Assembly: GCF_003991195.1 (NCBI RefSeq)
Contig: NZ_RCWL01000013.1
Coordinates: forward strand, 1-64,000
Length of the DNA stretch: 64,000 nt
Origin: Gynurincola endophyticus
Lineage (GTDB): Bacteria; Bacteroidota; Bacteroidia; Chitinophagales; Chitinophagaceae
Direction of reading: 5' to 3'
Shown here: positions 1-64,000 of the stretch, piece after piece
Layout of the letters: every line of letters starts with the position of its first letter
Position numbering within the stretch: position 1 is the stretch's first letter
Made by a program: the position numbers and the translations under genes
Notes under the pieces: model-generated
Databases searched by the model: none
The model's input: only the letters and a program-made list of their open reading frames with translations
Told to the model about the DNA's origin: nothing

Positions 1-110
1 GTTGCCGAAGTTAATTCCTCTTCATTCCCTTCATTTTCTTCATGTTTCCCCATTACCATTTCAAACATAGAAGAAATTAAGAAGCCGTCAACAAGTGTAT
101 TCTTAATTCC
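1..110. repeat. Degenerate intergenic repeat, copy 1
   Basis: This is a pyrimidine-rich non-coding stretch at the window edge. Its core at 28-47 (CCTTCATTTTCTTCATGTTT) nearly matches 6321-6340, and the following part, with ATAGAAGA-type sequence near 67-75, also resembles the tail of the second copy near 6358-6368. No reading frame is conserved. It lies just downstream of the TlpA-like gene, which is transcribed leftwards. Function unknown. Confidence 0.4.
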
Positions 111-125
111 TTCACTATTTAGTTT

Positions 126-1406
126 TTAGTTTAATTGTTTTTTCAATACCTGTTCTACTTCTTCAGCAGTCGGATTCACTATCAGGATTTTCCCCTGTTC
201 GTCTACCAACAATTGCATACCTGCTGCATTCTGAATCCCGTATTTATTCCATATACCAAACCGATCGTTTAGCTCGATCAGATTTACCCAGTTGTAATTG
301 TCTTTCTGAATTCTGTTATACATGGCTTTCGTATCTTTAAACTCACGGGCGATACCAATAATGCCAAAGCCTTTTGATTGATACTGATCATACAATGGTT
401 TTACTTTTTGTGTTTTTTCAATACACGGTCCACACCATGAGCCCCATAAATTCAGCAAGGTGATTTTATGTTTCATGAGTGAAGATAATAATATAGTATC
501 TCCATTTACCTGTTCAGCCGTTACATCAATGAAATTTTTACCCGGGTAGATATTTTTAAGGCTATTCATTTTCTCTGTGGTGAGCGCGGTATATACCATG
601 TCGGGGTAAAGTTCGCTATACTTTATTACGGCATTATCAAACATCGATAATAAATCTTTATGATCGTTCACTCTATACAAAAGGTCTTCATAAATTAAAT
701 AGAAATGAGCGGGGTGGGGAGTAGTGGATATTATATTATACTTGAAAGCAAGTTTTGCTTTTGCTATACTGTCTAACCGGTTCATCCATACTTTTCCGGT
801 ATCAGACAGGTGTGCTCCGGTTTTTCTGAGCGTTTCCATTTTTTCATAAATAGGCACCACCGGTTCATCTTTTTTTCTGGTCCTCAATTCTTTTAAAGTT
901 GCTATAAATTCAAGGCTATATTTTTGCTCTTCGCTAAGTTTACTGAAATAGTCAGCATTGATTTTTTCAACTGTACTAAAGTTATCGTCTAACTGTTGTT
1001 TTATCTGATTGTAAGCTCGATTGTAAGCTCCTCCGATAATTAAATTACGAGCGTTTTTTTCTTTGGGATATAACTTCATTAACAGCGTGCTTGAATCCGG
1101 AAAAAAGTTAATAGCAAACCAGGTGCCCTCTTCATATTCATCCTGAAAAACCAGTTCGTAAGTCTCCATGTTTGGAGGAGTAAAAGTGTATTCGAATCGG
1201 TTATTTCTGATCGGTATACTGATTTTTTCATCAGACCGTATTGTCATTGTTTTCGGTAAAAGGTAAACTACCCTGCTATTACGTTCAACAGTTTCTCCTT
1301 TAATTGTAACAGTTCCTTTTGTTTGCGCGCTAAGTATACCGGCCGTTGATAAAGCGCATAGCAGTAACATTAAGGTATGAGAATACCTTTTCAACAGATG
1401 TTGCAT
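126..1406 (-). CDS. TlpA-like thiol-disulfide oxidoreductase
   Basis: This 426-residue exported protein has an N-terminal signal peptide (about residues 1-27, ending near SAQ), a middle region of the DUF4369-like type common in Bacteroidota, and a C-terminal AhpC/TSA-TlpA thioredoxin fold from about residue 293. The redox motif is W324-C325-G-P-C328. The family reduces or rearranges protein disulfides in the periplasm; the partner here is unknown. The gene lies 68 bp downstream of the M56 sensor on the same strand, so it may belong to the BlaI/M56 operon and be controlled by it (inference). The ATG at 1406 is directly followed by the signal peptide and is the natural start. Confidence 0.88.
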   Translation of the reverse strand: MQHLLKRYSHTLMLLLCALSTAGILSAQTKGTVTIKGETVERNSRVVYLLPKTMTIRSDEKISIPIRNNRFEYTFTPPNMETYELVFQDEYEEGTWFAINFFPDSSTLLMKLYPKEKNARNLIIGGAYNRAYNQIKQQLDDNFSTVEKINADYFSKLSEEQKYSLEFIATLKELRTRKKDEPVVPIYEKMETLRKTGAHLSDTGKVWMNRLDSIAKAKLAFKYNIISTTPHPAHFYLIYEDLLYRVNDHKDLLSMFDNAVIKYSELYPDMVYTALTTEKMNSLKNIYPGKNFIDVTAEQVNGDTILLSSLMKHKITLLNLWGSWCGPCIEKTQKVKPLYDQYQSKGFGIIGIAREFKDTKAMYNRIQKDNYNWVNLIELNDRFGIWNKYGIQNAAGMQLLVDEQGKILIVNPTAEEVEQVLKKQLN

Positions 1407-1474
1407 ATTTGAATGATTTAGTGTTTAAAAAATGATACTATAGTTGTAAGAGATTACTATGGGGTAAAAAGTAG

Positions 1475-3175
1475 TTATTTATTTTTCGGTATATAGGCTT
1501 CCAGATTATCATGCACATATCCGTTCTGCATCAGGGTTTGTATATTTACCGAAGTTATTTTTTGTTTTTTTAGTTTTTTGAGTGTTTCTACTGATATGTC
1601 TTTGAAGCCGAGTTGCTGAAAGCTTCTGATATATACAGGAGTAATATTCTCTTTTTTCAATTCAATATAAACCGAAGGAGCAAGATTTGCATATCCGGCC
1701 TGCATGTAATCCTGTAAAACAGGCGCAATTATTTTTCCCTTGCGTAATTCAACAATGTTTTCAGGCGATAGAAACTGATAGCCGGTTTTTATATATGAAT
1801 CAATAACCGGGGCGGTTATATTATTTTTTCTGAAAAATAATATAGTCTTGAGTGACCGGTCATAATAATTAATATCCCAATAGCTTTTAATTACTGGTGC
1901 ACTGATATCATTTTTCCTCAATAAAAGAATTTCATCTGCCGAGAGATCTGAAAGTCCGATAGCCGAATAAGACTGGATAACCGGCAATGTTACACCTGCT
2001 TTTTTTAACCGGTCAAGATCGGTAATGGATAATCTTTGGTTTACCGGAAATTCTGTAATAGTCTTTTTTTCGATAGGTTTGGTTTCCTGTACAGGCGTAT
2101 GACTTGTATCCGGCTTAACTTCTTTTATTTCTTTTGAAACAGGCGGTTCTTCGGTAAGAGGAGATTCTATTTCCGCTTCAACCGGTTTAGCCGTTTGCCT
2201 GTTTACTGATAGCTGCTTTTGGATAAGTGGTAATTGCTTTTGAGGTATACTGTCATTTTGTGTAATTATCGGCTTACTCCCTTCAGTTTTACTGATATTT
2301 ACATCACTGGAGGGTTTAGAAATTAATATAGGTTTTACCTGAGGAATTACCTCATTCATAAATGCCATCAGCAAAAACCAGATAGGGATGTAAATAAAAT
2401 ATTTCCAGAAAACATGTGTGTTAGACCGTTGCCGGTTCATCATAATCATTCGTTTTTTTAGTACGGATTGATTATAAGCATTTGCCATCTGTAAAGTGCT
2501 GTTAGGAGCAGCTACCTGTAATAAGTTGAATTGATAATCACTTTTGTTTACTTTATGTTTCTGCAGTACCGTATCGTCAGTTAAAAACTCAATATTAACA
2601 GCAACAGAGCGGTAAAGTTTCCAGGCAAAAGGGTTCCACCATTGTAATGCGAGCATGCATTCTGCTAACACAAGGTCAAAACTATGACGTTGGCGGATAT
2701 GTTCTTTTTCATGTAAAAGAATCATTTCATAAGTTTCCCAGTCATAAAGAGCCGGGTTGATGAAGATGGTTTTTCCGAAAGAAAAAGGGGCTTTGTTGCC
2801 CGTCAGTTCAACAATACTATATTCTTTATCGCGGATTACAGGATACTTTAATCGTTGATAAATGAGTGTTCCGAATTGAATGAAAGTATTGAGCAAAAAA
2901 ATAATCACACCGCCCCAGTAAATTGCAGATAACCATTGGTAAATAATCATCAGTTCTGACGATCCGTTTACCCATGTATTGAAGGGGCGGGAAACAAGAT
3001 TTTTAAGGGATAAGGTTTCAGGTAAGGGAATGAGCGGAAGTGTAAATGCCGCTATAATACTGATCAGTAATACAAATCGGTTGAGTTGATAGAAGGTTTC
3101 TTTGTACAGAAAATATCTGTACAAAATGGCTCCCGCCGTAAGAATAACGCCTGCTTGTAAAAAGTAGGTGATCAT
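1475..3175 (-). CDS. BlaR1-like M56 membrane metallopeptidase with six 29-residue repeats
   Basis: This 566-residue sensor protease has three N-terminal membrane segments (about residues 3-20, 33-50 and 82-105), a cytosolic zinc peptidase core with HEKEH at 155-159 and a likely third ligand at E196, and a fourth membrane segment near 258-276. A proline- and lysine-rich linker (about 280-380) follows. Residues 382-555 are six contiguous repeats of exactly 29 residues (consensus roughly LSxxxIxxLRKxxITAPVIxSYxxxGYxx). In BlaR1/MecR1 the extracellular part is a penicillin-binding sensor; that domain is absent and the repeats take its place. Its start overlaps the BlaI stop by 4 bp (ATGA), which fits co-transcription and a protease-repressor pair. 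The signal sensed is unknown. Confidence 0.9.
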   Translation of the reverse strand: MITYFLQAGVILTAGAILYRYFLYKETFYQLNRFVLLISIIAAFTLPLIPLPETLSLKNLVSRPFNTWVNGSSELMIIYQWLSAIYWGGVIIFLLNTFIQFGTLIYQRLKYPVIRDKEYSIVELTGNKAPFSFGKTIFINPALYDWETYEMILLHEKEHIRQRHSFDLVLAECMLALQWWNPFAWKLYRSVAVNIEFLTDDTVLQKHKVNKSDYQFNLLQVAAPNSTLQMANAYNQSVLKKRMIMMNRQRSNTHVFWKYFIYIPIWFLLMAFMNEVIPQVKPILISKPSSDVNISKTEGSKPIITQNDSIPQKQLPLIQKQLSVNRQTAKPVEAEIESPLTEEPPVSKEIKEVKPDTSHTPVQETKPIEKKTITEFPVNQRLSITDLDRLKKAGVTLPVIQSYSAIGLSDLSADEILLLRKNDISAPVIKSYWDINYYDRSLKTILFFRKNNITAPVIDSYIKTGYQFLSPENIVELRKGKIIAPVLQDYMQAGYANLAPSVYIELKKENITPVYIRSFQQLGFKDISVETLKKLKKQKITSVNIQTLMQNGYVHDNLEAYIPKNK

Positions 3176-3534
3176 TTCTTATTACTTTTTATGAGCTGTA
3201 GAATCTCATTGATTTCTTTTTCTGAAAGCTGTTCTTCTTTGGCAAAAAAAGCCAGCATCTGCGAAGACGAATTATCGAATAAACGTTCCATCACGTCTTT
3301 CATAGCATGCTTCTGATACTCTTCTTTTGAAAACAAAGGATAATATTTATACATGTTACCCCATACCTCGTGTGATAAAAATCCTTTTTCTTCAAGAATC
3401 TTTACAATTGTAGCCACCGAGTTATAGTGTGGCTTAGGATCAGGTAGTTCAGGAATAATTTCTTTGATAAAAGCTTTTTCCAACTTCCAGAAAGCCTGCA
3501 TGATCTGTTCTTCTCTTGGAGCTAGTTTTTGCAT
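3172..3534 (-). CDS. BlaI/MecI/CopY-family transcriptional repressor
   Basis: This 120-residue protein has the winged-helix layout of BlaI/MecI repressors: N-terminal PREEQIMQAFWKL, then a recognition helix region around HYNSVATIVKILEEKGFL, and a C-terminal dimerisation and cleavage region. The family represses its own operon and is inactivated when the M56 partner cleaves it. It overlaps that partner by 4 bp. The first gene of the operon is normally also the operator site, so the 105-bp gap to the divergent membrane-protein gene probably holds the operator; I did not find a clear dyad there. Length is normal for the family. Confidence 0.92.
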   Translation of the reverse strand: MQKLAPREEQIMQAFWKLEKAFIKEIIPELPDPKPHYNSVATIVKILEEKGFLSHEVWGNMYKYYPLFSKEEYQKHAMKDVMERLFDNSSSQMLAFFAKEEQLSEKEINEILQLIKSNKK

Positions 3535-3696
3535 TACAATAATTTTATCAAATATAACTACTAATTAATTAGGAGATAAACTTATTGATTAGTTTTTTAG
3601 GAAAAAAATACAAATTATTGGAAATTATACGTTCTGTAGATGAAAACAATAATTACCTGTTTTTTTTATAACTTCCTGATTATTTTAAAATTTATT

Positions 3697-4122
3697 ATGA
3701 TAACCAACTTTTTACGTACACTTTCGATCATTTTTTTGGTCATTAATGCCATTGGTGCCCTGGCCGGCGGTTTTGCTTTGATCATTGAGCCTGATGGCAG
3801 TAAATTGGGTATTCCTGCCAGTATTCTCAAAAATTCACCTTTTGATGATTTTCTGATTCCGGGCATCCTGCTGTTATTATTGAATGGAGTTTTCAGTACA
3901 GTGGTATTGTTTGCATTAACCATGCGCTCACGATGGGCTGAAAAGGGTATTATTATACAGGGAATTGTATTGTACTTATGGATCGCTGCACAGGTAGTGC
4001 TATTAGGATTTACCAAAAAAATACATATCATATTCGGCTTTATTGCTGTTGTGTTAATTATATGCGGCTATTTATTGCGCAGAAAAAAACTTCAGGATGA
4101 AAGACGCAGAGCGGTGGAATAA
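3697..4122 (+). CDS. Small four-helix membrane protein
   Basis: A 141-residue hydrophobic protein beginning MITNFLRTLSII, with about four predicted membrane segments and a basic, charged C-terminal tail (RRKKLQDERRR). The frame stays open up to an ATG at 3640, which would add 19 residues. I prefer 3697 because it puts the first membrane helix right after the start. It is divergent from the BlaI repressor. I do not recognise a named family or function; it resembles the many small DUF membrane proteins of Bacteroidota. Confidence 0.65.
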   Translation: MITNFLRTLSIIFLVINAIGALAGGFALIIEPDGSKLGIPASILKNSPFDDFLIPGILLLLLNGVFSTVVLFALTMRSRWAEKGIIIQGIVLYLWIAAQVVLLGFTKKIHIIFGFIAVVLIICGYLLRRKKLQDERRRAVE

Positions 4123-4493
4123 GCTTTCTTTGGAAAAGTCGTCTTTTTTTCGTATATTATTAGTATAGCCCTGATCTTTTTTACAGGGAAATGTAATAAC
4201 TGACTGTTACATTTCCTGTAATTCCTCTTGTGCAGATACCTGTATTGGTTGCTGTTTTCTACTGTCAGAGTTTTAGCCTCTTTTTCTACATTCTGTTAAA
4301 TACATCAATATTTATTCGTTTACCTGAATCTTATCAGCGGGAGCGCACCTTAATCTGCTCTTTTTCGTCAGAAACAAGAACGAAAAAACAGGTTGGTCAC
4401 GAATTAGTGGTCATTCGTCATTATTTTTATAATCCGTGATTGGGAAAATATAGTTTTACTTCATTATTAAGGGTTAAACTAAATTACTATAGC
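4123..4493 (+). other. Leader region upstream of the LytS-type kinase, with an inverted repeat
   Basis: About 370 bp without a convincing gene. An inverted repeat at 4183-4196 and 4207-4219 (ACAGGGAAATGTAA against TTACATTTCCTGT, one bulged base, 10-base loop) could fold in RNA, but has no T-tract on either strand. A 69-codon open frame at 4230-4439 has no coding character. I see no clear promoter. Confidence 0.4.
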
Positions 4494-5534
4494 ATGAAAA
4501 CAAAAATAATAGGCCAGTGGGTGCTTTACTTTGTACTTTCGTTTATTGTGTTTGCCTTTCTTTTAGAGCCTTATGCGGATCTGATGAAGGACGGCGATCA
4601 TGGACCATTAACCTTCGCACTTTATTTTCTTCTGCTTGGAAGCGTATTGCTGGGATGGTATGTATCGCGTATATATGTTGATGGAAGAAGAAAAGTGACC
4701 GCTGTTACATTTTACTGGTTAATCGGAATTGTTTTAGTCGGACTGATTATTCTTTTTTTCCACGCTCAGTCTTTATATATAAGACGCCACTCTATCAGAA
4801 ACCTGCCGATTAATCTGTTGATTTCGTGGATATGGGTGGTTGCTGTTGGTATTTCAGCGGGGTTATTGGTAAGGTTAGCGCGATTTTCTGTGAACAATGA
4901 AATACAAGTTGCTAAAGCGTCTGCTGCTCAGAGCTTGTCTGAGTTGCATTTTTTACAATCTCAGCTGAGTCCTCACTTTTTATTCAACACATTGAATAAT
5001 CTTTATGGAATTTCTCTGGCAGAACCGGTTAAAATTCCCAATTTATTGTTGCGATTGTCTGATTTATTGAGATATGCCGTTTATGAAGCAAAAACAATGT
5101 ATGTACCACTCTCTGATGAAATAGGGTACATTAATAACTATATCGAATTTGAAAAATTACGCGTTGGCAGCCGTATCGATCTGCATACTGAAATAGAACA
5201 GGTGACGGATAGAAAGATTGTTATTCCGCCGTTGTTGTTGATCGTTTTTATTGAAAATGCTTTTAAGCATGCTAAAAATACTACTACGGATAAACTGTAT
5301 ATATCGATTGTGTTAAAGACTTTTGGAAAAGATATTTTATTTTCTGTCACTAATAGTTATAACTCCCGTAATGAACATCAGGGATTGGCGATGGAAAGAG
5401 AGAGAGATTACAGTGGACTTGGTTTAGAAAATGTACAAAAAAGACTCGAGTTGTTATATCCTGATAAGTATGACTGGCACATAAGTAAAGAGCCGGATCA
5501 GTATAAAGTTACTTTACATTTAAAACATTCATAA
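4494..5534 (+). CDS. LytS/YehU-type sensor histidine kinase
   Basis: A 346-residue kinase with four N-terminal membrane segments followed by a His_kinase domain of the LytS type. The phosphoacceptor motif is LSPHFLFNTLNNL, and the ATPase part shows an N-box with IENAFKHA and a late G-box (GLGLENVQKRL). It should phosphorylate the LytTR regulator encoded 4 bp downstream. The frame extends upstream to a TTG at 4440, but the ATG at 4494 precedes MKTKIIGQW and the first membrane helix, so I use it. No extracellular sensor domain of size is visible; the stimulus is unknown. Confidence 0.9.
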   Translation: MKTKIIGQWVLYFVLSFIVFAFLLEPYADLMKDGDHGPLTFALYFLLLGSVLLGWYVSRIYVDGRRKVTAVTFYWLIGIVLVGLIILFFHAQSLYIRRHSIRNLPINLLISWIWVVAVGISAGLLVRLARFSVNNEIQVAKASAAQSLSELHFLQSQLSPHFLFNTLNNLYGISLAEPVKIPNLLLRLSDLLRYAVYEAKTMYVPLSDEIGYINNYIEFEKLRVGSRIDLHTEIEQVTDRKIVIPPLLLIVFIENAFKHAKNTTTDKLYISIVLKTFGKDILFSVTNSYNSRNEHQGLAMERERDYSGLGLENVQKRLELLYPDKYDWHISKEPDQYKVTLHLKHS

Positions 5535-5538
5535 GCAT

Positions 5539-6231
5539 ATGATCATTACCTGCCTTGTTGTAGACGATGAACCGATCGCCAGGGATATTGTAAACCGGTA
5601 CGCCGGTTTTTTACCTGAACTGCAGGTAGTGGCGAATGCTTCGAATGCACTGGAAGCCCGTGACCTGCTTCAGCAACATCCTATTGACCTGTTGTTTCTG
5701 GATATAAATATGCCTGAACTGGATGGGCTATCTTTTCTGAAAACATTAAAGGAACCCCCATTGGTAATTCTTACAACAGCGTATAAAGAATTTGCGCATG
5801 AAGCATTTAACCTGGATGTAACGGATTATTTGCTGAAGCCGTTTTCTTTGGAGCGGTTCATTGTAGCAGTAGATAAAGTAAAATCAAGATTAGAGGTGAA
5901 ACCTGGCGTAACTGAATCAGAAGATTTTACTTTTTTAAAGTCGGATGGAAAGATTTTTAAAGTAATGTATCATGATATACTGTATGCTGAAGCCTGTGGA
6001 AATTACACAAAAGTATATACGGTTCAGCATAAATTGATGCCGGCTGTAAGTTTTACACAGTTTGTAGAAGGATTATCATCGCGGAATTTTATACGGATAC
6101 ACCGCTCTTATGTAATCAATAAAATGCATATCGGCCATTTGGAAGGCAACCGTATTTTTATTCAAAATACAGAATTGCCTATCGGAAATAACTTTAAAGC
6201 GGATTTTCTGAAATCAATCGGGATGGTATGA
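5539..6231 (+). CDS. LytTR-family response regulator
   Basis: A 230-residue regulator with an N-terminal receiver domain (acidic pair D9-D10, phosphoacceptor D55 in LFLDINMPELDG, conserved K in the LLKPFS motif) and a C-terminal LytTR DNA-binding domain (about 130-230, containing NFIRIHRSYVIN). It follows the kinase gene by 4 bp and forms a pair with it. Target genes cannot be told from the sequence; LytTR regulators often control a neighbouring transporter or surface gene, but nothing directly downstream is on the same strand. Confidence 0.93.
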   Translation: MIITCLVVDDEPIARDIVNRYAGFLPELQVVANASNALEARDLLQQHPIDLLFLDINMPELDGLSFLKTLKEPPLVILTTAYKEFAHEAFNLDVTDYLLKPFSLERFIVAVDKVKSRLEVKPGVTESEDFTFLKSDGKIFKVMYHDILYAEACGNYTKVYTVQHKLMPAVSFTQFVEGLSSRNFIRIHRSYVINKMHIGHLEGNRIFIQNTELPIGNNFKADFLKSIGMV

Positions 6232-6232
6232 T

Positions 6233-6375
6233 ATTCTTAATTAAGAATTTGCCTGGGTGAAAAAGATGAAGAAAATGAAGGTGGCAATGTTAAACTATGT
6301 TATTTTTCATTGCGTTCTTTTCTTCATTTCCTTCATGTTTAATAGTATTTTAAAATATAGAAGATATTCTTGACT
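6233..6375. repeat. Degenerate intergenic repeat, copy 2, with palindrome
   Basis: The block opens with a perfect 16-bp palindrome (ATTCTTAATTAAGAAT, 6233-6248). A purine-rich half follows (6264-6281, AGATGAAGAAAATGAAGG), and then a pyrimidine-rich half (6311-6340) that reads as an imperfect inverted copy. The 6321-6340 core matches 28-47 of the window closely. It fills the gap between the converging LytTR regulator and thioredoxin genes, so it could act as a bidirectional terminator or be a relic of a small mobile element. Confidence 0.45.
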
Positions 6376-6387
6376 ATCGGTAATTCT

Positions 6388-6693
6388 CTATAAATTTTCA
6401 ATGATCTGTTTTAACTCGTGCTTAGGAGTAACGCCAGATCGTCTCCACTTTTGTTCACCGTTTTGATAAATGATCAGTGTCGGTACGCCGCTAATGCCTA
6501 ATTGTGAGGCCAGAGGCTGGTTCTGATCAACGTCTATTTTGATAATTTTTACTTTATCAGCGAGATCTGCTTTCAATTCACTCAATATGGGTGCCTGCAT
6601 TTTACAAGGCCCGCACCAGGTAGCATGAAAATCTACGATTACCGGAATCTCACTTTTAATTAAGTCTGCAAAACTCGATTTCATATGCTTCAA
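6388..6693 (-). CDS. trxA: Thioredoxin
   Basis: A 101-residue cytosolic thioredoxin with the active site W26-C27-G-P-C30 and the conserved cis-proline region SGVPTLIIY. There is no signal peptide. It reduces protein disulfides. It sits 2 bp downstream of the second YeeE/YedE half-transporter on the same strand, so it is likely co-transcribed with the sulfur-import genes and may serve to reduce imported sulfur compounds or a partner enzyme (inference). The start could be M1 or M4. The symbol is by family; several paralogues are usual in such genomes. Confidence 0.9.
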   Translation of the reverse strand: MKHMKSSFADLIKSEIPVIVDFHATWCGPCKMQAPILSELKADLADKVKIIKIDVDQNQPLASQLGISGVPTLIIYQNGEQKWRRSGVTPKHELKQIIENL

Positions 6694-6695
6694 AT

Positions 6696-7109
6696 TTAAT
6701 GTGGTAAATGATGACGGATTAATCCGTAGATATAGGTTCCTAAAATTGCTCCGAAAATAGCAATTCCCATAGTGAATAACCCTGTTCCTAACATTACAAA
6801 CATGGGGCCCGGGCAGGCTCCGATCAACGCCCAGCCCATTCCGAATAAAGTTCCTCCGATCAGATAACGGGGAATACCTTTTTCTTTTGGTGGCATTTCG
6901 ATCGGTTGACCGTCAATATCTTTTAATTTTTTTCTTTTGATCAGCTGTACGCCAATAACACCGATAAAAAGTGCGGTTCCGATAAAGCCATACATATGAA
7001 AAGATTGAAATTTAAACATTTCATAGATACGGAACCAGGAAGCTGCTTCAGCTTTAAACATCACCACTCCAAACAAAGTGCCTAACAATAAAACGATTAT
7101 ATTTTTCAT
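6696..7109 (-). CDS. YeeE/YedE-family transporter, second half
   Basis: A 137-residue membrane protein starting MKNIIVLLLGTLFG, with about four membrane segments. It carries the Cys motif GACPGP typical of the YeeE/YedE (DUF395/DUF6691) sulfur-compound transporters. The frame is open upstream to 7235, but the ATG at 7109 overlaps the TAA of the upstream half by one base (TAATG), a classic coupled start. In enterobacterial YeeE/TsuA both halves are in one polypeptide that imports thiosulfate; here they are separate genes. Substrate assignment to thiosulfate or a similar sulfur compound is by family. Confidence 0.85.
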   Translation of the reverse strand: MKNIIVLLLGTLFGVVMFKAEAASWFRIYEMFKFQSFHMYGFIGTALFIGVIGVQLIKRKKLKDIDGQPIEMPPKEKGIPRYLIGGTLFGMGWALIGACPGPMFVMLGTGLFTMGIAIFGAILGTYIYGLIRHHLPH

Positions 7110-7663
7110 TACTGGAATATTAAAGGAAATAATACATGAACCATCAGTAATCCACCGATGAAGAATCCGATTACTGCAATCAATGAAGGTAACTGCAGAC
7201 TGCTTAAACCGGTAATGGCATGACCGGATGTACAACCTCCCGCATAACGGGTGCCGAAGCCAACCAGTAATCCACCAACCAATAAAATCAACACATTTCT
7301 AACAGAAAGGCTGTCAAAAATTTCAGGAGGTGCATAAGTTGTACCTACACTGCGGAAGCCCAGGTTTCTGAGGTCCTGAATAGTGGCAGACGAAACATCC
7401 GGTACCTGTACGTCCGACAGCCAATAAGCGCCGATATATCCGCCGATAACGGTGCCGGCAAGAAATAACAGGTTCCATTTTTGAGCTTTCCAGTCGTATT
7501 TAAAAAAACTGACTGATTTACCGGCCCCGAGCGCGGCACAAATGGTTCTGAAGTTGGATGAAAACCCGAAAGTCTTTCCTAAAACAATCAATAATAGCAT
7601 GATGAATGCTACCAACGCACCTCCCACGTACCAGGGCCAGGGTTGCGCAATTAATTCCATCAT
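7109..7663 (-). CDS. YeeE/YedE-family transporter, first half
   Basis: A 184-residue membrane protein with about four to five membrane segments and the motif GGCTSGHAITG, whose cysteine corresponds to the sulfur-relay cysteines of the YeeE/YedE family. It is the first gene of a three-gene set (two half-transporters, then thioredoxin) with a 1-bp overlap into the next gene. It likely forms a heteromeric channel with the following protein and passes thiosulfate or related anions across the inner membrane. No sulfurtransferase (rhodanese or TusA-like) gene is visible next to it. Confidence 0.87.
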   Translation of the reverse strand: MMELIAQPWPWYVGGALVAFIMLLLIVLGKTFGFSSNFRTICAALGAGKSVSFFKYDWKAQKWNLLFLAGTVIGGYIGAYWLSDVQVPDVSSATIQDLRNLGFRSVGTTYAPPEIFDSLSVRNVLILLVGGLLVGFGTRYAGGCTSGHAITGLSSLQLPSLIAVIGFFIGGLLMVHVLFPLIFQ

Positions 7664-8080
7664 AAAAAAAGCTTTAATTATAGTGAATGTAACAATAAAT
7701 AGCAGATTTTGTTATAAAGATAGAATCCCTTCGGGATTCCGGTACCGGATTCTGTAGAATTTAGTGAATACTTTTTTATCTCTATCACTCCGTTTAAGCT
7801 TCGATATTCCCTGTAATGTTTTATAGGTTTAGAATCCGGCAGTAAATATCTTGAAATCATACTAAAGGAAGCAGTAGATCTTTCATGCTGTTGCTCAGAC
7901 CCCGAAGGGGTCTAACATTTATAACCTCGTAACAACGCGGAGCCGACCCTGAAGGGGTCGTACCAGCGTGATCGCCACCAACCGCATCATCCGGCTGTTT
8001 AATACATAAACTTATCAGGTTCTGTACAAAAGCAGTGTTTAAAAGCTATAATTTCATTAACTTCATCTGAAAAACCCAGT
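7664..8080. repeat. REP-like palindromic element cluster
   Basis: This 417-bp gap holds stacked palindromes and no gene. GAATCCC-TTC-GGGATTC lies at 7723-7739. CCGGATTCT at 7745-7753 pairs with AGAATCCGG at 7831-7839. AGACCCC-GAA-GGGGTCT lies at 7897-7913, and CGACCCT-GAA-GGGGTCG at 7944-7960. The last two share the GACCC(C/T)GAAGGGGTC core and are separated by about 30 bp containing TAACAACGCGGAGC. This resembles REP-type repeats seen between genes in Bacteroidota. They may act as terminators or be mobilised in trans by a REP transposase; none is encoded in the window. Confidence 0.6.
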
Positions 8081-9874
8081 ATGCGATCTCTCTTTTTATG
8101 TTTGTTATGTTTGCCGGTATTCGCCAGCGCTCAATCAATTTATTATACAGTAGAAGCACCGAATGCAGCCCACCATGAGGCTGAAATCACAGTGACTGTA
8201 CAAGGCGCAAAAACTGATAGTGTGGAATTTGTAATGAGTAAAGCTTCTCCGGGAAGATATGCAACCCATGAATTTGCGAAAAACGTGTATAATGTAAGAG
8301 CTGTCGACGCAAAAAATAATCCTTTAACAGTGGTAAAATCTGCCTCCAATGCTTATAAAGTGAAAAATGCAGCCACTATTAAACTAACTTATACTTTATT
8401 TGCCAACAGGGCAGACGGTACTTATGCCGGTATTGCCCGTAATGGTTATCAGTTAAATATTCCTGCGAGTTTTATCTGGGTGCGTGGTTTAGACCAGACT
8501 CCGGTCAGTGTTGAATTCAAAAACCTGCCTGAAGGGTGGAGTGTAGCGTCACAATTATTCCCGACTGCTAAAAAAGAAGTATTTACTGCGCCGAATTTCC
8601 AGTATTTTATGGATTCTCCTATTAAGGTAGGAAAGTTACATTGGAGAAACTGGACGGTTAAAAATCCGAATGGTAAAACTTATACGATTGAGTTGGCGCT
8701 GGAAGCAGATGCTCCGGCCGTTGCCATCGACAGCTTTACGAATAACCTGAAAAAAGTGGTGGATGAATCAATCGCTATTTTTGGAGAAGTACCAGAATTT
8801 GATAATGGTAAGTTTACTTTCATCGCCAGCCTGAATCCTTACATTCAGGGAGATGGTATGGAGCACAGAAACTCTACAATCGTTAACTCCAGACGCCAAT
8901 TCGATGGTTCTAACTCTTTTATGGGAACTTTTGCGCATGAGTTCTTCCATGCATGGAACGTAGAAAGAATCCGTCCGAAAAGTTTAGAACCATTTCAGTA
9001 CGATCAGGTAAACATGAGTGAAGCATTATGGTTGGCAGAAGGGTTTACGCAGTATTACACTTCTGTAATTATGACAAGAGCAGGTTTAATGACACCTGAA
9101 GTGTTTCTAAGAAGTATGAACGGTCTGATCAATTCAAAAGAGTCTGCACCAGGTGGAAAGTATTCTGCAGTAGAAAATAGTCAGCGTGCTGTATTTGTAG
9201 ATGCAGGTGTGGCTGTTGATGAAACAAACTATCAGAATATGTTCAGCTCTTATTATTCACATGGTGGAGCGTTGGGTCTGGCTTTAGATTTACAACTAAG
9301 ATCACAATTTAATAAAACACTCGACGATTTTATGACTGCATTGTGGGTAAAACACGGAAAAACAGAAATTCCTTATACATTACCAGATGTAGAAAAAGTA
9401 TTGGAGTCGATTACCAATAAATCTTTCGCACAAAAGTTTTTTAATGATTATGTATATAACAGCCGCCCGATTAATTATAGTACTTTACTGAATCAGGCAG
9501 GTTATGAACTCGCTTTGATGTCTGAAAATAGTAACTGGATCGGTGGTGGAATGTTCAGACCAGGCAAAACCGGTTTAGTAGTAGAGACGGCGACCCGAAA
9601 ATTTACTCCTTTGTATGATGCAGGTTTGGATGTGGGAGACGAAATCATTAGTGTGAATGGAGTAACTGTTAAAAAGAAGGAAGACCTTGACCAGGTAATT
9701 AATTCATTGAAAATAGGAGAGTCAGTAAACATTGAATTCATTTCTTATGGTGACACCATTCAATCGAAGTTAAAGATCGAAGCTAATCCGGCACAGGTAA
9801 TCAAACCAATGACTAATAAAACATCAGCACAGGAAGCTTTCGTACAAAAATGGATTGGTGCTAAAAGAAAGTAA
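8081..9874 (+). CDS. M61-family metallopeptidase with PDZ domain
   Basis: A 597-residue exported protein with a signal peptide (about 1-17, ending ASAQ). The N-terminal M61 beta-domain is followed by a thermolysin-like catalytic domain with H286-E-F-F-H290 and a downstream glutamate in LAEGFTQYYT. A PDZ domain sits near the C terminus (about 495-580). The family includes glycyl aminopeptidases; Bacteroidota members are periplasmic peptidases of uncertain substrate. The gene stands alone, with a strong terminator 20 bp after its stop. The start is fixed by the signal peptide. Confidence 0.92.
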   Translation: MRSLFLCLLCLPVFASAQSIYYTVEAPNAAHHEAEITVTVQGAKTDSVEFVMSKASPGRYATHEFAKNVYNVRAVDAKNNPLTVVKSASNAYKVKNAATIKLTYTLFANRADGTYAGIARNGYQLNIPASFIWVRGLDQTPVSVEFKNLPEGWSVASQLFPTAKKEVFTAPNFQYFMDSPIKVGKLHWRNWTVKNPNGKTYTIELALEADAPAVAIDSFTNNLKKVVDESIAIFGEVPEFDNGKFTFIASLNPYIQGDGMEHRNSTIVNSRRQFDGSNSFMGTFAHEFFHAWNVERIRPKSLEPFQYDQVNMSEALWLAEGFTQYYTSVIMTRAGLMTPEVFLRSMNGLINSKESAPGGKYSAVENSQRAVFVDAGVAVDETNYQNMFSSYYSHGGALGLALDLQLRSQFNKTLDDFMTALWVKHGKTEIPYTLPDVEKVLESITNKSFAQKFFNDYVYNSRPINYSTLLNQAGYELALMSENSNWIGGGMFRPGKTGLVVETATRKFTPLYDAGLDVGDEIISVNGVTVKKKEDLDQVINSLKIGESVNIEFISYGDTIQSKLKIEANPAQVIKPMTNKTSAQEAFVQKWIGAKRK

Positions 9875-9893
9875 ATCATCTATTATACTATTC

Positions 9894-9927
9894 AGCCCTC
9901 ACCAGCATTGCCGTTGAGGGCTTTTTT
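9894..9927 (+). terminator. Rho-independent terminator after the M61 gene
   Basis: An 8-bp perfect stem (AGCCCTCA at 9894-9901 with TGAGGGCT at 9915-9922) with a 13-base loop is followed by a run of T to 9927. It lies 20 bp downstream of the peptidase stop codon. Confidence 0.85.
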
Positions 9928-10078
9928 ATGTTACCTTACTGTAGAACGTATTTCACAGTTCAACAGTAATGTTTAACATAATAGATTGTTTTGTTGAAAA
10001 GAAATGATTGTTAATGAAGTGAATCCCGATTGATATAGTCGGGCACCGGAATTGAACAGTTTAAACAAAACTATCCTT

Positions 10079-10549
10079 ATGTCTAAGTATAAAAAAGCAC
10101 AAAGCGAAGAAACCCGCGAAGTGGTAAACTTTTTAAATCAGATTTTAGCCGATGAGCAACTTTTACTGTTAAAAACCAGAAGAGCACACTGGAATGTGGA
10201 AGGGCCCGATTTTCATGCGATGCATCTTTTTTTTGAAAAACAGTATAATGAACTCGACGAATGGGTAGATCAGATTGCAGAACGGGTAAGAATGTTGGGG
10301 CATTATTCAGTGGGTACTATGAATGAATATCTCAGTATGACTCATATTCTCGAAAGCGAAATGGATGGTACACACAGCAGCGTTTTAATTAAAGACCTAT
10401 TGATTAACCACGAAGCAATTATTGTTTACATAAAGTCGATTCTCGACGAAATAGAAAAGTTAAAAGATCAGGGTACAGAAGACTTTTTAGTAGGATTGTT
10501 ACAGGCACACGAAAAGATGTCGTGGATGCTGCAAGCGCACCTACGTTAA
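10079..10549 (+). CDS. dps: Dps/ferritin-like DNA-protection protein
   Basis: A 156-residue four-helix protein of the Dps family. It has the ferroxidase motif region RRAHWNVEGPDFHAMHLFFE and the second-helix acidic residues (ELDEWVDQIAERVR), which at the dimer interface oxidise ferrous iron with peroxide and store it. The basic N-terminal stretch (KYKKAQSEETR) could contact DNA. The frame runs upstream to a TTG at 10052, but the ATG at 10079 gives the usual Dps length. It is followed 21 bp later by an SRPBCC protein on the same strand. No OxyR or Fur box could be recognised. Confidence 0.92.
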   Translation: MSKYKKAQSEETREVVNFLNQILADEQLLLLKTRRAHWNVEGPDFHAMHLFFEKQYNELDEWVDQIAERVRMLGHYSVGTMNEYLSMTHILESEMDGTHSSVLIKDLLINHEAIIVYIKSILDEIEKLKDQGTEDFLVGLLQAHEKMSWMLQAHLR

Positions 10550-10570
10550 TATAGTAAAAAAAATTTGATT

Positions 10571-11428
10571 ATGAGTATTAGAATTGAGCAGATATTCCCA
10601 TTTTCAAAAGAAATGGTCTGGAAGGCTATTACCGATAAAGCCAATATGAAAGAGTGGTATATGGATATTCAGGACTATGAACCGGTAGTGGGTAAAAAGA
10701 TTCAGTTTTATGAAAGCGGCGCTCAAAAGTATTTACACGAAATAGAGTTTTTGGAAGTCATCCCTCAGACTTTCATCAAGCATACCTGGCGTCATCCCGA
10801 TCATTCGAAAGGTACCAGTACCGTTACCTGGTTACTGGAAGAAGTGTCGGGTGGGTCTAAGCTGTCGTTGATTCATGAAGGTACCGACCAGTTTGCCGAT
10901 GCCGGTGAAGGTTTTTCAACCGCTGATTTTGAGTTTGGCTGGACGGGTATCATTCAAATGGGATTGAGATTATACCTGTTGGGAATGAAGTTATTTACCT
11001 TTCAGCAGCGGTTTGATGTAACTGCAACAGCTTTGTGGAATGTAATGTTTAAGAATGAAGGATTAAGAGAATGGACAAAAGCATTTGAGCCATCTACGAT
11101 TGTACAGGGAGATGTAGAAACCAGTGACAGTATTTGGTTTTTAAACGACAGAAGAGAGGGGTGGGCTACCAATGTAGTATTGAGAAAACCACCGATGTAT
11201 TTTTATCTGGTATTAGCAGGTAAGGTAAAAAATGGTGAAATGGTAGAGGCTTCTGCTGATCCTGATGAACCGCTTGGTTTGATGGAAATGTATAATCTGA
11301 TACCGGTAGATGAATATTCTACTCTTTTAAAAGTACAGGCTCATGGAGCCGCAGAAAACGAAGCGCATTTGCGGGAGGCTTATGAACGGGCGTTCCAGAA
11401 AATTCAGGAAATGGTGGGTAATAGATAG
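10571..11428 (+). CDS. SRPBCC (START/AHSA1-like) protein with two domains
   Basis: A 285-residue soluble protein that opens like AHSA1/Aha1-type SRPBCC domains (MSIRIEQIFPFSKEMVWKAI, with WYMDIQDYEPVVGKKIQF and HTWRHPDHSKGTSTVTW). A second half (about 135-285) begins again with a TATALWNVMFKNEGLREW-like segment, suggesting two tandem hot-dog/helix-grip domains. The family binds hydrophobic ligands or acts as a chaperone cofactor; no specific role can be named. The ATG at 10571 is preferred over a TTG two codons earlier. It may be co-transcribed with dps. Confidence 0.8.
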   Translation: MSIRIEQIFPFSKEMVWKAITDKANMKEWYMDIQDYEPVVGKKIQFYESGAQKYLHEIEFLEVIPQTFIKHTWRHPDHSKGTSTVTWLLEEVSGGSKLSLIHEGTDQFADAGEGFSTADFEFGWTGIIQMGLRLYLLGMKLFTFQQRFDVTATALWNVMFKNEGLREWTKAFEPSTIVQGDVETSDSIWFLNDRREGWATNVVLRKPPMYFYLVLAGKVKNGEMVEASADPDEPLGLMEMYNLIPVDEYSTLLKVQAHGAAENEAHLREAYERAFQKIQEMVGNR

Positions 11429-11536
11429 AGTTGATTGACCCATTAACTTTTTATCAGTAAGGTTATTGTTGAATATATGTGTTAAATATAGATTTGTAAA
11501 TGCCTTTTTTGAATAGTGTTGTATTGTCAATAGTTT

Positions 11537-11564
11537 TTGGTTTGTAAGAAAAATCCTAAGTTTG
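11537..11564 (+). promoter_or_regulatory. Bacteroidota-type promoter for the ECF sigma gene
   Basis: TAAGTTTG at 11557-11564 matches the Bacteroidota -7 consensus TAnnTTTG exactly, and TTG at 11537-11539 sits 17 bases upstream as the -33 element. The start codon of the sigma factor follows 33 bp after the -7 element. Confidence 0.5.
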
Positions 11565-11597
11565 GTAAGTTATTCTACTTAATTACTGAATCAGATT

Positions 11598-12200
11598 TTG
11601 AAAGAAACGGGCGATATAAAACTCTTATTAAAGCAAATTGCATTAGATGATCATAATGCATTCAATCGCCTGTTTACCTATTATAGTAAGCAGGTAAATG
11701 GTGTTGTAAAGAAAATAACCGGCAGCCAGCAAATTGCCGAAGAAATTGTACAGGATACCTTTTTGAAAGTTTGGTTAAAACGAACTTCACTACCCGGGAT
11801 AGAAAATTTTGAAGCCTGGCTTTATGTTGTTGCCAGAAACTACACCTTAAAAGCACTACAGTCAAAACATGTCAGAAACACTTCAAGTGTGGAAGACGGC
11901 ACTTTTGAAAAACATCTGATCAGTGAAGGAAAAACTGACTGGAAAGTAAGAGAAGCACAATATGATCAATTGCTCAAAACTGCAATTGACCGTTTGCCAT
12001 TAAAGCAAAAAGAAACCTACCTTCTTATAAAAGAGAATCAATACAGCAGAAATGAAGTGGCTGCATTGTTAAATGTTTCTCCCGAAACAGTTAAATATAA
12101 TCTCACTCAGGCCATGAAAAGTATACGGGCATATTGTATCGTTTACTTCGAAGAAAATTCTACCATTATAATATTCTTCATATATATAGCAGTTTGCTAA
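11598..12200 (+). CDS. ECF RNA polymerase sigma factor
   Basis: A 200-residue ECF sigma factor with region 2 (about 20-85, AFNRLFTYYSKQVNGVV and EEIVQDTFLKVWLK) and region 4 (about 130-180, LPLKQKETYLLIKE and SRNEVAALLNVSPETVKYNL). It ends in a hydrophobic tail (TIIIFFIYIAVC), as is common in SusCD-linked sigma factors. The start is TTG at 11598; no ATG gives a complete region 2. It probably directs transcription of the downstream proteases, FecR and SusCD genes. Its FecR anti-sigma partner lies 5.2 kb away, after two protease genes. Confidence 0.9.
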   Translation: MKETGDIKLLLKQIALDDHNAFNRLFTYYSKQVNGVVKKITGSQQIAEEIVQDTFLKVWLKRTSLPGIENFEAWLYVVARNYTLKALQSKHVRNTSSVEDGTFEKHLISEGKTDWKVREAQYDQLLKTAIDRLPLKQKETYLLIKENQYSRNEVAALLNVSPETVKYNLTQAMKSIRAYCIVYFEENSTIIIFFIYIAVC

Positions 12201-12358
12201 AAAATGTTAAGAGTACCCACCCATTCTTATTTATCCGGGATCATATAGTTATTGGCGGAAGCTTATAGTTTTTGCATTGCACAACAATGGTTGATAGCGA
12301 TGATGGTAGTTCTATGCCTTTGCAAAATGATTTATGAATGATTAAAAAAAATTAACTC

Positions 12359-14719
12359 ATGCAGCCGATTAAGGTTTTGTTATCACTATTATTAATGGTA
12401 ATAAGTTTTTCAGATATATATGGTCAGGATATGGGTCATGGTCCTTTTGATCTGGAGTTATCTTCAGGAAAGTATATCCTGAAAATTAGTAAAAAAGTTA
12501 TTGACAGAGAATTTAAACTGGTTACGAGAGTTGCTAAAGGTTTTGCCGTAACAGATAAGTACGATAATAAAAAACTTCCGGCCGGAAGAGAGATGAGTGT
12601 TGTCAGTGCGAAATTTACTATCGCTGCTGATAAAAGAATTCAACTGGTTAATACAGCAAATCTGAATCGTATAGCTGATGTAAACACTCCCTTATATAAA
12701 TCTGTTGCAGGTATATCGAATGAAGGAATCGTGGCCGTTTTTGAACAACTTGCGTCATCTTCTGCTGATACGATAAGAATTGATTTTACTTCTTTTATCA
12801 TGGAAGATAACGACTACTTTGCCATATGCGATCCTTACAAAAAGATGTTCAATCTATTGCAATATCAACCTGCAAAATCTGTTTTTTTATTCCGTGAACG
12901 TTTTGATGAAGGAATTGATTTTCGCTTTACCAGAACATATAATTCTACCGCAGGTAATAAAAGTGTGGACGTTAATACCACTTTTTTATTGTTAAGCGAA
13001 AAGCCGATGACTCCCCGTTTTGCAGACTATCGGGTAACAGGTATGGGGTTCAATACTCAATCATTTAATGATTATTCTTCCAATCCTTTATATGTAGTCA
13101 GAAATGAATATGCATACAGGTATAACCTCTATCCCTCAAAAAAAGATGAGCAGCATTACCTGAAAGGTAAACTGGTAGAACCCGTAAAACCAATTATCTT
13201 TTATATCGAGCCGGCAACACCAAAGGAATGGTTGCCCTACATGAAAGCAGGTATTACAGCCTGGGCAAAAACATTTGAGCGGGCAGGGTTTAAAAATGCT
13301 GTTCAGGTGCGCGAAGTGGCTGATGATGATAGAAATTTTAACATACAGTCGGCCAGGTATAATACGCTTGTGTATAACCCTTCGGAAAGTTATGGAGGAA
13401 GTGCTGATCTGTTGATCGATAACAGAAGCGGTGAAGTAATCACCAGCAGAATACAATGGCCGCATAGTAATCCGCATCATCTGATGAAAAGATACATGGT
13501 GTTGGCAGGTGCTTCTGACATTGAAGCCAGAAGTATGCATATGCCTGTTTCATTAGTAGGTGAGTTGATGAAAGTGGTAGTGTCGCATGAAATGGGGCAT
13601 TGTCTGGGTATACATCATAACTATTTATCGTCTTCATTAATTCCGGTAGAAAATCTGCGAAATAAAAAATGGGTAGAAAAAAATGGATTTACTTATTCAA
13701 TTATGGATTATGCCCGTCACAATTATGTAGCTCAGCCGGAAGATAAAATTGGAAGGGAAGGATTGATTCCCGGAATCGGACAATATGATTACTGGGCAGT
13801 TGAATGGTTGTATAAGTGGTACCCCGATCAGAATCCAACCACCGAAAAAGAAAAATTGGATAAACTCTATGATCTCAGGGTAAAGAAACAACCGGAGCTA
13901 CAGCATATAAATATTCATCTCGCAAAATTTGATTATCGTTTAAGAATGGAAGATGTTGGAGATGACCCGCTGAAAGCATCTGAATATGGAATAAGAAATC
14001 TGAAATTTGTTGCACCGAATATTCTTGAATGGACACGTGATCAATCTGGTGAATACAATTATTTCAATGCATTGGAAGTGTATAAGGAATTGTTTTTACA
14101 GCTTAAATATTTTCTTACTCATGTAAATAACCTGATAGGAGGTACAACGATTACTCTGAACAAAATCAATTCAATGCAAATATCAGGATGGGTATCAGCT
14201 TCGCGGCAAAAAGAAGCGATAAACTTTATCGGAGAAAATGTATTTAAAAATACAGAATGGCTTTTAGAAAATAAAACTTCGGCAGCACTCTCAGCAGCAA
14301 ATACTAATAGTAGTTCTTACGAAATGTTGATTGGCCTTCAGAATTACACGATAGAAGCACTATTTGATTTAAGAAAAATCCCGTTTTTATTGACAAACTC
14401 ACGGCTTGATCAGGAACGATATACTTTCAATGAGCTCATGACTGACGTTGAAGAACAGTTATTCAATGAAATTACCAGTTCTGAAAAAATTGGAGCTGAC
14501 AGAAAACGCTTACAACGAAAATATCTGGAGCGGATCGCACAATTACTTCCTGCCTTTTCAAAAGATCAATTGATGGTTGAATGTGTGCCAGTTGTAAAGG
14601 AACATATGTTTTACTTATCTGAACTATTCAAAAAGAAAATCAATTCATATTCCTCCGCTAGTGAGCGTATACATCTTCAACAGCTTATCGAAATTTCAGA
14701 TAAAAACCTGCATTTCTGA
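12359..14719 (+). CDS. Secreted zinc metalloprotease (DUF5117/DUF4953, metzincin-like), copy A
   Basis: A 786-residue protein with a signal peptide (about 1-22, ending YGQ), the family N-terminal start QDMGHGPFDLEL (DUF5118/DUF5117-like region) and a metzincin zinc site HEMGHCLGIHH at 410-420. A conserved tail domain follows (DUF4953-like, with YSIMDYARHNYVAQPED, where the methionine may form the Met-turn). The family is exported and presumed proteolytic; substrates are unknown. It is the first of two adjacent paralogues placed between an ECF sigma factor and its FecR. No lipobox is visible, so it is probably periplasmic or secreted rather than lipid anchored. Confidence 0.88.
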   Translation: MQPIKVLLSLLLMVISFSDIYGQDMGHGPFDLELSSGKYILKISKKVIDREFKLVTRVAKGFAVTDKYDNKKLPAGREMSVVSAKFTIAADKRIQLVNTANLNRIADVNTPLYKSVAGISNEGIVAVFEQLASSSADTIRIDFTSFIMEDNDYFAICDPYKKMFNLLQYQPAKSVFLFRERFDEGIDFRFTRTYNSTAGNKSVDVNTTFLLLSEKPMTPRFADYRVTGMGFNTQSFNDYSSNPLYVVRNEYAYRYNLYPSKKDEQHYLKGKLVEPVKPIIFYIEPATPKEWLPYMKAGITAWAKTFERAGFKNAVQVREVADDDRNFNIQSARYNTLVYNPSESYGGSADLLIDNRSGEVITSRIQWPHSNPHHLMKRYMVLAGASDIEARSMHMPVSLVGELMKVVVSHEMGHCLGIHHNYLSSSLIPVENLRNKKWVEKNGFTYSIMDYARHNYVAQPEDKIGREGLIPGIGQYDYWAVEWLYKWYPDQNPTTEKEKLDKLYDLRVKKQPELQHINIHLAKFDYRLRMEDVGDDPLKASEYGIRNLKFVAPNILEWTRDQSGEYNYFNALEVYKELFLQLKYFLTHVNNLIGGTTITLNKINSMQISGWVSASRQKEAINFIGENVFKNTEWLLENKTSAALSAANTNSSSYEMLIGLQNYTIEALFDLRKIPFLLTNSRLDQERYTFNELMTDVEEQLFNEITSSEKIGADRKRLQRKYLERIAQLLPAFSKDQLMVECVPVVKEHMFYLSELFKKKINSYSSASERIHLQQLIEISDKNLHF

Positions 14720-14854
14720 TGCAGTTTTAACTTTTATGTTTTAGCATAGTTTCATTGATTTAAGAATAAGGGATATGAAAGAGCTGCTATTGTTGAGACG
14801 ATCTAAAAAAAATCTTCGCATTCTCAAGGAGTGCAGTATTTATAAAAATAACAT

Positions 14855-17227
14855 ATGCGTATACTAAAAAAATTCTTTTCATTGATAGTAATCCTGTCAG
14901 CTTCTTTAACTGTTCAATCGCAGGATATGGGTGCCGGTCCGATAAATATTGAAATAACAGATGGTAAATATATTATGACCATCGATGAGTCTGTAATAGG
15001 AAGAGACATTAAAATTTTAACAACGGTAGCGCAAGGGGCTGTAATACCAGAAATGAATCTTACGAAAAACCTTACCGGGTCTGCCGGTAAAATTTTTGGC
15101 GATAATCAGGTGAAATTTATTCTTAACAGAGAAGGGGCTGTTTTATTGGTAAATCATAAAAATATGAAGTTGATAGCAGATACTTCTCTACCGCTATATC
15201 AGGCGATAGAAGGAGTTTCCAAACCTGCTACGATAGCAACTTTTAAACCCCTGCCAGAATCAACTCCGGGAAAAATAAGAATGGATATTACAACCTTTTT
15301 GTCAGAGGATAATATTTATATGGGATTGGCTGATAATATGAAACAATTTTATGGAGTGGGGCAAAGCCAGCATTCGAAATTTGAATTTTTATTCAGAGAG
15401 CGTTTTGACAGAGGATTGGATATACGTATTTCCAGAACTTACAGTACCACAAACGGATTCAGGTCTATGGAATTTAATACCACATTTTTACTGCTCTCTG
15501 AAAAACCAATGGTGCCACGCCTGGCAAATTATAATGTAAATGCCATGGTGTTCAATGTACGGAAATTCTGGGACTTTGGTACCAATCCCTATTATGCTGT
15601 TAAGAATGAATATGCATACAGATATGATATTCGTCCGGCTGAAAAAGACAAACCCGCTTATCTGAAAGGAAAGCTGGTTTCTCCTGAGAAAAAGATTGTT
15701 TACTATATAGATCCTTCCACACCAACAGAGCTGGTAAAGTATATGAAAGCCGGTATCTCCGCATGGTCAAAAACCTTTGAAGGTGCAGGGTTTAAAGATG
15801 TAATTGAAGTAAAAGAAGTTAAAGAGGAAAAATCAGATTTTAATATCTTTTCTGCCCGGTATAATGTTCTGGTATATGCAGCTTCTGATAGTTATGGAGG
15901 GTCTGCTGATCTGACGGTTGATTTCAGGAGCGGAGAAATTGTTCAGAGTAAAATTTACATACCACATAGTAACCCGCATCATCATATGAAACAATACATG
16001 ATACAGGCTGGTGCTGCTGACCCCAATGGCAGAACTATGAATATGCCAATATCGATGGTAGGTGCATTTGCGCAGTCAGTAGTTTCGCATGAAATGGGTC
16101 ATTGTTTGGGAATTCATCATAATTACATCTCTTCTTCACTGATACCTGTTGAAAATTTACGCAATAAAAAATGGGTAGAAGAAAATGGTATATCTTATTC
16201 GATTATGGATTATTCACGATATAATTATGTTGCCCAGCCTGAAGACGGTATCAGTTTAAAGGGCATGCTGCCAAAAGTAGGCCTCTATGATCATTGGGCA
16301 GTAGAATGGTTGTACAAATGGTATCCCGATGAGAACCCTGTTGAAGAGAAGAAAAAGCTAGACAAGTTGTATGATGAAAAAATTAAAAAAAATATCGCTA
16401 TAAAATATCTGAATATTGATTATTACAGAGACGATTACAGAATAAGAATGGAAGATGTAGGAGATGACCCTGTACTCGCTTCTGAATACGGCATTAAAAA
16501 TCTTAAAAAAGTAGTACCGAATATACTTGAATGGACTAAAGAGCCCAACGGTGAATATAATTATGAAAATGCCCGCGCTGTATTCTCAGAAGCTTATATA
16601 CAAATGAAAAACTACATGGAACATGTAGCAGCATTGGTAGGAGGGTCTGAGATCAGCTTTAATAAAATCAATTCACCTGTTTTGAGTGCATGGGTAAGCA
16701 AAGCCGAACAAAAAAGAGCTGTTGAATTTATAGGGAAAAATATTTTTACTACACCGGAATGGTTCCTGGATAAAAATCTTACCGCCGCATTTACCAATAC
16801 GCAGATGAACCAGACTCCTTTTGAGCTGCTAACTACGCTACAGAATCAGACGATTGCCAAATTATTCGAAGCGCAAAAAATTTCAAAACTGGAGAAATCG
16901 AAACAATTTAAAGAAGATCAGTATACTCTTGATGAGTTGATGAGCGATGTGGAATATTATATATTTAGTGAAATGAATAATCCGGGTAATATCAGCCAGG
17001 TAAAAAAAGTACTACACCGTAAGTACATTGATAACTGGGAGCTGATGTTAACCTATTACCCTAAAAATACCACCTTATATGAATCGGTAACAACCATTCA
17101 AAAACATTTGAGTGACCTTAAAACAATGTTTGACTCTAAAAAGAATGCTTTTGCTGAAGAAACCGATCAATTTCATTTGACGATGTTAAGCAACCGGGTA
17201 AAAGTAATTCTTGAAAAATCTCTGTAA
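14855..17227 (+). CDS. Secreted zinc metalloprotease (DUF5117/DUF4953, metzincin-like), copy B
   Basis: A 790-residue paralogue of the preceding gene, collinear along its length: signal peptide (about 1-22, ending QSQ), QDMGAGPINIEI, zinc site HEMGHCLGIHH at 412-422, YSIMDYSRYNYVAQPED, and the same C-terminal segment with the GDDP motif (RMEDVGDDP). Both catalytic motifs are intact, so neither copy looks degenerate. The pair arose by tandem duplication, followed by considerable divergence. The 135-bp gap after copy A has no clear terminator, so the two are probably in one transcript. Role inferred only from the family. Confidence 0.88.
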   Translation: MRILKKFFSLIVILSASLTVQSQDMGAGPINIEITDGKYIMTIDESVIGRDIKILTTVAQGAVIPEMNLTKNLTGSAGKIFGDNQVKFILNREGAVLLVNHKNMKLIADTSLPLYQAIEGVSKPATIATFKPLPESTPGKIRMDITTFLSEDNIYMGLADNMKQFYGVGQSQHSKFEFLFRERFDRGLDIRISRTYSTTNGFRSMEFNTTFLLLSEKPMVPRLANYNVNAMVFNVRKFWDFGTNPYYAVKNEYAYRYDIRPAEKDKPAYLKGKLVSPEKKIVYYIDPSTPTELVKYMKAGISAWSKTFEGAGFKDVIEVKEVKEEKSDFNIFSARYNVLVYAASDSYGGSADLTVDFRSGEIVQSKIYIPHSNPHHHMKQYMIQAGAADPNGRTMNMPISMVGAFAQSVVSHEMGHCLGIHHNYISSSLIPVENLRNKKWVEENGISYSIMDYSRYNYVAQPEDGISLKGMLPKVGLYDHWAVEWLYKWYPDENPVEEKKKLDKLYDEKIKKNIAIKYLNIDYYRDDYRIRMEDVGDDPVLASEYGIKNLKKVVPNILEWTKEPNGEYNYENARAVFSEAYIQMKNYMEHVAALVGGSEISFNKINSPVLSAWVSKAEQKRAVEFIGKNIFTTPEWFLDKNLTAAFTNTQMNQTPFELLTTLQNQTIAKLFEAQKISKLEKSKQFKEDQYTLDELMSDVEYYIFSEMNNPGNISQVKKVLHRKYIDNWELMLTYYPKNTTLYESVTTIQKHLSDLKTMFDSKKNAFAEETDQFHLTMLSNRVKVILEKSL

Positions 17228-17369
17228 AACATAATATTAGCGACCAGGCCAATGAATCGGAGAAAATACATTCGAACTTTTGGGGAAGTACAGAAAGAAA
17301 CTAATTTTTCTTAATTGCCCCCCAAACTTTAAATTCGGGGATCATATAAAAGGGAATAAATATTTTCAG

Positions 17370-18581
17370 ATGGATAAAAGTCAACCCGGTATGAACGAAT
17401 TGCCTCGTTTATTTCAGAAAGTACTGAAAAATGAAGCTACGGAAGACGAAAAAAGAGCGCTGGCCGACGCAGCGCGTGATCCCCGCTATGCCGAAGTAAT
17501 AGCGCAACTGCTTGATGAAAGTTTTGCCGATGAGCAAAATGCAGAACCATTGGAGGGGGACGTGCAAAATATGATACTGAATGCCATCTGGCAATCAGAG
17601 AAATCAGATGAAAAGGAGCTTATAATACCTGTAAGAAAAAGCATTTACAGTAACTGGTTAAGAGTTGCGGCGGCAGTTATTGTGGTGGTGGGATTGGGTG
17701 TATTAGGTTTAACCTTATTTAGAAATGAAGCTGACGTGCCTGTAACAAAAGGAGAACATATCTTACCTGCACAGGAAGGAATAACACTTCGTTTGTCAAA
17801 CGGAAAAACGGTTCAGCTAAACGACAGTATTCCGGATCTGCAACTGGAAGAGATAGGAGGTGCCGTTTCGCGTGCTGAGGATGGAACATTGGTTTATAAA
17901 ACAACTGATAATGCTTCTACCCCAGATTTGTGGAATACCGTTTCAACAGGTAAAGGGCAGTCTGTGGCGGTCGTTTTACCTGATAACAGCCGTATCTGGC
18001 TGAATGCTAATTCAAGTATTAAATACAGTTCAAACCTAAGCAATGCGGAAGAACGTTACGTAGAAATTGAAGGAGAAGCTTTTTTTGAGGTAGCAAAACA
18101 ATTTATCAGTACTGACCCGGCCAAAAGAAAACCGTTTCTTGTGAAAACTCCACAGCAACTGGTAAAAGTACTGGGAACACAATTTAATATCAGTACTTAC
18201 CAGCAAAATATAACCTATACTACACTGGTAGAAGGTTCGATAGAGGTGAATGTTGCAGAAAAGAAAGAATTGCTGAAACCCGGGCAGCAATCAATCGTAA
18301 AAAATAAACAACTGACTGAAATAATAAATGTTAATACAGATCAGGTAACTGCATGGAGAAATGGAATTTTTTATTTTGATCAATACACCATTGATCAGGC
18401 TTTAAATGAAGTTCAGAACTGGTACGATGTAAGTATAATATTTGAAGGTGAAAAGACGAAGGAAGTGTTTTCGGGAATGATCAGCAGGCATAAACCTTTA
18501 AGTGAATTATTAGACATGCTGGAGAAAACCGGTGCCGTGAAATTTAAAGTAATGGGGAATAAAATACATGTATTACAATAA
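17370..18581 (+). CDS. FecR-family anti-sigma factor
   Basis: A 403-residue protein with a cytoplasmic N-terminal sigma-binding region, one membrane segment (about 97-117, NWLRVAAAVIVVVGLGVLG) and a periplasmic FecR domain (about 190-300, with LPDNSRIWLNANSSIKY and VEIEGEAFFEVAK). A C-terminal DUF4974 domain follows (about 325-403, with ALNEVQNWYDVSIIFEG). It receives the signal from the STN domain of the outer-membrane receptor and releases the ECF sigma factor. The frame is open to a TTG at 17280, but the ATG at 17370 gives the normal N terminus. It precedes the SusC gene by about 250 bp. Confidence 0.92.
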   Translation: MDKSQPGMNELPRLFQKVLKNEATEDEKRALADAARDPRYAEVIAQLLDESFADEQNAEPLEGDVQNMILNAIWQSEKSDEKELIIPVRKSIYSNWLRVAAAVIVVVGLGVLGLTLFRNEADVPVTKGEHILPAQEGITLRLSNGKTVQLNDSIPDLQLEEIGGAVSRAEDGTLVYKTTDNASTPDLWNTVSTGKGQSVAVVLPDNSRIWLNANSSIKYSSNLSNAEERYVEIEGEAFFEVAKQFISTDPAKRKPFLVKTPQQLVKVLGTQFNISTYQQNITYTTLVEGSIEVNVAEKKELLKPGQQSIVKNKQLTEIINVNTDQVTAWRNGIFYFDQYTIDQALNEVQNWYDVSIIFEGEKTKEVFSGMISRHKPLSELLDMLEKTGAVKFKVMGNKIHVLQ

Positions 18582-18647
18582 ATAAAATCAAAACTAAAAT
18601 CTGTTTAAAAGAATGATAGCATTAAACTCTTCTTCATAAATAAAAAA

Positions 18648-18670
18648 ACCAGAAGAAAAATTCTTCTGGT
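18648..18670. promoter_or_regulatory. Hairpin between FecR and SusC genes
   Basis: A perfect 10-bp stem (ACCAGAAGAA at 18648-18657, TTCTTCTGGT at 18661-18670) has a 3-base loop. There is no T-run after it on the plus strand, while the A-run before it gives a T-run on the minus strand. In the sense direction it could therefore be a weak attenuator or an RNA-processing and stability element rather than a full terminator. Confidence 0.5.
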
Positions 18671-18828
18671 GTAAACATTTCCTTTTCAGAAAATTTATCA
18701 CAACCGGATGGAATGTGGAAGCTCTCTCCGGTTGAATTGTTTAACTAAACAAATCTAAGTAATTATTGCGTAAATGCAATGACAGGTTATTCTTATGCCT
18801 GTAAGATTTGTTTCAATTACTGCTAAAA

Positions 18829-21800
18829 ATGACCAAAACTAACATTGAGTTCCTCCAAAGGAACTTGAGAAAATATTGGATGATAATGAAATTAGTATCC
18901 TTCTTTCTATTGATCTCCATTCTTCAGGTATCCGCAAACACCTATGCTCAGAAAATTAATCTGAATGAGAAGAATAAAACCCTGATTGAAGTTTTCTCGA
19001 AAATCAGGCAACAAGCTGATTATGACTTTATTTTTACTGGTTCTGCTATTAAAGGGATAGGTAAAATATCTGTATATGCAAAAGATGAAGATATTTTGTC
19101 TGTGATCAACAAAATGTTCATTACACTGCCTATTGATTATAAAATTGAAGGCACAACAGTTATTCTTGTCAGAAACGATCATAAACTTCCAAAGGTTGTA
19201 GCCCCTTCGGTTGAAGAATTAGCGGTTATCAAAGAAGTAAGAGGAAGGGTGGTTGATGTGTCGGGCATTCCCTTACAGGGAGCTACTGTAAAGGTCTCCG
19301 GTAAATCTATTCAGACTGTGACGGATAGTAAGGGCTATTTTATGCTCGAAAATGTGCCTGATGATGCTTTTCTGGAACTGAGTTTTGTGGGATATCAACC
19401 TTTAAAAGTGAAAGCTGCTGCTGCCATGGGTGATCTTATACTTCAGGTGGAAGTCGGAGAACTCAATCAGGTGGTGCTGAATGCGGGATACTATTCTGTA
19501 AGAGATAAAGAGAAAACCGGAAATATAACAAAGGTATCTGCAGAAATTATTGAACGTCAGCCAGTGATTAATGTATTGGGAGCCTTGCAGGGAAGAGTTG
19601 CCGGACTGGATATCGTTGAAACCGGTGGCATGGCCGGAAATATGGTGCAGGTAAATCTTCGTGGCAGAAATAGCATTGCCGGTGGAACTGATCCCCTCTA
19701 TATCATTGATGGTGTACCTTTTTCTTCTGAATCTTTAGGCGACTTTCAGGTTTCACGTCAGTTGGCAATGGGTAGTTATGGTGTATTAAGTACACTGAAT
19801 ACATTGAATGGGAATGATATTGAAAGTATCGAAGTTTTAAAAGATGCGGATGCTACCGCGATATATGGGTCGCGCGGTGCCAACGGGGTAATTCTGATTT
19901 CAACCAAAAAAGGAAAAGCGGGAAAAACAAAGTTTGACTTTTCTCTCAACGCGGGCATCAATAAACCTACTATGGGTACAGAAATGCTGAATACTCAGGA
20001 GTATATCGCTATGAGGAAAGCAGCGTTCGCTCAGGATGGTATTACGACTTATCCTGTTTCAGCTTATGATATTAATGGAGCATGGGATACTACAAGGTAC
20101 ACGAATTGGTATGAGACACTATCAGGACGTACATCGTCAAGGATGAATTCTCAACTGTCAGTTTCAGGCGGAAATGAACTTACTCAGTTTCTGATCAGCG
20201 GAACTTTCCTGAAACAAAAACCCTCTTTTCCGAAAGCTTATGATTTTAGCTATCAGAGAACCAGTGTACATACGAACCTGAATCACCGGTCAGAAAACAA
20301 GAAATTCTCAGCTAATCTTACCATCAATTATTCCACTGATTTTAATAATGCTCCGGGAGAAGATCCGAATTCATTGGCCATGATCAGGCCTCCCAATTCG
20401 CCACAGATGTACAATGAAGATGGTTCTTTACACTGGGAAACCGGATTCAACAACCCCCTCGCAATCTTTAATAAAACTTATGAGTCAAATACCAAAGCTT
20501 TAAATGCTACCATGAGCCTGAATTATGATTTCGGGCATGGGATCACGTTCAGCAGCCGGTTTGGATACAACGATTATAATGTATATGAATATTTTACAAG
20601 CCCACATACTATTTATGCGCCTAGTCCTGATATTGGTGCTGAACGATCTTCAGCCTATGATAATAAAGGAAACCGTAATTCGTGGATTATAGAGCCACAG
20701 CTAAACTGGAAAAAAGAAATAGGGAAAGGTACCCTCGATGTACTGGTGGGAACAACTTTTCAAAAATCAACTTCTAAAAAAGAAAGTGCCTATGGAAGTA
20801 ATTTCCCCAGTGACGCACTTATCTATGACATGAGATCGGCTGTAACTTACCGGATAAGATCGTCAGAAAATGTTCTCTATAAGTATAACGCCGTTTTTGG
20901 AAGAATAAATTATAATTGGGATCGCAGGTATATTGTAAATATGACCGGGCGCAGAGATGGTTCAAGCCGGTTCGGCCCTGGTAAACAATTCGCCAACTTC
21001 GGTGCGATAGGTGCTGCCTGGATACTGTCTGAAGAAAACTTCATGAAGAATATAACCTTCCTGAGTTTCGCTAAGCTTAGAGGTAGTATCGGACTCACAG
21101 GAAATGATCAGATCGGTGACTATCAGTTTTTGAATACTTATTCAGCAGCCGACAGATATGGATCTGTAACCGGAATGAAACCTACTAAACATTATAATCC
21201 TGATTTTAGCTGGGAAACAAATAAGAAAACAGAACTGGCATTGGAATTAGGATTTTTCAACGACAGGTTGATGATAGCAACATCCTTTTATAAAAACAAA
21301 TCGTCTAATCAACTGGTTGGCCTGCCTATTCCTGTAATGACAGGATTTGAAACGGTATTAGCCAATCTTGATGCCGTAGTGGAGAATAAAGGAATAGAGG
21401 TGGAGATTAATACTGTCAATATTAAAACAAAAGATTTTAGCTGGACAACCGCTTTTAATTTCTCCAGACCAAGAAATAAACTGGTTTCATATCCGGGACT
21501 GCAATCATCTGCTTATGCCAATACGTATAAAGTTGGAATGCCATTGAGTGTATCAAGAGTATTTACCTATACAGGAATAGATCCGGTAACGGGCGTTTAT
21601 ACCTTTGAAGATGTAAATAAAGATGGATTTTTAACGCATAATGATGATCGGAAGAAATGGTTGTATGTAGGGCTGAATTATTCAGCTGGGATGAACAATA
21701 CGATTACTTATAAAAGATTACATCTGGATGTGTTTTTTCAATATGTAAATAAAACGGCGACAAACTTTTTTTATAACAGAGGTGCTACCGGCGGTATGTT

Positions 21801-22143
21801 CGGAAATGTAAGCAGAGATCTGTTGGATAACTGGACATATAACAAGGAAAACCCTAAATTCCAGCGTTTAACAACCGGCGCAAATACGCAGGCGATCACT
21901 GCCAACTCAAACATCGGTTATAGTGATGTTTCTATTTCCGATGCCTCTTTCTTTCGCTTGAAAAATGTGCAACTGGCTTATGATATCCCGGAAAAGTTAT
22001 TAGGTATCCGTGGAAGTATTTATGTGCAGGGACAGAATCTGCTGACTTTTACAAAATTTCCCGGATCTGATCCTGAAAATGCCCTCTCTTCTTACATGGC
22101 CCCGTTGAAAGTATGGAATTTCGGAATGCAGATAACATTCTGA
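18829..22143 (+). CDS. SusC/RagA-family TonB-dependent transporter with STN domain
   Basis: A 1,104-residue outer-membrane receptor. After the signal peptide (ending NTYAQ) come a secretin/TonB N-terminal (STN) signalling domain (about 45-120), a carboxypeptidase-regulatory-like domain (VRGRVVDVSGIPLQGATVKV), a plug (VLGALQGRVAGLDIVE, then ADATAIYGSRGANGVILI) and a long beta-barrel ending in the usual aromatic-rich strand (VWNFGMQITF). The STN domain marks it as a transducer that contacts FecR. The start at the ATG 18829 is preferred over the TTG at 18808. The imported substrate is unknown; no glycosidase is nearby, and the two proteases suggest a peptide or glycoprotein ligand (inference). 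Confidence 0.93.
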   Translation: MTKTNIEFLQRNLRKYWMIMKLVSFFLLISILQVSANTYAQKINLNEKNKTLIEVFSKIRQQADYDFIFTGSAIKGIGKISVYAKDEDILSVINKMFITLPIDYKIEGTTVILVRNDHKLPKVVAPSVEELAVIKEVRGRVVDVSGIPLQGATVKVSGKSIQTVTDSKGYFMLENVPDDAFLELSFVGYQPLKVKAAAAMGDLILQVEVGELNQVVLNAGYYSVRDKEKTGNITKVSAEIIERQPVINVLGALQGRVAGLDIVETGGMAGNMVQVNLRGRNSIAGGTDPLYIIDGVPFSSESLGDFQVSRQLAMGSYGVLSTLNTLNGNDIESIEVLKDADATAIYGSRGANGVILISTKKGKAGKTKFDFSLNAGINKPTMGTEMLNTQEYIAMRKAAFAQDGITTYPVSAYDINGAWDTTRYTNWYETLSGRTSSRMNSQLSVSGGNELTQFLISGTFLKQKPSFPKAYDFSYQRTSVHTNLNHRSENKKFSANLTINYSTDFNNAPGEDPNSLAMIRPPNSPQMYNEDGSLHWETGFNNPLAIFNKTYESNTKALNATMSLNYDFGHGITFSSRFGYNDYNVYEYFTSPHTIYAPSPDIGAERSSAYDNKGNRNSWIIEPQLNWKKEIGKGTLDVLVGTTFQKSTSKKESAYGSNFPSDALIYDMRSAVTYRIRSSENVLYKYNAVFGRINYNWDRRYIVNMTGRRDGSSRFGPGKQFANFGAIGAAWILSEENFMKNITFLSFAKLRGSIGLTGNDQIGDYQFLNTYSAADRYGSVTGMKPTKHYNPDFSWETNKKTELALELGFFNDRLMIATSFYKNKSSNQLVGLPIPVMTGFETVLANLDAVVENKGIEVEINTVNIKTKDFSWTTAFNFSRPRNKLVSYPGLQSSAYANTYKVGMPLSVSRVFTYTGIDPVTGVYTFEDVNKDGFLTHNDDRKKWLYVGLNYSAGMNNTITYKRLHLDVFFQYVNKTATNFFYNRGATGGMFGNVSRDLLDNWTYNKENPKFQRLTTGANTQAITANSNIGYSDVSISDASFFRLKNVQLAYDIPEKLLGIRGSIYVQGQNLLTFTKFPGSDPENALSSYMAPLKVWNFGMQITF

Positions 22144-22187
22144 TAAAAAGTGAAAGACGAAATTTTATAACGTATTAAAAGAAAAGT

Positions 22188-23576
22188 ATGAAATCGTATC
22201 ATCTCTATAAATGGCTTTGCCTGTTTTGCTTAATATTATTTTCCGCATGTACAAAATTTGTGGAAGTGGAACCTCCGAAATCTCAGTTGTTGAGAAAAGA
22301 ATTATTTTCATCTGATAAAGCTGCAGAAACTGCACTGGCAGGAATGTATGCTTATTTAAGAACCAATAGCTTTCTTACAGGATCTATTGTCAGCTCCGTA
22401 GAATACCTGGGTTTATACGCTGATGAAATAGAGTATATAAACCCTACTGTTAATGACAGATACTTTTTCTCAAATAGTATATTAAACCCATCGATTAATC
22501 AGGTTTATAATCTGTGGTCATATTCTTTTCAGGCAATATATCTGGCCAATTCAATTCTTGAGGGGGTAGAGGAGTCTACCAATCTGAGTGAAGGTGTAAA
22601 AGAAAGACTGGTTGGTGAAGCGTTGTTTGTACGGGCACTGATACATTTTTATCTTGCCAACACTTATGGAAATATACCTTATGTAACAACTACTGATTAT
22701 TTTCAAACAAAGAATCAGGGTAAGATAACTGTTGATGAAGTTTATACAGCAATATTAAAAGATCTGAAAGTAGCAGAAAATTTATTGTTAGAAAATTATC
22801 CGATTGCCGAACGTGTACGTCCGAATAAATGGGTGGTTAAATCTTTTATGGCGAGAGTATACTTATATCAGAAAGACTGGCCGAATGCCCTGCTACAGTC
22901 TTCAGAGGTGATTGGTAATATTGCACTGTATGACATAGAGCCTGTGTTGAACAAAGTGTTTTTAAAAGAAAGTAAAGAAGCAATCTGGCAGTTTAAACCT
23001 TCACAGGATGGTATTAATGCATCAGAAGGAACTTTTATAATGGTTCAGGATCCGTCAATAGCTGGTTTTGTAATCCGAGATGAATTTCTCAATGCGCATG
23101 AAACCGGTGATAAAAGGTTAACAGACTGGTTAGGACTTTTTACTATAGGAAATAATTCATGGCACTATCCTTACAAGTATAAACAGAGAAATCCTACAGG
23201 TACCGTTAGTGTGGAATATAGTATTGTATTCAGGCTGGCGGAACAATACCTGATAAGGGCTGAAGCTTTAGCGCAGACAGAACAATATACTGATGCGTTG
23301 AAAGATTTGAATAAAATCAGAAATCGTGCTGACCTGGATGATTTTGTTTCATCAGATAAAGACGAAATTTTGGACGCTATATTAAAAGAAAGAAGAATTG
23401 AGTTCTTTATGGAAATGTCGCATCGCTGGTTTGACCTGAAACGTATGAATAGAACTGAGGAATTCCTGAGTCCTTTAAAACCTGAATGGTCAGTGAATAA
23501 TGATTTATTGCCAATTCCATTAAAGGAGCTGGAGGCAAACCGTAATCTTTTACCGCAGAATAATGGATATAATTAG
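22188..23576 (+). CDS. RagB/SusD-family surface lipoprotein
   Basis: A 462-residue lipoprotein (lipobox LFSAC, acylated C21) with the SusD-like TPR fold. The N-terminal SusD-like_3 region has VEPPKSQLLRKELFSSDKAAETAL, and the C-terminal RagB/SusD part has LNKIRNRADL, ILKERRIEFFMEMSHRWFDLKRM and LLPIPLKELEANRNLLPQN. It caps the preceding SusC transporter and binds the ligand at the cell surface. It follows SusC by 44 bp and ends the cluster; no enzyme gene follows on this strand. Confidence 0.93.
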   Translation: MKSYHLYKWLCLFCLILFSACTKFVEVEPPKSQLLRKELFSSDKAAETALAGMYAYLRTNSFLTGSIVSSVEYLGLYADEIEYINPTVNDRYFFSNSILNPSINQVYNLWSYSFQAIYLANSILEGVEESTNLSEGVKERLVGEALFVRALIHFYLANTYGNIPYVTTTDYFQTKNQGKITVDEVYTAILKDLKVAENLLLENYPIAERVRPNKWVVKSFMARVYLYQKDWPNALLQSSEVIGNIALYDIEPVLNKVFLKESKEAIWQFKPSQDGINASEGTFIMVQDPSIAGFVIRDEFLNAHETGDKRLTDWLGLFTIGNNSWHYPYKYKQRNPTGTVSVEYSIVFRLAEQYLIRAEALAQTEQYTDALKDLNKIRNRADLDDFVSSDKDEILDAILKERRIEFFMEMSHRWFDLKRMNRTEEFLSPLKPEWSVNNDLLPIPLKELEANRNLLPQNNGYN

Positions 23577-23742
23577 AACCTTTTGGTTTGTTTTGGTTAA
23601 TGAGTTCAGGCAAATCTGAACCAGGAATAGATGGATTCGGGGTAACCGGATCCATTTTCTTTTTATTACTTAAAGTTTTGAGATGGCAGGGAGTTTTAAT
23701 CTTCTCATGGTAGTGTTTCAATAGAGCTGGTTTTAAAAGCAA

Positions 23743-23770
23743 AAAGGTCACTCTTTCCAGAGTGACCTTT
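23743..23770 (-). terminator. Terminator of the tRNA-Asp gene
   Basis: A perfect 12-bp inverted repeat (AAAGGTCACTCT at 23743-23754, AGAGTGACCTTT at 23759-23770) has a 4-base loop. On the minus strand it comes 1 bp after the tRNA 3' end and is followed by a T-run, as expected of an intrinsic terminator. Confidence 0.85.
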
Positions 23771-23771
23771 G

Positions 23772-23845
23772 CGGACCGGACGGGACTCGAACCCGCGACC
23801 TCCGCCGTGACAGGGCGGCATTCTAACCAACTGAACTACCGATCC
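23772..23845 (-). tRNA. tRNA-Asp (anticodon GUC)
   Basis: On the minus strand the sequence folds as a 74-base tRNA. The acceptor stem is GGATCGG with CCGGTCC (one T-G pair) and discriminator G. The D-arm contains AGTTCAGTTGGTTAGAA, the anticodon loop is CTGTCAC (GUC), and the T-arm contains GTTCGAGTC. CCA is not encoded. The G discriminator fits bacterial tRNA-Asp. A terminator follows immediately. Confidence 0.96.
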
Positions 23846-24016
23846 TTAATCACTCATACACAAGGTATTGCGTGATTGGGGTGCAAATATAAATCGAAAA
23901 ATCAATTTTCAAATATTTTTTAATTATTTTTTTGAAAATTTAATTAATGGTATGAAAATCAATAAAAAGTATTGTGAAGTTGGTGTTTTATAACGTTAGC
24001 TATAGGTTACTTTCTT

Positions 24017-24130
24017 TTATATTGACTTCTTGCGTACCTGTTCGTTGATCAGTTTTTCGTAGTGTGTAAAGTATCTTCCTGAATAGATGGATATAATCAA
24101 TAAGCCATCAGCAGGCGCATCAGGAAACAT
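24017..24130 (-). CDS. Possible 37-residue ORF or gene remnant
   Basis: A short minus-strand frame from ATG 24130 to TAA 24017 reads MFPDAPADGLLIISIYSGRY and continues with a charged C-terminal helix. The same frame stays open upstream without a start to about 24225, just past the lipoprotein stop. The amino acid pattern looks somewhat coding, so it may be the surviving 3' end of a decayed gene, or chance. The rest of 23577-24218 outside the tRNA holds nothing recognisable. Confidence 0.2.
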   Translation of the reverse strand: MFPDAPADGLLIISIYSGRYFTHYEKLINEQVRKKSI

Positions 24131-24218
24131 GCCCGGTAGGTTAAGATAAGCTACTGAAGCTTTTGAAGAGCATTTTTCACTGCTGTTTTTGTTGCGTGCT
24201 GATGGCTTTGCTACTATT

Positions 24219-25028
24219 TTATTTTTTCAACCAAACATCGAACAACTCAAAGCCTAAGCCATCAACCATATTAAACCAATCTTCTTCGAAAATTACATCA
24301 GCTTCCTTATTGGGTAAATACATGATAGCAAATTTAAAATCTTGCAGTACACCAAGTCTTGGGTATATGTAAACATTCTGTCCATCTAACAATAATGGGT
24401 TACCATCTTTATCCAGCACAGTGGCTTTGTAAAATGTAGTTCTTGGAATCTGAATAAAGTATTCAGGGATTTGATCGGTGATTAAATCTGTTGTTACGAG
24501 TGGCTCTTCCTCAAAAAAGATTTGCTCCCAACCCGAAACCTCATCGAACACCATCGTTCCTTTGTAGATAGCCAGGCGTATCGGTTCACCGTTTGGCGAA
24601 ATGATCTTATTATAGTTCAATATTTTGACCTGATAGGTTCCTTCAGGGGCAACACCAGTTTCCAACGGGTTTTTACCGACTACCAATGTGGGGTCGAGCG
24701 GACTTTTAGGGTACACTCCAAAAACATTACTCCCCCTTTTTAATGCCAGCCGTTGCTGAATCAGCTTATTGTCTTTGTCATCAAAAGCAACTACGTCGGC
24801 ACTATCCTTTTTATCCACGAAAAAAAGAAAACTTGTTCCATCTGGCCGGGTAAACTCACCATTGATGGATATTTTTTTGATATTCAAATGCTCACCAGTG
24901 TAAGTTCTAAAGGTAATTCTGGCTAATTGTTCCTGCTCTTCCACCAGTTCTCCTTTATTGCATCCGATGAAACCAAAACTCATCAAAAATGCGAGCAGGT
25001 AAATTGAAATTTTATTATAAGCTGTCAT
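24219..25028 (-). CDS. Lipoprotein of unknown function downstream of a TonB receptor
   Basis: A 269-residue lipoprotein (signal peptide with lipobox FIGC, acylated C23). I do not recognise a family. The sequence is rich in beta-strand patterns and asks for an Ig-like or DUF-type surface domain (ARITFRTYTGEHLNIKKI, then GTYQVKILNYNKI). It follows the TonB-dependent receptor by 10 bp and must share its transcript. In such clusters the lipoprotein is usually a surface ligand-binding partner of the receptor, playing the SusD role without SusD homology (inference). Confidence 0.75.
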   Translation of the reverse strand: MTAYNKISIYLLAFLMSFGFIGCNKGELVEEQEQLARITFRTYTGEHLNIKKISINGEFTRPDGTSFLFFVDKKDSADVVAFDDKDNKLIQQRLALKRGSNVFGVYPKSPLDPTLVVGKNPLETGVAPEGTYQVKILNYNKIISPNGEPIRLAIYKGTMVFDEVSGWEQIFFEEEPLVTTDLITDQIPEYFIQIPRTTFYKATVLDKDGNPLLLDGQNVYIYPRLGVLQDFKFAIMYLPNKEADVIFEEDWFNMVDGLGFELFDVWLKK

Positions 25029-25038
25029 ATCGTTTTAT

Positions 25039-28000
25039 TTAGAAGTTGTAGGTTACGGAAAGGCTGAAACGTCGTCCCTCTCTTTTACGATAAGTGATGT
25101 TGTCTCCTTCTGCTTTATTATATTGGATGGATTTGCCTTCTTTTAGTACATTCAATTTGGTACTCTCGTCCATTTCATAATCATGTATATTCACGTAATA
25201 GCGGGTCCAGTCATCGAGGATATTCGCAATATTGAGCTTTACCTCCATCTTCTGCTTTAGAAATCTGGCATAAAACTGTGCATCCAATTGTTTAGGTGCG
25301 AGTTCATATTCAACTCTTGCCAGATTCACATTCGCAAGATTAGTACGATAACCGCGATGATTATAACTTGCCGTAGCTCCATATTGATTGCCCCAATATC
25401 CAAGCCCGAGGTTCAATAACCAGGGAGACTGTCCGATTAATGGTCTATCCTGATTAGGGTACCGTTGCTGAACGCGTTCAGCAACCTGTGTTTCCGGATT
25501 GTTGATCCATTGCCAATGACTGAGCACGTTTACTTTTGATTTGAGTAAGGTTCCGTTAGCGTATATGAATAAATCGCTGAGCCAATCTTTATCGGACAGA
25601 AACGAAAAGTCTTTTCTGATTTCGAGCTCTAATCCCAGATTTATGGCATTGTCCATATTGGCATAGGTATATTGGTTGTCTAACGAATGAATTAATTCGA
25701 TAGGTTTATCCAACTTTTTATGATAGCCGGTTAAAGAAATGATTTCACCGGGAGAAGGATACCATTCAATACGCAGGTCTATATTGTCTATCAGCGTAGA
25801 TTGAACATGTTCACCGTAAACATAACCGTCAATTTCAAAATCATACATAGCAAACATTCCCACCTCTCTGAAGTCGGGGCGGATTACGGTTTTGGAATAA
25901 CTTGCACGGATATTTAAATTCGGTGTAATGCTATAGGTTGTATTGATTGAAGGCAGGAAGCGCCAGTTATTTTCCTTTACTCCGAAACGGTGTCTTTGTA
26001 CATGGTTAGGGTCTGACGGGTCTTTATAGCTGCGTTTGAACAATTCTTCCTGCTTTGAATATAGGCCAAAATATTCGGCACGAACGCCGTATACGAGCCG
26101 AAGCTTCTTGCCAAATTTCTGATCAGCCATCAGGAATAAAGCATGCAATGTCATATCGCCATCATAGTATCTTCCGCCGAGTGCATCGGCGTAATAATAT
26201 GCCTGGTTGTCGCCATTGCCGATATTTTCGGCTGCAAATAGCTGGTGATAGGGAATTTCCAGCTCAGGGGCTCTCTGATTGGTGGTACCTTCCGCCCAGG
26301 ATCTGGTCCAGGGTGCCATTTTATTTACATCCAGTGATCTTTTCTTTGTCCATGCCTGATAACCCAGTTTGGCCACCGTAGAGAATTTTTTTCCTTCTCC
26401 GAATTTGCGGGAAAATGCCGCACTCCAGTTGTAATCCGTTTCGTCGATTCGTGTCCACATACGCCAGTCTCTGAAAGTTCCTCCTGTGGAGGCAGCGGAA
26501 TGCGTCATCAGGCCGGGTGTCATGAAATAGGGTTTGTCATCAAGTGTAGTAGTTAATCTATAAGATAATTTACGCTCATCTAAAATCTGTTGCTTGATTT
26601 TATTGACGGTAAACATCCCTTCAGCTTTTATATTCCAGGGCAATTTATATTCACCGATTAACTGATGTTGTTGTAACGACATAGCTTCCGGTAATTGATA
26701 TACGAGTTTAGTAGGGATCGGATTCGATTCTTCGCGGGGTTTTTGGATTGATTCGTTGTAGCTATCGCTGTAAGTACGGGCATAAATATTCTTCAGTGCT
26801 ACTTTAAAACGCTGCCCCTGTAATCCGATATTGGCAACCAGCGCGCTGTTACTGTTAAACCGGTAAGATATACCTGCCCCGTTGTCACCAAGGCCTGTGC
26901 TATCAATGTAGTTGCCCATAGGCGAACGTCTTACGTTATTAAAGGAAATGATATTTTGTTCGTTTCTGAAATTAGCGGATGTAACAAATCCGAAGCGCAT
27001 TCCTTTTTTCAGGTCATAAATACGCCCAAGCGATAAACGCATATTTTGATTTGGAGAAGCTTTGTATTGGTATGGCCGCATAGCGTCACTGTTCAGTTTT
27101 TTTGACTGGGCAATGGCGTCCATCTCATTATATTTAACAGCATCACCAAATTCTGTAGAATTGAGAACGTTGTTGTTTAATTCCGGATCTGTCAGTATAT
27201 ATCCCGGAGGTGCATCCAGTTGTGTAGCCCGGTTATTCCATTCCCAGGTTTTGATACCTTCGGGAATCTTTGCGGATTTGTCGAAGAATCCGAAGTACTC
27301 GTTGGTATTACGCTTACCGAGGCGATAAAAATCTTTGCCGGTAGTACGCGAATTACCACCTATACCAAATTGAACACTCGTAAAATTTTGTTCGGGTATA
27401 TCCATGGTATTTACTGAAACCTGCCCACCCGAAAATTCGGCCGATACATCAGGCGTTGCTGTTTTATTGACCACAATAGAACTCACCATTTCGGTAGGAA
27501 TAATATCAAAGGAAAAATCACGCCTGTTCTGAGAAGTGCTTGGAATAACTATGCCATCGAGCATAGCCTGATTATAGCGGTCAGACATTCCCCGTACAAC
27601 TACACTTCGGTTATTCACAGTAGTGAGTCCGGTAACACGTTTTAATACTTGCCCTATATCATTATCAGGTGTACGTGCAATTTGCTCGGCTGAGATGCCA
27701 TCGCTGACGGATGCAGCATTTTTCTGACGCGCATACAATCCTGCAACGGAAGCTTTTTTATATCCTGAAGAAACGACGACCTGTTGTAAGGTATTTGTTT
27801 CTGCTTTCATAGCTATATTAAGCGGTGTATTACTGTTGTTCTTTACCACTATCTCAGTGATACGTTGTGTCTGATAAGAAATATAAGTCACTTCTAATGT
27901 GTAAACTCCTCCAACTAAATTCAACACATAATTTCCATCTGCAGATGATTGTGTGGCTATACTTTTTGAACCTGTAACGCGTATGGTTGCACCAGATAGA

Positions 28001-28476
28001 GGTTGCCCGCGGTCATCCAATACTTTACCGGAGATACGCCCGGGTTGAGCTTCCTGAATGGGCGTTTTTTGGGGTGAAACAACCGGCGAAGCAGTCATTT
28101 CTTTTTTGATGAGGATAAAACCGTCTTTCAGGCTATATTTTAACGCTGTGTTTTTTAAGGCAATTTCCAATGCCGATTTAACGGAAATCTTTTGTGCGTT
28201 ATGTGTTATATGAACGTGCGCGTATTCATTAATATCACTATTGTAAAGAAAACGAATACCACTCTGTTTTTGTATTTCATCGAGGGTTGTTTTAATGGAA
28301 GCATTTTTCAGGTTAAGAGAAATGGTTTTGGTTTCGATATTTTGTGCTTCAACTTTTTGTATTATCGTGCAAAAAAACAGTGATAAAATTATACCAGGCA
28401 GGTAAAGGGTTTTAACTGTTAACCGGGGCTGCTTTAAAAAGTGAAATAATTTGAATTGGTCTATTGCTTTTTGCAT
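25039..28476 (-). CDS. TonB-dependent receptor with STN signalling domain
   Basis: A 1,145-residue outer-membrane receptor. From the N terminus: hydrophobic signal segment, STN domain (SLNLKNASIKTTLDEIQKQS), carboxypeptidase-regulatory-like domain (ISGKVLDDRGQPLSGATIRV), plug (ADQ-type region with IGQVLKRVTGLTTVNNRSVV and RGMSDRYNQAMLDGIVIP), then a barrel ending in FSLSVTYNF. It is not of the SusC type, since it lacks the SusC plug signature. The frame is open to 28626, but the ATG at 28476 (MQKAIDQ) best precedes the signal segment. It lies 180 bp after FecR on the same strand. Ligand unknown; the STN domain implies FecR-mediated autoregulation. Confidence 0.9.
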   Translation of the reverse strand: MQKAIDQFKLFHFLKQPRLTVKTLYLPGIILSLFFCTIIQKVEAQNIETKTISLNLKNASIKTTLDEIQKQSGIRFLYNSDINEYAHVHITHNAQKISVKSALEIALKNTALKYSLKDGFILIKKEMTASPVVSPQKTPIQEAQPGRISGKVLDDRGQPLSGATIRVTGSKSIATQSSADGNYVLNLVGGVYTLEVTYISYQTQRITEIVVKNNSNTPLNIAMKAETNTLQQVVVSSGYKKASVAGLYARQKNAASVSDGISAEQIARTPDNDIGQVLKRVTGLTTVNNRSVVVRGMSDRYNQAMLDGIVIPSTSQNRRDFSFDIIPTEMVSSIVVNKTATPDVSAEFSGGQVSVNTMDIPEQNFTSVQFGIGGNSRTTGKDFYRLGKRNTNEYFGFFDKSAKIPEGIKTWEWNNRATQLDAPPGYILTDPELNNNVLNSTEFGDAVKYNEMDAIAQSKKLNSDAMRPYQYKASPNQNMRLSLGRIYDLKKGMRFGFVTSANFRNEQNIISFNNVRRSPMGNYIDSTGLGDNGAGISYRFNSNSALVANIGLQGQRFKVALKNIYARTYSDSYNESIQKPREESNPIPTKLVYQLPEAMSLQQHQLIGEYKLPWNIKAEGMFTVNKIKQQILDERKLSYRLTTTLDDKPYFMTPGLMTHSAASTGGTFRDWRMWTRIDETDYNWSAAFSRKFGEGKKFSTVAKLGYQAWTKKRSLDVNKMAPWTRSWAEGTTNQRAPELEIPYHQLFAAENIGNGDNQAYYYADALGGRYYDGDMTLHALFLMADQKFGKKLRLVYGVRAEYFGLYSKQEELFKRSYKDPSDPNHVQRHRFGVKENNWRFLPSINTTYSITPNLNIRASYSKTVIRPDFREVGMFAMYDFEIDGYVYGEHVQSTLIDNIDLRIEWYPSPGEIISLTGYHKKLDKPIELIHSLDNQYTYANMDNAINLGLELEIRKDFSFLSDKDWLSDLFIYANGTLLKSKVNVLSHWQWINNPETQVAERVQQRYPNQDRPLIGQSPWLLNLGLGYWGNQYGATASYNHRGYRTNLANVNLARVEYELAPKQLDAQFYARFLKQKMEVKLNIANILDDWTRYYVNIHDYEMDESTKLNVLKEGKSIQYNKAEGDNITYRKREGRRFSLSVTYNF

Positions 28477-28656
28477 AGATTTGTTACTAATGTTGTTTAT
28501 TAATTTGTTGAAAAGCGGATTAATCAGCATGATCGGTTTATCCGGTTCGCAGGAACTCTTACGACGGCAAATCATTAGGGCTCCGGCATTTGTATGAGTG
28601 TTTCCGGTATGAACGGGAACACTCATTTTTTAAGTTTATTTATCACATAGGCAATT

Positions 28657-29685
28657 TTATTTTTGGTATAGTTTAAATGTATCAGTACTTTCTTTTCTGA
28701 TCTTGAAATCAGCCAGATCACTCAGCAGTTCCAATGTCTTTTCTATGGGATAACCTGCCGGTAAAGAGCCGGTTACTGATTTAGAAGTAATCTTGGTATC
28801 ATTACAATCAATCTGCACTCCAAAGCGCCTGTTTAGTTCTAAAAGCACTTGTGCTAAAGGTTTCTCGTCAAATACAATATCACCATCAATCCATTGTTTC
28901 AGGTGGTTGATATCTATAGATCCGATAGTGGTTTTTTGCGTATGGTTGTCATAAGTTACTTTCATGCCCGGCGTAAGAGATGCCAGGTGTTCGGCCTGGT
29001 TGTGCAGGTCTGTGGTAACTGCCACTTTTCCCGTTGAAACAGCTACTTCAAAAGGATATCCGTCAAATGCATTTATTTTAAATGAAGTTCCCAGCACTTG
29101 TGTTTTGATAGCTCCGCTATGAATGGTAAACGGATGCTCTTTATCGGGAGTAACATCAAAAAATGCCTCGCCGTAAAGTTGTACATCTCTGCCTGCGTTC
29201 GGAAATTCTTTCGGATATATAAGCTTGCTACCTGCCGAAAGAAAAACGATAGTACTGTCTGGAAGGATATGTTTTACAGGAATACCTTCAGGATTTTCTT
29301 TAATGATGGAGGCTATTTCGTTGGGAGAATGTGATAATAATACTGACTTCCATAGAATAAACGTTGACACAAATAAAATTCCTGTCCACACCGCAGCATG
29401 CTGTAATAATCTTTTAGAAATTAATCTTGTTTTTGGGAGCGCTGACACTTCCTCTTCCTTTATTTTTTTCAGCAACTGGTATTTGACCTTTCTGGATTTT
29501 TCCTGCAAAAGTTTATGAGTAAGTTTACTACCGGCTTCTACAGCAGCTTCATTTTCTGCTATCAGTTCAGATAAGATGATTTTTGCCTGAGGGGTATTTA
29601 AAACTTTTCTTATTTCAGCAAGTTCCGCATCAGAGCACTCTCCCTGCAAAAAAACCTTCAATAAACCCCGTATATCTTTTTCCAT
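28657..29685 (-). CDS. FecR-family anti-sigma factor
   Basis: A 342-residue protein with an N-terminal sigma-binding part, a membrane segment (about 92-110, AAVWTGILFVSTFILWKSV), a FecR domain (about 135-235, LPDSTIVFLSAGSKLIYP and VQLYGEAFFDVTPD) and a DUF4974 C-terminal domain (about 265-340, LAQVLLELNRRFGVQI). It is the intermediate between the STN receptor downstream and the ECF sigma factor upstream, from which it is separated by 110 bp. Length is typical. Confidence 0.93.
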   Translation of the reverse strand: MEKDIRGLLKVFLQGECSDAELAEIRKVLNTPQAKIILSELIAENEAAVEAGSKLTHKLLQEKSRKVKYQLLKKIKEEEVSALPKTRLISKRLLQHAAVWTGILFVSTFILWKSVLLSHSPNEIASIIKENPEGIPVKHILPDSTIVFLSAGSKLIYPKEFPNAGRDVQLYGEAFFDVTPDKEHPFTIHSGAIKTQVLGTSFKINAFDGYPFEVAVSTGKVAVTTDLHNQAEHLASLTPGMKVTYDNHTQKTTIGSIDINHLKQWIDGDIVFDEKPLAQVLLELNRRFGVQIDCNDTKITSKSVTGSLPAGYPIEKTLELLSDLADFKIRKESTDTFKLYQK

Positions 29686-29795
29686 TATATAAATATGTCT
29701 TTATATAATTATAGACAGGAAAAGAAAGAGCATACTACTAATGAATATTTAAATTTTTTTAGAGATACTTTATAATAGTTACAAGATGAGCCGGT

Positions 29796-30380
29796 TTATG
29801 AGTTGTTTATAATCAACAGGATGCAAAAAGTGGTCAACCCTTCTGTGTTTTCCCGAAGTGTATGTATGGCTGAGGTAATATGATTTTTAACCGTATTAAC
29901 AGAGAGTCCTGTTTTTTGAGCAATCTCAGGGTGCGTAAGGTTTTCCTCACGGCTTAAAAGAAACAATTGCCGGCGTCTGGGGCTGAGTTGATCTAGTTGT
30001 TTCTGATAGGCTATTATAATTTCTTTTTCCAACAATTGACGGTCGGTAGAGAGGTTGCTCATTAACTGTTCTTCCGGAATTAATTCAATAGGTTCCGTTC
30101 CGGGTATATTCTTATGAAGATAATTTATAATACGGTTACGTAAGGAACGTTGAAAATACCCTTTAACCGTAACAGTGATATTCAATAGCGATCTTTTTTC
30201 CCAGATAGCCAGTAACAAGTCCATTACCAACTCTTCTGCATCCATTTCATTGCGAGTATAAAAGGTGGCCTGTTTATACAGAGATGGAAAGAAGCGTTCG
30301 AAAAGTTCGCTATAAGCCTTTTTGTCGTTCTGACGACATTTATGCCATAATTCAATATCAGAAGCCTTCTGGTAATTCAT
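29796..30380 (-). CDS. ECF RNA polymerase sigma factor
   Basis: A 194-residue ECF sigma factor. Region 2 contains AYSELFERFFPSLYKQATFY and AEELVMDLLLAIWEKR; region 4 contains LSPRRRQLFLLSREENLTHP and EIAQKTGLSVNTVKNHI. It has a hydrophobic end (FCILLIINN). It leads the four-gene set sigma, FecR, receptor, lipoprotein, and should direct transcription of the receptor pair. A short dyad (CCTGTT-N7-AACAGG) lies just upstream around 30406-30424. Confidence 0.93.
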   Translation of the reverse strand: MNYQKASDIELWHKCRQNDKKAYSELFERFFPSLYKQATFYTRNEMDAEELVMDLLLAIWEKRSLLNITVTVKGYFQRSLRNRIINYLHKNIPGTEPIELIPEEQLMSNLSTDRQLLEKEIIIAYQKQLDQLSPRRRQLFLLSREENLTHPEIAQKTGLSVNTVKNHITSAIHTLRENTEGLTTFCILLIINNS

Positions 30381-30952
30381 ATATTATATACATCTGCAAA
30401 ATTGCCTGTTTAAGATTAACAGGATATTAAGTTTGTATGAATTATATAATAATGGAATTGGGCTGACGATACATTCTATCGTTCTGTTCTTAATGTATAT
30501 GTAATTTCTTTTGGAGAAAGCTGGTTATTGCTCTCTTTATTATAGCATAATTAATGACTTACAATATTCTTTTGGTTATACCTTTAAATACGCAATAGGA
30601 TATATTGAAATCTTAAGCGTATTGATTCTTTAAATTCAGAAGATGGATAAAATAGTATCTATAAATCAATAAAATACATAGGTTTTAAGTGGTTTTTATG
30701 TCTGAAATAACCTTTGAAAGATTAAACAAAATTCATGAGATAGTAAGAAGATATACAATGTTCATTTTTTTTGATTAAGTTAGTTCTGTGAAAAAGCATC
30801 CGTCATAAACAGTTATGATTAAAGTAATTGAAAAAGAAAGTACCCGGTTGTTCAACTGAAGACGAACTGATCGGCATAACTACAGGATGAACCCTGTATA
30901 ATATCAAAGTAAAGTGTAAATTATACTGAAATCTTAAAAATTTAAAGTATTC
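30381..30952. other. Long AT-rich intergenic region between divergent genes
   Basis: About 570 bp without a supported gene between the divergent ECF sigma and VOC genes. Visible are the small dyad CCTGTT-N7-AACAGG near 30406-30424 and a TACAGG-N6-CCTGTA hairpin around 30882-30899 close to the VOC start. I found no convincing promoter match, RNA gene or decayed ORF. Confidence 0.4.
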
Positions 30953-31378
30953 ATGTCAACCGTAAATCCTTATATTTATTTTAACGGCAACTGCGAGGAG
31001 GCATTTAATTTTTACAAATCAGTTTTTCAAAAAGAATTTGCCTATCTCGGAAGGTATAAAGATGTTCCTCAAAACGACAGACAATTATTTCAGGAAAGCG
31101 ACGAAAAGATCATGCACGTCACATTGCCTGTCAGTAAGGAAACTGCCATCATGGGATCAGATAACAGAGAAGCCTATAAAGAGTTACTAAAGTACAGTAA
31201 TTTTTCTCTTATTATTCATGCGGATAGCAAAGAAGAAGCGGATAGAGTCTTCAATGAAATGTCTGAAGGCGGGCAAATCAAAATGCCGATGAACCAGACA
31301 TTCTGGGGTTCTTATTATGGTATTTGTATTGACAAATTTGGAATTATGTGGAAGATTACAATAGGGGCTGAAATTTAA
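30953..31378 (+). CDS. VOC-superfamily (PhnB/glyoxalase-like) protein
   Basis: A 141-residue protein of the PhnB-like branch of the vicinal oxygen chelate superfamily. It has the typical start VNPYIYFNGNCEEAFNFYKS, KIMHVTLPVSKETAIMGSD in the middle, and the closing FWGSYYGICIDKFGIMWKI. Members of this branch are often annotated as 3-demethylubiquinone methyltransferase-like without proof of activity. The metal-site residues of true glyoxalases are not obviously complete. It lies 46 bp upstream of the AAA+ gene on the same strand, so they may share a transcript. No specific reaction can be assigned. Confidence 0.85.
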   Translation: MSTVNPYIYFNGNCEEAFNFYKSVFQKEFAYLGRYKDVPQNDRQLFQESDEKIMHVTLPVSKETAIMGSDNREAYKELLKYSNFSLIIHADSKEEADRVFNEMSEGGQIKMPMNQTFWGSYYGICIDKFGIMWKITIGAEI

Positions 31379-31424
31379 ATATTCTTTACTTTTAAAGACA
31401 AAATTCAAAGTAACTAATGATCTT

Positions 31425-32732
31425 ATGAACGATAATACAATTGATGGCTTAAAAGAAGCATTGAAGCAATCACCGGATAATAGTCCTTTAAGGCTCTTAT
31501 TAGCTGATACTTTATTCGCGATGAACAGATTTGATGAGGCTGAGATGGAATATGCAACACTTCTGCAGTTGTCAGATAATAAGAGAGCCAGCATAGGGCT
31601 TGCAAAAGTTTTTTACAATAAAGGAAACTACTCTGCCTGTAATGTGATTCTGGAAGAACTCATCGAAACCGGCATGCAGGATTTGAATGTTTTTGTTTTA
31701 CATGCAAAGGCATTACTGAAAGAAAATGCATTTTCTAAAGCGATTGAAGCTTATAAACAGGCGCTGTTAATTAATCCTGATTATTTTGATGATGAGTTAG
31801 ATCAGCAACTACGCATAAGAGGTGTGGAGCAAACATTCGATGAAGAGGAAGAAGTGGACAACCGTTTTTTACAGAAACCCTCTATTAATTTTAGTGATGT
31901 GGGAGGGATGGAAAGTGTAAAAAAAGAAATAGACCTGAAAATTATAAAACCTTTACTTCACCCCGATTTGTATAAGGCTTATGGAAAAAAGATAGGCGGC
32001 GGTATATTGTTATATGGCCCTCCGGGTTGCGGTAAAACGTTTATTGCGAAAGCTACGGCAGGCCAGGTAAATGCAAAGTTTATCAGTGTCGGTTTGAATG
32101 ATATTCTGGACATGTGGATTGGGAACAGTGAAAAAAACTTACATGAAATTTTTGAATTAGCGCGTCAGCATACTCCCTGTGTACTCTTTATTGATGAAAT
32201 AGACGCACTCGGGGCCAGTAGAAGTGACATGAAACAATCTGGCGGACGCCATCTTATCAATCAGTTTTTGCAGGAATTAGACGGTATAAGTGATACTAAT
32301 GAAGGGGTGCTGATTATAGGTGCAACGAATACACCCTGGAATTTAGATCCGGCATTCAGAAGGCCAGGAAGATTTGACCGGATTGTTTTTGTTCCACCAC
32401 CGGATGCTGCAACAAGAGCCTCTATTTTAAATCTAAAACTGAAGAATAAACCCGCCGTGGCAATAGATGTAGACAGTATTTCTAAAAAAACGGAACATTA
32501 CTCAGGTGCTGATATTGATGCAATTATTGATATAGCGATTGAACAGAAACTGGAAAGTTCTTTTGAAGATGGAATACCTAAACCACTGGAAACAAAGGAT
32601 CTGTTGAACGCTGTTAAAAAACATAAAGCCAGTACACAGGAATGGTTCGCAACAGCTAAAAATTTTGCTTTATTTGCAAATGATGCTGGTTTATATGATG
32701 ACATCTTGGCCTATTTAAAAATTAAGAAATAA
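31425..32732 (+). CDS. TPR-AAA+ ATPase (VCP/FtsH-like classic clade, no protease)
   Basis: A 435-residue fusion. Residues 1-120 form three to four TPR helical pairs, and about 155-435 are one classic AAA+ module. Visible are Walker A G198-PPGCGK-T205, Walker B VLFIDEID with D257/E258, sensor-1 N302 (GATNTPW), arginine fingers in FRRPGRFD (R312, R313, R316) and a C-terminal lid helix bundle with SGADIDAII. The pore loop reads W231-I-G, an aromatic-hydrophobic-glycine motif like that of substrate-threading unfoldases. No FtsH-type zinc protease domain follows. It abuts the TPR membrane protein with a 1-bp gap, so the two are almost certainly coexpressed and may form a membrane-docked unfoldase or disassembly machine (inference). 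Confidence 0.9.
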   Translation: MNDNTIDGLKEALKQSPDNSPLRLLLADTLFAMNRFDEAEMEYATLLQLSDNKRASIGLAKVFYNKGNYSACNVILEELIETGMQDLNVFVLHAKALLKENAFSKAIEAYKQALLINPDYFDDELDQQLRIRGVEQTFDEEEEVDNRFLQKPSINFSDVGGMESVKKEIDLKIIKPLLHPDLYKAYGKKIGGGILLYGPPGCGKTFIAKATAGQVNAKFISVGLNDILDMWIGNSEKNLHEIFELARQHTPCVLFIDEIDALGASRSDMKQSGGRHLINQFLQELDGISDTNEGVLIIGATNTPWNLDPAFRRPGRFDRIVFVPPPDAATRASILNLKLKNKPAVAIDVDSISKKTEHYSGADIDAIIDIAIEQKLESSFEDGIPKPLETKDLLNAVKKHKASTQEWFATAKNFALFANDAGLYDDILAYLKIKK

Positions 32733-32733
32733 A

Positions 32734-33990
32734 ATGTCAGAAGATATTAAGCTATCAAAAGTTGAAATTTTAATTCAACAAAAAAAGTTCGCCGAAGCGG
32801 AAAATGTGCTTAGAGATTTATTGATTGGTGATGCTGACAATGTTCATTTTCTAACATTACTGGCCGAAGTTTATTTACAGCAAGATAAGCTGGAGGCAGC
32901 CCACTCCATTATAGATAATGCTATCGGATTATCGCCTGATTATGATTACCTGTATTATATGAAGTCGCGCATTGCCATACAGCAGGAAAAATTGAGTGAT
33001 GCCGAAAGGTACGTACAACAGGCTATCGCAATTGATCCTTATGATGCAGATTATTTTGCTTTGCTGGCGCACATTCAGCTGGCAAGAAAGCAGTTTGAAA
33101 CTGCATTGCAAACAGCTAATCAGGCATTAGAAATTAACCCTGAAAATTTACTGGCACTTAATACAAGAAGTACTGCTTTAAACAAACTTGATCGTAGCGA
33201 AGAATCATTCGAAACTATTGAAGGCGCTTTGCGTGAAGATCCTAATAATGCTTATACCCACGCTAATTACGGGTGGGCGCTCCTGGAAAAGGGTAAACAC
33301 AAGAAGGCCCTGGAACATTTTAAAGAAGCGCTTAAAAATGACCCGGATTCCGAATATGCTCAAGCTGGTATGCTGGAAGCTATTAAAGCAACGAATCCGG
33401 TTTACCGGGCTTTTCTAAAGTATTCGTTCTGGATGAATAATCTGAATGCAAAGTACCAATGGGCAGTTATTATTGGTTTTTATGTTGGCTTCAGAGCGCT
33501 TCGTGCTCTTGCTAAAAGTAATGAAGCACTGGAACCTTATCTGACGCCACTTATTATAGGATTGGCTATACTTGCTTTTTCTACCTGGATCATCACACCC
33601 GTAAGTAATTTATTTTTGCGATTTAACAAATACGGAAAAGTGTTATTGAGCAAAAAAGAAAAAATGAGCTCCAATTTTGTAGCCATCAGTTTTGTCGCTT
33701 TTATATTGGGGAGCATATGCACTTTTATATTATCCGATGAACGCTTTTTAGCAATTGCAATATTCGGTTTTGCGATGATGTTGCCATTGGGTATTATGTT
33801 TTCTCCTTCAAAATATAAAAATGCACTTTTAATTTATACTATCGGCATGGCTATAGTAGGACTTTCAGGCATTGCATCAGCATTCTTAACAGGCCAATTA
33901 TATAGTAAGTTTGCGCTGGTTTTTGTAATGGGCTTTGTTGCTTTCCAATGGGTAGCTAACTTTTTAATGATAAAAGAAGACAATCAATAG
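32734..33990 (+). CDS. TPR-repeat protein with six C-terminal membrane helices
   Basis: A 418-residue protein. Residues 1 to about 215 are five to six TPR repeats (patterns such as AEVYLQQDKLEAAHSIIDNA, ALLAHIQLARKQFETALQTA and ANYGWALLEKGKHKKALEHF). The remainder has about six membrane segments (around 240-258, 270-295, 310-330, 335-355, 362-382 and 390-410). The TPRs are on the same side as the AAA+ neighbour if the N terminus is cytosolic, and could dock its TPRs. I do not recognise a named family. A strong terminator follows at 34014, closing the two- or three-gene unit. Confidence 0.82.
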   Translation: MSEDIKLSKVEILIQQKKFAEAENVLRDLLIGDADNVHFLTLLAEVYLQQDKLEAAHSIIDNAIGLSPDYDYLYYMKSRIAIQQEKLSDAERYVQQAIAIDPYDADYFALLAHIQLARKQFETALQTANQALEINPENLLALNTRSTALNKLDRSEESFETIEGALREDPNNAYTHANYGWALLEKGKHKKALEHFKEALKNDPDSEYAQAGMLEAIKATNPVYRAFLKYSFWMNNLNAKYQWAVIIGFYVGFRALRALAKSNEALEPYLTPLIIGLAILAFSTWIITPVSNLFLRFNKYGKVLLSKKEKMSSNFVAISFVAFILGSICTFILSDERFLAIAIFGFAMMLPLGIMFSPSKYKNALLIYTIGMAIVGLSGIASAFLTGQLYSKFALVFVMGFVAFQWVANFLMIKEDNQ

Positions 33991-34013
33991 TATACTATTT
34001 TTAGTTTTTATAG

Positions 34014-34046
34014 ATACCGGGGATTAGCCCCGGTATTTGTATTTTT
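34014..34046 (+). terminator. Rho-independent terminator after the TPR membrane gene
   Basis: A 9-bp GC-rich perfect stem (ATACCGGGG at 34014-34022, CCCCGGTAT at 34028-34036) with a 5-base loop, followed by TTGTATTTTT. It lies 24 bp after the stop codon. Confidence 0.85.
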
Positions 34047-34112
34047 AAAATCATTAAATAATTACTGATCTTTTGTTGCCTGCTATTTGAATGATATGAA
34101 ATATATCAGATA

Positions 34113-34706
34113 CTAAATGCTTTCTTCTTTTATTGTAGTGATTTTTTCAATGATGCTATCAATTTTCTTTGTATTCTTTTTGATCATTTTAGGACGAAGG
34201 TAAAACCAGTTGAATGCAACAAATGCCAGAAAAACAACATAGTAGATAACTGCCCAGTGCAATTGCATTCTGGAGGCATATTCGTACATATACAGCAGAA
34301 GTCCTACAGATAATATAACAAAGTAAAGCCGCAGAACAGTTGTTTGAATAAACGCCTCCCGGCTTTTTATCCGTTTAAACACCTCGAGGTATTGAGCGTT
34401 CGATTCATCTGGTTTCAATTGCTTGTATAATGGAACGGTTTTGTTCGTAAAAAGGATCATCATCAGTATGGCAAAAAGTATAAAGAATATACCAATTTTT
34501 GTAGTAACAAATCGTGGTTGAAAATATATCCAGATTAATATAATGAATGTTGCTGTGAATAACATTGTTACATTCATTACAATAACTTTTTTAAGCCTGC
34601 TTTTTTGCTCCTTGCTGATTTTGTTAAACAAGTCCTGCTGATCAGGAGCCGGAGTTACTTGTTTATTCCATAATTCTTTAAAATTGATGGGTTGATTATT
34701 CTCCAT
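34113..34706 (-). CDS. Membrane protein, candidate anti-sigma factor
   Basis: A 197-residue protein with a soluble N terminus (NFKELWNKQVTPAPDQQDLF, about 1-35) and four membrane segments (around 40-62, 68-88, 120-140 and 148-168), ending in a basic tail. Its start overlaps the end of the ECF sigma gene by 11 bp. A short cytosolic N-terminal helical part before membrane helices, encoded just after an ECF sigma factor, is the usual layout of anti-sigma factors, so that role is likely. No zinc-binding ZAS motif or FecR domain is present, so the assignment rests on context. Confidence 0.65.
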   Translation of the reverse strand: MENNQPINFKELWNKQVTPAPDQQDLFNKISKEQKSRLKKVIVMNVTMLFTATFIILIWIYFQPRFVTTKIGIFFILFAILMMILFTNKTVPLYKQLKPDESNAQYLEVFKRIKSREAFIQTTVLRLYFVILSVGLLLYMYEYASRMQLHWAVIYYVVFLAFVAFNWFYLRPKMIKKNTKKIDSIIEKITTIKEESI

Positions 34707-35172
34707 TTTCCATAAATTTTTTGGTGAGCCTATCTTTAATCCGGTGAATTTTTACACGGATATTACTCTCTGATAATCCGGTAATGCTGGCAATTTCTGC
34801 TTGTTTCACATCTTCCAGTTCCAGAGAAATAATAATTCTGTCAATTTCCGGAAGCTCTGCAATAAAACGATACAGCAGTTGAATCTGTGGTTCAATGTCA
34901 TGTTTCTTTTCTTCTGCCATAACAAAATTATCAGGAAGCGCTGTTTGTTTGACTCTATTCCGTTTTTCTATTTGACGGAGACAGGTATTAGTAGCAATAC
35001 GGTAAATCCATGTTCCGATAGATGATTCGTTTCTGAATTTAGGCAGTTGCTGCCATACGATGATAAAAGTTTCCTGAGCCATATCCTGGGCAAGTGAATA
35101 CTCGTTTGTATAACCCAGACACAAGCGAAATATTTTTTCCCAGTAAGTAGTGTATATTTCTTCAAACTTCAT
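34696..35172 (-). CDS. ECF RNA polymerase sigma factor
   Basis: A 158-residue ECF sigma factor with region 2 (EIYTTYWEKIFRLCLGY, SLAQDMAQETFIIVWQQ, SIGTWIYRIATNTCL) and region 4 (ELPEIDRIIISLELEDV, QAEIASITGLSESNIRVKIH). It begins one base before the stop region of the hydrolase gene on the same strand (adjacent, without gap) and overlaps the next membrane gene by 11 bp. It is a different group from the two SusCD/TonB-linked sigma factors in this window: shorter and without a hydrophobic tail. Confidence 0.92.
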   Translation of the reverse strand: MKFEEIYTTYWEKIFRLCLGYTNEYSLAQDMAQETFIIVWQQLPKFRNESSIGTWIYRIATNTCLRQIEKRNRVKQTALPDNFVMAEEKKHDIEPQIQLLYRFIAELPEIDRIIISLELEDVKQAEIASITGLSESNIRVKIHRIKDRLTKKFMENGE

Positions 35173-36015
35173 TTATCGCTGTGTTAAAAAGTCATTTAGC
35201 TGTTGAATATACCAATCTTTATCGTCATACATTACAAAATGTAGTCCTTTCGTAGCATATTTAAGATCGGCAGTTTTCAGGTTTTTGTATTGTTCGTTAA
35301 TGGCCGTTTCGATATTCTTAAAATAAGGCTCTAATAAAATCAGTGAAGGAATAGTAATGTTTTTGACCTTTTCTCTTAAATCAGTATTGGCAAAGTCGCA
35401 ATAAATTTTTGCAAATGTTCTCCGGTCTGAACGAATACTCCAACCTACAATTTCCTGAAATCTTTCCTGTGTAGCGGTTAAGCTGACTGCATTCATCTGC
35501 TGCATTTGCGCAAATGCAGAGTCTGATAACTGAGTGATCTGATTAATCATTGCACTACAGTCATTTTCAGGGTTCGATTGAAACCCGGGGTTCATTAATG
35601 CCGTTAATGAAGGCAGGGCATCTACCACAATGATTTTACTGAGCAGATCAGGATAATCGGCTGCCAGTGCCATGGCCATTACTCCTCCCATACTATGACC
35701 TACCACAACAGGTTTTTTGAGTTGATTGTCTTTGATATATTGAGCAATGTCTGTTTTCCATTTTTCAAAGGATGGACTATTCTCAGGACTGGTACCTGCA
35801 AATCCGGCCATGGTTAAAACATGTAAAGTGTAATCGCCTTTCAGCAGGGCAGTTGTTTCGTTCCACACATCTCCTGAACTGGCAAATCCGGGAATGAAGA
35901 GAATACTTTGACTACCCGTACCTGATTTTTTTACAGTAAATGATTTTTCATGAGCCTGGCTGTAATAAGGAATAAAGACTATCGCTAACAGAACTATTAA
36001 TTTGAATGTACGCAT
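35173..36015 (-). CDS. Exported alpha/beta hydrolase
   Basis: A 280-residue alpha/beta-fold hydrolase with a signal peptide (about 1-21, ending SQA) and an oxyanion region ILFIPGFASSGDVW. The nucleophile elbow is G-H-S108-M-G-G, and the likely catalytic His is H259 (KGLHFVMYDD). The acid residue is probably in the VDAL or later strand and is not certain. It should act in the periplasm on an ester, amide or similar bond; the substrate is unknown. It is the first gene of a hydrolase, ECF sigma, anti-sigma-like set with no gap, an unusual position for an enzyme ahead of its sigma factor. Confidence 0.88.
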   Translation of the reverse strand: MRTFKLIVLLAIVFIPYYSQAHEKSFTVKKSGTGSQSILFIPGFASSGDVWNETTALLKGDYTLHVLTMAGFAGTSPENSPSFEKWKTDIAQYIKDNQLKKPVVVGHSMGGVMAMALAADYPDLLSKIIVVDALPSLTALMNPGFQSNPENDCSAMINQITQLSDSAFAQMQQMNAVSLTATQERFQEIVGWSIRSDRRTFAKIYCDFANTDLREKVKNITIPSLILLEPYFKNIETAINEQYKNLKTADLKYATKGLHFVMYDDKDWYIQQLNDFLTQR

Positions 36016-36215
36016 GATCTCCTGCTTTAATTTCTTTTTAGATACCAGGCAGGAAAAAATGTTACAGACTTTTCAGTTTTTTTTATCTGGCATGTAAATC
36101 ATTGATATGTAGCAGTTGTATGATCAGATTGTTTTTGAAAAAGTTTGATCTTTACGCTCTTGCTTGTTTAAAATAAATAAGAAATAGTTGTACTTTACTG
36201 TTATAAAAACAGTTT

Positions 36216-37202
36216 ATGAATATCGCGAAATATTGGTCGGTCAAAGGAATATGGTTCGTATTTATACTAGTTTTATGTTCTTGTCAGAAAAACGATGATA
36301 ACAGCACTCCATCCTGTGCCGATGGCATTCAGAATCAGGGTGAAACCAGTATTGATTGTGGCGGACCGTGTGCGCCATGCTCAGTGGATAAAGAAAAAGT
36401 GATTCAGGATTATAAAAACTTTTACCTGGGTAGTGCAGTTAGTGATCCCGGCTGGAATGGCAATGCCACAGCCTGCATCGCCGGAAGTGTATCGGTAGGA
36501 ACGCATGATAAGGTATTGCAACGCATTAATTATTTCCGTCGTCTGGTAGGCCTGAATGATAATACTACCTGGGATGTTTCCAAATTTGCACAATACCAGC
36601 AAACTGCTTTGTTGATGAAAGCCAACAATGCACTAAGCCATAATCCACCCGATACATGGTCGTGTTGGACCTCCGTAGCACATGCAGGTGCAGCCTCTGC
36701 CAATTTAGCACTTGGCAAAAATGCTGCCGATGCTATTACTTTGTTTATAGAAGACCCGGGTGCCGGAAATGAAGCTGTAGGGCATCGCCGCTGGATTTTA
36801 CATTCTCCCAAAACTCAATTCAGCTATGGCTCTACCGACAATACAATGGCACTGGGCGTTATAGGAACGGCAGGTGGTAATACGAATATTCCTCCTTATA
36901 TCGCTTATCCTTCCGAAGGTTACTTTCCACAGCAGCTCGTCTTTCAACGCTGGTCGTTTGGTATACCAAATGCTAATTTTACGAATGCACAGGTAACTAT
37001 GACCGGACCTGCAGGCATTAACGTAACACTGAATGTAATTTCGCGTACCGCTACCGGAATGGGCGATAATACCATTGTTTGGGAGCCGTCTAATGTGGTA
37101 ATAAACAGTAATTCGGATATGGCTTATACCATAAGAATATCCGGCGTGCAGAATGCACCGCAAAGCAGTTATAATTATACAGTTGTAATTATAAAGCCTT
37201 GA
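36216..37202 (+). CDS. CAP/SCP-domain lipoprotein with Cys-rich linker
   Basis: A 328-residue lipoprotein (lipobox LCSC, acylated C23). A short cysteine-rich element, ADGIQNQGETSIDCGGPCAP, follows at about 34-54; this is a recurring Bacteroidota surface-protein motif with conserved C-x3-C type spacing. A CAP (SCP/PR-1) domain then spans about 95-240, with RINYFRRLVGL, QTALLMKANNALSH and AVGHRRWILHSP, where the two histidines (SH and GH) would sit in the CAP cavity. The C-terminal part (about 255-328) looks like a beta-sandwich. CAP domains bind sterols, lipids or act as proteases in some lineages; the bacterial role is mostly unknown. Confidence 0.82.
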   Translation: MNIAKYWSVKGIWFVFILVLCSCQKNDDNSTPSCADGIQNQGETSIDCGGPCAPCSVDKEKVIQDYKNFYLGSAVSDPGWNGNATACIAGSVSVGTHDKVLQRINYFRRLVGLNDNTTWDVSKFAQYQQTALLMKANNALSHNPPDTWSCWTSVAHAGAASANLALGKNAADAITLFIEDPGAGNEAVGHRRWILHSPKTQFSYGSTDNTMALGVIGTAGGNTNIPPYIAYPSEGYFPQQLVFQRWSFGIPNANFTNAQVTMTGPAGINVTLNVISRTATGMGDNTIVWEPSNVVINSNSDMAYTIRISGVQNAPQSSYNYTVVIIKP

Positions 37203-37514
37203 TAGGTAATGAAATAGATAGTTTGGTTATTGATAATTTTTGTATCTTAATTACACAAAAAAACTACACATTAAATGATTGAGTGCTAAACCTGGTGGTT
37301 GGGAAATTTGTTTTGGCAACAGCGTTGGCAGTATCAACGTCTTTCCTGTCTGAAATATTAAATGGCAAAAAGCTAATGTATCTTTGCTAAAGATATTACA
37401 CTATAAACATATCTTGACGGAATAAGCTTCTGGAAGTAACGTAGTTGTGGTAATGGCCACCTGCTAAAAAGAGTTTTATTTTAAGTTAAGAGAACTCTAT
37501 TATCTCTATAAAAT
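37203..37514. other. Intergenic region with perfect dyad and promoter-like sequence
   Basis: About 310 bp without a gene. A perfect 7-bp dyad, TATCTTT-GCT-AAAGATA, lies at 37379-37395; its left half also reads as the Bacteroidota -7 consensus (TATCTTTG, 37379-37386), although no good -33 TTG is placed 17-21 bases upstream. It sits about 120 bp before the Crp-like regulator gene and could be its promoter and operator or that of a small RNA. Confidence 0.4.
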
Positions 37515-38078
37515 ATGCATATAGATCAGATCCTCGATACTATTTTTCCTTTACCGGAAGCGGTGAAAACTTCTTTCAAAACTTATATCCGGGAAGAACG
37601 GATAGAGAAAGATAAAATCTTGTTACGGGCCGACAGGATAGAACGAAAAATGTACTTTGTAAAAAAGGGAATTGTGCGGGCCTACTCTTTTGTTGAGGAC
37701 AAAGAGATTACTTTCTGGTTCGGCAAAGAAGGAGACACGGTTATTTCAATGCGTAGTTATGTGGAGAATGAAAAAGGGTATGAAACGATTGAAATGCTCG
37801 AAGACGGAGAACTTTATTCCATCAATACGGCAGATCTTCAGGAATTATACAAATCTAACATTCATATTGCAAATTGGGGAAGAAAACTGATTGAAAGCGA
37901 ATTGATTAAAACTGAAAAAAGATTGATTTCCCAATTGTTTCAAACAGCTACGGAACGATATAAAGAGCTGTTAACAGACACCCCCCATCTATTACAACGT
38001 GTTTCCCTCGGTCATATTGCCTCTTATCTGGGAATTTCACAGGTTAGTTTGAGCCGTATCCGCTCAGACTTTAAATAG
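37515..38078 (+). CDS. Crp/Fnr-family transcriptional regulator
   Basis: A 187-residue regulator with an N-terminal cyclic-nucleotide-binding-type beta-roll (RAYSFVEDKEITFWFGKEGD, EMLEDGELYSINTADL) and a C-terminal winged helix (SLGHIASYLGISQVSLSRI). It lacks the Fnr cysteine cluster. Bacteroidota proteins of this kind (small Crp-like, RAYSF/EDxE type) often sit beside and regulate an efflux pump. Here the SMR exporter follows 72 bp later in the same direction, so it is the probable target (inference). Confidence 0.9.
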   Translation: MHIDQILDTIFPLPEAVKTSFKTYIREERIEKDKILLRADRIERKMYFVKKGIVRAYSFVEDKEITFWFGKEGDTVISMRSYVENEKGYETIEMLEDGELYSINTADLQELYKSNIHIANWGRKLIESELIKTEKRLISQLFQTATERYKELLTDTPHLLQRVSLGHIASYLGISQVSLSRIRSDFK

Positions 38079-38118
38079 TTTTTTATCATTTGTAAAAAAA
38101 ATCGGTTCAAATACAGAA

Positions 38119-38126
38119 TAACTTTG
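38119..38126 (+). promoter_or_regulatory. Promoter -7 element for the SMR exporter
   Basis: TAACTTTG matches the Bacteroidota -7 consensus TAnnTTTG exactly and lies 24 bp upstream of the exporter ATG. The nearest TTG (38090-38092) is 26 bases upstream, farther than usual, so the -33 element is doubtful. Confidence 0.4.
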
Positions 38127-38150
38127 CGAAACATTTTAAAAAATAAGTGT

Positions 38151-38480
38151 ATGAACTGGTTATTCTTGATTTTAGGTGGTTTGTTCGAAGTAGGCTTTAC
38201 CTTCTGTTTAGGAAAAGCAAAAGAAAGTGTAGGGCAATCTGTATATGCCTGGTATGGCGGATTTGTACTCTGCTTATTTCTGAGTATGTTCCTGCTGATT
38301 AAAGCTACCCAACAATTACCACTGGGTACGGCTTATGCTGTATGGACAGGTATCGGAGCGGTTGGTACCGTACTGATTGGAATTGTTATTTTTAAGGAAC
38401 CTGCTACGTTCTGGAGATTGTTTTTCATTTTTACGCTGGTAAGCTCAATTATAGGATTAAAGGCTGTGTCGCCCCATTAA
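38151..38480 (+). CDS. sugE: SMR-family efflux protein (SugE/Gdx-like)
   Basis: A 109-residue protein with four membrane helices and the Small Multidrug Resistance signature. The essential membrane glutamate is in LGGLFEVGFTF, and TAYAVWTGIGAVGTVLIG is nearer to SugE/Gdx than EmrE. Gdx proteins export guanidinium ion in exchange for protons; EmrE-like ones export quaternary ammonium drugs. The frame extends to a TTG at 38124, but the ATG at 38151 is the natural start. It follows a Crp-like regulator and ends at a hairpin shared with the convergent kup gene. No guanidine riboswitch is visible upstream. Confidence 0.85.
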   Translation: MNWLFLILGGLFEVGFTFCLGKAKESVGQSVYAWYGGFVLCLFLSMFLLIKATQQLPLGTAYAVWTGIGAVGTVLIGIVIFKEPATFWRLFFIFTLVSSIIGLKAVSPH

Positions 38481-38498
38481 TGATATGTTTGTTGAATT

Positions 38499-38532
38499 AC
38501 AAAGGTTAACTCATTCATAAGTTAACCTTTGT
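38499..38532. terminator. Bidirectional hairpin between converging sugE-like and kup genes
   Basis: A perfect 13-bp inverted repeat (ACAAAGGTTAACT at 38499-38511, AGTTAACCTTTGT at 38520-38532) with an 8-base loop lies between two converging genes. T-runs are weak on both sides, so termination strength is uncertain. Confidence 0.6.
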
Positions 38533-38557
38533 CTATTGCTGCTAATACAGACTAACC

Positions 38558-40513
38558 TTACTTGCCTTGTTGTCGTGTCAGATTTATTTTTTGCACAGAA
38601 TTATATACAAGAGGAACAGCTTCAATATTCACACTGGTTTTATCGAGACCGAATGCATTTTCGTCAGATTGTGCCCAGTGCTTTAAAAAGAAGTAAGAGT
38701 TCAATACAAATCCCTCGTGCAATGAAAATTCATTTTCAATAGAAAGAAACTTTTCAATGATAACAAACCGGTAATCCAACTCGTGATTGTATTTACTTAC
38801 TGCATTATCTTTTAGCGGAAGATTGAGTTCTTTTTTTTCAATCAGGTCACAGATAATCTGTTTGAAATAAAGCTCAGTTTTAGGTTGGATTCTGAACCCG
38901 ATATTGACTACTATTTTTATTATTTTATCATTTACAAGTTCTGATATTTCATAATTCAATGTATAAGGATGATTGGTTCTGTTGATATGGAAAAACCAAT
39001 AGATATCTGCCCGTTTTGGTTTTTTAGAGAATATTGAGTCGATGATTATTTCTTCAATCTGATCGCGCCTGTCGGCTTTGGTAAGATAAATCAGGTGGGT
39101 GGCCAGTTTGGGGATGTTGGTGTCTTCACTGAGAGCAGTTATTTTTTCAGTGAACTTACCCAGCTGAGTGAATTTTGTATAACGATTATTTATTTTTCTT
39201 CCGTAATAAGATGAATACATGACGAGGAAGAAAATTGTTCCCACCAGAACTGTGATATAACCACCTTCCTGAAATTTTACAATGTTTGCAATGAAAAAAG
39301 ATATTTCAATAATGGAGAAGGTGAACAAAAATGTTATAACGATTAATTTATTCCACTTCAGTTTATATAAAAGAAAATAAGACAATAAGAAGGTAGTTGT
39401 CATCATGGTGATGGTAATGGCCAGACCATAAGCTGCTTCCATTTTAACAGAGTCACGGAAATAGAGTACAATCAGTATACAGCCAATCCATAAAGTAAGG
39501 TTTACGCTGGGAATATAGATTTGTCCCTTTGCTTCGGTAGGTTGTTTTACCTGTACACGCTGCCAGAAGTTGAGGTTGATGGCTTCGTTGATTAATGTAA
39601 AGGACCCGCTGATCAATGCCTGTGAAGCAATGATGGCTGCAAAAGTGGCAATGATAATGCCTGCTATTAAAAACCAGGAGGGCATTATTTCGAAGAAGGG
39701 GTTACGGCCTTCCAGCAATGAAGAGGGTTGATGTAATAGCCAGGCTGCCTGACCGAGATAGTTGATGACCAGGCATATTTTTACAAAAGCCCAGGTAATA
39801 CGTATGTTTCTTCTGCCACAGTGGCCTAAGTCGGAATAAAGTGCTTCTGCACCGGTGGTACATAAAAAGACTGCTCCCAGAATCCAGAATCCATGTGGAT
39901 AGTGGGTCAGCAGGTTATAAGCATAATACGGATTGAGTGCTTTAATTACAGAAGGGTAATGAAATATCTGAAGCAGACCTAAAATCATCAGCATGGTAAA
40001 CCAGACAGTCATGATCGGGCCGAATGCTTTTCCCACATTCTGTGATCCGAATCTCTGAAAGAAGAATATTCCGGATACGATCAGAATTACAATCGGCACG
40101 GGAGAGATATGTTTCAGATGATCAATCATAGTTAATCCTTCTACAGCTGAGGTTACTGTTACGGCAGGAGTTATAATGCCGTCTGCCATCAATGCGGCCG
40201 CACCGATCATTGTAGGTAGAATTAGTTTTTTACCATACTTTCTCACCAATGAATAAAGAGAAAAAATTCCTCCCTCGCCTTCATTGTCAGCTTTAAGGGT
40301 TAGCCAAACATATTTTACGGTAGTTTGTAATACTAATGTCCAGAAGATACAGGATACACCACCTAATACTAATTGTTCGGTAATTTCTTTGGTGCCTATA
40401 ATTGCTTTAAAAGTGTAAAGAGGGCTGGTACCGATGTCTCCGTAAATAATTCCAAGTGCAATCAGTAAAGAGGCAAAGGTTATCTTGTGTTCAAGTCCTT
40501 TCTTTTGTTCCAT
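38558..40513 (-). CDS. kup: Kup-type potassium uptake protein
   Basis: A 651-residue K+:H+ symporter of the HAK/KUP/KT family, with the hallmark opening GIIYGDIGTSPLYTFKAI, then LKADNEGEGGIFSLYSLVRK and TVWFTMLMILGL. About twelve membrane helices precede a cytosolic C-terminal domain of about 200 residues. It brings potassium into the cell. The ATG at 40513 is used; a TTG two codons upstream is also in frame. It lies 131 bp downstream of a KdpE-like regulator gene on the same strand, suggesting that the KdpDE-like pair controls Kup rather than a Kdp ATPase, which is absent. Confidence 0.96.
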   Translation of the reverse strand: MEQKKGLEHKITFASLLIALGIIYGDIGTSPLYTFKAIIGTKEITEQLVLGGVSCIFWTLVLQTTVKYVWLTLKADNEGEGGIFSLYSLVRKYGKKLILPTMIGAAALMADGIITPAVTVTSAVEGLTMIDHLKHISPVPIVILIVSGIFFFQRFGSQNVGKAFGPIMTVWFTMLMILGLLQIFHYPSVIKALNPYYAYNLLTHYPHGFWILGAVFLCTTGAEALYSDLGHCGRRNIRITWAFVKICLVINYLGQAAWLLHQPSSLLEGRNPFFEIMPSWFLIAGIIIATFAAIIASQALISGSFTLINEAINLNFWQRVQVKQPTEAKGQIYIPSVNLTLWIGCILIVLYFRDSVKMEAAYGLAITITMMTTTFLLSYFLLYKLKWNKLIVITFLFTFSIIEISFFIANIVKFQEGGYITVLVGTIFFLVMYSSYYGRKINNRYTKFTQLGKFTEKITALSEDTNIPKLATHLIYLTKADRRDQIEEIIIDSIFSKKPKRADIYWFFHINRTNHPYTLNYEISELVNDKIIKIVVNIGFRIQPKTELYFKQIICDLIEKKELNLPLKDNAVSKYNHELDYRFVIIEKFLSIENEFSLHEGFVLNSYFFLKHWAQSDENAFGLDKTSVNIEAVPLVYNSVQKINLTRQQGK

Positions 40514-40644
40514 TATCAAATGCTGTTTAATGAAACAAAGGTGTTGCGGAAAGTATAAAAAGGAAATAAACTCTTATTCGAAATATATAAAGATTTTATA
40601 AAGACAATCAGAAATGAGCCTTCAATGATATTTTGCTGCTCAGT

Positions 40645-41331
40645 TTAGGTACTTTGCTGAAACCGGTAACCTATTCCGCTCTCGGTGATGATTAATTGCG
40701 GATGATTAGGATTTTCTTCTATTTTTTTTCGAAGTTGAGCAATAAATACTCTTAAATATTGTGTTTCTGCCTGAAAGCTCATGCCCCAGATTTCTTTTAA
40801 TAAAAATTGATGGGTCAGTACTTTACCTTCGTTTTTGACCAGCATTACCAATAAGGAATATTCAGTTGCTGTCAGTTTCAGTACTTCGCCTTTGAACTTT
40901 ACTACCCGGCCTACGAGGTCAATTTCAATATTGCCGGCTTCCAGTATCTGTGTTGTTTCGTCGGTGGTTTTATTTCTGCTGGCTGACCTGATTCTCGCCA
41001 TTAATTCACCTACCCTGAAAGGCTTGGTCAGATAATCGTTTGCGCCCTGGTCAAGCGCATCAATAATATCATTTTCGTTACTCTGTACTGATAAGATCAG
41101 AATCGGTTTTGTATACCATTCTCTCAAAACTTTTAATACTTCGTGTCCTTTTATATCGGGTAAACCCAAATCCAGTACTATAATGTCGGGAATAAGATTA
41201 GCGGCAAGCAACAATCCTTCTTTACCCGAAGCTGCCTGGCGTACCAGATATCCGTTACTCACGAAATTAATTTCGAGGAGCCTGCGAATCTGTGGTTCAT
41301 CGTCGATAATGAGTATGGTAGGTTTATTCAT
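40645..41331 (-). CDS. OmpR-family response regulator (KdpE-like)
   Basis: A 228-residue regulator. The receiver domain has the phosphoacceptor D in DIIVLDLGLPDIKG, the acidic pair DDEPQIRRLLEINF and the conserved K in LTKPFRVGEL. The winged-helix Trans_reg_C domain has LTATEYSLLVMLVKNEGKVL and YLRVFIAQLRKKIE. The IRR-LLE start, LDLGLPDIKGHEV and QYLRVFIAQLRKKIE are the KdpE signature. It overlaps the kinase gene by 8 bp. No kdpFABC genes follow, so the target is probably kup. Confidence 0.92.
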   Translation of the reverse strand: MNKPTILIIDDEPQIRRLLEINFVSNGYLVRQAASGKEGLLLAANLIPDIIVLDLGLPDIKGHEVLKVLREWYTKPILILSVQSNENDIIDALDQGANDYLTKPFRVGELMARIRSASRNKTTDETTQILEAGNIEIDLVGRVVKFKGEVLKLTATEYSLLVMLVKNEGKVLTHQFLLKEIWGMSFQAETQYLRVFIAQLRKKIEENPNHPQLIITESGIGYRFQQST

Positions 41332-42394
41332 TTTTCAGATTCTTTAAGTAAGAAATCTCACAAGGTATGCTGATGGTGAATACGGCACCACCGCTTTTGT
41401 TGTTATCAACACTGATATTTCCGTGATGAGCTTCAATAAATCCTTTTGCAATTGATAAACCTAACCCTGAGCCGCCTGTACCCGAATTCGGCAATCGGTA
41501 AAATTTATTAAAAATCAGGTCGGCTTCCGAAGGAGGAATACCTTTACCATTATCACTTACTTTTATATTCAAATGACCGTCGGTATAACCGGTAAAAATG
41601 GTTACAGTAGATTTTACCGGCGTATATCTGACTGCATTATTGATAAGATTGTATAAAACGGTTTCTACGAGTCCGCGGTCTACTTTGAACAGAGGAAGCT
41701 TTTCATCCGGGTCGAATACAACGGTGTGGGTGTTGTTTTCTGGTAGTTTCCGGATAACAATAAAAATAAGTTCGTTGATATCGGTCCAGTCGGTTTTTAA
41801 CTGGAAATTACCGGCTTCGAGCCTGCTCATATTCAGTAAATTTTCCACCTGTGTATTTAAACGATTACTGGCAATACCTATTTCTGATAAAAGTTCCATT
41901 CTCTGATCGGGTAGTAGTATCGTATCAGATTCTTTTAAAGTATCAATTGTTCCTATAATAGTGGCAATAGGTGTTTTAAGCTCGTGCGAAAGTGAGTTTA
42001 GAAGCGTATTGTATATTTTAATGGTGTTTTCTTTTTCTTCCCGGTCTCTGATTTTACTTTCCTGCTTCCGTAGCCGGTTGGTTAAAACGGCATTCACGAG
42101 GGCTATGAAAATATAGATGAAAAATAGCAGTGCACTTTCGGTGTCGTTAATTTTATAGTTGAGATAAGGTTCTATAAAAAAAAAGTTTAGAATCAGGGCA
42201 CTGAGGATAGCAGCTATCAATACCGAAAATATATCAAAGAGAATGGCGAGCGTAGATACTGCCAGCAATAGAATCAATGCCACAGCCATATAGTCTACAT
42301 ATTTACGAAATACATATCCCAGTGCTGAAAGTGCAACTACCAGTACGATGCTGATAATTAACTGAGTGGCGGTACTCTTTTTTTTAGTGGGCAA
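41324..42394 (-). CDS. KdpD-like sensor histidine kinase lacking the N-terminal KdpD and Usp domains
   Basis: A 356-residue kinase. Residues 10-110 are the four-helix DUF4118 membrane block of KdpD. HisKA follows with the phosphoacceptor in SLSHELKTPIATI (near residue 139), then HATPase (NLINNAVRYTP, DNGKGIPPSEADLIF, SGLGLSIAKGFIEAHHG). Full KdpD is about 900 residues, with an N-terminal KdpD sensor and a universal-stress-like domain; both are absent and the start MPTKKKS is close to the first helix, so this is a natural short form rather than a truncation. It overlaps its regulator gene by 8 bp. Whether it still senses potassium is unknown. Confidence 0.88.
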   Translation of the reverse strand: MPTKKKSTATQLIISIVLVVALSALGYVFRKYVDYMAVALILLLAVSTLAILFDIFSVLIAAILSALILNFFFIEPYLNYKINDTESALLFFIYIFIALVNAVLTNRLRKQESKIRDREEKENTIKIYNTLLNSLSHELKTPIATIIGTIDTLKESDTILLPDQRMELLSEIGIASNRLNTQVENLLNMSRLEAGNFQLKTDWTDINELIFIVIRKLPENNTHTVVFDPDEKLPLFKVDRGLVETVLYNLINNAVRYTPVKSTVTIFTGYTDGHLNIKVSDNGKGIPPSEADLIFNKFYRLPNSGTGGSGLGLSIAKGFIEAHHGNISVDNNKSGGAVFTISIPCEISYLKNLKNE

Positions 42395-42504
42395 AGCAGG
42401 TGTTTTTTTGATATATATACAAAAATAGTGACCGGGGTATAAAGATTTTATAAAGATCTCAACTACAGCTGTTATGTGTATGTATTCTTTATTATTTTTA
42501 CCAT

Positions 42505-43698
42505 ATGGGAAATTCTTTGATCAATTTAACGGTTTTTAAGCACTTTTTGAAATCAAAAACAGCAGGCGGTGTTTTGCTGTTAATTTGTGTCATTCTCTCG
42601 TTAACAATTGCGAATTCTCCTCTTGGAGCCGATTTTGAACGGTTGCTTGATACAGAAATCGGGTTTGATACTGCCTCAGTGCATTTACGTTATTCAATTC
42701 TTTTATGGATTAATGACGGACTGATGGCTATATTCTTCTTATTGGTAGGACTTGAAATTAAGCGTGAACTGGTAGAGGGGGAGTTATCAAGTCCTAAAAA
42801 AGCTGCTTTGCCGATATTGGCTGCGGTAGGTGGAGTACTGGCGCCTGCAGGCATTTATTTCTTACTTAATAAAGGAACGGAAACCGCAGGTGGTTGGGGA
42901 ATTCCGATGGCTACGGATATTGCTTTTGCAATTGCTATCATTACGATGTTAGGAAAAAAAGTGCCTGCATCTTTAAAAATATTTCTGGCAGCATTAGCTA
43001 TCGTTGACGACCTGATGGCAATTCTGGTAATTGCTGTTTTTTATACTTCCGAACTACACTGGAATTATTTATTATATGCCGGCGGATTATTCGGGCTTCT
43101 GTTGGTTTTTAATAAACTTGGTGTAAAAAAGTTGATTTTTTATTTAATTCCCGGCGTATTCATCTGGTATTTTATACATCACTCCGGTATTCACGCTACC
43201 ATTGCGGGGGTATTGGTAGCCATGGCTTTACCTACAACACCTGATGCGAAGGAATCTCCTCTTGAACGGTTAGAGCATATGCTGCTGAATCCGGTCAACT
43301 TTATTATAATGCCGTTATTTGCATTGGTAAATACTAATATACGTTTTCAGGAAGAAATGGTAGCAGGTTTGTTTACTCCTTTAGGTTTGGGTATTGTATT
43401 AGGTTTAGTACTCGGAAAACCTTTGGGAATCACCCTGATTTCATGGATTGCTGTAAAGTTGGGGGTATCTACATTACCGACTGCAGCCCGTTGGATACAA
43501 ATTATCGGCGTAGGAATGTTGGCCGGTATAGGCTTTACCATGTCTATCTTTATAGCTTTGTTATCGTTTACAGGACACGAAATTTTACTGGCGGAGGCTA
43601 AGTTTTCTATATTAACGGCATCCGTACTTTCTGCTTTGTTAGGTTCTGCCTTATTGAGTGTAGTGGCTAAGAAAATTACTAAAAAAGAGGTGAGGTAA
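42505..43698 (+). CDS. nhaA: NhaA-family Na+/H+ antiporter
   Basis: A 397-residue antiporter with about twelve membrane helices and the NhaA signature: the transport aspartates in TDIAFAIAI and AIVDDLMAIL (two adjacent D), and the opening FLKSKTAGGVLLL. It exports sodium (or lithium) in exchange for protons. It is divergent from the KdpD-like kinase, with 110 bp between start codons, so they share an upstream region and may be co-regulated. Together with kup it forms a small monovalent-cation homeostasis block. Confidence 0.95.
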   Translation: MGNSLINLTVFKHFLKSKTAGGVLLLICVILSLTIANSPLGADFERLLDTEIGFDTASVHLRYSILLWINDGLMAIFFLLVGLEIKRELVEGELSSPKKAALPILAAVGGVLAPAGIYFLLNKGTETAGGWGIPMATDIAFAIAIITMLGKKVPASLKIFLAALAIVDDLMAILVIAVFYTSELHWNYLLYAGGLFGLLLVFNKLGVKKLIFYLIPGVFIWYFIHHSGIHATIAGVLVAMALPTTPDAKESPLERLEHMLLNPVNFIIMPLFALVNTNIRFQEEMVAGLFTPLGLGIVLGLVLGKPLGITLISWIAVKLGVSTLPTAARWIQIIGVGMLAGIGFTMSIFIALLSFTGHEILLAEAKFSILTASVLSALLGSALLSVVAKKITKKEVR

Positions 43699-43909
43699 GC
43701 AATTGAAAATTGAAAGTGTGTATAACTCTTCTTCGTTAATCGAATATAGTGGGAATGAAGAGCTGCGTAGCCGTTTTCAATTTTCAATTTTTCATTAAAA
43801 GATCCTGCTTTGTTGCCTTCATCTTTTCACTTCGTTCATGTTTTGAATTGAATTTCTCAGTCAGTAATAATTTAATAGTTCGATAAGAATATTCTTTTTA
43901 ATAGCGTTC
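43699..43909. repeat. MITE-like nested inverted repeat downstream of nhaA
   Basis: A perfect 15-bp terminal inverted repeat (AATTGAAAATTGAAA at 43701-43715, TTTCAATTTTCAATT at 43775-43789) brackets 59 bp. Inside it a second pair, CTCTTC at 43726-43731 with GAAGAG at 43757-43762, is nested. Downstream, around 43815-43845, is a pyrimidine-rich stretch (CCTTCATCTTTTCACTTCG) reminiscent of the repeats at the window start and 6.3 kb. There is no coding capacity; the size fits a small non-autonomous element or a large bidirectional terminator between converging nhaA and HTCS genes. Confidence 0.5.
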
Positions 43910-46900
43910 TTATCCGATTTTATTTTCGGCTATATACTGACTGGGGCTCATTCCAAACTGTTTACTGAAATCTCTGGAAAAGTTGCTGCTATTACTATAA
44001 CCAACCATTGAAACTACTTCTTTAATTTTTAACCCGTCTCCAATCAACAGTTCTGCAGACTTTTTTAATCTTGCAGCAATAATTAATTCATTGGGTGATA
44101 AATCGGAGATAGCTTTTACTTTTCTATAAAAAGTAGCCCGGCTCATATTCATGAGTTTTGACAGCTTGTCAACATCCAGATCGGCATCTGTAATATTTTC
44201 AAGAATATATTGATGCAATGATTCAATAAATTGTTGATCTACTGAAGATAGTTTTGCTCCTTTTAAATTAATAACCGCCCCTTTTGAAAAGTATTCCTTA
44301 ATAATAGTTCTGTTTGCCAGCAGATTATTGATCTGAGCAGTGAGATGTTCAAGCGAAAAAGGTTTTTCAATATATGCATCGGCTCCAGCTTCCAGTCCTT
44401 CTATTTTTGAGTGAATTGTATTTTTAGCAGTCAGTAATACAACTGGTATGTGACTGTACTGAACATCACGTTTAATTTTTTTTGTGAGCTCTATACCATC
44501 CATCACCGGCATCATAATATCACTGATTACGATTTGTATGTTTTCTTTTTCGAGTATTTCTAATGCTTCTTTACCGTTATAAGCCGAATAGATACCGAAC
44601 TCATCTTTTAGTTCTTTTTGAAGAAAGCGTACTATTTCTTTCTGGTCTTCAACGATCAGTATTTTTATTTTGTTTTCATCAATTTCAATTACCTCTGCAG
44701 GTAATTGGTCATCTGTTATTTTATCGGTAAAGTGTATTTCTTCTTCCTGATGGATAGGAATTGTTAACATGAACTCATTGAGGGTATCTTCCGTATTTCT
44801 TAGAACGAGTGAGCCATTGTGTAATTCAGCTAAAGACCGGGCTAGCGACAATCCGATTCCTGTGCCCGCAGCTTTGTCGGTTTCTTTGATTCTGTAAAAT
44901 GGCTCAAAGATTTTTTCTTTTAATGATTCGGGTATTTTATAGCCATCGCTTTTTACACCGACTTCAAAAGACGTTGCATCACTGTAGAATGGAAACAACT
45001 TAACGGTTATTTTTTTGTCAGCGTATTTGATAGCATTATTGATCAGATTGGTAATTATTTTTTTTAGTGCTTCCGGGTCTACATAAGCTAATAATGATAC
45101 ACGGGGAATTTCTAAATTCATCTCCAACTTCCGTTGCTCAGCGGCAGGTAAAAAACTTTGATACAATTCTCTTAGTAATTCGTTGATATCGGTATTGATA
45201 AAATTGAGCGTAAATTTATTAGCCTCCGCTTTACGGAAGTCTAACAATTGGTCGGTTAATTCAATGAGCCGATTGGTGTTCTTTTTCATCATTGACAAGT
45301 TTTCTTTGTAAAGAGAATCGTTTTCTAGATCGGCGTGGAGTTTATCCAGCGGCAGTTTTATCAAAGTTAAGGGAGTACGTATTTCATGGGCAATATTGGT
45401 AAAGAACTCAATTTTCGCATGATGGATTTCGCGTTCCTTTTCACGTTCTACAAATTCAAGTCTTCTTTTGGTTCGTTCTTCATGTGCCAGATTGTAATAT
45501 CTTATAATCAGGTATAGTACCGAAGCAATGATTAAAAAGTAAGCAAGGTATGCCCATCCGCTGAGATACCAGGGGGGGAGGATTTTTACCTGAATGCTGG
45601 TAATTGCTACATTATCATCTTCTACTGTTCTGCCTCCTTTCACCTTAAAAGTATAGGTTCCGGGTGATAGTTTAGTATAGTAAATAGTGCGATTGTTTTT
45701 TAAAAGTGTCCAATTATCATCCACACCTTCCATCTTATACAGGTATTCATTTTTTTCAGGAGTAATATAAGATAAGCAGGCTACATCAAAACTGATGTTT
45801 GAACTGTCATATGGCAGTGTTATGGATTGTGCGTAGAGAATAGACGACCCGGCAGGGTCTGTATTATCATGACTACTGATTGTAACATTGTTACTTTGAA
45901 ACCCTGTTATATAAATTGGTGGTTTGTAGCCAGTTTCTTCAATCTGGTCAGGATGAAAGCTGATCATTCCTTTTACTGTTCCAAAATAAATCGTACCGTC
46001 TTTAGACTGATAGCTTGAGTTATAATTGAACTGTTCTGTTAATAATCCGTCGCTGGTGGTATATACTTTGGTTTGACCGGTAGCGGGTTGATAATGTACC
46101 AGTCCTTTCGAAGTGGTGATCCAAAAGGTATGATGGCGGTCTTCAACAATTCTGAAAACCTGAAAATCGTTGAGTAGCCCAAGCTGTATGGTTTCAAACT
46201 GCCGGGTATTGTAGTTTAATTTTGATATACCCGATTCTGTACAAAACCAAAGGTCTCGATTACTATCCTGATAAACGTTGTTTACAAAGTTGCTGATTAA
46301 AGAATGTTTGTCGTTGGCATCATGTAAAAACTTTCCTGTTTCACCGGTCGTTTGATGGCGCCAGTAAATACCTCCGCCGTAACTTGCTACCCATAGAATA
46401 TTCTGATGATCTTCCAGCATGCTTTGAATGGGCACTGTAAAAAACGTATCATTTATAAAACGGTTGTTTTTCCGGTCATAGGTAGATAATCCGTTCCAGT
46501 TACCTACTAAGATTTCGTCTTTTTTTGTTTTATACAAGCTGACAATAAAGTTTCCGTTCAATGAACCTGGTTGTGGCCCGGTTTCATAATGACGGATAAC
46601 TTTGCCGGTTTTTATATCCATTACATCCAACCCATGCTCATAAGTACCTATCCATAATTCGTTTTTAAAAGCAATCAGGCCGTGAATATTCTGATAAGCA
46701 ATACTGCCGGGTTTACCGGAAGGAAGGTAGCTGGTGATTTGTCCGGTTTTTTTCTGAAGTTTATTGATGCCACCATCTTCGGTACCAATCCAGATATTAC
46801 CATAATCATCTTCGCATATTTCATGTACAATGCTGCCACTTAATTGATTTTTAGAAGCGCTGGGATAGTATTTCTGAAAATAATTGAGTGCCGGGGCATA

Positions 46901-47854
46901 ATAGTTAATACCACCGGAGAAGGTACCAATCCAGATTGCCCCTTCCTTATCTTTCCATAATGCATAAATAACATTATCGGTAAGTGCGTAAGGGTTGGCG
47001 TATTCTTTTATGATTTTCCGGGAACTGTGTTTTTTCAGATCTAATATGAATAAACCGATTTCTGTTCCTATCCAGTATGTATCTTCTTCCTGATGAATAA
47101 TGGCGTGTATCTGATGAGGTACATGATCAGGCAGTAATGATTGTAATTTTTTACTTTTCAGCTCAAACAGATACAGGTTATTCATGGTACCGATCAATAG
47201 GGTTGAATCATTGACAGGATGAATTTTCTGAATGGTATTAATGGACACCCCTTTGTTAATGCCGGTTAAGTCAAATGTTTGAAGTGATTTACCTTCCAGG
47301 TTAATTTGTGTGATGGTTCCGTTTCTGTTTGCCACCCAGATAGATTGCCGGCTGCCGAATGCAAAAGCCGAAAGCTCCCCGAATTGTTGCAATACAAAAC
47401 TGATTTTTCTTTTTTGTATGTTTAAACGGTATAGTTTCTGGTTAGAAATAAACCACATTTCGCCTTTACTGTCAGACTGGATATCTGTAACAAAAGGATG
47501 TTCGGAAAAAACCAGTTCAAATGATTCGGTACGGGGTGTATAATGATAGATTCCTTTGTAGGTACCGATCCATAAGTTCTGGCTGCTGTCTTCGCTGATA
47601 GAGGTAATGGAATGATTGCCGATACTATTCGGATCGTTCTGATCTGAACGGTAAACCTTGAAATGATTTCCGTCGAATCTGTTCAGTCCATTTCTGGTAC
47701 CAAACCAGATAAAACCTTTGCTATCCTGTAAAATTGCTGTAATAGTATTGCTCGACAAACCATTGTCGACCTGGTAATTCTTAAAATAAACCTGCTGTCC
47801 TTTTACTGAAAAAGGAAGGATTAAAAGAATAATATAAAGATAGAGTCGTGTCAA
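43910..47854 (-). CDS. Hybrid two-component system regulator (HTCS)
   Basis: A 1,314-residue one-protein signalling system. After the signal peptide (about 1-19), many Reg_prop beta-propeller blades (recurring FIWFGTRNGLNRFDG, LWIGTYKGIY patterns) and a Y_Y_Y domain (about 690-760) form the periplasmic sensor. A membrane helix follows near 775-795, then HisKA (H823 in HEIRTPLTL), HATPase (N-box near 938, GTGIGLS near 997), a receiver (D1112 in SDIMMPVMDG) and an AraC-type HTH (1236-1314). Such proteins sense oligosaccharides directly and activate the adjacent PUL. It is divergent from the SusC gene 190 bp away, the usual position for a dextran or starch PUL regulator. Confidence 0.95.
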   Translation of the reverse strand: MTRLYLYIILLILPFSVKGQQVYFKNYQVDNGLSSNTITAILQDSKGFIWFGTRNGLNRFDGNHFKVYRSDQNDPNSIGNHSITSISEDSSQNLWIGTYKGIYHYTPRTESFELVFSEHPFVTDIQSDSKGEMWFISNQKLYRLNIQKRKISFVLQQFGELSAFAFGSRQSIWVANRNGTITQINLEGKSLQTFDLTGINKGVSINTIQKIHPVNDSTLLIGTMNNLYLFELKSKKLQSLLPDHVPHQIHAIIHQEEDTYWIGTEIGLFILDLKKHSSRKIIKEYANPYALTDNVIYALWKDKEGAIWIGTFSGGINYYAPALNYFQKYYPSASKNQLSGSIVHEICEDDYGNIWIGTEDGGINKLQKKTGQITSYLPSGKPGSIAYQNIHGLIAFKNELWIGTYEHGLDVMDIKTGKVIRHYETGPQPGSLNGNFIVSLYKTKKDEILVGNWNGLSTYDRKNNRFINDTFFTVPIQSMLEDHQNILWVASYGGGIYWRHQTTGETGKFLHDANDKHSLISNFVNNVYQDSNRDLWFCTESGISKLNYNTRQFETIQLGLLNDFQVFRIVEDRHHTFWITTSKGLVHYQPATGQTKVYTTSDGLLTEQFNYNSSYQSKDGTIYFGTVKGMISFHPDQIEETGYKPPIYITGFQSNNVTISSHDNTDPAGSSILYAQSITLPYDSSNISFDVACLSYITPEKNEYLYKMEGVDDNWTLLKNNRTIYYTKLSPGTYTFKVKGGRTVEDDNVAITSIQVKILPPWYLSGWAYLAYFLIIASVLYLIIRYYNLAHEERTKRRLEFVEREKEREIHHAKIEFFTNIAHEIRTPLTLIKLPLDKLHADLENDSLYKENLSMMKKNTNRLIELTDQLLDFRKAEANKFTLNFINTDINELLRELYQSFLPAAEQRKLEMNLEIPRVSLLAYVDPEALKKIITNLINNAIKYADKKITVKLFPFYSDATSFEVGVKSDGYKIPESLKEKIFEPFYRIKETDKAAGTGIGLSLARSLAELHNGSLVLRNTEDTLNEFMLTIPIHQEEEIHFTDKITDDQLPAEVIEIDENKIKILIVEDQKEIVRFLQKELKDEFGIYSAYNGKEALEILEKENIQIVISDIMMPVMDGIELTKKIKRDVQYSHIPVVLLTAKNTIHSKIEGLEAGADAYIEKPFSLEHLTAQINNLLANRTIIKEYFSKGAVINLKGAKLSSVDQQFIESLHQYILENITDADLDVDKLSKLMNMSRATFYRKVKAISDLSPNELIIAARLKKSAELLIGDGLKIKEVVSMVGYSNSSNFSRDFSKQFGMSPSQYIAENKIG

Positions 47855-48044
47855 TTGCTTTAAATTCTGGTATCAGCATGTATATTAAAAATAATTCCTC
47901 TACCTCAAATTTAATAATTCAGATTGATACGGGATGATAAGTAATTGAAACGCTCTGAACAGCCCGATTTAACAATTTTAATTTTATTTGTAGTGTTTTC
48001 GCATTTCATTAGTCAAACTTTCTAAATACCAAAACGATTGCATT

Positions 48045-51000
48045 ATGCAAAATTGCCAGTTACGGTCATTGATAGCATGGATGCTCATCATCCTTTCTTC
48101 TCAAGTATCATTTGCACAAAACGCTGCCATTGGTGGTACGGTTCGCTCTACAGACGATAAACCTATTGAGGGGGTATCGGTTAAAAGGGGGAGTTCCAAC
48201 TCGGGCGTGTCTTCAGACAAAGAAGGCCGTTTCTCTATTAATGCTGCAGTGGGTGATACCTTATTCTTTTCTCATGTTGAATACGAACCTTTTCAGACGG
48301 TCGTTTCTGCCACTACCGATTTAAACATTGTACTGCAAACCAAATCTACTTCGCTCGAGAGTGTAGTTGTGATTGGTTATGGTACGCAAAAAAGAAGAGA
48401 TTTAACGGGTTCGGTTGCTTCTGTTAACGGAAAAGACCTTGAGTCGCTACCCGTTCCGAATGTCGGTGAAGCCTTACAGGGCCGGGCTGCAGGAGTACAA
48501 ATTGTTTCTGCCGGCGCACCGGGAAGCAATGTTACTATCCGGGTAAGAGGTACTGGTACCATTAATAATAGTGACCCCTTATTAGTGGTAGATGGTGTAC
48601 CTACAGATCTTTCTTTAAACAATTTCAGTTCAGACGATATAGCGAGCATTGAAGTGTTGAAAGACGCTTCCGCAGCAGCTATTTACGGATCAAGAGGTGC
48701 GAATGGAGTGGTATTGATTACCACTAAGCGTGGTACAAGCGGCAGAAGTCAACTCGATTTTAAATCATTTGCCGGTGTACAAAGTAAAACTGCTGACGTA
48801 AATATGTTGAATGCCTATCAGTTCGCTTCCTTACATAACGAAATGATGGCGAACAATGGTCAGGCACAGAATCCCGCTTTTGCAGATCCATTATCCTTAG
48901 GAACCGGAACAAACTGGTTGAACGCCATGTTCAGAGCAAATGCACCGCTTCAAAGTCATACACTGGCTTATTCCGGCGGTAGTAATAAATCTACCTACTA
49001 CGTTTCCGGTAATGTTTTTCAACAAGACGGTATCGTTATTAATACCAACTATAAAAGATATACTGTACAGTTTAACTCTACTTCTAAAGTGTATGACTGG
49101 TTACAGTTCGGAAATAACTTTACTTTAAACCATGATGTAAAGTCAAACGGTTCTTATGATATCCGTAATGCCATGCTGGCTTTACCTACACAATCTATTT
49201 ACAATAATGACGGTTCGTGGGCTGGTCCGGTAGGACAGGCTTCATGGGTAGGAGATGTGGCAAACCCTATCGGAAAAGCCACTTTAAATACTAATGTAAC
49301 CAAAGGTTATAATGTTTTAGGTAATATCTGGGGAGAGGTAAAACTGTTTCCGGGTTTAAAGTTTAAAACAACAGGAGGTATTCAGGCTTCTTTCTGGGAT
49401 AATAAAAATTGGGCACCGGCTTATAACTGGCAGCCGATAGCACAGGAAATGAGTTATCTGGGCCAGAGCTACAATAAAGCCATTACTTATCTCTGGGATA
49501 ACTATTTCACTTATGATACTTATCTGGGTGACGCTCATAAGTTAAGTGTAATGGCGGGTACCAGTGCTCAAACCAACAGATTTGATTACATGAACGGATC
49601 TATTCAACAGTTTGCAAGTAATGTAACGCAACAGTTGAATAGCGGAACTTTATTGCCCACCGTTGGTGGTAATGCAAATGAATGGGCATTGTTATCGTAC
49701 ATGGGTAGAGTGAATTATGCTTTCAATGATAAATTACTGGCAACAGTAACAGTACGCAGAGATGGTTCTTCACGATTCGGAAAAAATAATCGTTGGGGAA
49801 CATTCCCCTCTGCCTCTATCGCCTGGAGAGTATCTGACGAACCTTTCCTGAGCGATATCAGCTGGTTAAATGACCTGAAAATCCGTGCCGGTTATGGCGT
49901 TACCGGTAATCAGAATATCGGTAACTACTCATTTGCTTCAGTATACAAAACGGTACAATACAATTTTAACGGACAGGCGGTCAGTGCTATCGTTCCGGAT
50001 ATGATTCCAAACCCTGGTATCAGATGGGAGCGTGTAGAGCAATCTAACCTGGGTATCGACGCAACTTTATTCAATAAAAGAATAAATGTAATGGTTGATT
50101 TGTATATTAAAAATACTAACGATATGCTGGTTCCGATGTCAGTACCTATTTCAACCGGCTATTCTGATATCAATGTTCCACAGATCAACTTAGGTAAAGT
50201 TCAGAATAAAGGTGTAGAGATTGCGATCAATTCTACGAACCTTGAAGGTAAGTTAGGCTGGACGACCAACTTTAATATTTCATTCAATCAAAACAGAATT
50301 CTCCGTTTGAATGATACTATTCCGATGTATACAGGAAGTATCGGTTTAAGCCAGAACCTGACTATTCAACATCCGGGCGGATATCCGATCAATGAATTTT
50401 ATGGCTTTGTGACCAATGGAATTTTCCAGAATCAGGGTGAAGTAGACAGATATGCTGTACAAATTCCCGGATCCGATCCTTTTAACAGAACCTCACCCGG
50501 TGATATCCGTTTTAAAGATTTAAATAATGATGGCGTAATAGATGATGATGACAGAACTTTCTTAGGAAACCCTAATCCTACTGTTATTTTCGCCATGAAC
50601 AATACATTTACCTATCAGGCATTTGATCTGTCAGTGTTTTTACAGGGCGTGGCCGGAAATAAGATCTTTAATGCAAACAGAATTTATACAGAAGGTATGG
50701 CAGTCGCATATAATCAAACCACTGCAGTACTGGATCGCTGGAGAGGCGAAGGAACCAGCCATGTGATGCCAAGAGCTGTTTATAATGATCCTAACAAAAA
50801 CGCAAGAATCTCTGATCGTTTTATTGAAGACGGATCTTACTTCCGCATAAAGAATGTAACCTTAGGATATACATTGCCCAAATCTGCTCATTCAAAATCA
50901 GTCATCAACAATTTAAGAGTGTATTTGTCTGCACAGAACTTATTCACTTTTACCAAATACACAGGATTTGATCCTGAAGTTGGTGCAAATGGTATTGACT

Positions 51001-51056
51001 TAAATGTTTATCCTGTAACCAGAACCATCAGTGCAGGTTTACAATTAACCTTTTAA
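48045..51056 (+). CDS. SusC-family TonB-dependent transporter of the dextran-type PUL
   Basis: A 1,003-residue outer-membrane transporter with a signal peptide (about 1-25, ending SFAQ) and a carboxypeptidase-regulatory-like domain (IGGTVRSTDDKPIEGVSVKR). The SusC plug has VVVIGYGTQKRRDLTGSV, VGEALQGRAAGVQIVS and ASAAAIYGSRGANGVVLITT, and the barrel ends in ISAGLQLTF. It has no STN domain, so unlike the other SusC in this window it does not signal to a FecR; HTCS control takes over. It forms a pair with the SusD encoded 12 bp later and should import isomalto-oligosaccharides (from context). Confidence 0.95.
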   Translation: MQNCQLRSLIAWMLIILSSQVSFAQNAAIGGTVRSTDDKPIEGVSVKRGSSNSGVSSDKEGRFSINAAVGDTLFFSHVEYEPFQTVVSATTDLNIVLQTKSTSLESVVVIGYGTQKRRDLTGSVASVNGKDLESLPVPNVGEALQGRAAGVQIVSAGAPGSNVTIRVRGTGTINNSDPLLVVDGVPTDLSLNNFSSDDIASIEVLKDASAAAIYGSRGANGVVLITTKRGTSGRSQLDFKSFAGVQSKTADVNMLNAYQFASLHNEMMANNGQAQNPAFADPLSLGTGTNWLNAMFRANAPLQSHTLAYSGGSNKSTYYVSGNVFQQDGIVINTNYKRYTVQFNSTSKVYDWLQFGNNFTLNHDVKSNGSYDIRNAMLALPTQSIYNNDGSWAGPVGQASWVGDVANPIGKATLNTNVTKGYNVLGNIWGEVKLFPGLKFKTTGGIQASFWDNKNWAPAYNWQPIAQEMSYLGQSYNKAITYLWDNYFTYDTYLGDAHKLSVMAGTSAQTNRFDYMNGSIQQFASNVTQQLNSGTLLPTVGGNANEWALLSYMGRVNYAFNDKLLATVTVRRDGSSRFGKNNRWGTFPSASIAWRVSDEPFLSDISWLNDLKIRAGYGVTGNQNIGNYSFASVYKTVQYNFNGQAVSAIVPDMIPNPGIRWERVEQSNLGIDATLFNKRINVMVDLYIKNTNDMLVPMSVPISTGYSDINVPQINLGKVQNKGVEIAINSTNLEGKLGWTTNFNISFNQNRILRLNDTIPMYTGSIGLSQNLTIQHPGGYPINEFYGFVTNGIFQNQGEVDRYAVQIPGSDPFNRTSPGDIRFKDLNNDGVIDDDDRTFLGNPNPTVIFAMNNTFTYQAFDLSVFLQGVAGNKIFNANRIYTEGMAVAYNQTTAVLDRWRGEGTSHVMPRAVYNDPNKNARISDRFIEDGSYFRIKNVTLGYTLPKSAHSKSVINNLRVYLSAQNLFTFTKYTGFDPEVGANGIDLNVYPVTRTISAGLQLTF

Positions 51057-51068
51057 AAAGTAGATGCA

Positions 51069-52568
51069 ATGAAAAAGTTACTATATATATCACTATTCAT
51101 TACCGGAAGCGGTTTAGTAAGTTGTAATAAATTTTTAGATAAATATCCCCTTGATTCGGTGAATACCGAAAATTACTGGCTCACTGAAAGTGACGCCATC
51201 AGTGCAATCAACGGCGCTTATCAACCGTTGCAATGGCCGAAATTGTATAATATGCGTATCTGGACAACTGACATCTGGGCGAACAACAGCATCGTAGGTG
51301 CAGGTGGTGGTACCGATGGTATCGAAACGGTAGATATTGCCAATTTTGTTACCACAACCGATAATGCAGCAGCACTTGATATCTGGAGAGGACCAGCTCC
51401 GGGTATTTTACGCGCTAACCTGGTAATTGAAAATGTACCGGGAATGAACATCAATGCTGAGGTAAAAAACAGAGTGGTAGGAGAAGCAAAATTTCTCAGA
51501 GGATTATACTACTTTTTATTAGTACAACTATTCGGGGATGTTCCTTTAATTACTGTAGGACAAACTCCTGATGATGATCTTCGGCCAGCCAGAACTTCAA
51601 AAGATGTTGTATACAATCAGATCATTACTGATCTTAAAGACGCAGTACAATTACTACCAGACAGAGCTCAGTATGCTGCAAAAGACATTGGCCGTGCTTC
51701 GAAAGGAGCTGCCATGGGCTTGTTGGCAAAAGTATACCTTACGTTAAAGAACTATCCTGAAGTAATCAGATTATGTGAAGATATCAATACATTGCAATAT
51801 CAGTTGAACACAGATTATTCAGATAACTTCAACGTCAGAACAGAAAACTCTATCGAGTCATTATTCGAAGTTCAATATATCGGTAAAACAAGTTTCGGTT
51901 TCTGGGATAACGAAAACCAGTCAAGTTGGTTAAGTACTTTCATGGGCCCCCGCAATAGCAATTTTGTAGCAGGTAGTTATGGATGGAATCAACCTACCGA
52001 AGAATTTGTAAGCGCATATGAAACCGGAGATGTTAGAAAAGCGAAAACAATTTTATACGCCGGCGGGCCAACATTCGATGGCAATACTTATCAGGCTACC
52101 TATTCTACTACCGGATATAATGTAAGAAAGTTTTTAGTAACCAAAGGCGACTCTCCTGATTATGATACGAATCCTCTGAACTTTCCCGTATTAAGATTCG
52201 CAGATATACTCTTGATGTGGGCCGAAGCATTAAACGAATCAGGAAGAACAAATGATGCACAGGCACTGGCTACGGGTATCAATACCGGAGGCCCTTTAAA
52301 CAGAGTAAGGTTAAGAGCCGGATTAAATAATGTGCAAGGTTTAGACCAGGTGGCGCTCAGAGAAAAAATCAGACATGAAAGAAGAATGGAACTGGCATTC
52401 GAAGGACACCAATGGTTTGATCTGATCAGATATGATAACGGTGCTTACGCATTAAACTTTTTCCACAACATCGGAAAAACAAATGCAGCAGCCAAACACC
52501 TGTTATTGCCGATTCCTCAAAGGGAAAGAGACGCAAATCCAAACCTGCAACAAAACAACGGTTACTAA
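51069..52568 (+). CDS. SusD-family glycan-binding lipoprotein
   Basis: A 499-residue lipoprotein (lipobox GLVSC, acylated C19) of the RagB/SusD family, with the conserved start KFLDKYPLDSVNTENYW, the TPR core (VVGEAKFLRGLYYFLLVQLF) and the C-terminal IRHERRMELAFEGHQWFDLI with LLLPIPQRERDANPNLQQN. It sits over the SusC barrel and binds the imported glycan, here presumed an alpha-1,6-glucan. It is in the same operon as SusC and the SusE/F-like gene that starts 27 bp later. Confidence 0.95.
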   Translation: MKKLLYISLFITGSGLVSCNKFLDKYPLDSVNTENYWLTESDAISAINGAYQPLQWPKLYNMRIWTTDIWANNSIVGAGGGTDGIETVDIANFVTTTDNAAALDIWRGPAPGILRANLVIENVPGMNINAEVKNRVVGEAKFLRGLYYFLLVQLFGDVPLITVGQTPDDDLRPARTSKDVVYNQIITDLKDAVQLLPDRAQYAAKDIGRASKGAAMGLLAKVYLTLKNYPEVIRLCEDINTLQYQLNTDYSDNFNVRTENSIESLFEVQYIGKTSFGFWDNENQSSWLSTFMGPRNSNFVAGSYGWNQPTEEFVSAYETGDVRKAKTILYAGGPTFDGNTYQATYSTTGYNVRKFLVTKGDSPDYDTNPLNFPVLRFADILLMWAEALNESGRTNDAQALATGINTGGPLNRVRLRAGLNNVQGLDQVALREKIRHERRMELAFEGHQWFDLIRYDNGAYALNFFHNIGKTNAAAKHLLLPIPQRERDANPNLQQNNGY

Positions 52569-52595
52569 TTTACTACTTACTCAATTTTGATTGTT

Positions 52596-54053
52596 ATGCA
52601 TACTCAAAATATTAATAAAAAATTACTCACCTTTTTAACCATCTGCTGCCTCTCGATCGTAGCCTGCTCAAAAGTAGACCGGATGATTCTGAATAAAGGT
52701 GAAACACCACTGGCTATCAGTGCAGATAAAAAAGAAATCGAACTGATCGAGAAAAATTTTAACGTTGACGGTGTGCAGTTTACCTGGACAACAGGTACTA
52801 ATGGAGGTACTGACCAGTCTATTGCTTATACCTTTGTTTTAGACATTGACGATGAAACTAAAACCAATCCGATTATAGTTTCACTGGGAAAGGCTAGTTA
52901 TAATTACAAATACACGGTACAAGAACTGAACCAGTTACTGGTTGACAGATGGGGAATTACACCCGGAAATACCGTATCTCTAAAAGCCAAAGTGTATAAC
53001 TCATTAGGAACAGCTACTACTTTTCACGATTCAACAGATTGGTATAATATATCTGTAAAAACATATATACCTGTTACTAAAACTTTATATCTCATCGGAG
53101 ATGCAGCTCCGGCAGGCTGGAGTGCTGATAATGCACCCGCAATGGATTTAAGTGCTGTAGCTCCAGGTAAATTTACCTGGAGAGGAATTTTAAATGCCGG
53201 CGCATTGAAATTCATTACTACTCAGGGAGAATTTGTTCCCAGTTATAATAAAGGTCAGAACGATTTTTCACTGGTGTACAGAACCTCATTTGATCAACCT
53301 GATGAAACATTTTTAATTGAAGAAGGTGGACTTTATGAGGTGAGTATAGACTTATTGCATCTTACTATCAGTATTGCTGCTTCTGCAGAACCTGCTTACA
53401 GCAGACTATGGATGCTGGGTGATGCGATTCCTACAGGATGGAATATTGACGATCCGGCTGAAATGCGCGTAGATGAATCTAACAAGTTTGTGTTTACGTA
53501 TAATGAAGTATTGAGTGTGGGAGAATTTAAAATACCGGTTGCTACAGGAAACTTTTCAACCGATTATTATATGCCACTCGAAAATAATCCTGCTCTTTCA
53601 GAAACCGGTGCTCAATTAGTAGTGGGAGGTAACCCTGATTATAAATGGAAAATTACTGAGGCAGGTCCTTATAAAATTAAACTAAACATTCAGGTACCAT
53701 CTATCTCTATCGAGAAGTTTGTACCGTTCGAAAAAATTTACATGGTAGGAGATGCTTCACCTGCAGGTTGGAATATAGATAATCCGTTCGAACTAACTAA
53801 AAACCCGAATGACCCTTATGAATTCACCTTTGAAGGAACACTGAACGTAGGTGAATTCAAATTACCCGTAGAAAAAGGAAATTGGGGAGGAGACTTCTTT
53901 ATGCCGGTGATGAACTATCAGGACTTAAGCAAAACAGAAATGAAATTTGTACCGGGAGGTTCTCCTGATAACAAATGGAAAATAAACGAAGCAGGAACTT
54001 ACAAAATAGTAATCAATCAATTCTATGAAACGATTGTGATTACGAAATTATAA
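52596..54053 (+). CDS. SusE/SusF-like surface glycan-binding lipoprotein with three tandem modules
   Basis: A 485-residue lipoprotein (lipobox SIVAC, acylated C24). An N-terminal SusE-type domain (about 25-150) is followed by three tandem starch-binding-like modules, each opening with a near identical motif: KTLYLIGDAAPAGW, SRLWMLGDAIPTGW and EKIYMVGDASPAGW. The module count matches SusF more than SusE. The modules also share a later WKITEAGPYKI-type strand. It should bind the polymer at the surface without catalysis. The ATG at 52596 is preferred over the upstream TTG at 52587. Confidence 0.88.
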   Translation: MHTQNINKKLLTFLTICCLSIVACSKVDRMILNKGETPLAISADKKEIELIEKNFNVDGVQFTWTTGTNGGTDQSIAYTFVLDIDDETKTNPIIVSLGKASYNYKYTVQELNQLLVDRWGITPGNTVSLKAKVYNSLGTATTFHDSTDWYNISVKTYIPVTKTLYLIGDAAPAGWSADNAPAMDLSAVAPGKFTWRGILNAGALKFITTQGEFVPSYNKGQNDFSLVYRTSFDQPDETFLIEEGGLYEVSIDLLHLTISIAASAEPAYSRLWMLGDAIPTGWNIDDPAEMRVDESNKFVFTYNEVLSVGEFKIPVATGNFSTDYYMPLENNPALSETGAQLVVGGNPDYKWKITEAGPYKIKLNIQVPSISIEKFVPFEKIYMVGDASPAGWNIDNPFELTKNPNDPYEFTFEGTLNVGEFKLPVEKGNWGGDFFMPVMNYQDLSKTEMKFVPGGSPDNKWKINEAGTYKIVINQFYETIVITKL

Positions 54054-54168
54054 GACTAACTAAATGAAAATGTAAGAGGGTGACAATAAAAGGTGATAAA
54101 AATACCAAAGGTTTTCATCCTCTTACTACTTTTCATCTCAAATCGTTCATTGAATAATCCGACAAATA

Positions 54169-55914
54169 ATGAGAAAGTACTTTATATATCTGGGGGTTTG
54201 TGTTTTGTTCTCTTGTAAAAAAGATAGCCCTCAAAATGATCCGGTTACTTATGGAAACTCTTTTGTTTTATCCATCATTGCTGATAAATCTGTTTACCAT
54301 CCGGGTGATGTGGTAAATTTCAAAGTAAATAAACCGGCAGAAGGTGAGATGACCATCCGTTACCGGCATTTGAATGAAACTATCAGCGAAAGCAGATGGA
54401 GTGGCACCGGTTGGACATGGACAGTTCCTGCTGCCGACTTTAAAGGTTACATGGTAGACCTTTATACTAAAGCCGCTGACGGAACTGATTCGGTTTTGGC
54501 AAGTGCAGGGATAGATGTATCAAGCGACTGGAATAAATTTCCACGTTACGGTTTTTTATCCGGTTATGGAAACTATTCAGAAGCTTCGATGAAATCAGTA
54601 CTCGACAAACTTACACGTTATCATATTAATGGAATTCAATATTATGACTGGTTGTATAAGCATCACTGGCCTCTAGGCGGTACAGCCTCCAACCCAATGT
54701 CAATGTGGACGGAAATCGCTAATAAAGAAGTGTATTTAAATACATTGAAATATTATATAGATGAAGGCCACAAAAGAAATATCAATTCTATGTTTTACAA
54801 CCTGGCTTTCGGGGCATTGGAAGATGCTATGTCAGACGGCGTAAACAGAGAATGGTATTTATTCAAAGATAATCAGCATACCGAAATAGATCAACACTCT
54901 TTACCAAAACCATATTTCAAAAGTAATATTCTGCTGACGAATGCAGGAAATGAGAACTGGCAACAATATATTATCGGAAAAAATGCAGCGGTATATGCTA
55001 CATTGAATTTTGATGGTTATCACGTAGACGCTTTAGGTGAAAGAGGAACTTTATACGATTATGATGGAAATGTAGTAAATCAGCAAGCTACCTATCGTAG
55101 TTTTCTTGAGGCAATGAAAGCAGCACATCCGCAAAAAAAACTGGTAATGAATGCTGTAAATCAAAACGGTCAATTAGCTCATATTCTGAAATCACCTGTT
55201 GAGTTTCCTTATACGGAAGTATGGGCACCGAATGAAACGTATGAATCGTTAAGAAAAATTATAGCTGATAACTTTGATGCCAGCAATGGTAAAAGTACCG
55301 TATTGGCAGCTTACATGAATTACGATAAAAGTTCATCTAAAGGATACTTTAATACACATGCTGTTTTATTAACCGATGCAGTAATTTTTGCATTTGGTGG
55401 AGCACACCTTGAACTCGGTGAGCATATGTTGTCGAACGAATACTTTCCGAATAATAATCTCATGATGCAGGATGATCTGACCATTGCTATTACAAAGTAT
55501 TATGACTTTCTGGTAGCTTATGAGAACTTATTGAGAGACGGTGGAACTTTTGACAATACCAATATAGAATGTACCGATGATCAGTTTGTTGTTCAAAACT
55601 GGCCGGCTTCAGGTGGCAGAGTTGCTGCTATTTCTAAAAAAGTAGATAACCGTCAGGTGTTTCACCTGATTAATTTTTCGAAGAACAGTTCTTTAAATTG
55701 GAGAGATGCGAACGGAACAGCTACTGCTCCAACTTTATTCAAAGAGGCAGCGCTAAGCTTCCAGTCTTCAACGCCCGTTAAAAAACTATGGCTGGCATCA
55801 CCGGATGCTGATCACGGCGTGGCTAAAGAAATTTCATTCACACAAACCGGCAATACCGTTCAATTCAACCTGCCCTCTCTGTTGTATTGGAATATGATTG
55901 TTGCTGAATATTAA
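54169..55914 (+). CDS. GH66 endodextranase-like lipoprotein
   Basis: A 581-residue lipoprotein (lipobox VLFSC, acylated C16). An N-terminal beta-sandwich (about 30-118) is followed by a GH66 (beta/alpha)8 barrel (about 125-460) and a C-terminal beta domain. The likely nucleophile is D287 in FDGYHVDALGE; the acid/base is probably E350 in YTEVWAPNE (E356 is the alternative). GH66 enzymes cut alpha-1,6-glucan (dextran) internally or form cyclic isomaltooligosaccharides. As a surface lipoprotein next to SusCD it should start dextran breakdown outside the cell. This gene is the main reason to read the locus as a dextran PUL. Confidence 0.87.
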   Translation: MRKYFIYLGVCVLFSCKKDSPQNDPVTYGNSFVLSIIADKSVYHPGDVVNFKVNKPAEGEMTIRYRHLNETISESRWSGTGWTWTVPAADFKGYMVDLYTKAADGTDSVLASAGIDVSSDWNKFPRYGFLSGYGNYSEASMKSVLDKLTRYHINGIQYYDWLYKHHWPLGGTASNPMSMWTEIANKEVYLNTLKYYIDEGHKRNINSMFYNLAFGALEDAMSDGVNREWYLFKDNQHTEIDQHSLPKPYFKSNILLTNAGNENWQQYIIGKNAAVYATLNFDGYHVDALGERGTLYDYDGNVVNQQATYRSFLEAMKAAHPQKKLVMNAVNQNGQLAHILKSPVEFPYTEVWAPNETYESLRKIIADNFDASNGKSTVLAAYMNYDKSSSKGYFNTHAVLLTDAVIFAFGGAHLELGEHMLSNEYFPNNNLMMQDDLTIAITKYYDFLVAYENLLRDGGTFDNTNIECTDDQFVVQNWPASGGRVAAISKKVDNRQVFHLINFSKNSSLNWRDANGTATAPTLFKEAALSFQSSTPVKKLWLASPDADHGVAKEISFTQTGNTVQFNLPSLLYWNMIVAEY

Positions 55915-55924
55915 AATATCTGGT

Positions 55925-58435
55925 ATGCGTTATTTATCTCTGTTTGTTTTATTGCTGGTGAATACCTTTTTATTGAATGCCCAAACCAAAGTTTTACAAA
56001 AATGTGTGGGATACAAGGTTTTTGATAATATGGTGGTGTTTAGTTTTGAGAATAACCAGCACATGGCTATTAAAGTATGTTCTGAATCTTTACTGAAGTT
56101 TCATTATTCCCCTGATGAAAAACCGGTAGATAAAGATTTTGCGAATACTCAATCTTATGCTGTAGTAAATGAAACGTTAGGATTCGAAGGAAAAATTAAT
56201 ATTGAAGAATCACAGCAGGCGTATGAATTTTATACGTCAAGATTACGTGTTCGTGTAAATAAAAATCCTTATCAGTTACAAATATTTGATAAATACCAAA
56301 AACTATTATTGAGTGATTACAATGATCAGGGGCTAATAAAAAATGAAGACGGACTGGTTACCTATAAAACACTTAGAAGGGATGAACAGTTTTTCGGACT
56401 AGGGGAAAAATCAGGAAACCTGAACAGAAGAGGTAAAGAATTCACTATGTGGAACAGTGATAAACCCTGTTATGGTGTATATGAAGACCCATTGTATAAA
56501 AGCATTCCTTTCTTCTTTAGTAGTTATAAATATGGCGTATTCTTCGATAACACTTATAAAACTAAATTTAAATTCGGTTCTGAAAGTAATAATTATTTCA
56601 GCTATGAAACGCCCGGTGGTGATTTTACCTGGTATTTTATTGCAGGTACAGATTTTAAAACCATCATCTCTCAATATATAGATCTTACCGGTAAACCGAT
56701 CATGCCTCCGAAATGGGCACTGGGTTTTGCTCAGTCAAGAGGTATGTATACTTATGAAAAACAAGCACTGGAAATTGCCGCAGAGTTCAGAAAGCGTCAG
56801 ATTCCCTGCGATATTATTTATCAGGATATCGGTTGGGTAAATGACTTACAAAGCTTTAAATGGCACAAAGACCGCTATTCGAATCCTAAAGAAATGTTGA
56901 AAAAATTAGATGCAGCCGGCTTTAAGATGATTTTATCACAAGATCCGGTCATCTCTCAATCTAACCAGCAACAATGGAAAGAAGCAGATGCACTTGGTTA
57001 CTTCGCAAAAGATATCCGTACGGGAAAATCATATGATATGCCATGGCCGTGGGGTGGTAATTGTGGAGTGGTTGACTTCACTAATCCTGCAGTAGCTGAC
57101 TGGTGGGGCCAATTACAACAGATGCCGGTGGCAGATGGCGTAAGAGGGTTCTGGACTGATATGGGAGAACCGGCATGGAGCAACGAAGCTGATCAGGACA
57201 GATTGTTTATGCAACACCACGACGGTATGCATGATAAAGTTCATAATGTATATGGATTGACCTGGGATAAAGTTGTAAAAGAACAATTCGAAAAACATAA
57301 TCCGGGTAAAAGAATTTTTCAGATGACAAGGGCTGCCTATGCCGGCCTGCAACGTTACACATTCGGTTGGTCGGGCGACAGCGGAAATGGTGATAATGTA
57401 CTGGAAGGCTGGGGACAACTGGCGAATCAGATTCCGGTAGGTTTATCTGCAGGTATGGGAGGAATCCCTTTCTGGACAACAGATATATCAGGCTATTGCG
57501 GTGATATCAGTAATCATCTGGCCATGGCTGAACTATATGTAAGGTGGATGCAGTTCGGAATGTTTAATCCGTTGAGCAGAGCCCATCATGAAGGAGACAA
57601 TGCCGTAGAACCCTGGATGTTTGGTGAAGAAGCTGAAAAGTTGTCAAAAGCCGCTATAGAATTAAAATATCAGTTATTCCCATATATCTATACACAAGCA
57701 AGAATAGCACATGATCAGGGATTACCCATCATGCGTGCATTATTTCTGGAGTATCCGAATGATGCAGAAACTTTCAGAATAGACGATCAGTTTATGTTCG
57801 GCGAATCTATGATGGTGGCACCTGTTGTAAAAAAAGGAAGTACCAAAAGAGCAGTTTATCTGCCGGAAGGTGAATGGATTGATTTTAATAACCCTTCCAC
57901 GATATATGATGGCGAACAAACCATTCAATATCCGGTAACATTGTCAACGGTTCCCATTTTTATCAAAAAAGGAGCAATTATACCAATGATGCCGGTAATG
58001 CAATACATCCATGAGAAAAAAGATTTCCCGCTTGTATTGTATGTTACAAAACCTAACGAAGCACAGTCGATAGCCTTTAATCTTTATGAAGATGATGGAG
58101 AATCTACCGATTATCTGCAAAACAAACATTCTAATACCCGTTTTGAATTAAGAACAGAAAAAAATGCCGCTGTGGTTAAAATTTATCCTCGTGAGAATAA
58201 AGGATATATACATGACGGAAAGAGAGGTTATATCATTAAAACACCGGCAACTAAAAAGCCCGGAAGTGTTATAGTAAATGATAAAAAGATAAAATCCGGA
58301 AAAATAAAATTAATCCAACAGCTCATTACTGCAATACCCGAGAGTAATACCTGGTATTGGAGTGCAGACGAGCAAATGATATATGTAACTGTATTAGAAA
58401 ATCAACAAACTTCTACTATTACGATACAACCTTAA
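55925..58435 (+). CDS. GH31 alpha-glucosidase
   Basis: An 836-residue enzyme with a signal peptide (about 1-19, ending LNAQ), an N-terminal beta domain, a (beta/alpha)8 GH31 barrel and C-terminal beta domains. The nucleophile is D412 in GFWTDMGEP, the GH31 active-site signature, and the acid/base is D485 in FGWSGD. It releases glucose from alpha-glucosides; beside a GH66 it likely attacks isomaltooligosaccharides in the periplasm. The frame extends to 55898, overlapping GH66, but the ATG at 55925 precedes the signal peptide. It starts 10 bp after GH66. Confidence 0.94.
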   Translation: MRYLSLFVLLLVNTFLLNAQTKVLQKCVGYKVFDNMVVFSFENNQHMAIKVCSESLLKFHYSPDEKPVDKDFANTQSYAVVNETLGFEGKINIEESQQAYEFYTSRLRVRVNKNPYQLQIFDKYQKLLLSDYNDQGLIKNEDGLVTYKTLRRDEQFFGLGEKSGNLNRRGKEFTMWNSDKPCYGVYEDPLYKSIPFFFSSYKYGVFFDNTYKTKFKFGSESNNYFSYETPGGDFTWYFIAGTDFKTIISQYIDLTGKPIMPPKWALGFAQSRGMYTYEKQALEIAAEFRKRQIPCDIIYQDIGWVNDLQSFKWHKDRYSNPKEMLKKLDAAGFKMILSQDPVISQSNQQQWKEADALGYFAKDIRTGKSYDMPWPWGGNCGVVDFTNPAVADWWGQLQQMPVADGVRGFWTDMGEPAWSNEADQDRLFMQHHDGMHDKVHNVYGLTWDKVVKEQFEKHNPGKRIFQMTRAAYAGLQRYTFGWSGDSGNGDNVLEGWGQLANQIPVGLSAGMGGIPFWTTDISGYCGDISNHLAMAELYVRWMQFGMFNPLSRAHHEGDNAVEPWMFGEEAEKLSKAAIELKYQLFPYIYTQARIAHDQGLPIMRALFLEYPNDAETFRIDDQFMFGESMMVAPVVKKGSTKRAVYLPEGEWIDFNNPSTIYDGEQTIQYPVTLSTVPIFIKKGAIIPMMPVMQYIHEKKDFPLVLYVTKPNEAQSIAFNLYEDDGESTDYLQNKHSNTRFELRTEKNAAVVKIYPRENKGYIHDGKRGYIIKTPATKKPGSVIVNDKKIKSGKIKLIQQLITAIPESNTWYWSADEQMIYVTVLENQQTSTITIQP

Positions 58436-58449
58436 AAAGAAACAAAAGA

Positions 58450-61134
58450 ATGAGTACTGTGAAAAAAGTTTTAGGCACATTCCTGTGTCTCTGGGGAGCG
58501 TTTGCTCATGGGCAGGAGAAAAAGATCTGGACATCTGATGCTTACAGTATGTACAATGATAAAATTGTACAAGGCGATTATACTGCACGCGTTTTGAATG
58601 GAGAACATATTATTTCCGATTATCAAAGTCCGGCGAATCTGTTTAAATCCTCCGCAATTTCTTTTAAGTTTAGTATTAACGGTAAGGATAATGAAATGGT
58701 GAGTGGAAACGATCATCTTTTTGTGCTGCCTGAAAATGAATTACATGTAGCTACACCACTCATCGAGTTCGGAAAACAAATAAAACCGGCTGCTGCTGAA
58801 AAAGCAGGATTTCTTTTGCCCGGCGCTACACTTACATTCAGAGTAGACCTTCGAAAGGTACACCAGGCATTTAAAGATCAGGGTTATTACACAACATTTA
58901 ACGGACAAAAAATATACGCCAGCGACTTTAAAGGCGTATATGTAGCAGGTGGATCAGCACCCATGACCTGGGATTTTGATAATCTGATGAACTTCTCGCA
59001 TCTTCAACTGAAAGATGATGATGGTGACGGTATTTATGAACTCACACTGGAGTTAAATAAAACAACCGGAGAAGTAAGTGCAGTAGAAGAATGGAAACTA
59101 TCAAAAGATATAACAGCATTTCCCCGATTAGTTGCTGATAATACTTTGATGAAAGCAATGTATCAACTTTCGCTGGAAGAAATGCTGAATGCAATAGAAG
59201 CAGACAGCACTTTGCGTACCGGCCAGGAATGGGCGGGCGTATGGACGCGTGACGTAAGCTACAGTATTATTCTGGCAATGGCAGCGCTTCAGCCTGAAGT
59301 GTCTAAAATCAGTTTATTGAAAAAAGTAAACAGAAACGGAGTGATCGTACAGGATACCGGTACTGGCGGTGCCTGGCCTGTTAGTACCGACAGAATGATC
59401 TGGGCAGTAGCAGCCTGGGAAATTTATAAAGTAACCGGTGATAAAAATTGGCTAGAACAAGCGTACACGATTATAAAAAAATCATTAGACGTTGATATTA
59501 AAAATATTCTGGATCCTTCCACGGGATTGGTAAAAGGAGAATCTTCTTTTCTGGATTGGAGAGAACAAACATATCCGAACTGGATGGAACCGGCAGATAT
59601 TTTTGAGTCACTATCACTTGGAACCAATGCCGTTCATTACCAGGCTTATCATTTACTGACGGAAATGGGTAATGCTTTAGGCAAAAATGCAGAAGTTAAA
59701 AAATATGGTACACTCGCCGCAAACATTAAAGCCGGTATTAATAAATACTTATGGTTGGAAGATAAAGGCTATTACGCACAGTTCTTATATGGAAGAAATA
59801 CTAAAATAGTTTCATCACGTGCAGAAACGCTGGGAGAAGCTTTAACCATATTGTTTGATATTGCAGATGATAACAGGAAAAAAAGAATCATTGAAAGTAT
59901 GCCGGTTACACCATATGGTGCTGCTTGTATTTATCCTCAAATTCCCAATATCCCGCCTTACCACAATAATGGAATATGGCCTTTTGTACAGGCTTACTGG
60001 ATGTTAGCTTCCGCAAAATCAAAAAATGAACCGGCTGTATTGGAAAGTATTGCTGCTATTTACAGACCGGCAGCCCTGTTTCTGACTAACAAAGAAAATT
60101 TTGTTTCAGAAAATGGTGATTATCTCGGTACCCAGATAAATTCGAGTAATATGTTGTGGAGCTTGTCTGGAAATCTAAGTATCATTCATAAAGTTATTTT
60201 CGGAATTCAACATGAAAATCAATATTTGAAATTCACTCCTTTTATTCCTGAACCGCTGAAAGGAAAATATTCATTACAGAACTATAAATACCGTAATGCT
60301 AATATTGATATTGAAATTTCAGGTTATGGTGATGCGGTTAAAGCCTTTACTGTTAACGGAAAAACTGCTACTGATTTGATTATTCCCGCAACAATGGAAG
60401 GAAAAATCAGCATTCGTATTGAAATGAATAATAAGTTTGAAAGTAAAAGTCAGATGAACCGGCAGCCAGTGCTGTTTTCACCGGCAGCGCCTGTTGCGGA
60501 AATAAAAACAGATAAACTGATATGGAATGCTGTAGCAGGTGCAGAAAAGTACCAGATTATCGAAAATGGAAAAACAATTGCATCCATTACCGGAACCAGC
60601 TTTTCATTGCCTCTGAAAAAAGGTGCAGTCGAGTATCAGGTAAAGGCTATCGATCAAAATAATATTCCCTCTTTTGCCAGTGAACCGGTTATAAAAGAGA
60701 ATACGGCTCACGTAATAAAAAAAGAGTGGGAAGATTATTATTCTACAGCGGTATTACCTGCGAATGGCTATTCCGGAAAAGGATATATAGAAACCGCCAA
60801 TGATGTTAATAATGAGCTGGTATTGGAGGTGGAAGCACCTAAAAAAGGAGCGTATATGGTGAGAATTGTTTATGCGAATGGAAATGGACCGTTTAATACT
60901 GACAATAAATGTGCAATCAGACAATTAAGTGTAAATAATATAAAACAGGGAATCATGGTTTTTCCACAACGCGGAAAAGATGAATGGAGCGATTGGGGGT
61001 GGTCAAATACAATCACTGTTAAGTTGAAGAAAGGAAAGAATAAAATCCGGCTGAAGAAAACCCCTGACCAGGATAATATGAATATAGACGTGAACCATGC
61101 ATTATTAGATTATATAGAATTCATTCAACTCTGA
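58450..61134 (+). CDS. (alpha/alpha)6-barrel glycoside hydrolase with C-terminal carbohydrate-binding module
   Basis: An 895-residue exported protein (signal peptide about 1-22, ending AHGQ). An N-terminal beta domain is followed by an (alpha/alpha)6 catalytic domain (about 230-640) of the GH15/GH63/GH133-like kind: W265-T-R-D268-VSYS, FLDWREQTYPNW near 365-376, then YHNNGIWPFVQAYW. Next come an Ig/FnIII-like linker (about 680-760, KLIWNAVAGAEKYQIIENG) and a CBM35/CBM6-like beta-sandwich (about 765-895, ending LLDYIEFIQL). I cannot place it in one CAZy family. In this PUL it probably acts on glucosides left by GH66 and GH31. The ATG 58450 is used rather than 58357. It begins 14 bp after GH31. 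Confidence 0.8.
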   Translation: MSTVKKVLGTFLCLWGAFAHGQEKKIWTSDAYSMYNDKIVQGDYTARVLNGEHIISDYQSPANLFKSSAISFKFSINGKDNEMVSGNDHLFVLPENELHVATPLIEFGKQIKPAAAEKAGFLLPGATLTFRVDLRKVHQAFKDQGYYTTFNGQKIYASDFKGVYVAGGSAPMTWDFDNLMNFSHLQLKDDDGDGIYELTLELNKTTGEVSAVEEWKLSKDITAFPRLVADNTLMKAMYQLSLEEMLNAIEADSTLRTGQEWAGVWTRDVSYSIILAMAALQPEVSKISLLKKVNRNGVIVQDTGTGGAWPVSTDRMIWAVAAWEIYKVTGDKNWLEQAYTIIKKSLDVDIKNILDPSTGLVKGESSFLDWREQTYPNWMEPADIFESLSLGTNAVHYQAYHLLTEMGNALGKNAEVKKYGTLAANIKAGINKYLWLEDKGYYAQFLYGRNTKIVSSRAETLGEALTILFDIADDNRKKRIIESMPVTPYGAACIYPQIPNIPPYHNNGIWPFVQAYWMLASAKSKNEPAVLESIAAIYRPAALFLTNKENFVSENGDYLGTQINSSNMLWSLSGNLSIIHKVIFGIQHENQYLKFTPFIPEPLKGKYSLQNYKYRNANIDIEISGYGDAVKAFTVNGKTATDLIIPATMEGKISIRIEMNNKFESKSQMNRQPVLFSPAAPVAEIKTDKLIWNAVAGAEKYQIIENGKTIASITGTSFSLPLKKGAVEYQVKAIDQNNIPSFASEPVIKENTAHVIKKEWEDYYSTAVLPANGYSGKGYIETANDVNNELVLEVEAPKKGAYMVRIVYANGNGPFNTDNKCAIRQLSVNNIKQGIMVFPQRGKDEWSDWGWSNTITVKLKKGKNKIRLKKTPDQDNMNIDVNHALLDYIEFIQL

Positions 61135-61140
61135 TACTCG

Positions 61141-61175
61141 AAGTGCGCTTACCGAAAGGAGGCGCACTTTTTTTA
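61141..61175 (+). terminator. Rho-independent terminator closing the dextran-type PUL
   Basis: An 8-bp perfect stem (AAGTGCGC at 61141-61148, GCGCACTT at 61162-61169) with a 13-base loop is followed by a T-run. It sits 6 bp after the last PUL gene, separating it from the outer-membrane gene downstream. Confidence 0.88.
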
Positions 61176-61267
61176 ATTAGTGTAAATCAGCGTTAAATAA
61201 GGTTAAATTTCGACATAAAACGCTTGCTATATAATGATTGTGAGCATATTCTTACTATTTTAGAGGC

Positions 61268-64000
61268 ATGCCAAACACTAAATCAATGAAGAAGATACTT
61301 ATCTGCTCGTTTCTTCTTTGCAGTATGATTGTTACCTATGCTCAGAATAATGGATCGATTGCGGGCCAGGTAAAATCATCTGATGCCGACCCTTTATCTT
61401 TTGCTACGATTACTATTTTTAAAACAAAAGACACCAGTATTGTAAGTTATAAACTAACGGATAAAGACGGTAAATTTCAAATCGCTTCTTTGCCTGTCGG
61501 AATTGATTTGACATTACTGGTAAGTTTTACAGGTCAGCAATCACACAGAGAAGTGTTTTCTCTTACAACAGAGTCTCCTAAAAAAGAATTCGGAATTATC
61601 TCCATGATAGAAGATAACGATATGCTGGAAGAAGCAATTGTTAGTGCAGAACGTCCTCCGATCGTTATGAGAAAAGATACGATTGAATTTGATGCCGCGG
61701 CATTCAAAACCCTCCCTACGGCAATGGTAGAAGATCTCCTGAAAAAATTGCCGGGTGTACAATTAACGGAAGATGGCCAGTTTATGGTCAACGGAAGAAC
61801 TGTCAACAGAATTCTGGTTGACGGAAAAGAGTTTTTCGGCAATAATGTGCAAACCACTACACGCAATTTACCTGCATTTACAATCAGTAAAGTGGCTGTT
61901 TACGATGACCCCAGAGATCTGATGGACGATCCGTATAAGCCGAAACATCAGGTTGGACAAGTAGTAAATCTTAAACTCAAGAAGGAATATAGAAAAGGAC
62001 TCTTCGGAAAAGTTTACGCAGGTGGTGGAACTGACGACCGATATGAAATCGGAGGTATCGTCAATATGTTCAGAGATACTACACAAATCAGCTTGCTGGG
62101 ATATTCGAACAACTTGTCTAAAAGCTCTTTCTCTGCCAGTGATATGATGAATCTGGGTGGAATGAATCGTTCCCCGATCCGCTCCATCAGTGTTAATTCT
62201 GGCGGAGGAATCGCATTCAACGGAATTTCAACCGGTGGTATGAATTCAGGAATTGAACAAGTGACAGGTGGAGGTATTAACCTGAATCACGTCTTTAAAA
62301 ATAATCTGTCAGTATCTACTCAATACTTTTACAATCGGGCTGATAATTTGCTGGATACAAGATCACGAACAGACCAGTTTATTGTGGATACCATTTTAAC
62401 AACGAATGCCAGTTCCAGTGTAAAGTCGATCACCAATACGCATGTAGTAAATGTTAGTTCTTTCTGGAAAATAGACAGTGTTACTACTATGCGTCTTGAT
62501 CCTTCGCTTACGCTGACGAATGGCAGAACCATACGCCCCGGTTATTCGGAAATGATCAAGAATGAAACCGAAGAACTTAATAATAGTACACTGGACGGTA
62601 AAACATTTAATGACCGTCTGAACTACGACCACCAGTTTCACGTAAACAGAAATCTGAATAAAAAATGGTTGATTGGTGTTACAAATGTTGTTCGTATAGA
62701 TAATACCGATCAACAATTGATAGATAATGTATTGAACTTCTATTTTCCCGGTGATGCATTGAGTCAGAATCGTCAGCAAAATCAGGACAGGGTTCAGCAA
62801 AGCATTGACAACTCTCTTAACCTGACTCACTATATTAATTCTACATGGTCGGTTAATTACAGATACCGTTATCAATATGAAAAGCAAAAGAGTGGGGTGT
62901 ATACCTATGATGCATTAAACCCTAACGATGTATATGATATATTCATTCCGTCTTTATCTGACGACTTTGGAAGAAGGGTAAATGAACATAATGGAAATAT
63001 TTCTATCGTATATAGAACTGCTGACTGGAGAATTTCTCCAACGCTCAGATATGTTGACTTAGGAATGCAGAACGATTTCATCACGCTGGGCAACAGACGT
63101 AATTATAACTTCAATTACTTACTTCCCAGTTTAAATATGGAATATAAAAAGCTTTCCCTATCTTTTTCTAAAAATGTAAATCTCCCTGAGTTAACAACCA
63201 TGCAGCCGGTAGCCAATGCCAATAATCCGCTTCGGATTATAATTGGTAATCCGAACCTGAAACCTGAGGAAAGTGCATCATTCAATGTAGCGGTAAGAAA
63301 TTTTGGTAAACCGGATCAATACTACAATGTATCAGCCAGCGCAAGTATTTATGAAAATGCTGTAGTAGAAAGCAGAACCGTAGATCCGAAAGGTGTGCAA
63401 ACCATTGAATTTATACAGGTGGGAGGAAGAAGATCAGCACAGTTAAACGGTGATTATAATAAAACCTGGAAGAATACTACCGATCAGAAGTTATCATTGG
63501 GTATAAACTCTTTTATCAATATCAATGAAAATCCAAGCTTCTTAAATGGAGAGGAAATTTCGTCGGAAGTTTACTCATACCGTGTAGGTTCAAGAGTAGG
63601 GTTTATTCATAAGAATTCATTGGAAGTGAACCTTAATTTCAGAGTAACCTATATTGATAATAAATTCAAAAATCAGAATGTGCAGGATTTTGCTTATAAC
63701 CTGAAAACATTCGACGCAAACATAACTTATCGACCGATTCCAAAGATTGTATTGAACTCTAATTATAGTTTAACCTACAATCAATTGATTGCTGACGGTT
63801 TTCAGAAATATGTTCAGTTATGGAACTTGTCGGGTACTTATCAGTTCGGAAAAAATATGGGAAAACAAATTACTTTATCTGTATTTGATGTGCTAAACGA
63901 TAACGTGTCGGTTCGAAGAACGGTGATGAGTAACTATATAAGTGATGTTCAAAACCGTATTCAACAACAATACTTTTTACTCACCTTCAGTATGAATATA
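61268..64000 (+). CDS. TonB-receptor-like outer-membrane beta-barrel protein (partial)
   Basis: An open frame of 911 codons runs to the window end without a stop. Signal peptide ending TYAQ, carboxypeptidase-regulatory-like domain (SIAGQVKSSDADPLSFATIT), plug-like region with the family hallmark NRILVDGKEFFGNN and TRNLPAFTISKVAVYDD, then a long OMP_b-brl_3-type barrel. The last visible residues (FLLTFSMNI) look like a near-terminal strand, so little is missing. The start may be M1 at 61268 or the ATG at 61286 (MKKILICS). This family is common in Bacteroidota and its ligand is usually unknown. It follows the PUL terminator, so it is probably a separate unit. Confidence 0.85.
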   Translation, partial: MPNTKSMKKILICSFLLCSMIVTYAQNNGSIAGQVKSSDADPLSFATITIFKTKDTSIVSYKLTDKDGKFQIASLPVGIDLTLLVSFTGQQSHREVFSLTTESPKKEFGIISMIEDNDMLEEAIVSAERPPIVMRKDTIEFDAAAFKTLPTAMVEDLLKKLPGVQLTEDGQFMVNGRTVNRILVDGKEFFGNNVQTTTRNLPAFTISKVAVYDDPRDLMDDPYKPKHQVGQVVNLKLKKEYRKGLFGKVYAGGGTDDRYEIGGIVNMFRDTTQISLLGYSNNLSKSSFSASDMMNLGGMNRSPIRSISVNSGGGIAFNGISTGGMNSGIEQVTGGGINLNHVFKNNLSVSTQYFYNRADNLLDTRSRTDQFIVDTILTTNASSSVKSITNTHVVNVSSFWKIDSVTTMRLDPSLTLTNGRTIRPGYSEMIKNETEELNNSTLDGKTFNDRLNYDHQFHVNRNLNKKWLIGVTNVVRIDNTDQQLIDNVLNFYFPGDALSQNRQQNQDRVQQSIDNSLNLTHYINSTWSVNYRYRYQYEKQKSGVYTYDALNPNDVYDIFIPSLSDDFGRRVNEHNGNISIVYRTADWRISPTLRYVDLGMQNDFITLGNRRNYNFNYLLPSLNMEYKKLSLSFSKNVNLPELTTMQPVANANNPLRIIIGNPNLKPEESASFNVAVRNFGKPDQYYNVSASASIYENAVVESRTVDPKGVQTIEFIQVGGRRSAQLNGDYNKTWKNTTDQKLSLGINSFININENPSFLNGEEISSEVYSYRVGSRVGFIHKNSLEVNLNFRVTYIDNKFKNQNVQDFAYNLKTFDANITYRPIPKIVLNSNYSLTYNQLIADGFQKYVQLWNLSGTYQFGKNMGKQITLSVFDVLNDNVSVRRTVMSNYISDVQNRIQQQYFLLTFSMNI

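Follow-up and report, generated by a model that had tools for sequence, protein, structure and literature searches.

The locus lies in a 64-kb stretch of Gynurincola endophyticus DNA, the whole of which is referred to below as the window. The sequence-only reading had described a sigma factor gene, two intact and collinear DUF5117/DUF4953 proteases, FecR, SusC, and SusD, and this order was confirmed with every gene on the + strand:

11598-12200, + strand: ECF sigma factor gene (FecI-like, TIGR02985-like), 200 aa; Pfam Sigma70_r2 1e-12 and r4_2 1e-10, above cut-off
12359-14719, + strand: metzincin 1, DUF5117 plus DUF4953, 786 aa; Pfam DUF4953 5e-85, DUF5117 8e-25
14855-17227, + strand: metzincin 2, paralogue of metzincin 1, 790 aa; Pfam DUF4953 1e-87, DUF5117 8e-16
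17370-18581, + strand: FecR anti-sigma gene; Pfam FecR 2e-17 and FecR_C 1e-16, above cut-off
18808-22143, + strand: SusC/RagA TonB-dependent receptor; TIGR04056 688 bits; Plug
22188-23576, + strand: SusD-like lipoprotein; SusD-like_3 and SusD_RagB (Pfam); lipobox LFSAC near the N-terminus
23629-23657, + strand: terminator-like hairpin at the cluster end; 12-bp stem and T-rich tail

With an ECF sigma, a FecR carrying FecR_C, and a SusC-type receptor, the cluster has the gene content of sigma/FecR/SusC cell-surface signaling. The sigma scored 114.9 bits against TIGR02985, under the 126.4 cut-off, and its closest relatives among 294 family genomes were 45-46% identical. The SusC N-terminus gave a weak STN match (Pfam, 21.7 bits, E 1.8e-4, cut-off 28.4), and the nearest SusC relative with near-full coverage was 43% identical. 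The listed FecR open reading frame (ORF) starts at TTG 17280, with an in-frame ATG at 17370 that is probably the start used. A further hairpin with a T-rich tail follows metzincin 1 (14708-14724).

Just past the SusD end and terminator lies a tRNA-Asp gene (23771-23845, − strand), of which no second partial copy of at least 14 bases was found in the whole 64-kb window. A second sigma/FecR/TonB-receptor cluster, in normal order on the − strand (24219-30380), is convergent with the studied cluster, and positions 43910-58435 hold a likely alpha-glucan (dextran) utilization locus, comprising a hybrid two-component regulator, SusC, SusD, SusE/F-like, GH66, and GH31 genes.

Two predicted metzincins, most likely periplasmic

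Aligned with each other, the two proteases are identical at 389 of 778 columns (50%), and the active site HEMGHCLGIHHN ... SIMDY is present in both. The zinc motif reads HEMGHCLGIHH in metzincin 1 and metzincin 2, leaving HExxHxxGxxH intact, and this motif was found in 68 of the 69 DUF4953 proteins examined; HExxHxxGxxH is the metzincin zinc motif and SIMDY the Met-turn. In Pfam, DUF4953 scored 285.9 and 294.5 bits (cut-off 24.2) and DUF5117 scored 88.2 and 58.8 bits (cut-off 27). DUF5118 was absent from both at E<=0.001, whereas an N-terminal DUF5118 was found in the three relatives scanned (the second copy in locus L185, L204, and L206). An AlphaFold model of metzincin 1 was of fair quality (pLDDT 77.6, pTM 0.78) and returned 0 matches to PDB folds at E<=0.001, and the protease sequence gave nothing meaningful against PDB. 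As the model has no convincing PDB neighbor, the assignment rests on Pfam and the motif; by these the proteins are metzincins, with predicted proteolytic activity. Our literature search found no paper on DUF5117 or DUF4953.

Both proteases start with what was judged by eye to be a Sec-type signal peptide, and neither has a Cys lipobox at its N-terminus or a Pfam match to Por_Secre_tail (T9SS). Because Sec-type signal peptides come here without lipobox or secretion tail, the periplasm is the likeliest place for both. The sequence-only reading had suggested that the proteases may be regulon members that feed a peptide ligand to SusCD; the ligand part of that suggestion fits these termini poorly, and periplasmic digestion of imported polypeptide is more likely than a supply of ligand to SusCD from outside.

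Sigma and FecR are seldom separated

Profile searches of the genome found 15 genes with FecR_C and 47 matches to sigma region 4. As the sequence-only reading had supposed, adjacency is the usual state: 14 of the 15 FecR genes adjoin a sigma (13 co-directional, 1 divergent), and the studied one, 5 kb from the nearest, is the exception. The gap between its sigma and FecR is 5080 bp. A second FecR of the window (28657-29685) lies beside a separate sigma, at 29796, and since the other 14 FecR genes each adjoin a sigma of their own, sigma 11598 and FecR 17370 are taken as partners by elimination; the assumed pairing stands, another FecR partner being unlikely.

The same picture emerged from comparison loci, which were fetched by similarity to the sigma, SusC, or protease rather than at random and include the window's 2 FecR genes. 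Here 53 of 59 FecR ORFs had an upstream same-strand sigma, 50 of these 53 within 401 bp; the remaining same-strand pairs were separated by 2277 bp (L177), 2538 bp (L142), and 5080 bp (the studied cluster). Of the other FecR ORFs, 4/59 were divergent to a sigma and 2/59 ran off the locus end. The L177 sigma may not be the partner of its FecR, because opposite-strand genes intervene. With our own profiles, sigma adjoined FecR in 12 of 13 own-genome loci outside the window; in L224 the FecR ORF was labeled SusC by those profiles, yet has a Pfam FecR_C match.

The gene order is apparently confined to this lineage

The order itself was not conserved: contrary to what orthologous clusters might have been expected to keep, none of 67 other DUF4953 genes lies between a sigma and its FecR. 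Elsewhere, the protease tends to come after SusD. SusCD lies upstream of a DUF4953 gene on the same strand in several loci, directly so (20-57 bp) in L166, L204, and L206, and in other such loci thioredoxin-like and other genes sit between them. The order sigma-FecR-SusC-SusD-protease occurs in four loci (L052, L203, L204, and L206), which share with the studied cluster the kinds of gene, the single strand, and a protease within the cluster. They differ in that the protease is a single copy after SusD and sigma adjoins FecR, and the L204 and L206 proteases carry DUF5118.

Protease relatives were distant. The best among 294 family genomes were 37-38% identical; 396 order genomes at E<=1e-140 returned only the cluster's own proteases, and 395 phylum genomes at E<=1e-125 returned these plus one at 38%, the three samples overlapping and each covering part of all species. 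In genome_contigs, a single-protein query found no protease homologue and a pair-alignment query found 25 loci at 32-35%; viral_contigs yielded no protease homologue. A tree of 69 DUF4953 proteins groups the two window proteases as sisters, separated from the other 67 by a branch of 3.69, a length that is uncertain (quick search, midpoint root). Two named Chitinophagaceae rows cluster with the same-family rows there, and from this placement alone Chitinophagaceae is the probable host family. The arrangement is apparently limited to this lineage, and our literature search found no description of it or of the spacer element presented below. Protease GC (36.7 and 36.5%) falls inside the 35.2-40.7% of the neighboring genes measured, and composition thus gives no sign of recent transfer.

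Two further systems resemble parts of the cluster. L185/L207 (G027) likewise has a tandem DUF4953 pair upstream of SusC-SusD, plus two thioredoxin-like genes, but that pair belongs to a different part of the DUF4953 tree, and no sigma or FecR was found in L185, whereas the studied cluster has both. The L185 copies lie at 3-2396 and 2440-4950; the first is without the canonical zinc motif (REVGHTLGLRN) and may serve the second as a pseudoenzyme partner. In L142 (G197, 5402-9726), the order sigma, ATPase_2 gene, FecR, SusC, SusD likewise has a foreign gene splitting the pair, the cargo being an ATPase_2 family AAA ATPase of 499 aa rather than proteases. E. coli FecI-FecR-FecA cell-surface signaling shares a sigma, a FecR, and a TonB-dependent receptor with the studied cluster (families by Pfam); relative to that system, the studied cluster has a SusC/SusD receptor and inserted proteases.

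An ECF-promoter-like element in sigma-FecR spacers

Side-by-side reading of the sigma-FecR spacers of the nearest relatives revealed a bipartite element, approximately CTCACCCAA-N15/16-GTCTCTATA, with boxes about 14-17 nt apart. A two-box model was trained on 29 relatives' spacers with the window left out; its seeds were picked by eye after the relatives' spacers and the window copies had been viewed, and the choice was not blind. In leave-one-out scoring of 24 non-redundant spacers, 15 reached p<0.05 and 10 reached p<0.01; nine missed p<0.05, some of them since the 130-nt stretch stopped short of the FecR-proximal site. A model built from 19 of the 29 spacers reached p<0.05 upstream of 19 of 57 FecR ORFs versus 6 of 62 SusC ORFs; the FecR set overlaps the training loci, and in it the window FecR was scored from the TTG, placing the right copy described below outside the scored stretch.

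Among held-out loci, the element was found upstream of FecR in L142 (score 22.0, 0/200 shuffles) and L143 (16.5); L134 and L135 outscored both, but have close relatives in training. It was absent upstream of FecR in L052, L203, L204, and L206, unlike in the studied cluster, and L222 was the one clear case (13.8, offset 16) among 13 other own-genome loci, with L226 at 10.2. As judged from these spacers, the element is characteristic of a subset of the sigmas. A different conserved element, approximately TACCCCCTCGG...CACCGGACAGTATATACG, was seen upstream of FecR in L128 (13763), L134 (13983), and L135 (1114), which represent another sigma group within a single genus; the letters of the element may follow the sigma clade.

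Two copies of the element flank the protease pair

Applied to the window, the relatives-trained model placed one copy on each side of the proteases, with ranks given among all sites on both strands of the 64 kb:

12216-12249, + strand: left copy of the ECF-promoter-like element, CCCACCCAT-N15-ATCATATAGT, rank 14
17317-17350, + strand: right copy of the element, GCCCCCCAA-N15-ATCATATAAA, rank 17

The left copy lies upstream of metzincin 1, 15 nt past the sigma stop (relatives mostly 15-18 nt), with a shuffle p of 0.019 anywhere in the spacer and 0/5000 at the relatives' typical offset. The right copy ends ~20 nt before the FecR ATG, which is the relatives' distance, with a shuffle p of 0.034 anywhere and 0.008 at the relatives' typical position. 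Scores were moderate, at 11.9 and 11.8 for left and right; relatives reach 25.8, and 13 window sites outscore both. The boxes of the two copies are CCC and ATCATATA. No good match was found in the other tested intergenic stretches of the cluster, including upstream of SusC. In L142 the element likewise sits just upstream of FecR, but no second copy was found after the sigma (L110 spacer, score 4.1, p 0.19).

The copies also agree in letters beyond the consensus. Both contain GGGATCATATA, inside a 31-bp ungapped match (22/31), and TTCSGGGATCATATA with 0-1 mismatch occurs only at these two sites in the 4.5 Mb genome; the pairwise spacer match was weak (shuffle p 0.018 and 0.048, uncorrected for the 10 pairs compared). 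Relatives' FecR upstream regions showed no excess of the 11-mer (mean 7.31 vs 7.25, 55 regions), and the relatives' element carries other letters at the downstream box. By coordinate arithmetic, removing one repeat unit would give a ~68-nt spacer, inside the usual range. The 11-bp repeat GGGATCATATA was considered as a target-site duplication flanking the cassette and disfavored, the repeat corresponding to the downstream part of the relatives' promoter-like element; for this reason promoter duplication is preferred. No transposase-like ORF was listed between the repeats, and no inverted ends were visible by eye. An insertion that used the element as short homology is possible.

Housekeeping-type promoter matches upstream of sigma

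The Bacteroidota housekeeping promoter includes a −33 TTG. A scan of the + strand of 11000-24500 for TTG-N17..23-TAnnTTTG gave matches only upstream of sigma, with further matches beginning at 11466 and 11469 besides the following:

11537-11564, + strand: housekeeping-type Bacteroidota promoter match, TTG-N17-TAAGTTTG, by pattern scan

The consensus TAnnTTTG is given for Bacteroidota in PMC9723704. Since such matches sit only upstream of sigma on this strand, we propose basal sigma expression together with two sigma-dependent promoters. In Bacteroides thetaiotaomicron, ECF sigmas have been linked to SusC/D regulons and to promoters of non-canonical type (PMC12596196), a precedent that makes sigma-dependent promoters plausible in general without bearing on this sigma.

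Discussion

Taken together, we propose, with a probability of about 0.6, that a metzincin cassette was inserted into a sigma-FecR spacer that now has an ECF-type promoter on both sides, such that proteases and importer are co-induced and digestion is periplasmic. The two-gene cassette probably inserted into the spacer such that a promoter remained on each side, the insertion itself being the presumed cause of the second element copy. Basal sigma would come from the housekeeping promoter. Cargo bound by SusCD would signal via SusC and FecR, by a presumed path, to free or activate sigma, which would then fire the two copies of the element, taken as its own promoter, one for both proteases and one for FecR-SusC-SusD. 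Exported by Sec, the proteases would most likely act in the periplasm on imported polypeptide, this location and substrate being presumptive, and importer and digestive enzymes would rise together. Because a promoter-like element flanks the cassette on both sides, the proteases and FecR-SusCD probably belong to a single sigma regulon. The regulon part of the sequence-only reading thus gains support, given the element upstream of both metzincin 1 and FecR and the housekeeping match only upstream of sigma. The recurrence of a protease with sigma/FecR/SusCD, although after SusD in L204, L206, L203, and L052, also supports this explanation.

The same genes might instead be read through on one transcript, with sigma, proteases, FecR, and SusCD all expressed from the promoter upstream of sigma, the element copies being chance or relics and the order having arisen by neutral rearrangement of an ordinary cluster. 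The genes are collinear with short gaps, + strand housekeeping matches occur only upstream of sigma, and the element copies score moderately. We give this reading a real but minor chance. Set against it, the two copies stand at the expected offsets (0/5000 shuffles; p 0.008) and match beyond the consensus, and the hairpin with T-rich tail at 14708-14724 lies after metzincin 1. It is considerably less probable that the proteases make, outside the cell, a peptide that SusCD senses and imports. DUF4953 proteases do recur beside SusCD, in four cases with sigma/FecR upstream (L052, L203, L204, and L206), but neither window protease has the N-terminal lipobox that the cluster's SusD has, nor a Por_Secre_tail.

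Finally, the proteases could act on the signaling chain, as the sequence-only reading had also suggested, for example by trimming periplasmic FecR or SusC and thereby tuning the gain of the switch or its resetting. They lie between sigma and FecR, are likely periplasmic, and have an element copy of their own, all of which is consistent with this, and in E. coli RseP cleaves FecR (PMC8144685). The genome's other 14 sigma-FecR pairs, however, are adjacent without a protease cassette between them, and relatives encode the protease downstream of SusD, where a nutrient enzyme would be expected; of the three alternatives we consider this the least likely. In one specific form, a dedicated, sigma-controlled periplasmic metzincin pair, distant from all other DUF4953 proteins sampled, would cut its own cluster's FecR or SusC signaling domain, with the proteases and FecR-SusCD fired separately by the same sigma via the duplicated promoter. 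We consider that form a long shot, but if true, cell-surface signaling would here include a proteolytic step of its own.

For the insertion and co-induction that we favor, what is new is the ECF-promoter-like spacer element and its two copies around the protease cassette. Sigma-FecR-SusCD clusters are abundant in Bacteroidota. The broader use of the finding, as read from the spacers, is the element itself, which stays next to FecR when cargo separates FecR from sigma and may allow regulon members to be predicted directly. It also suggests a route by which cargo genes may enter a regulon, namely insertion between two copies of the promoter of that regulon. For the studied cluster, the proteases become testable members of an import circuit.
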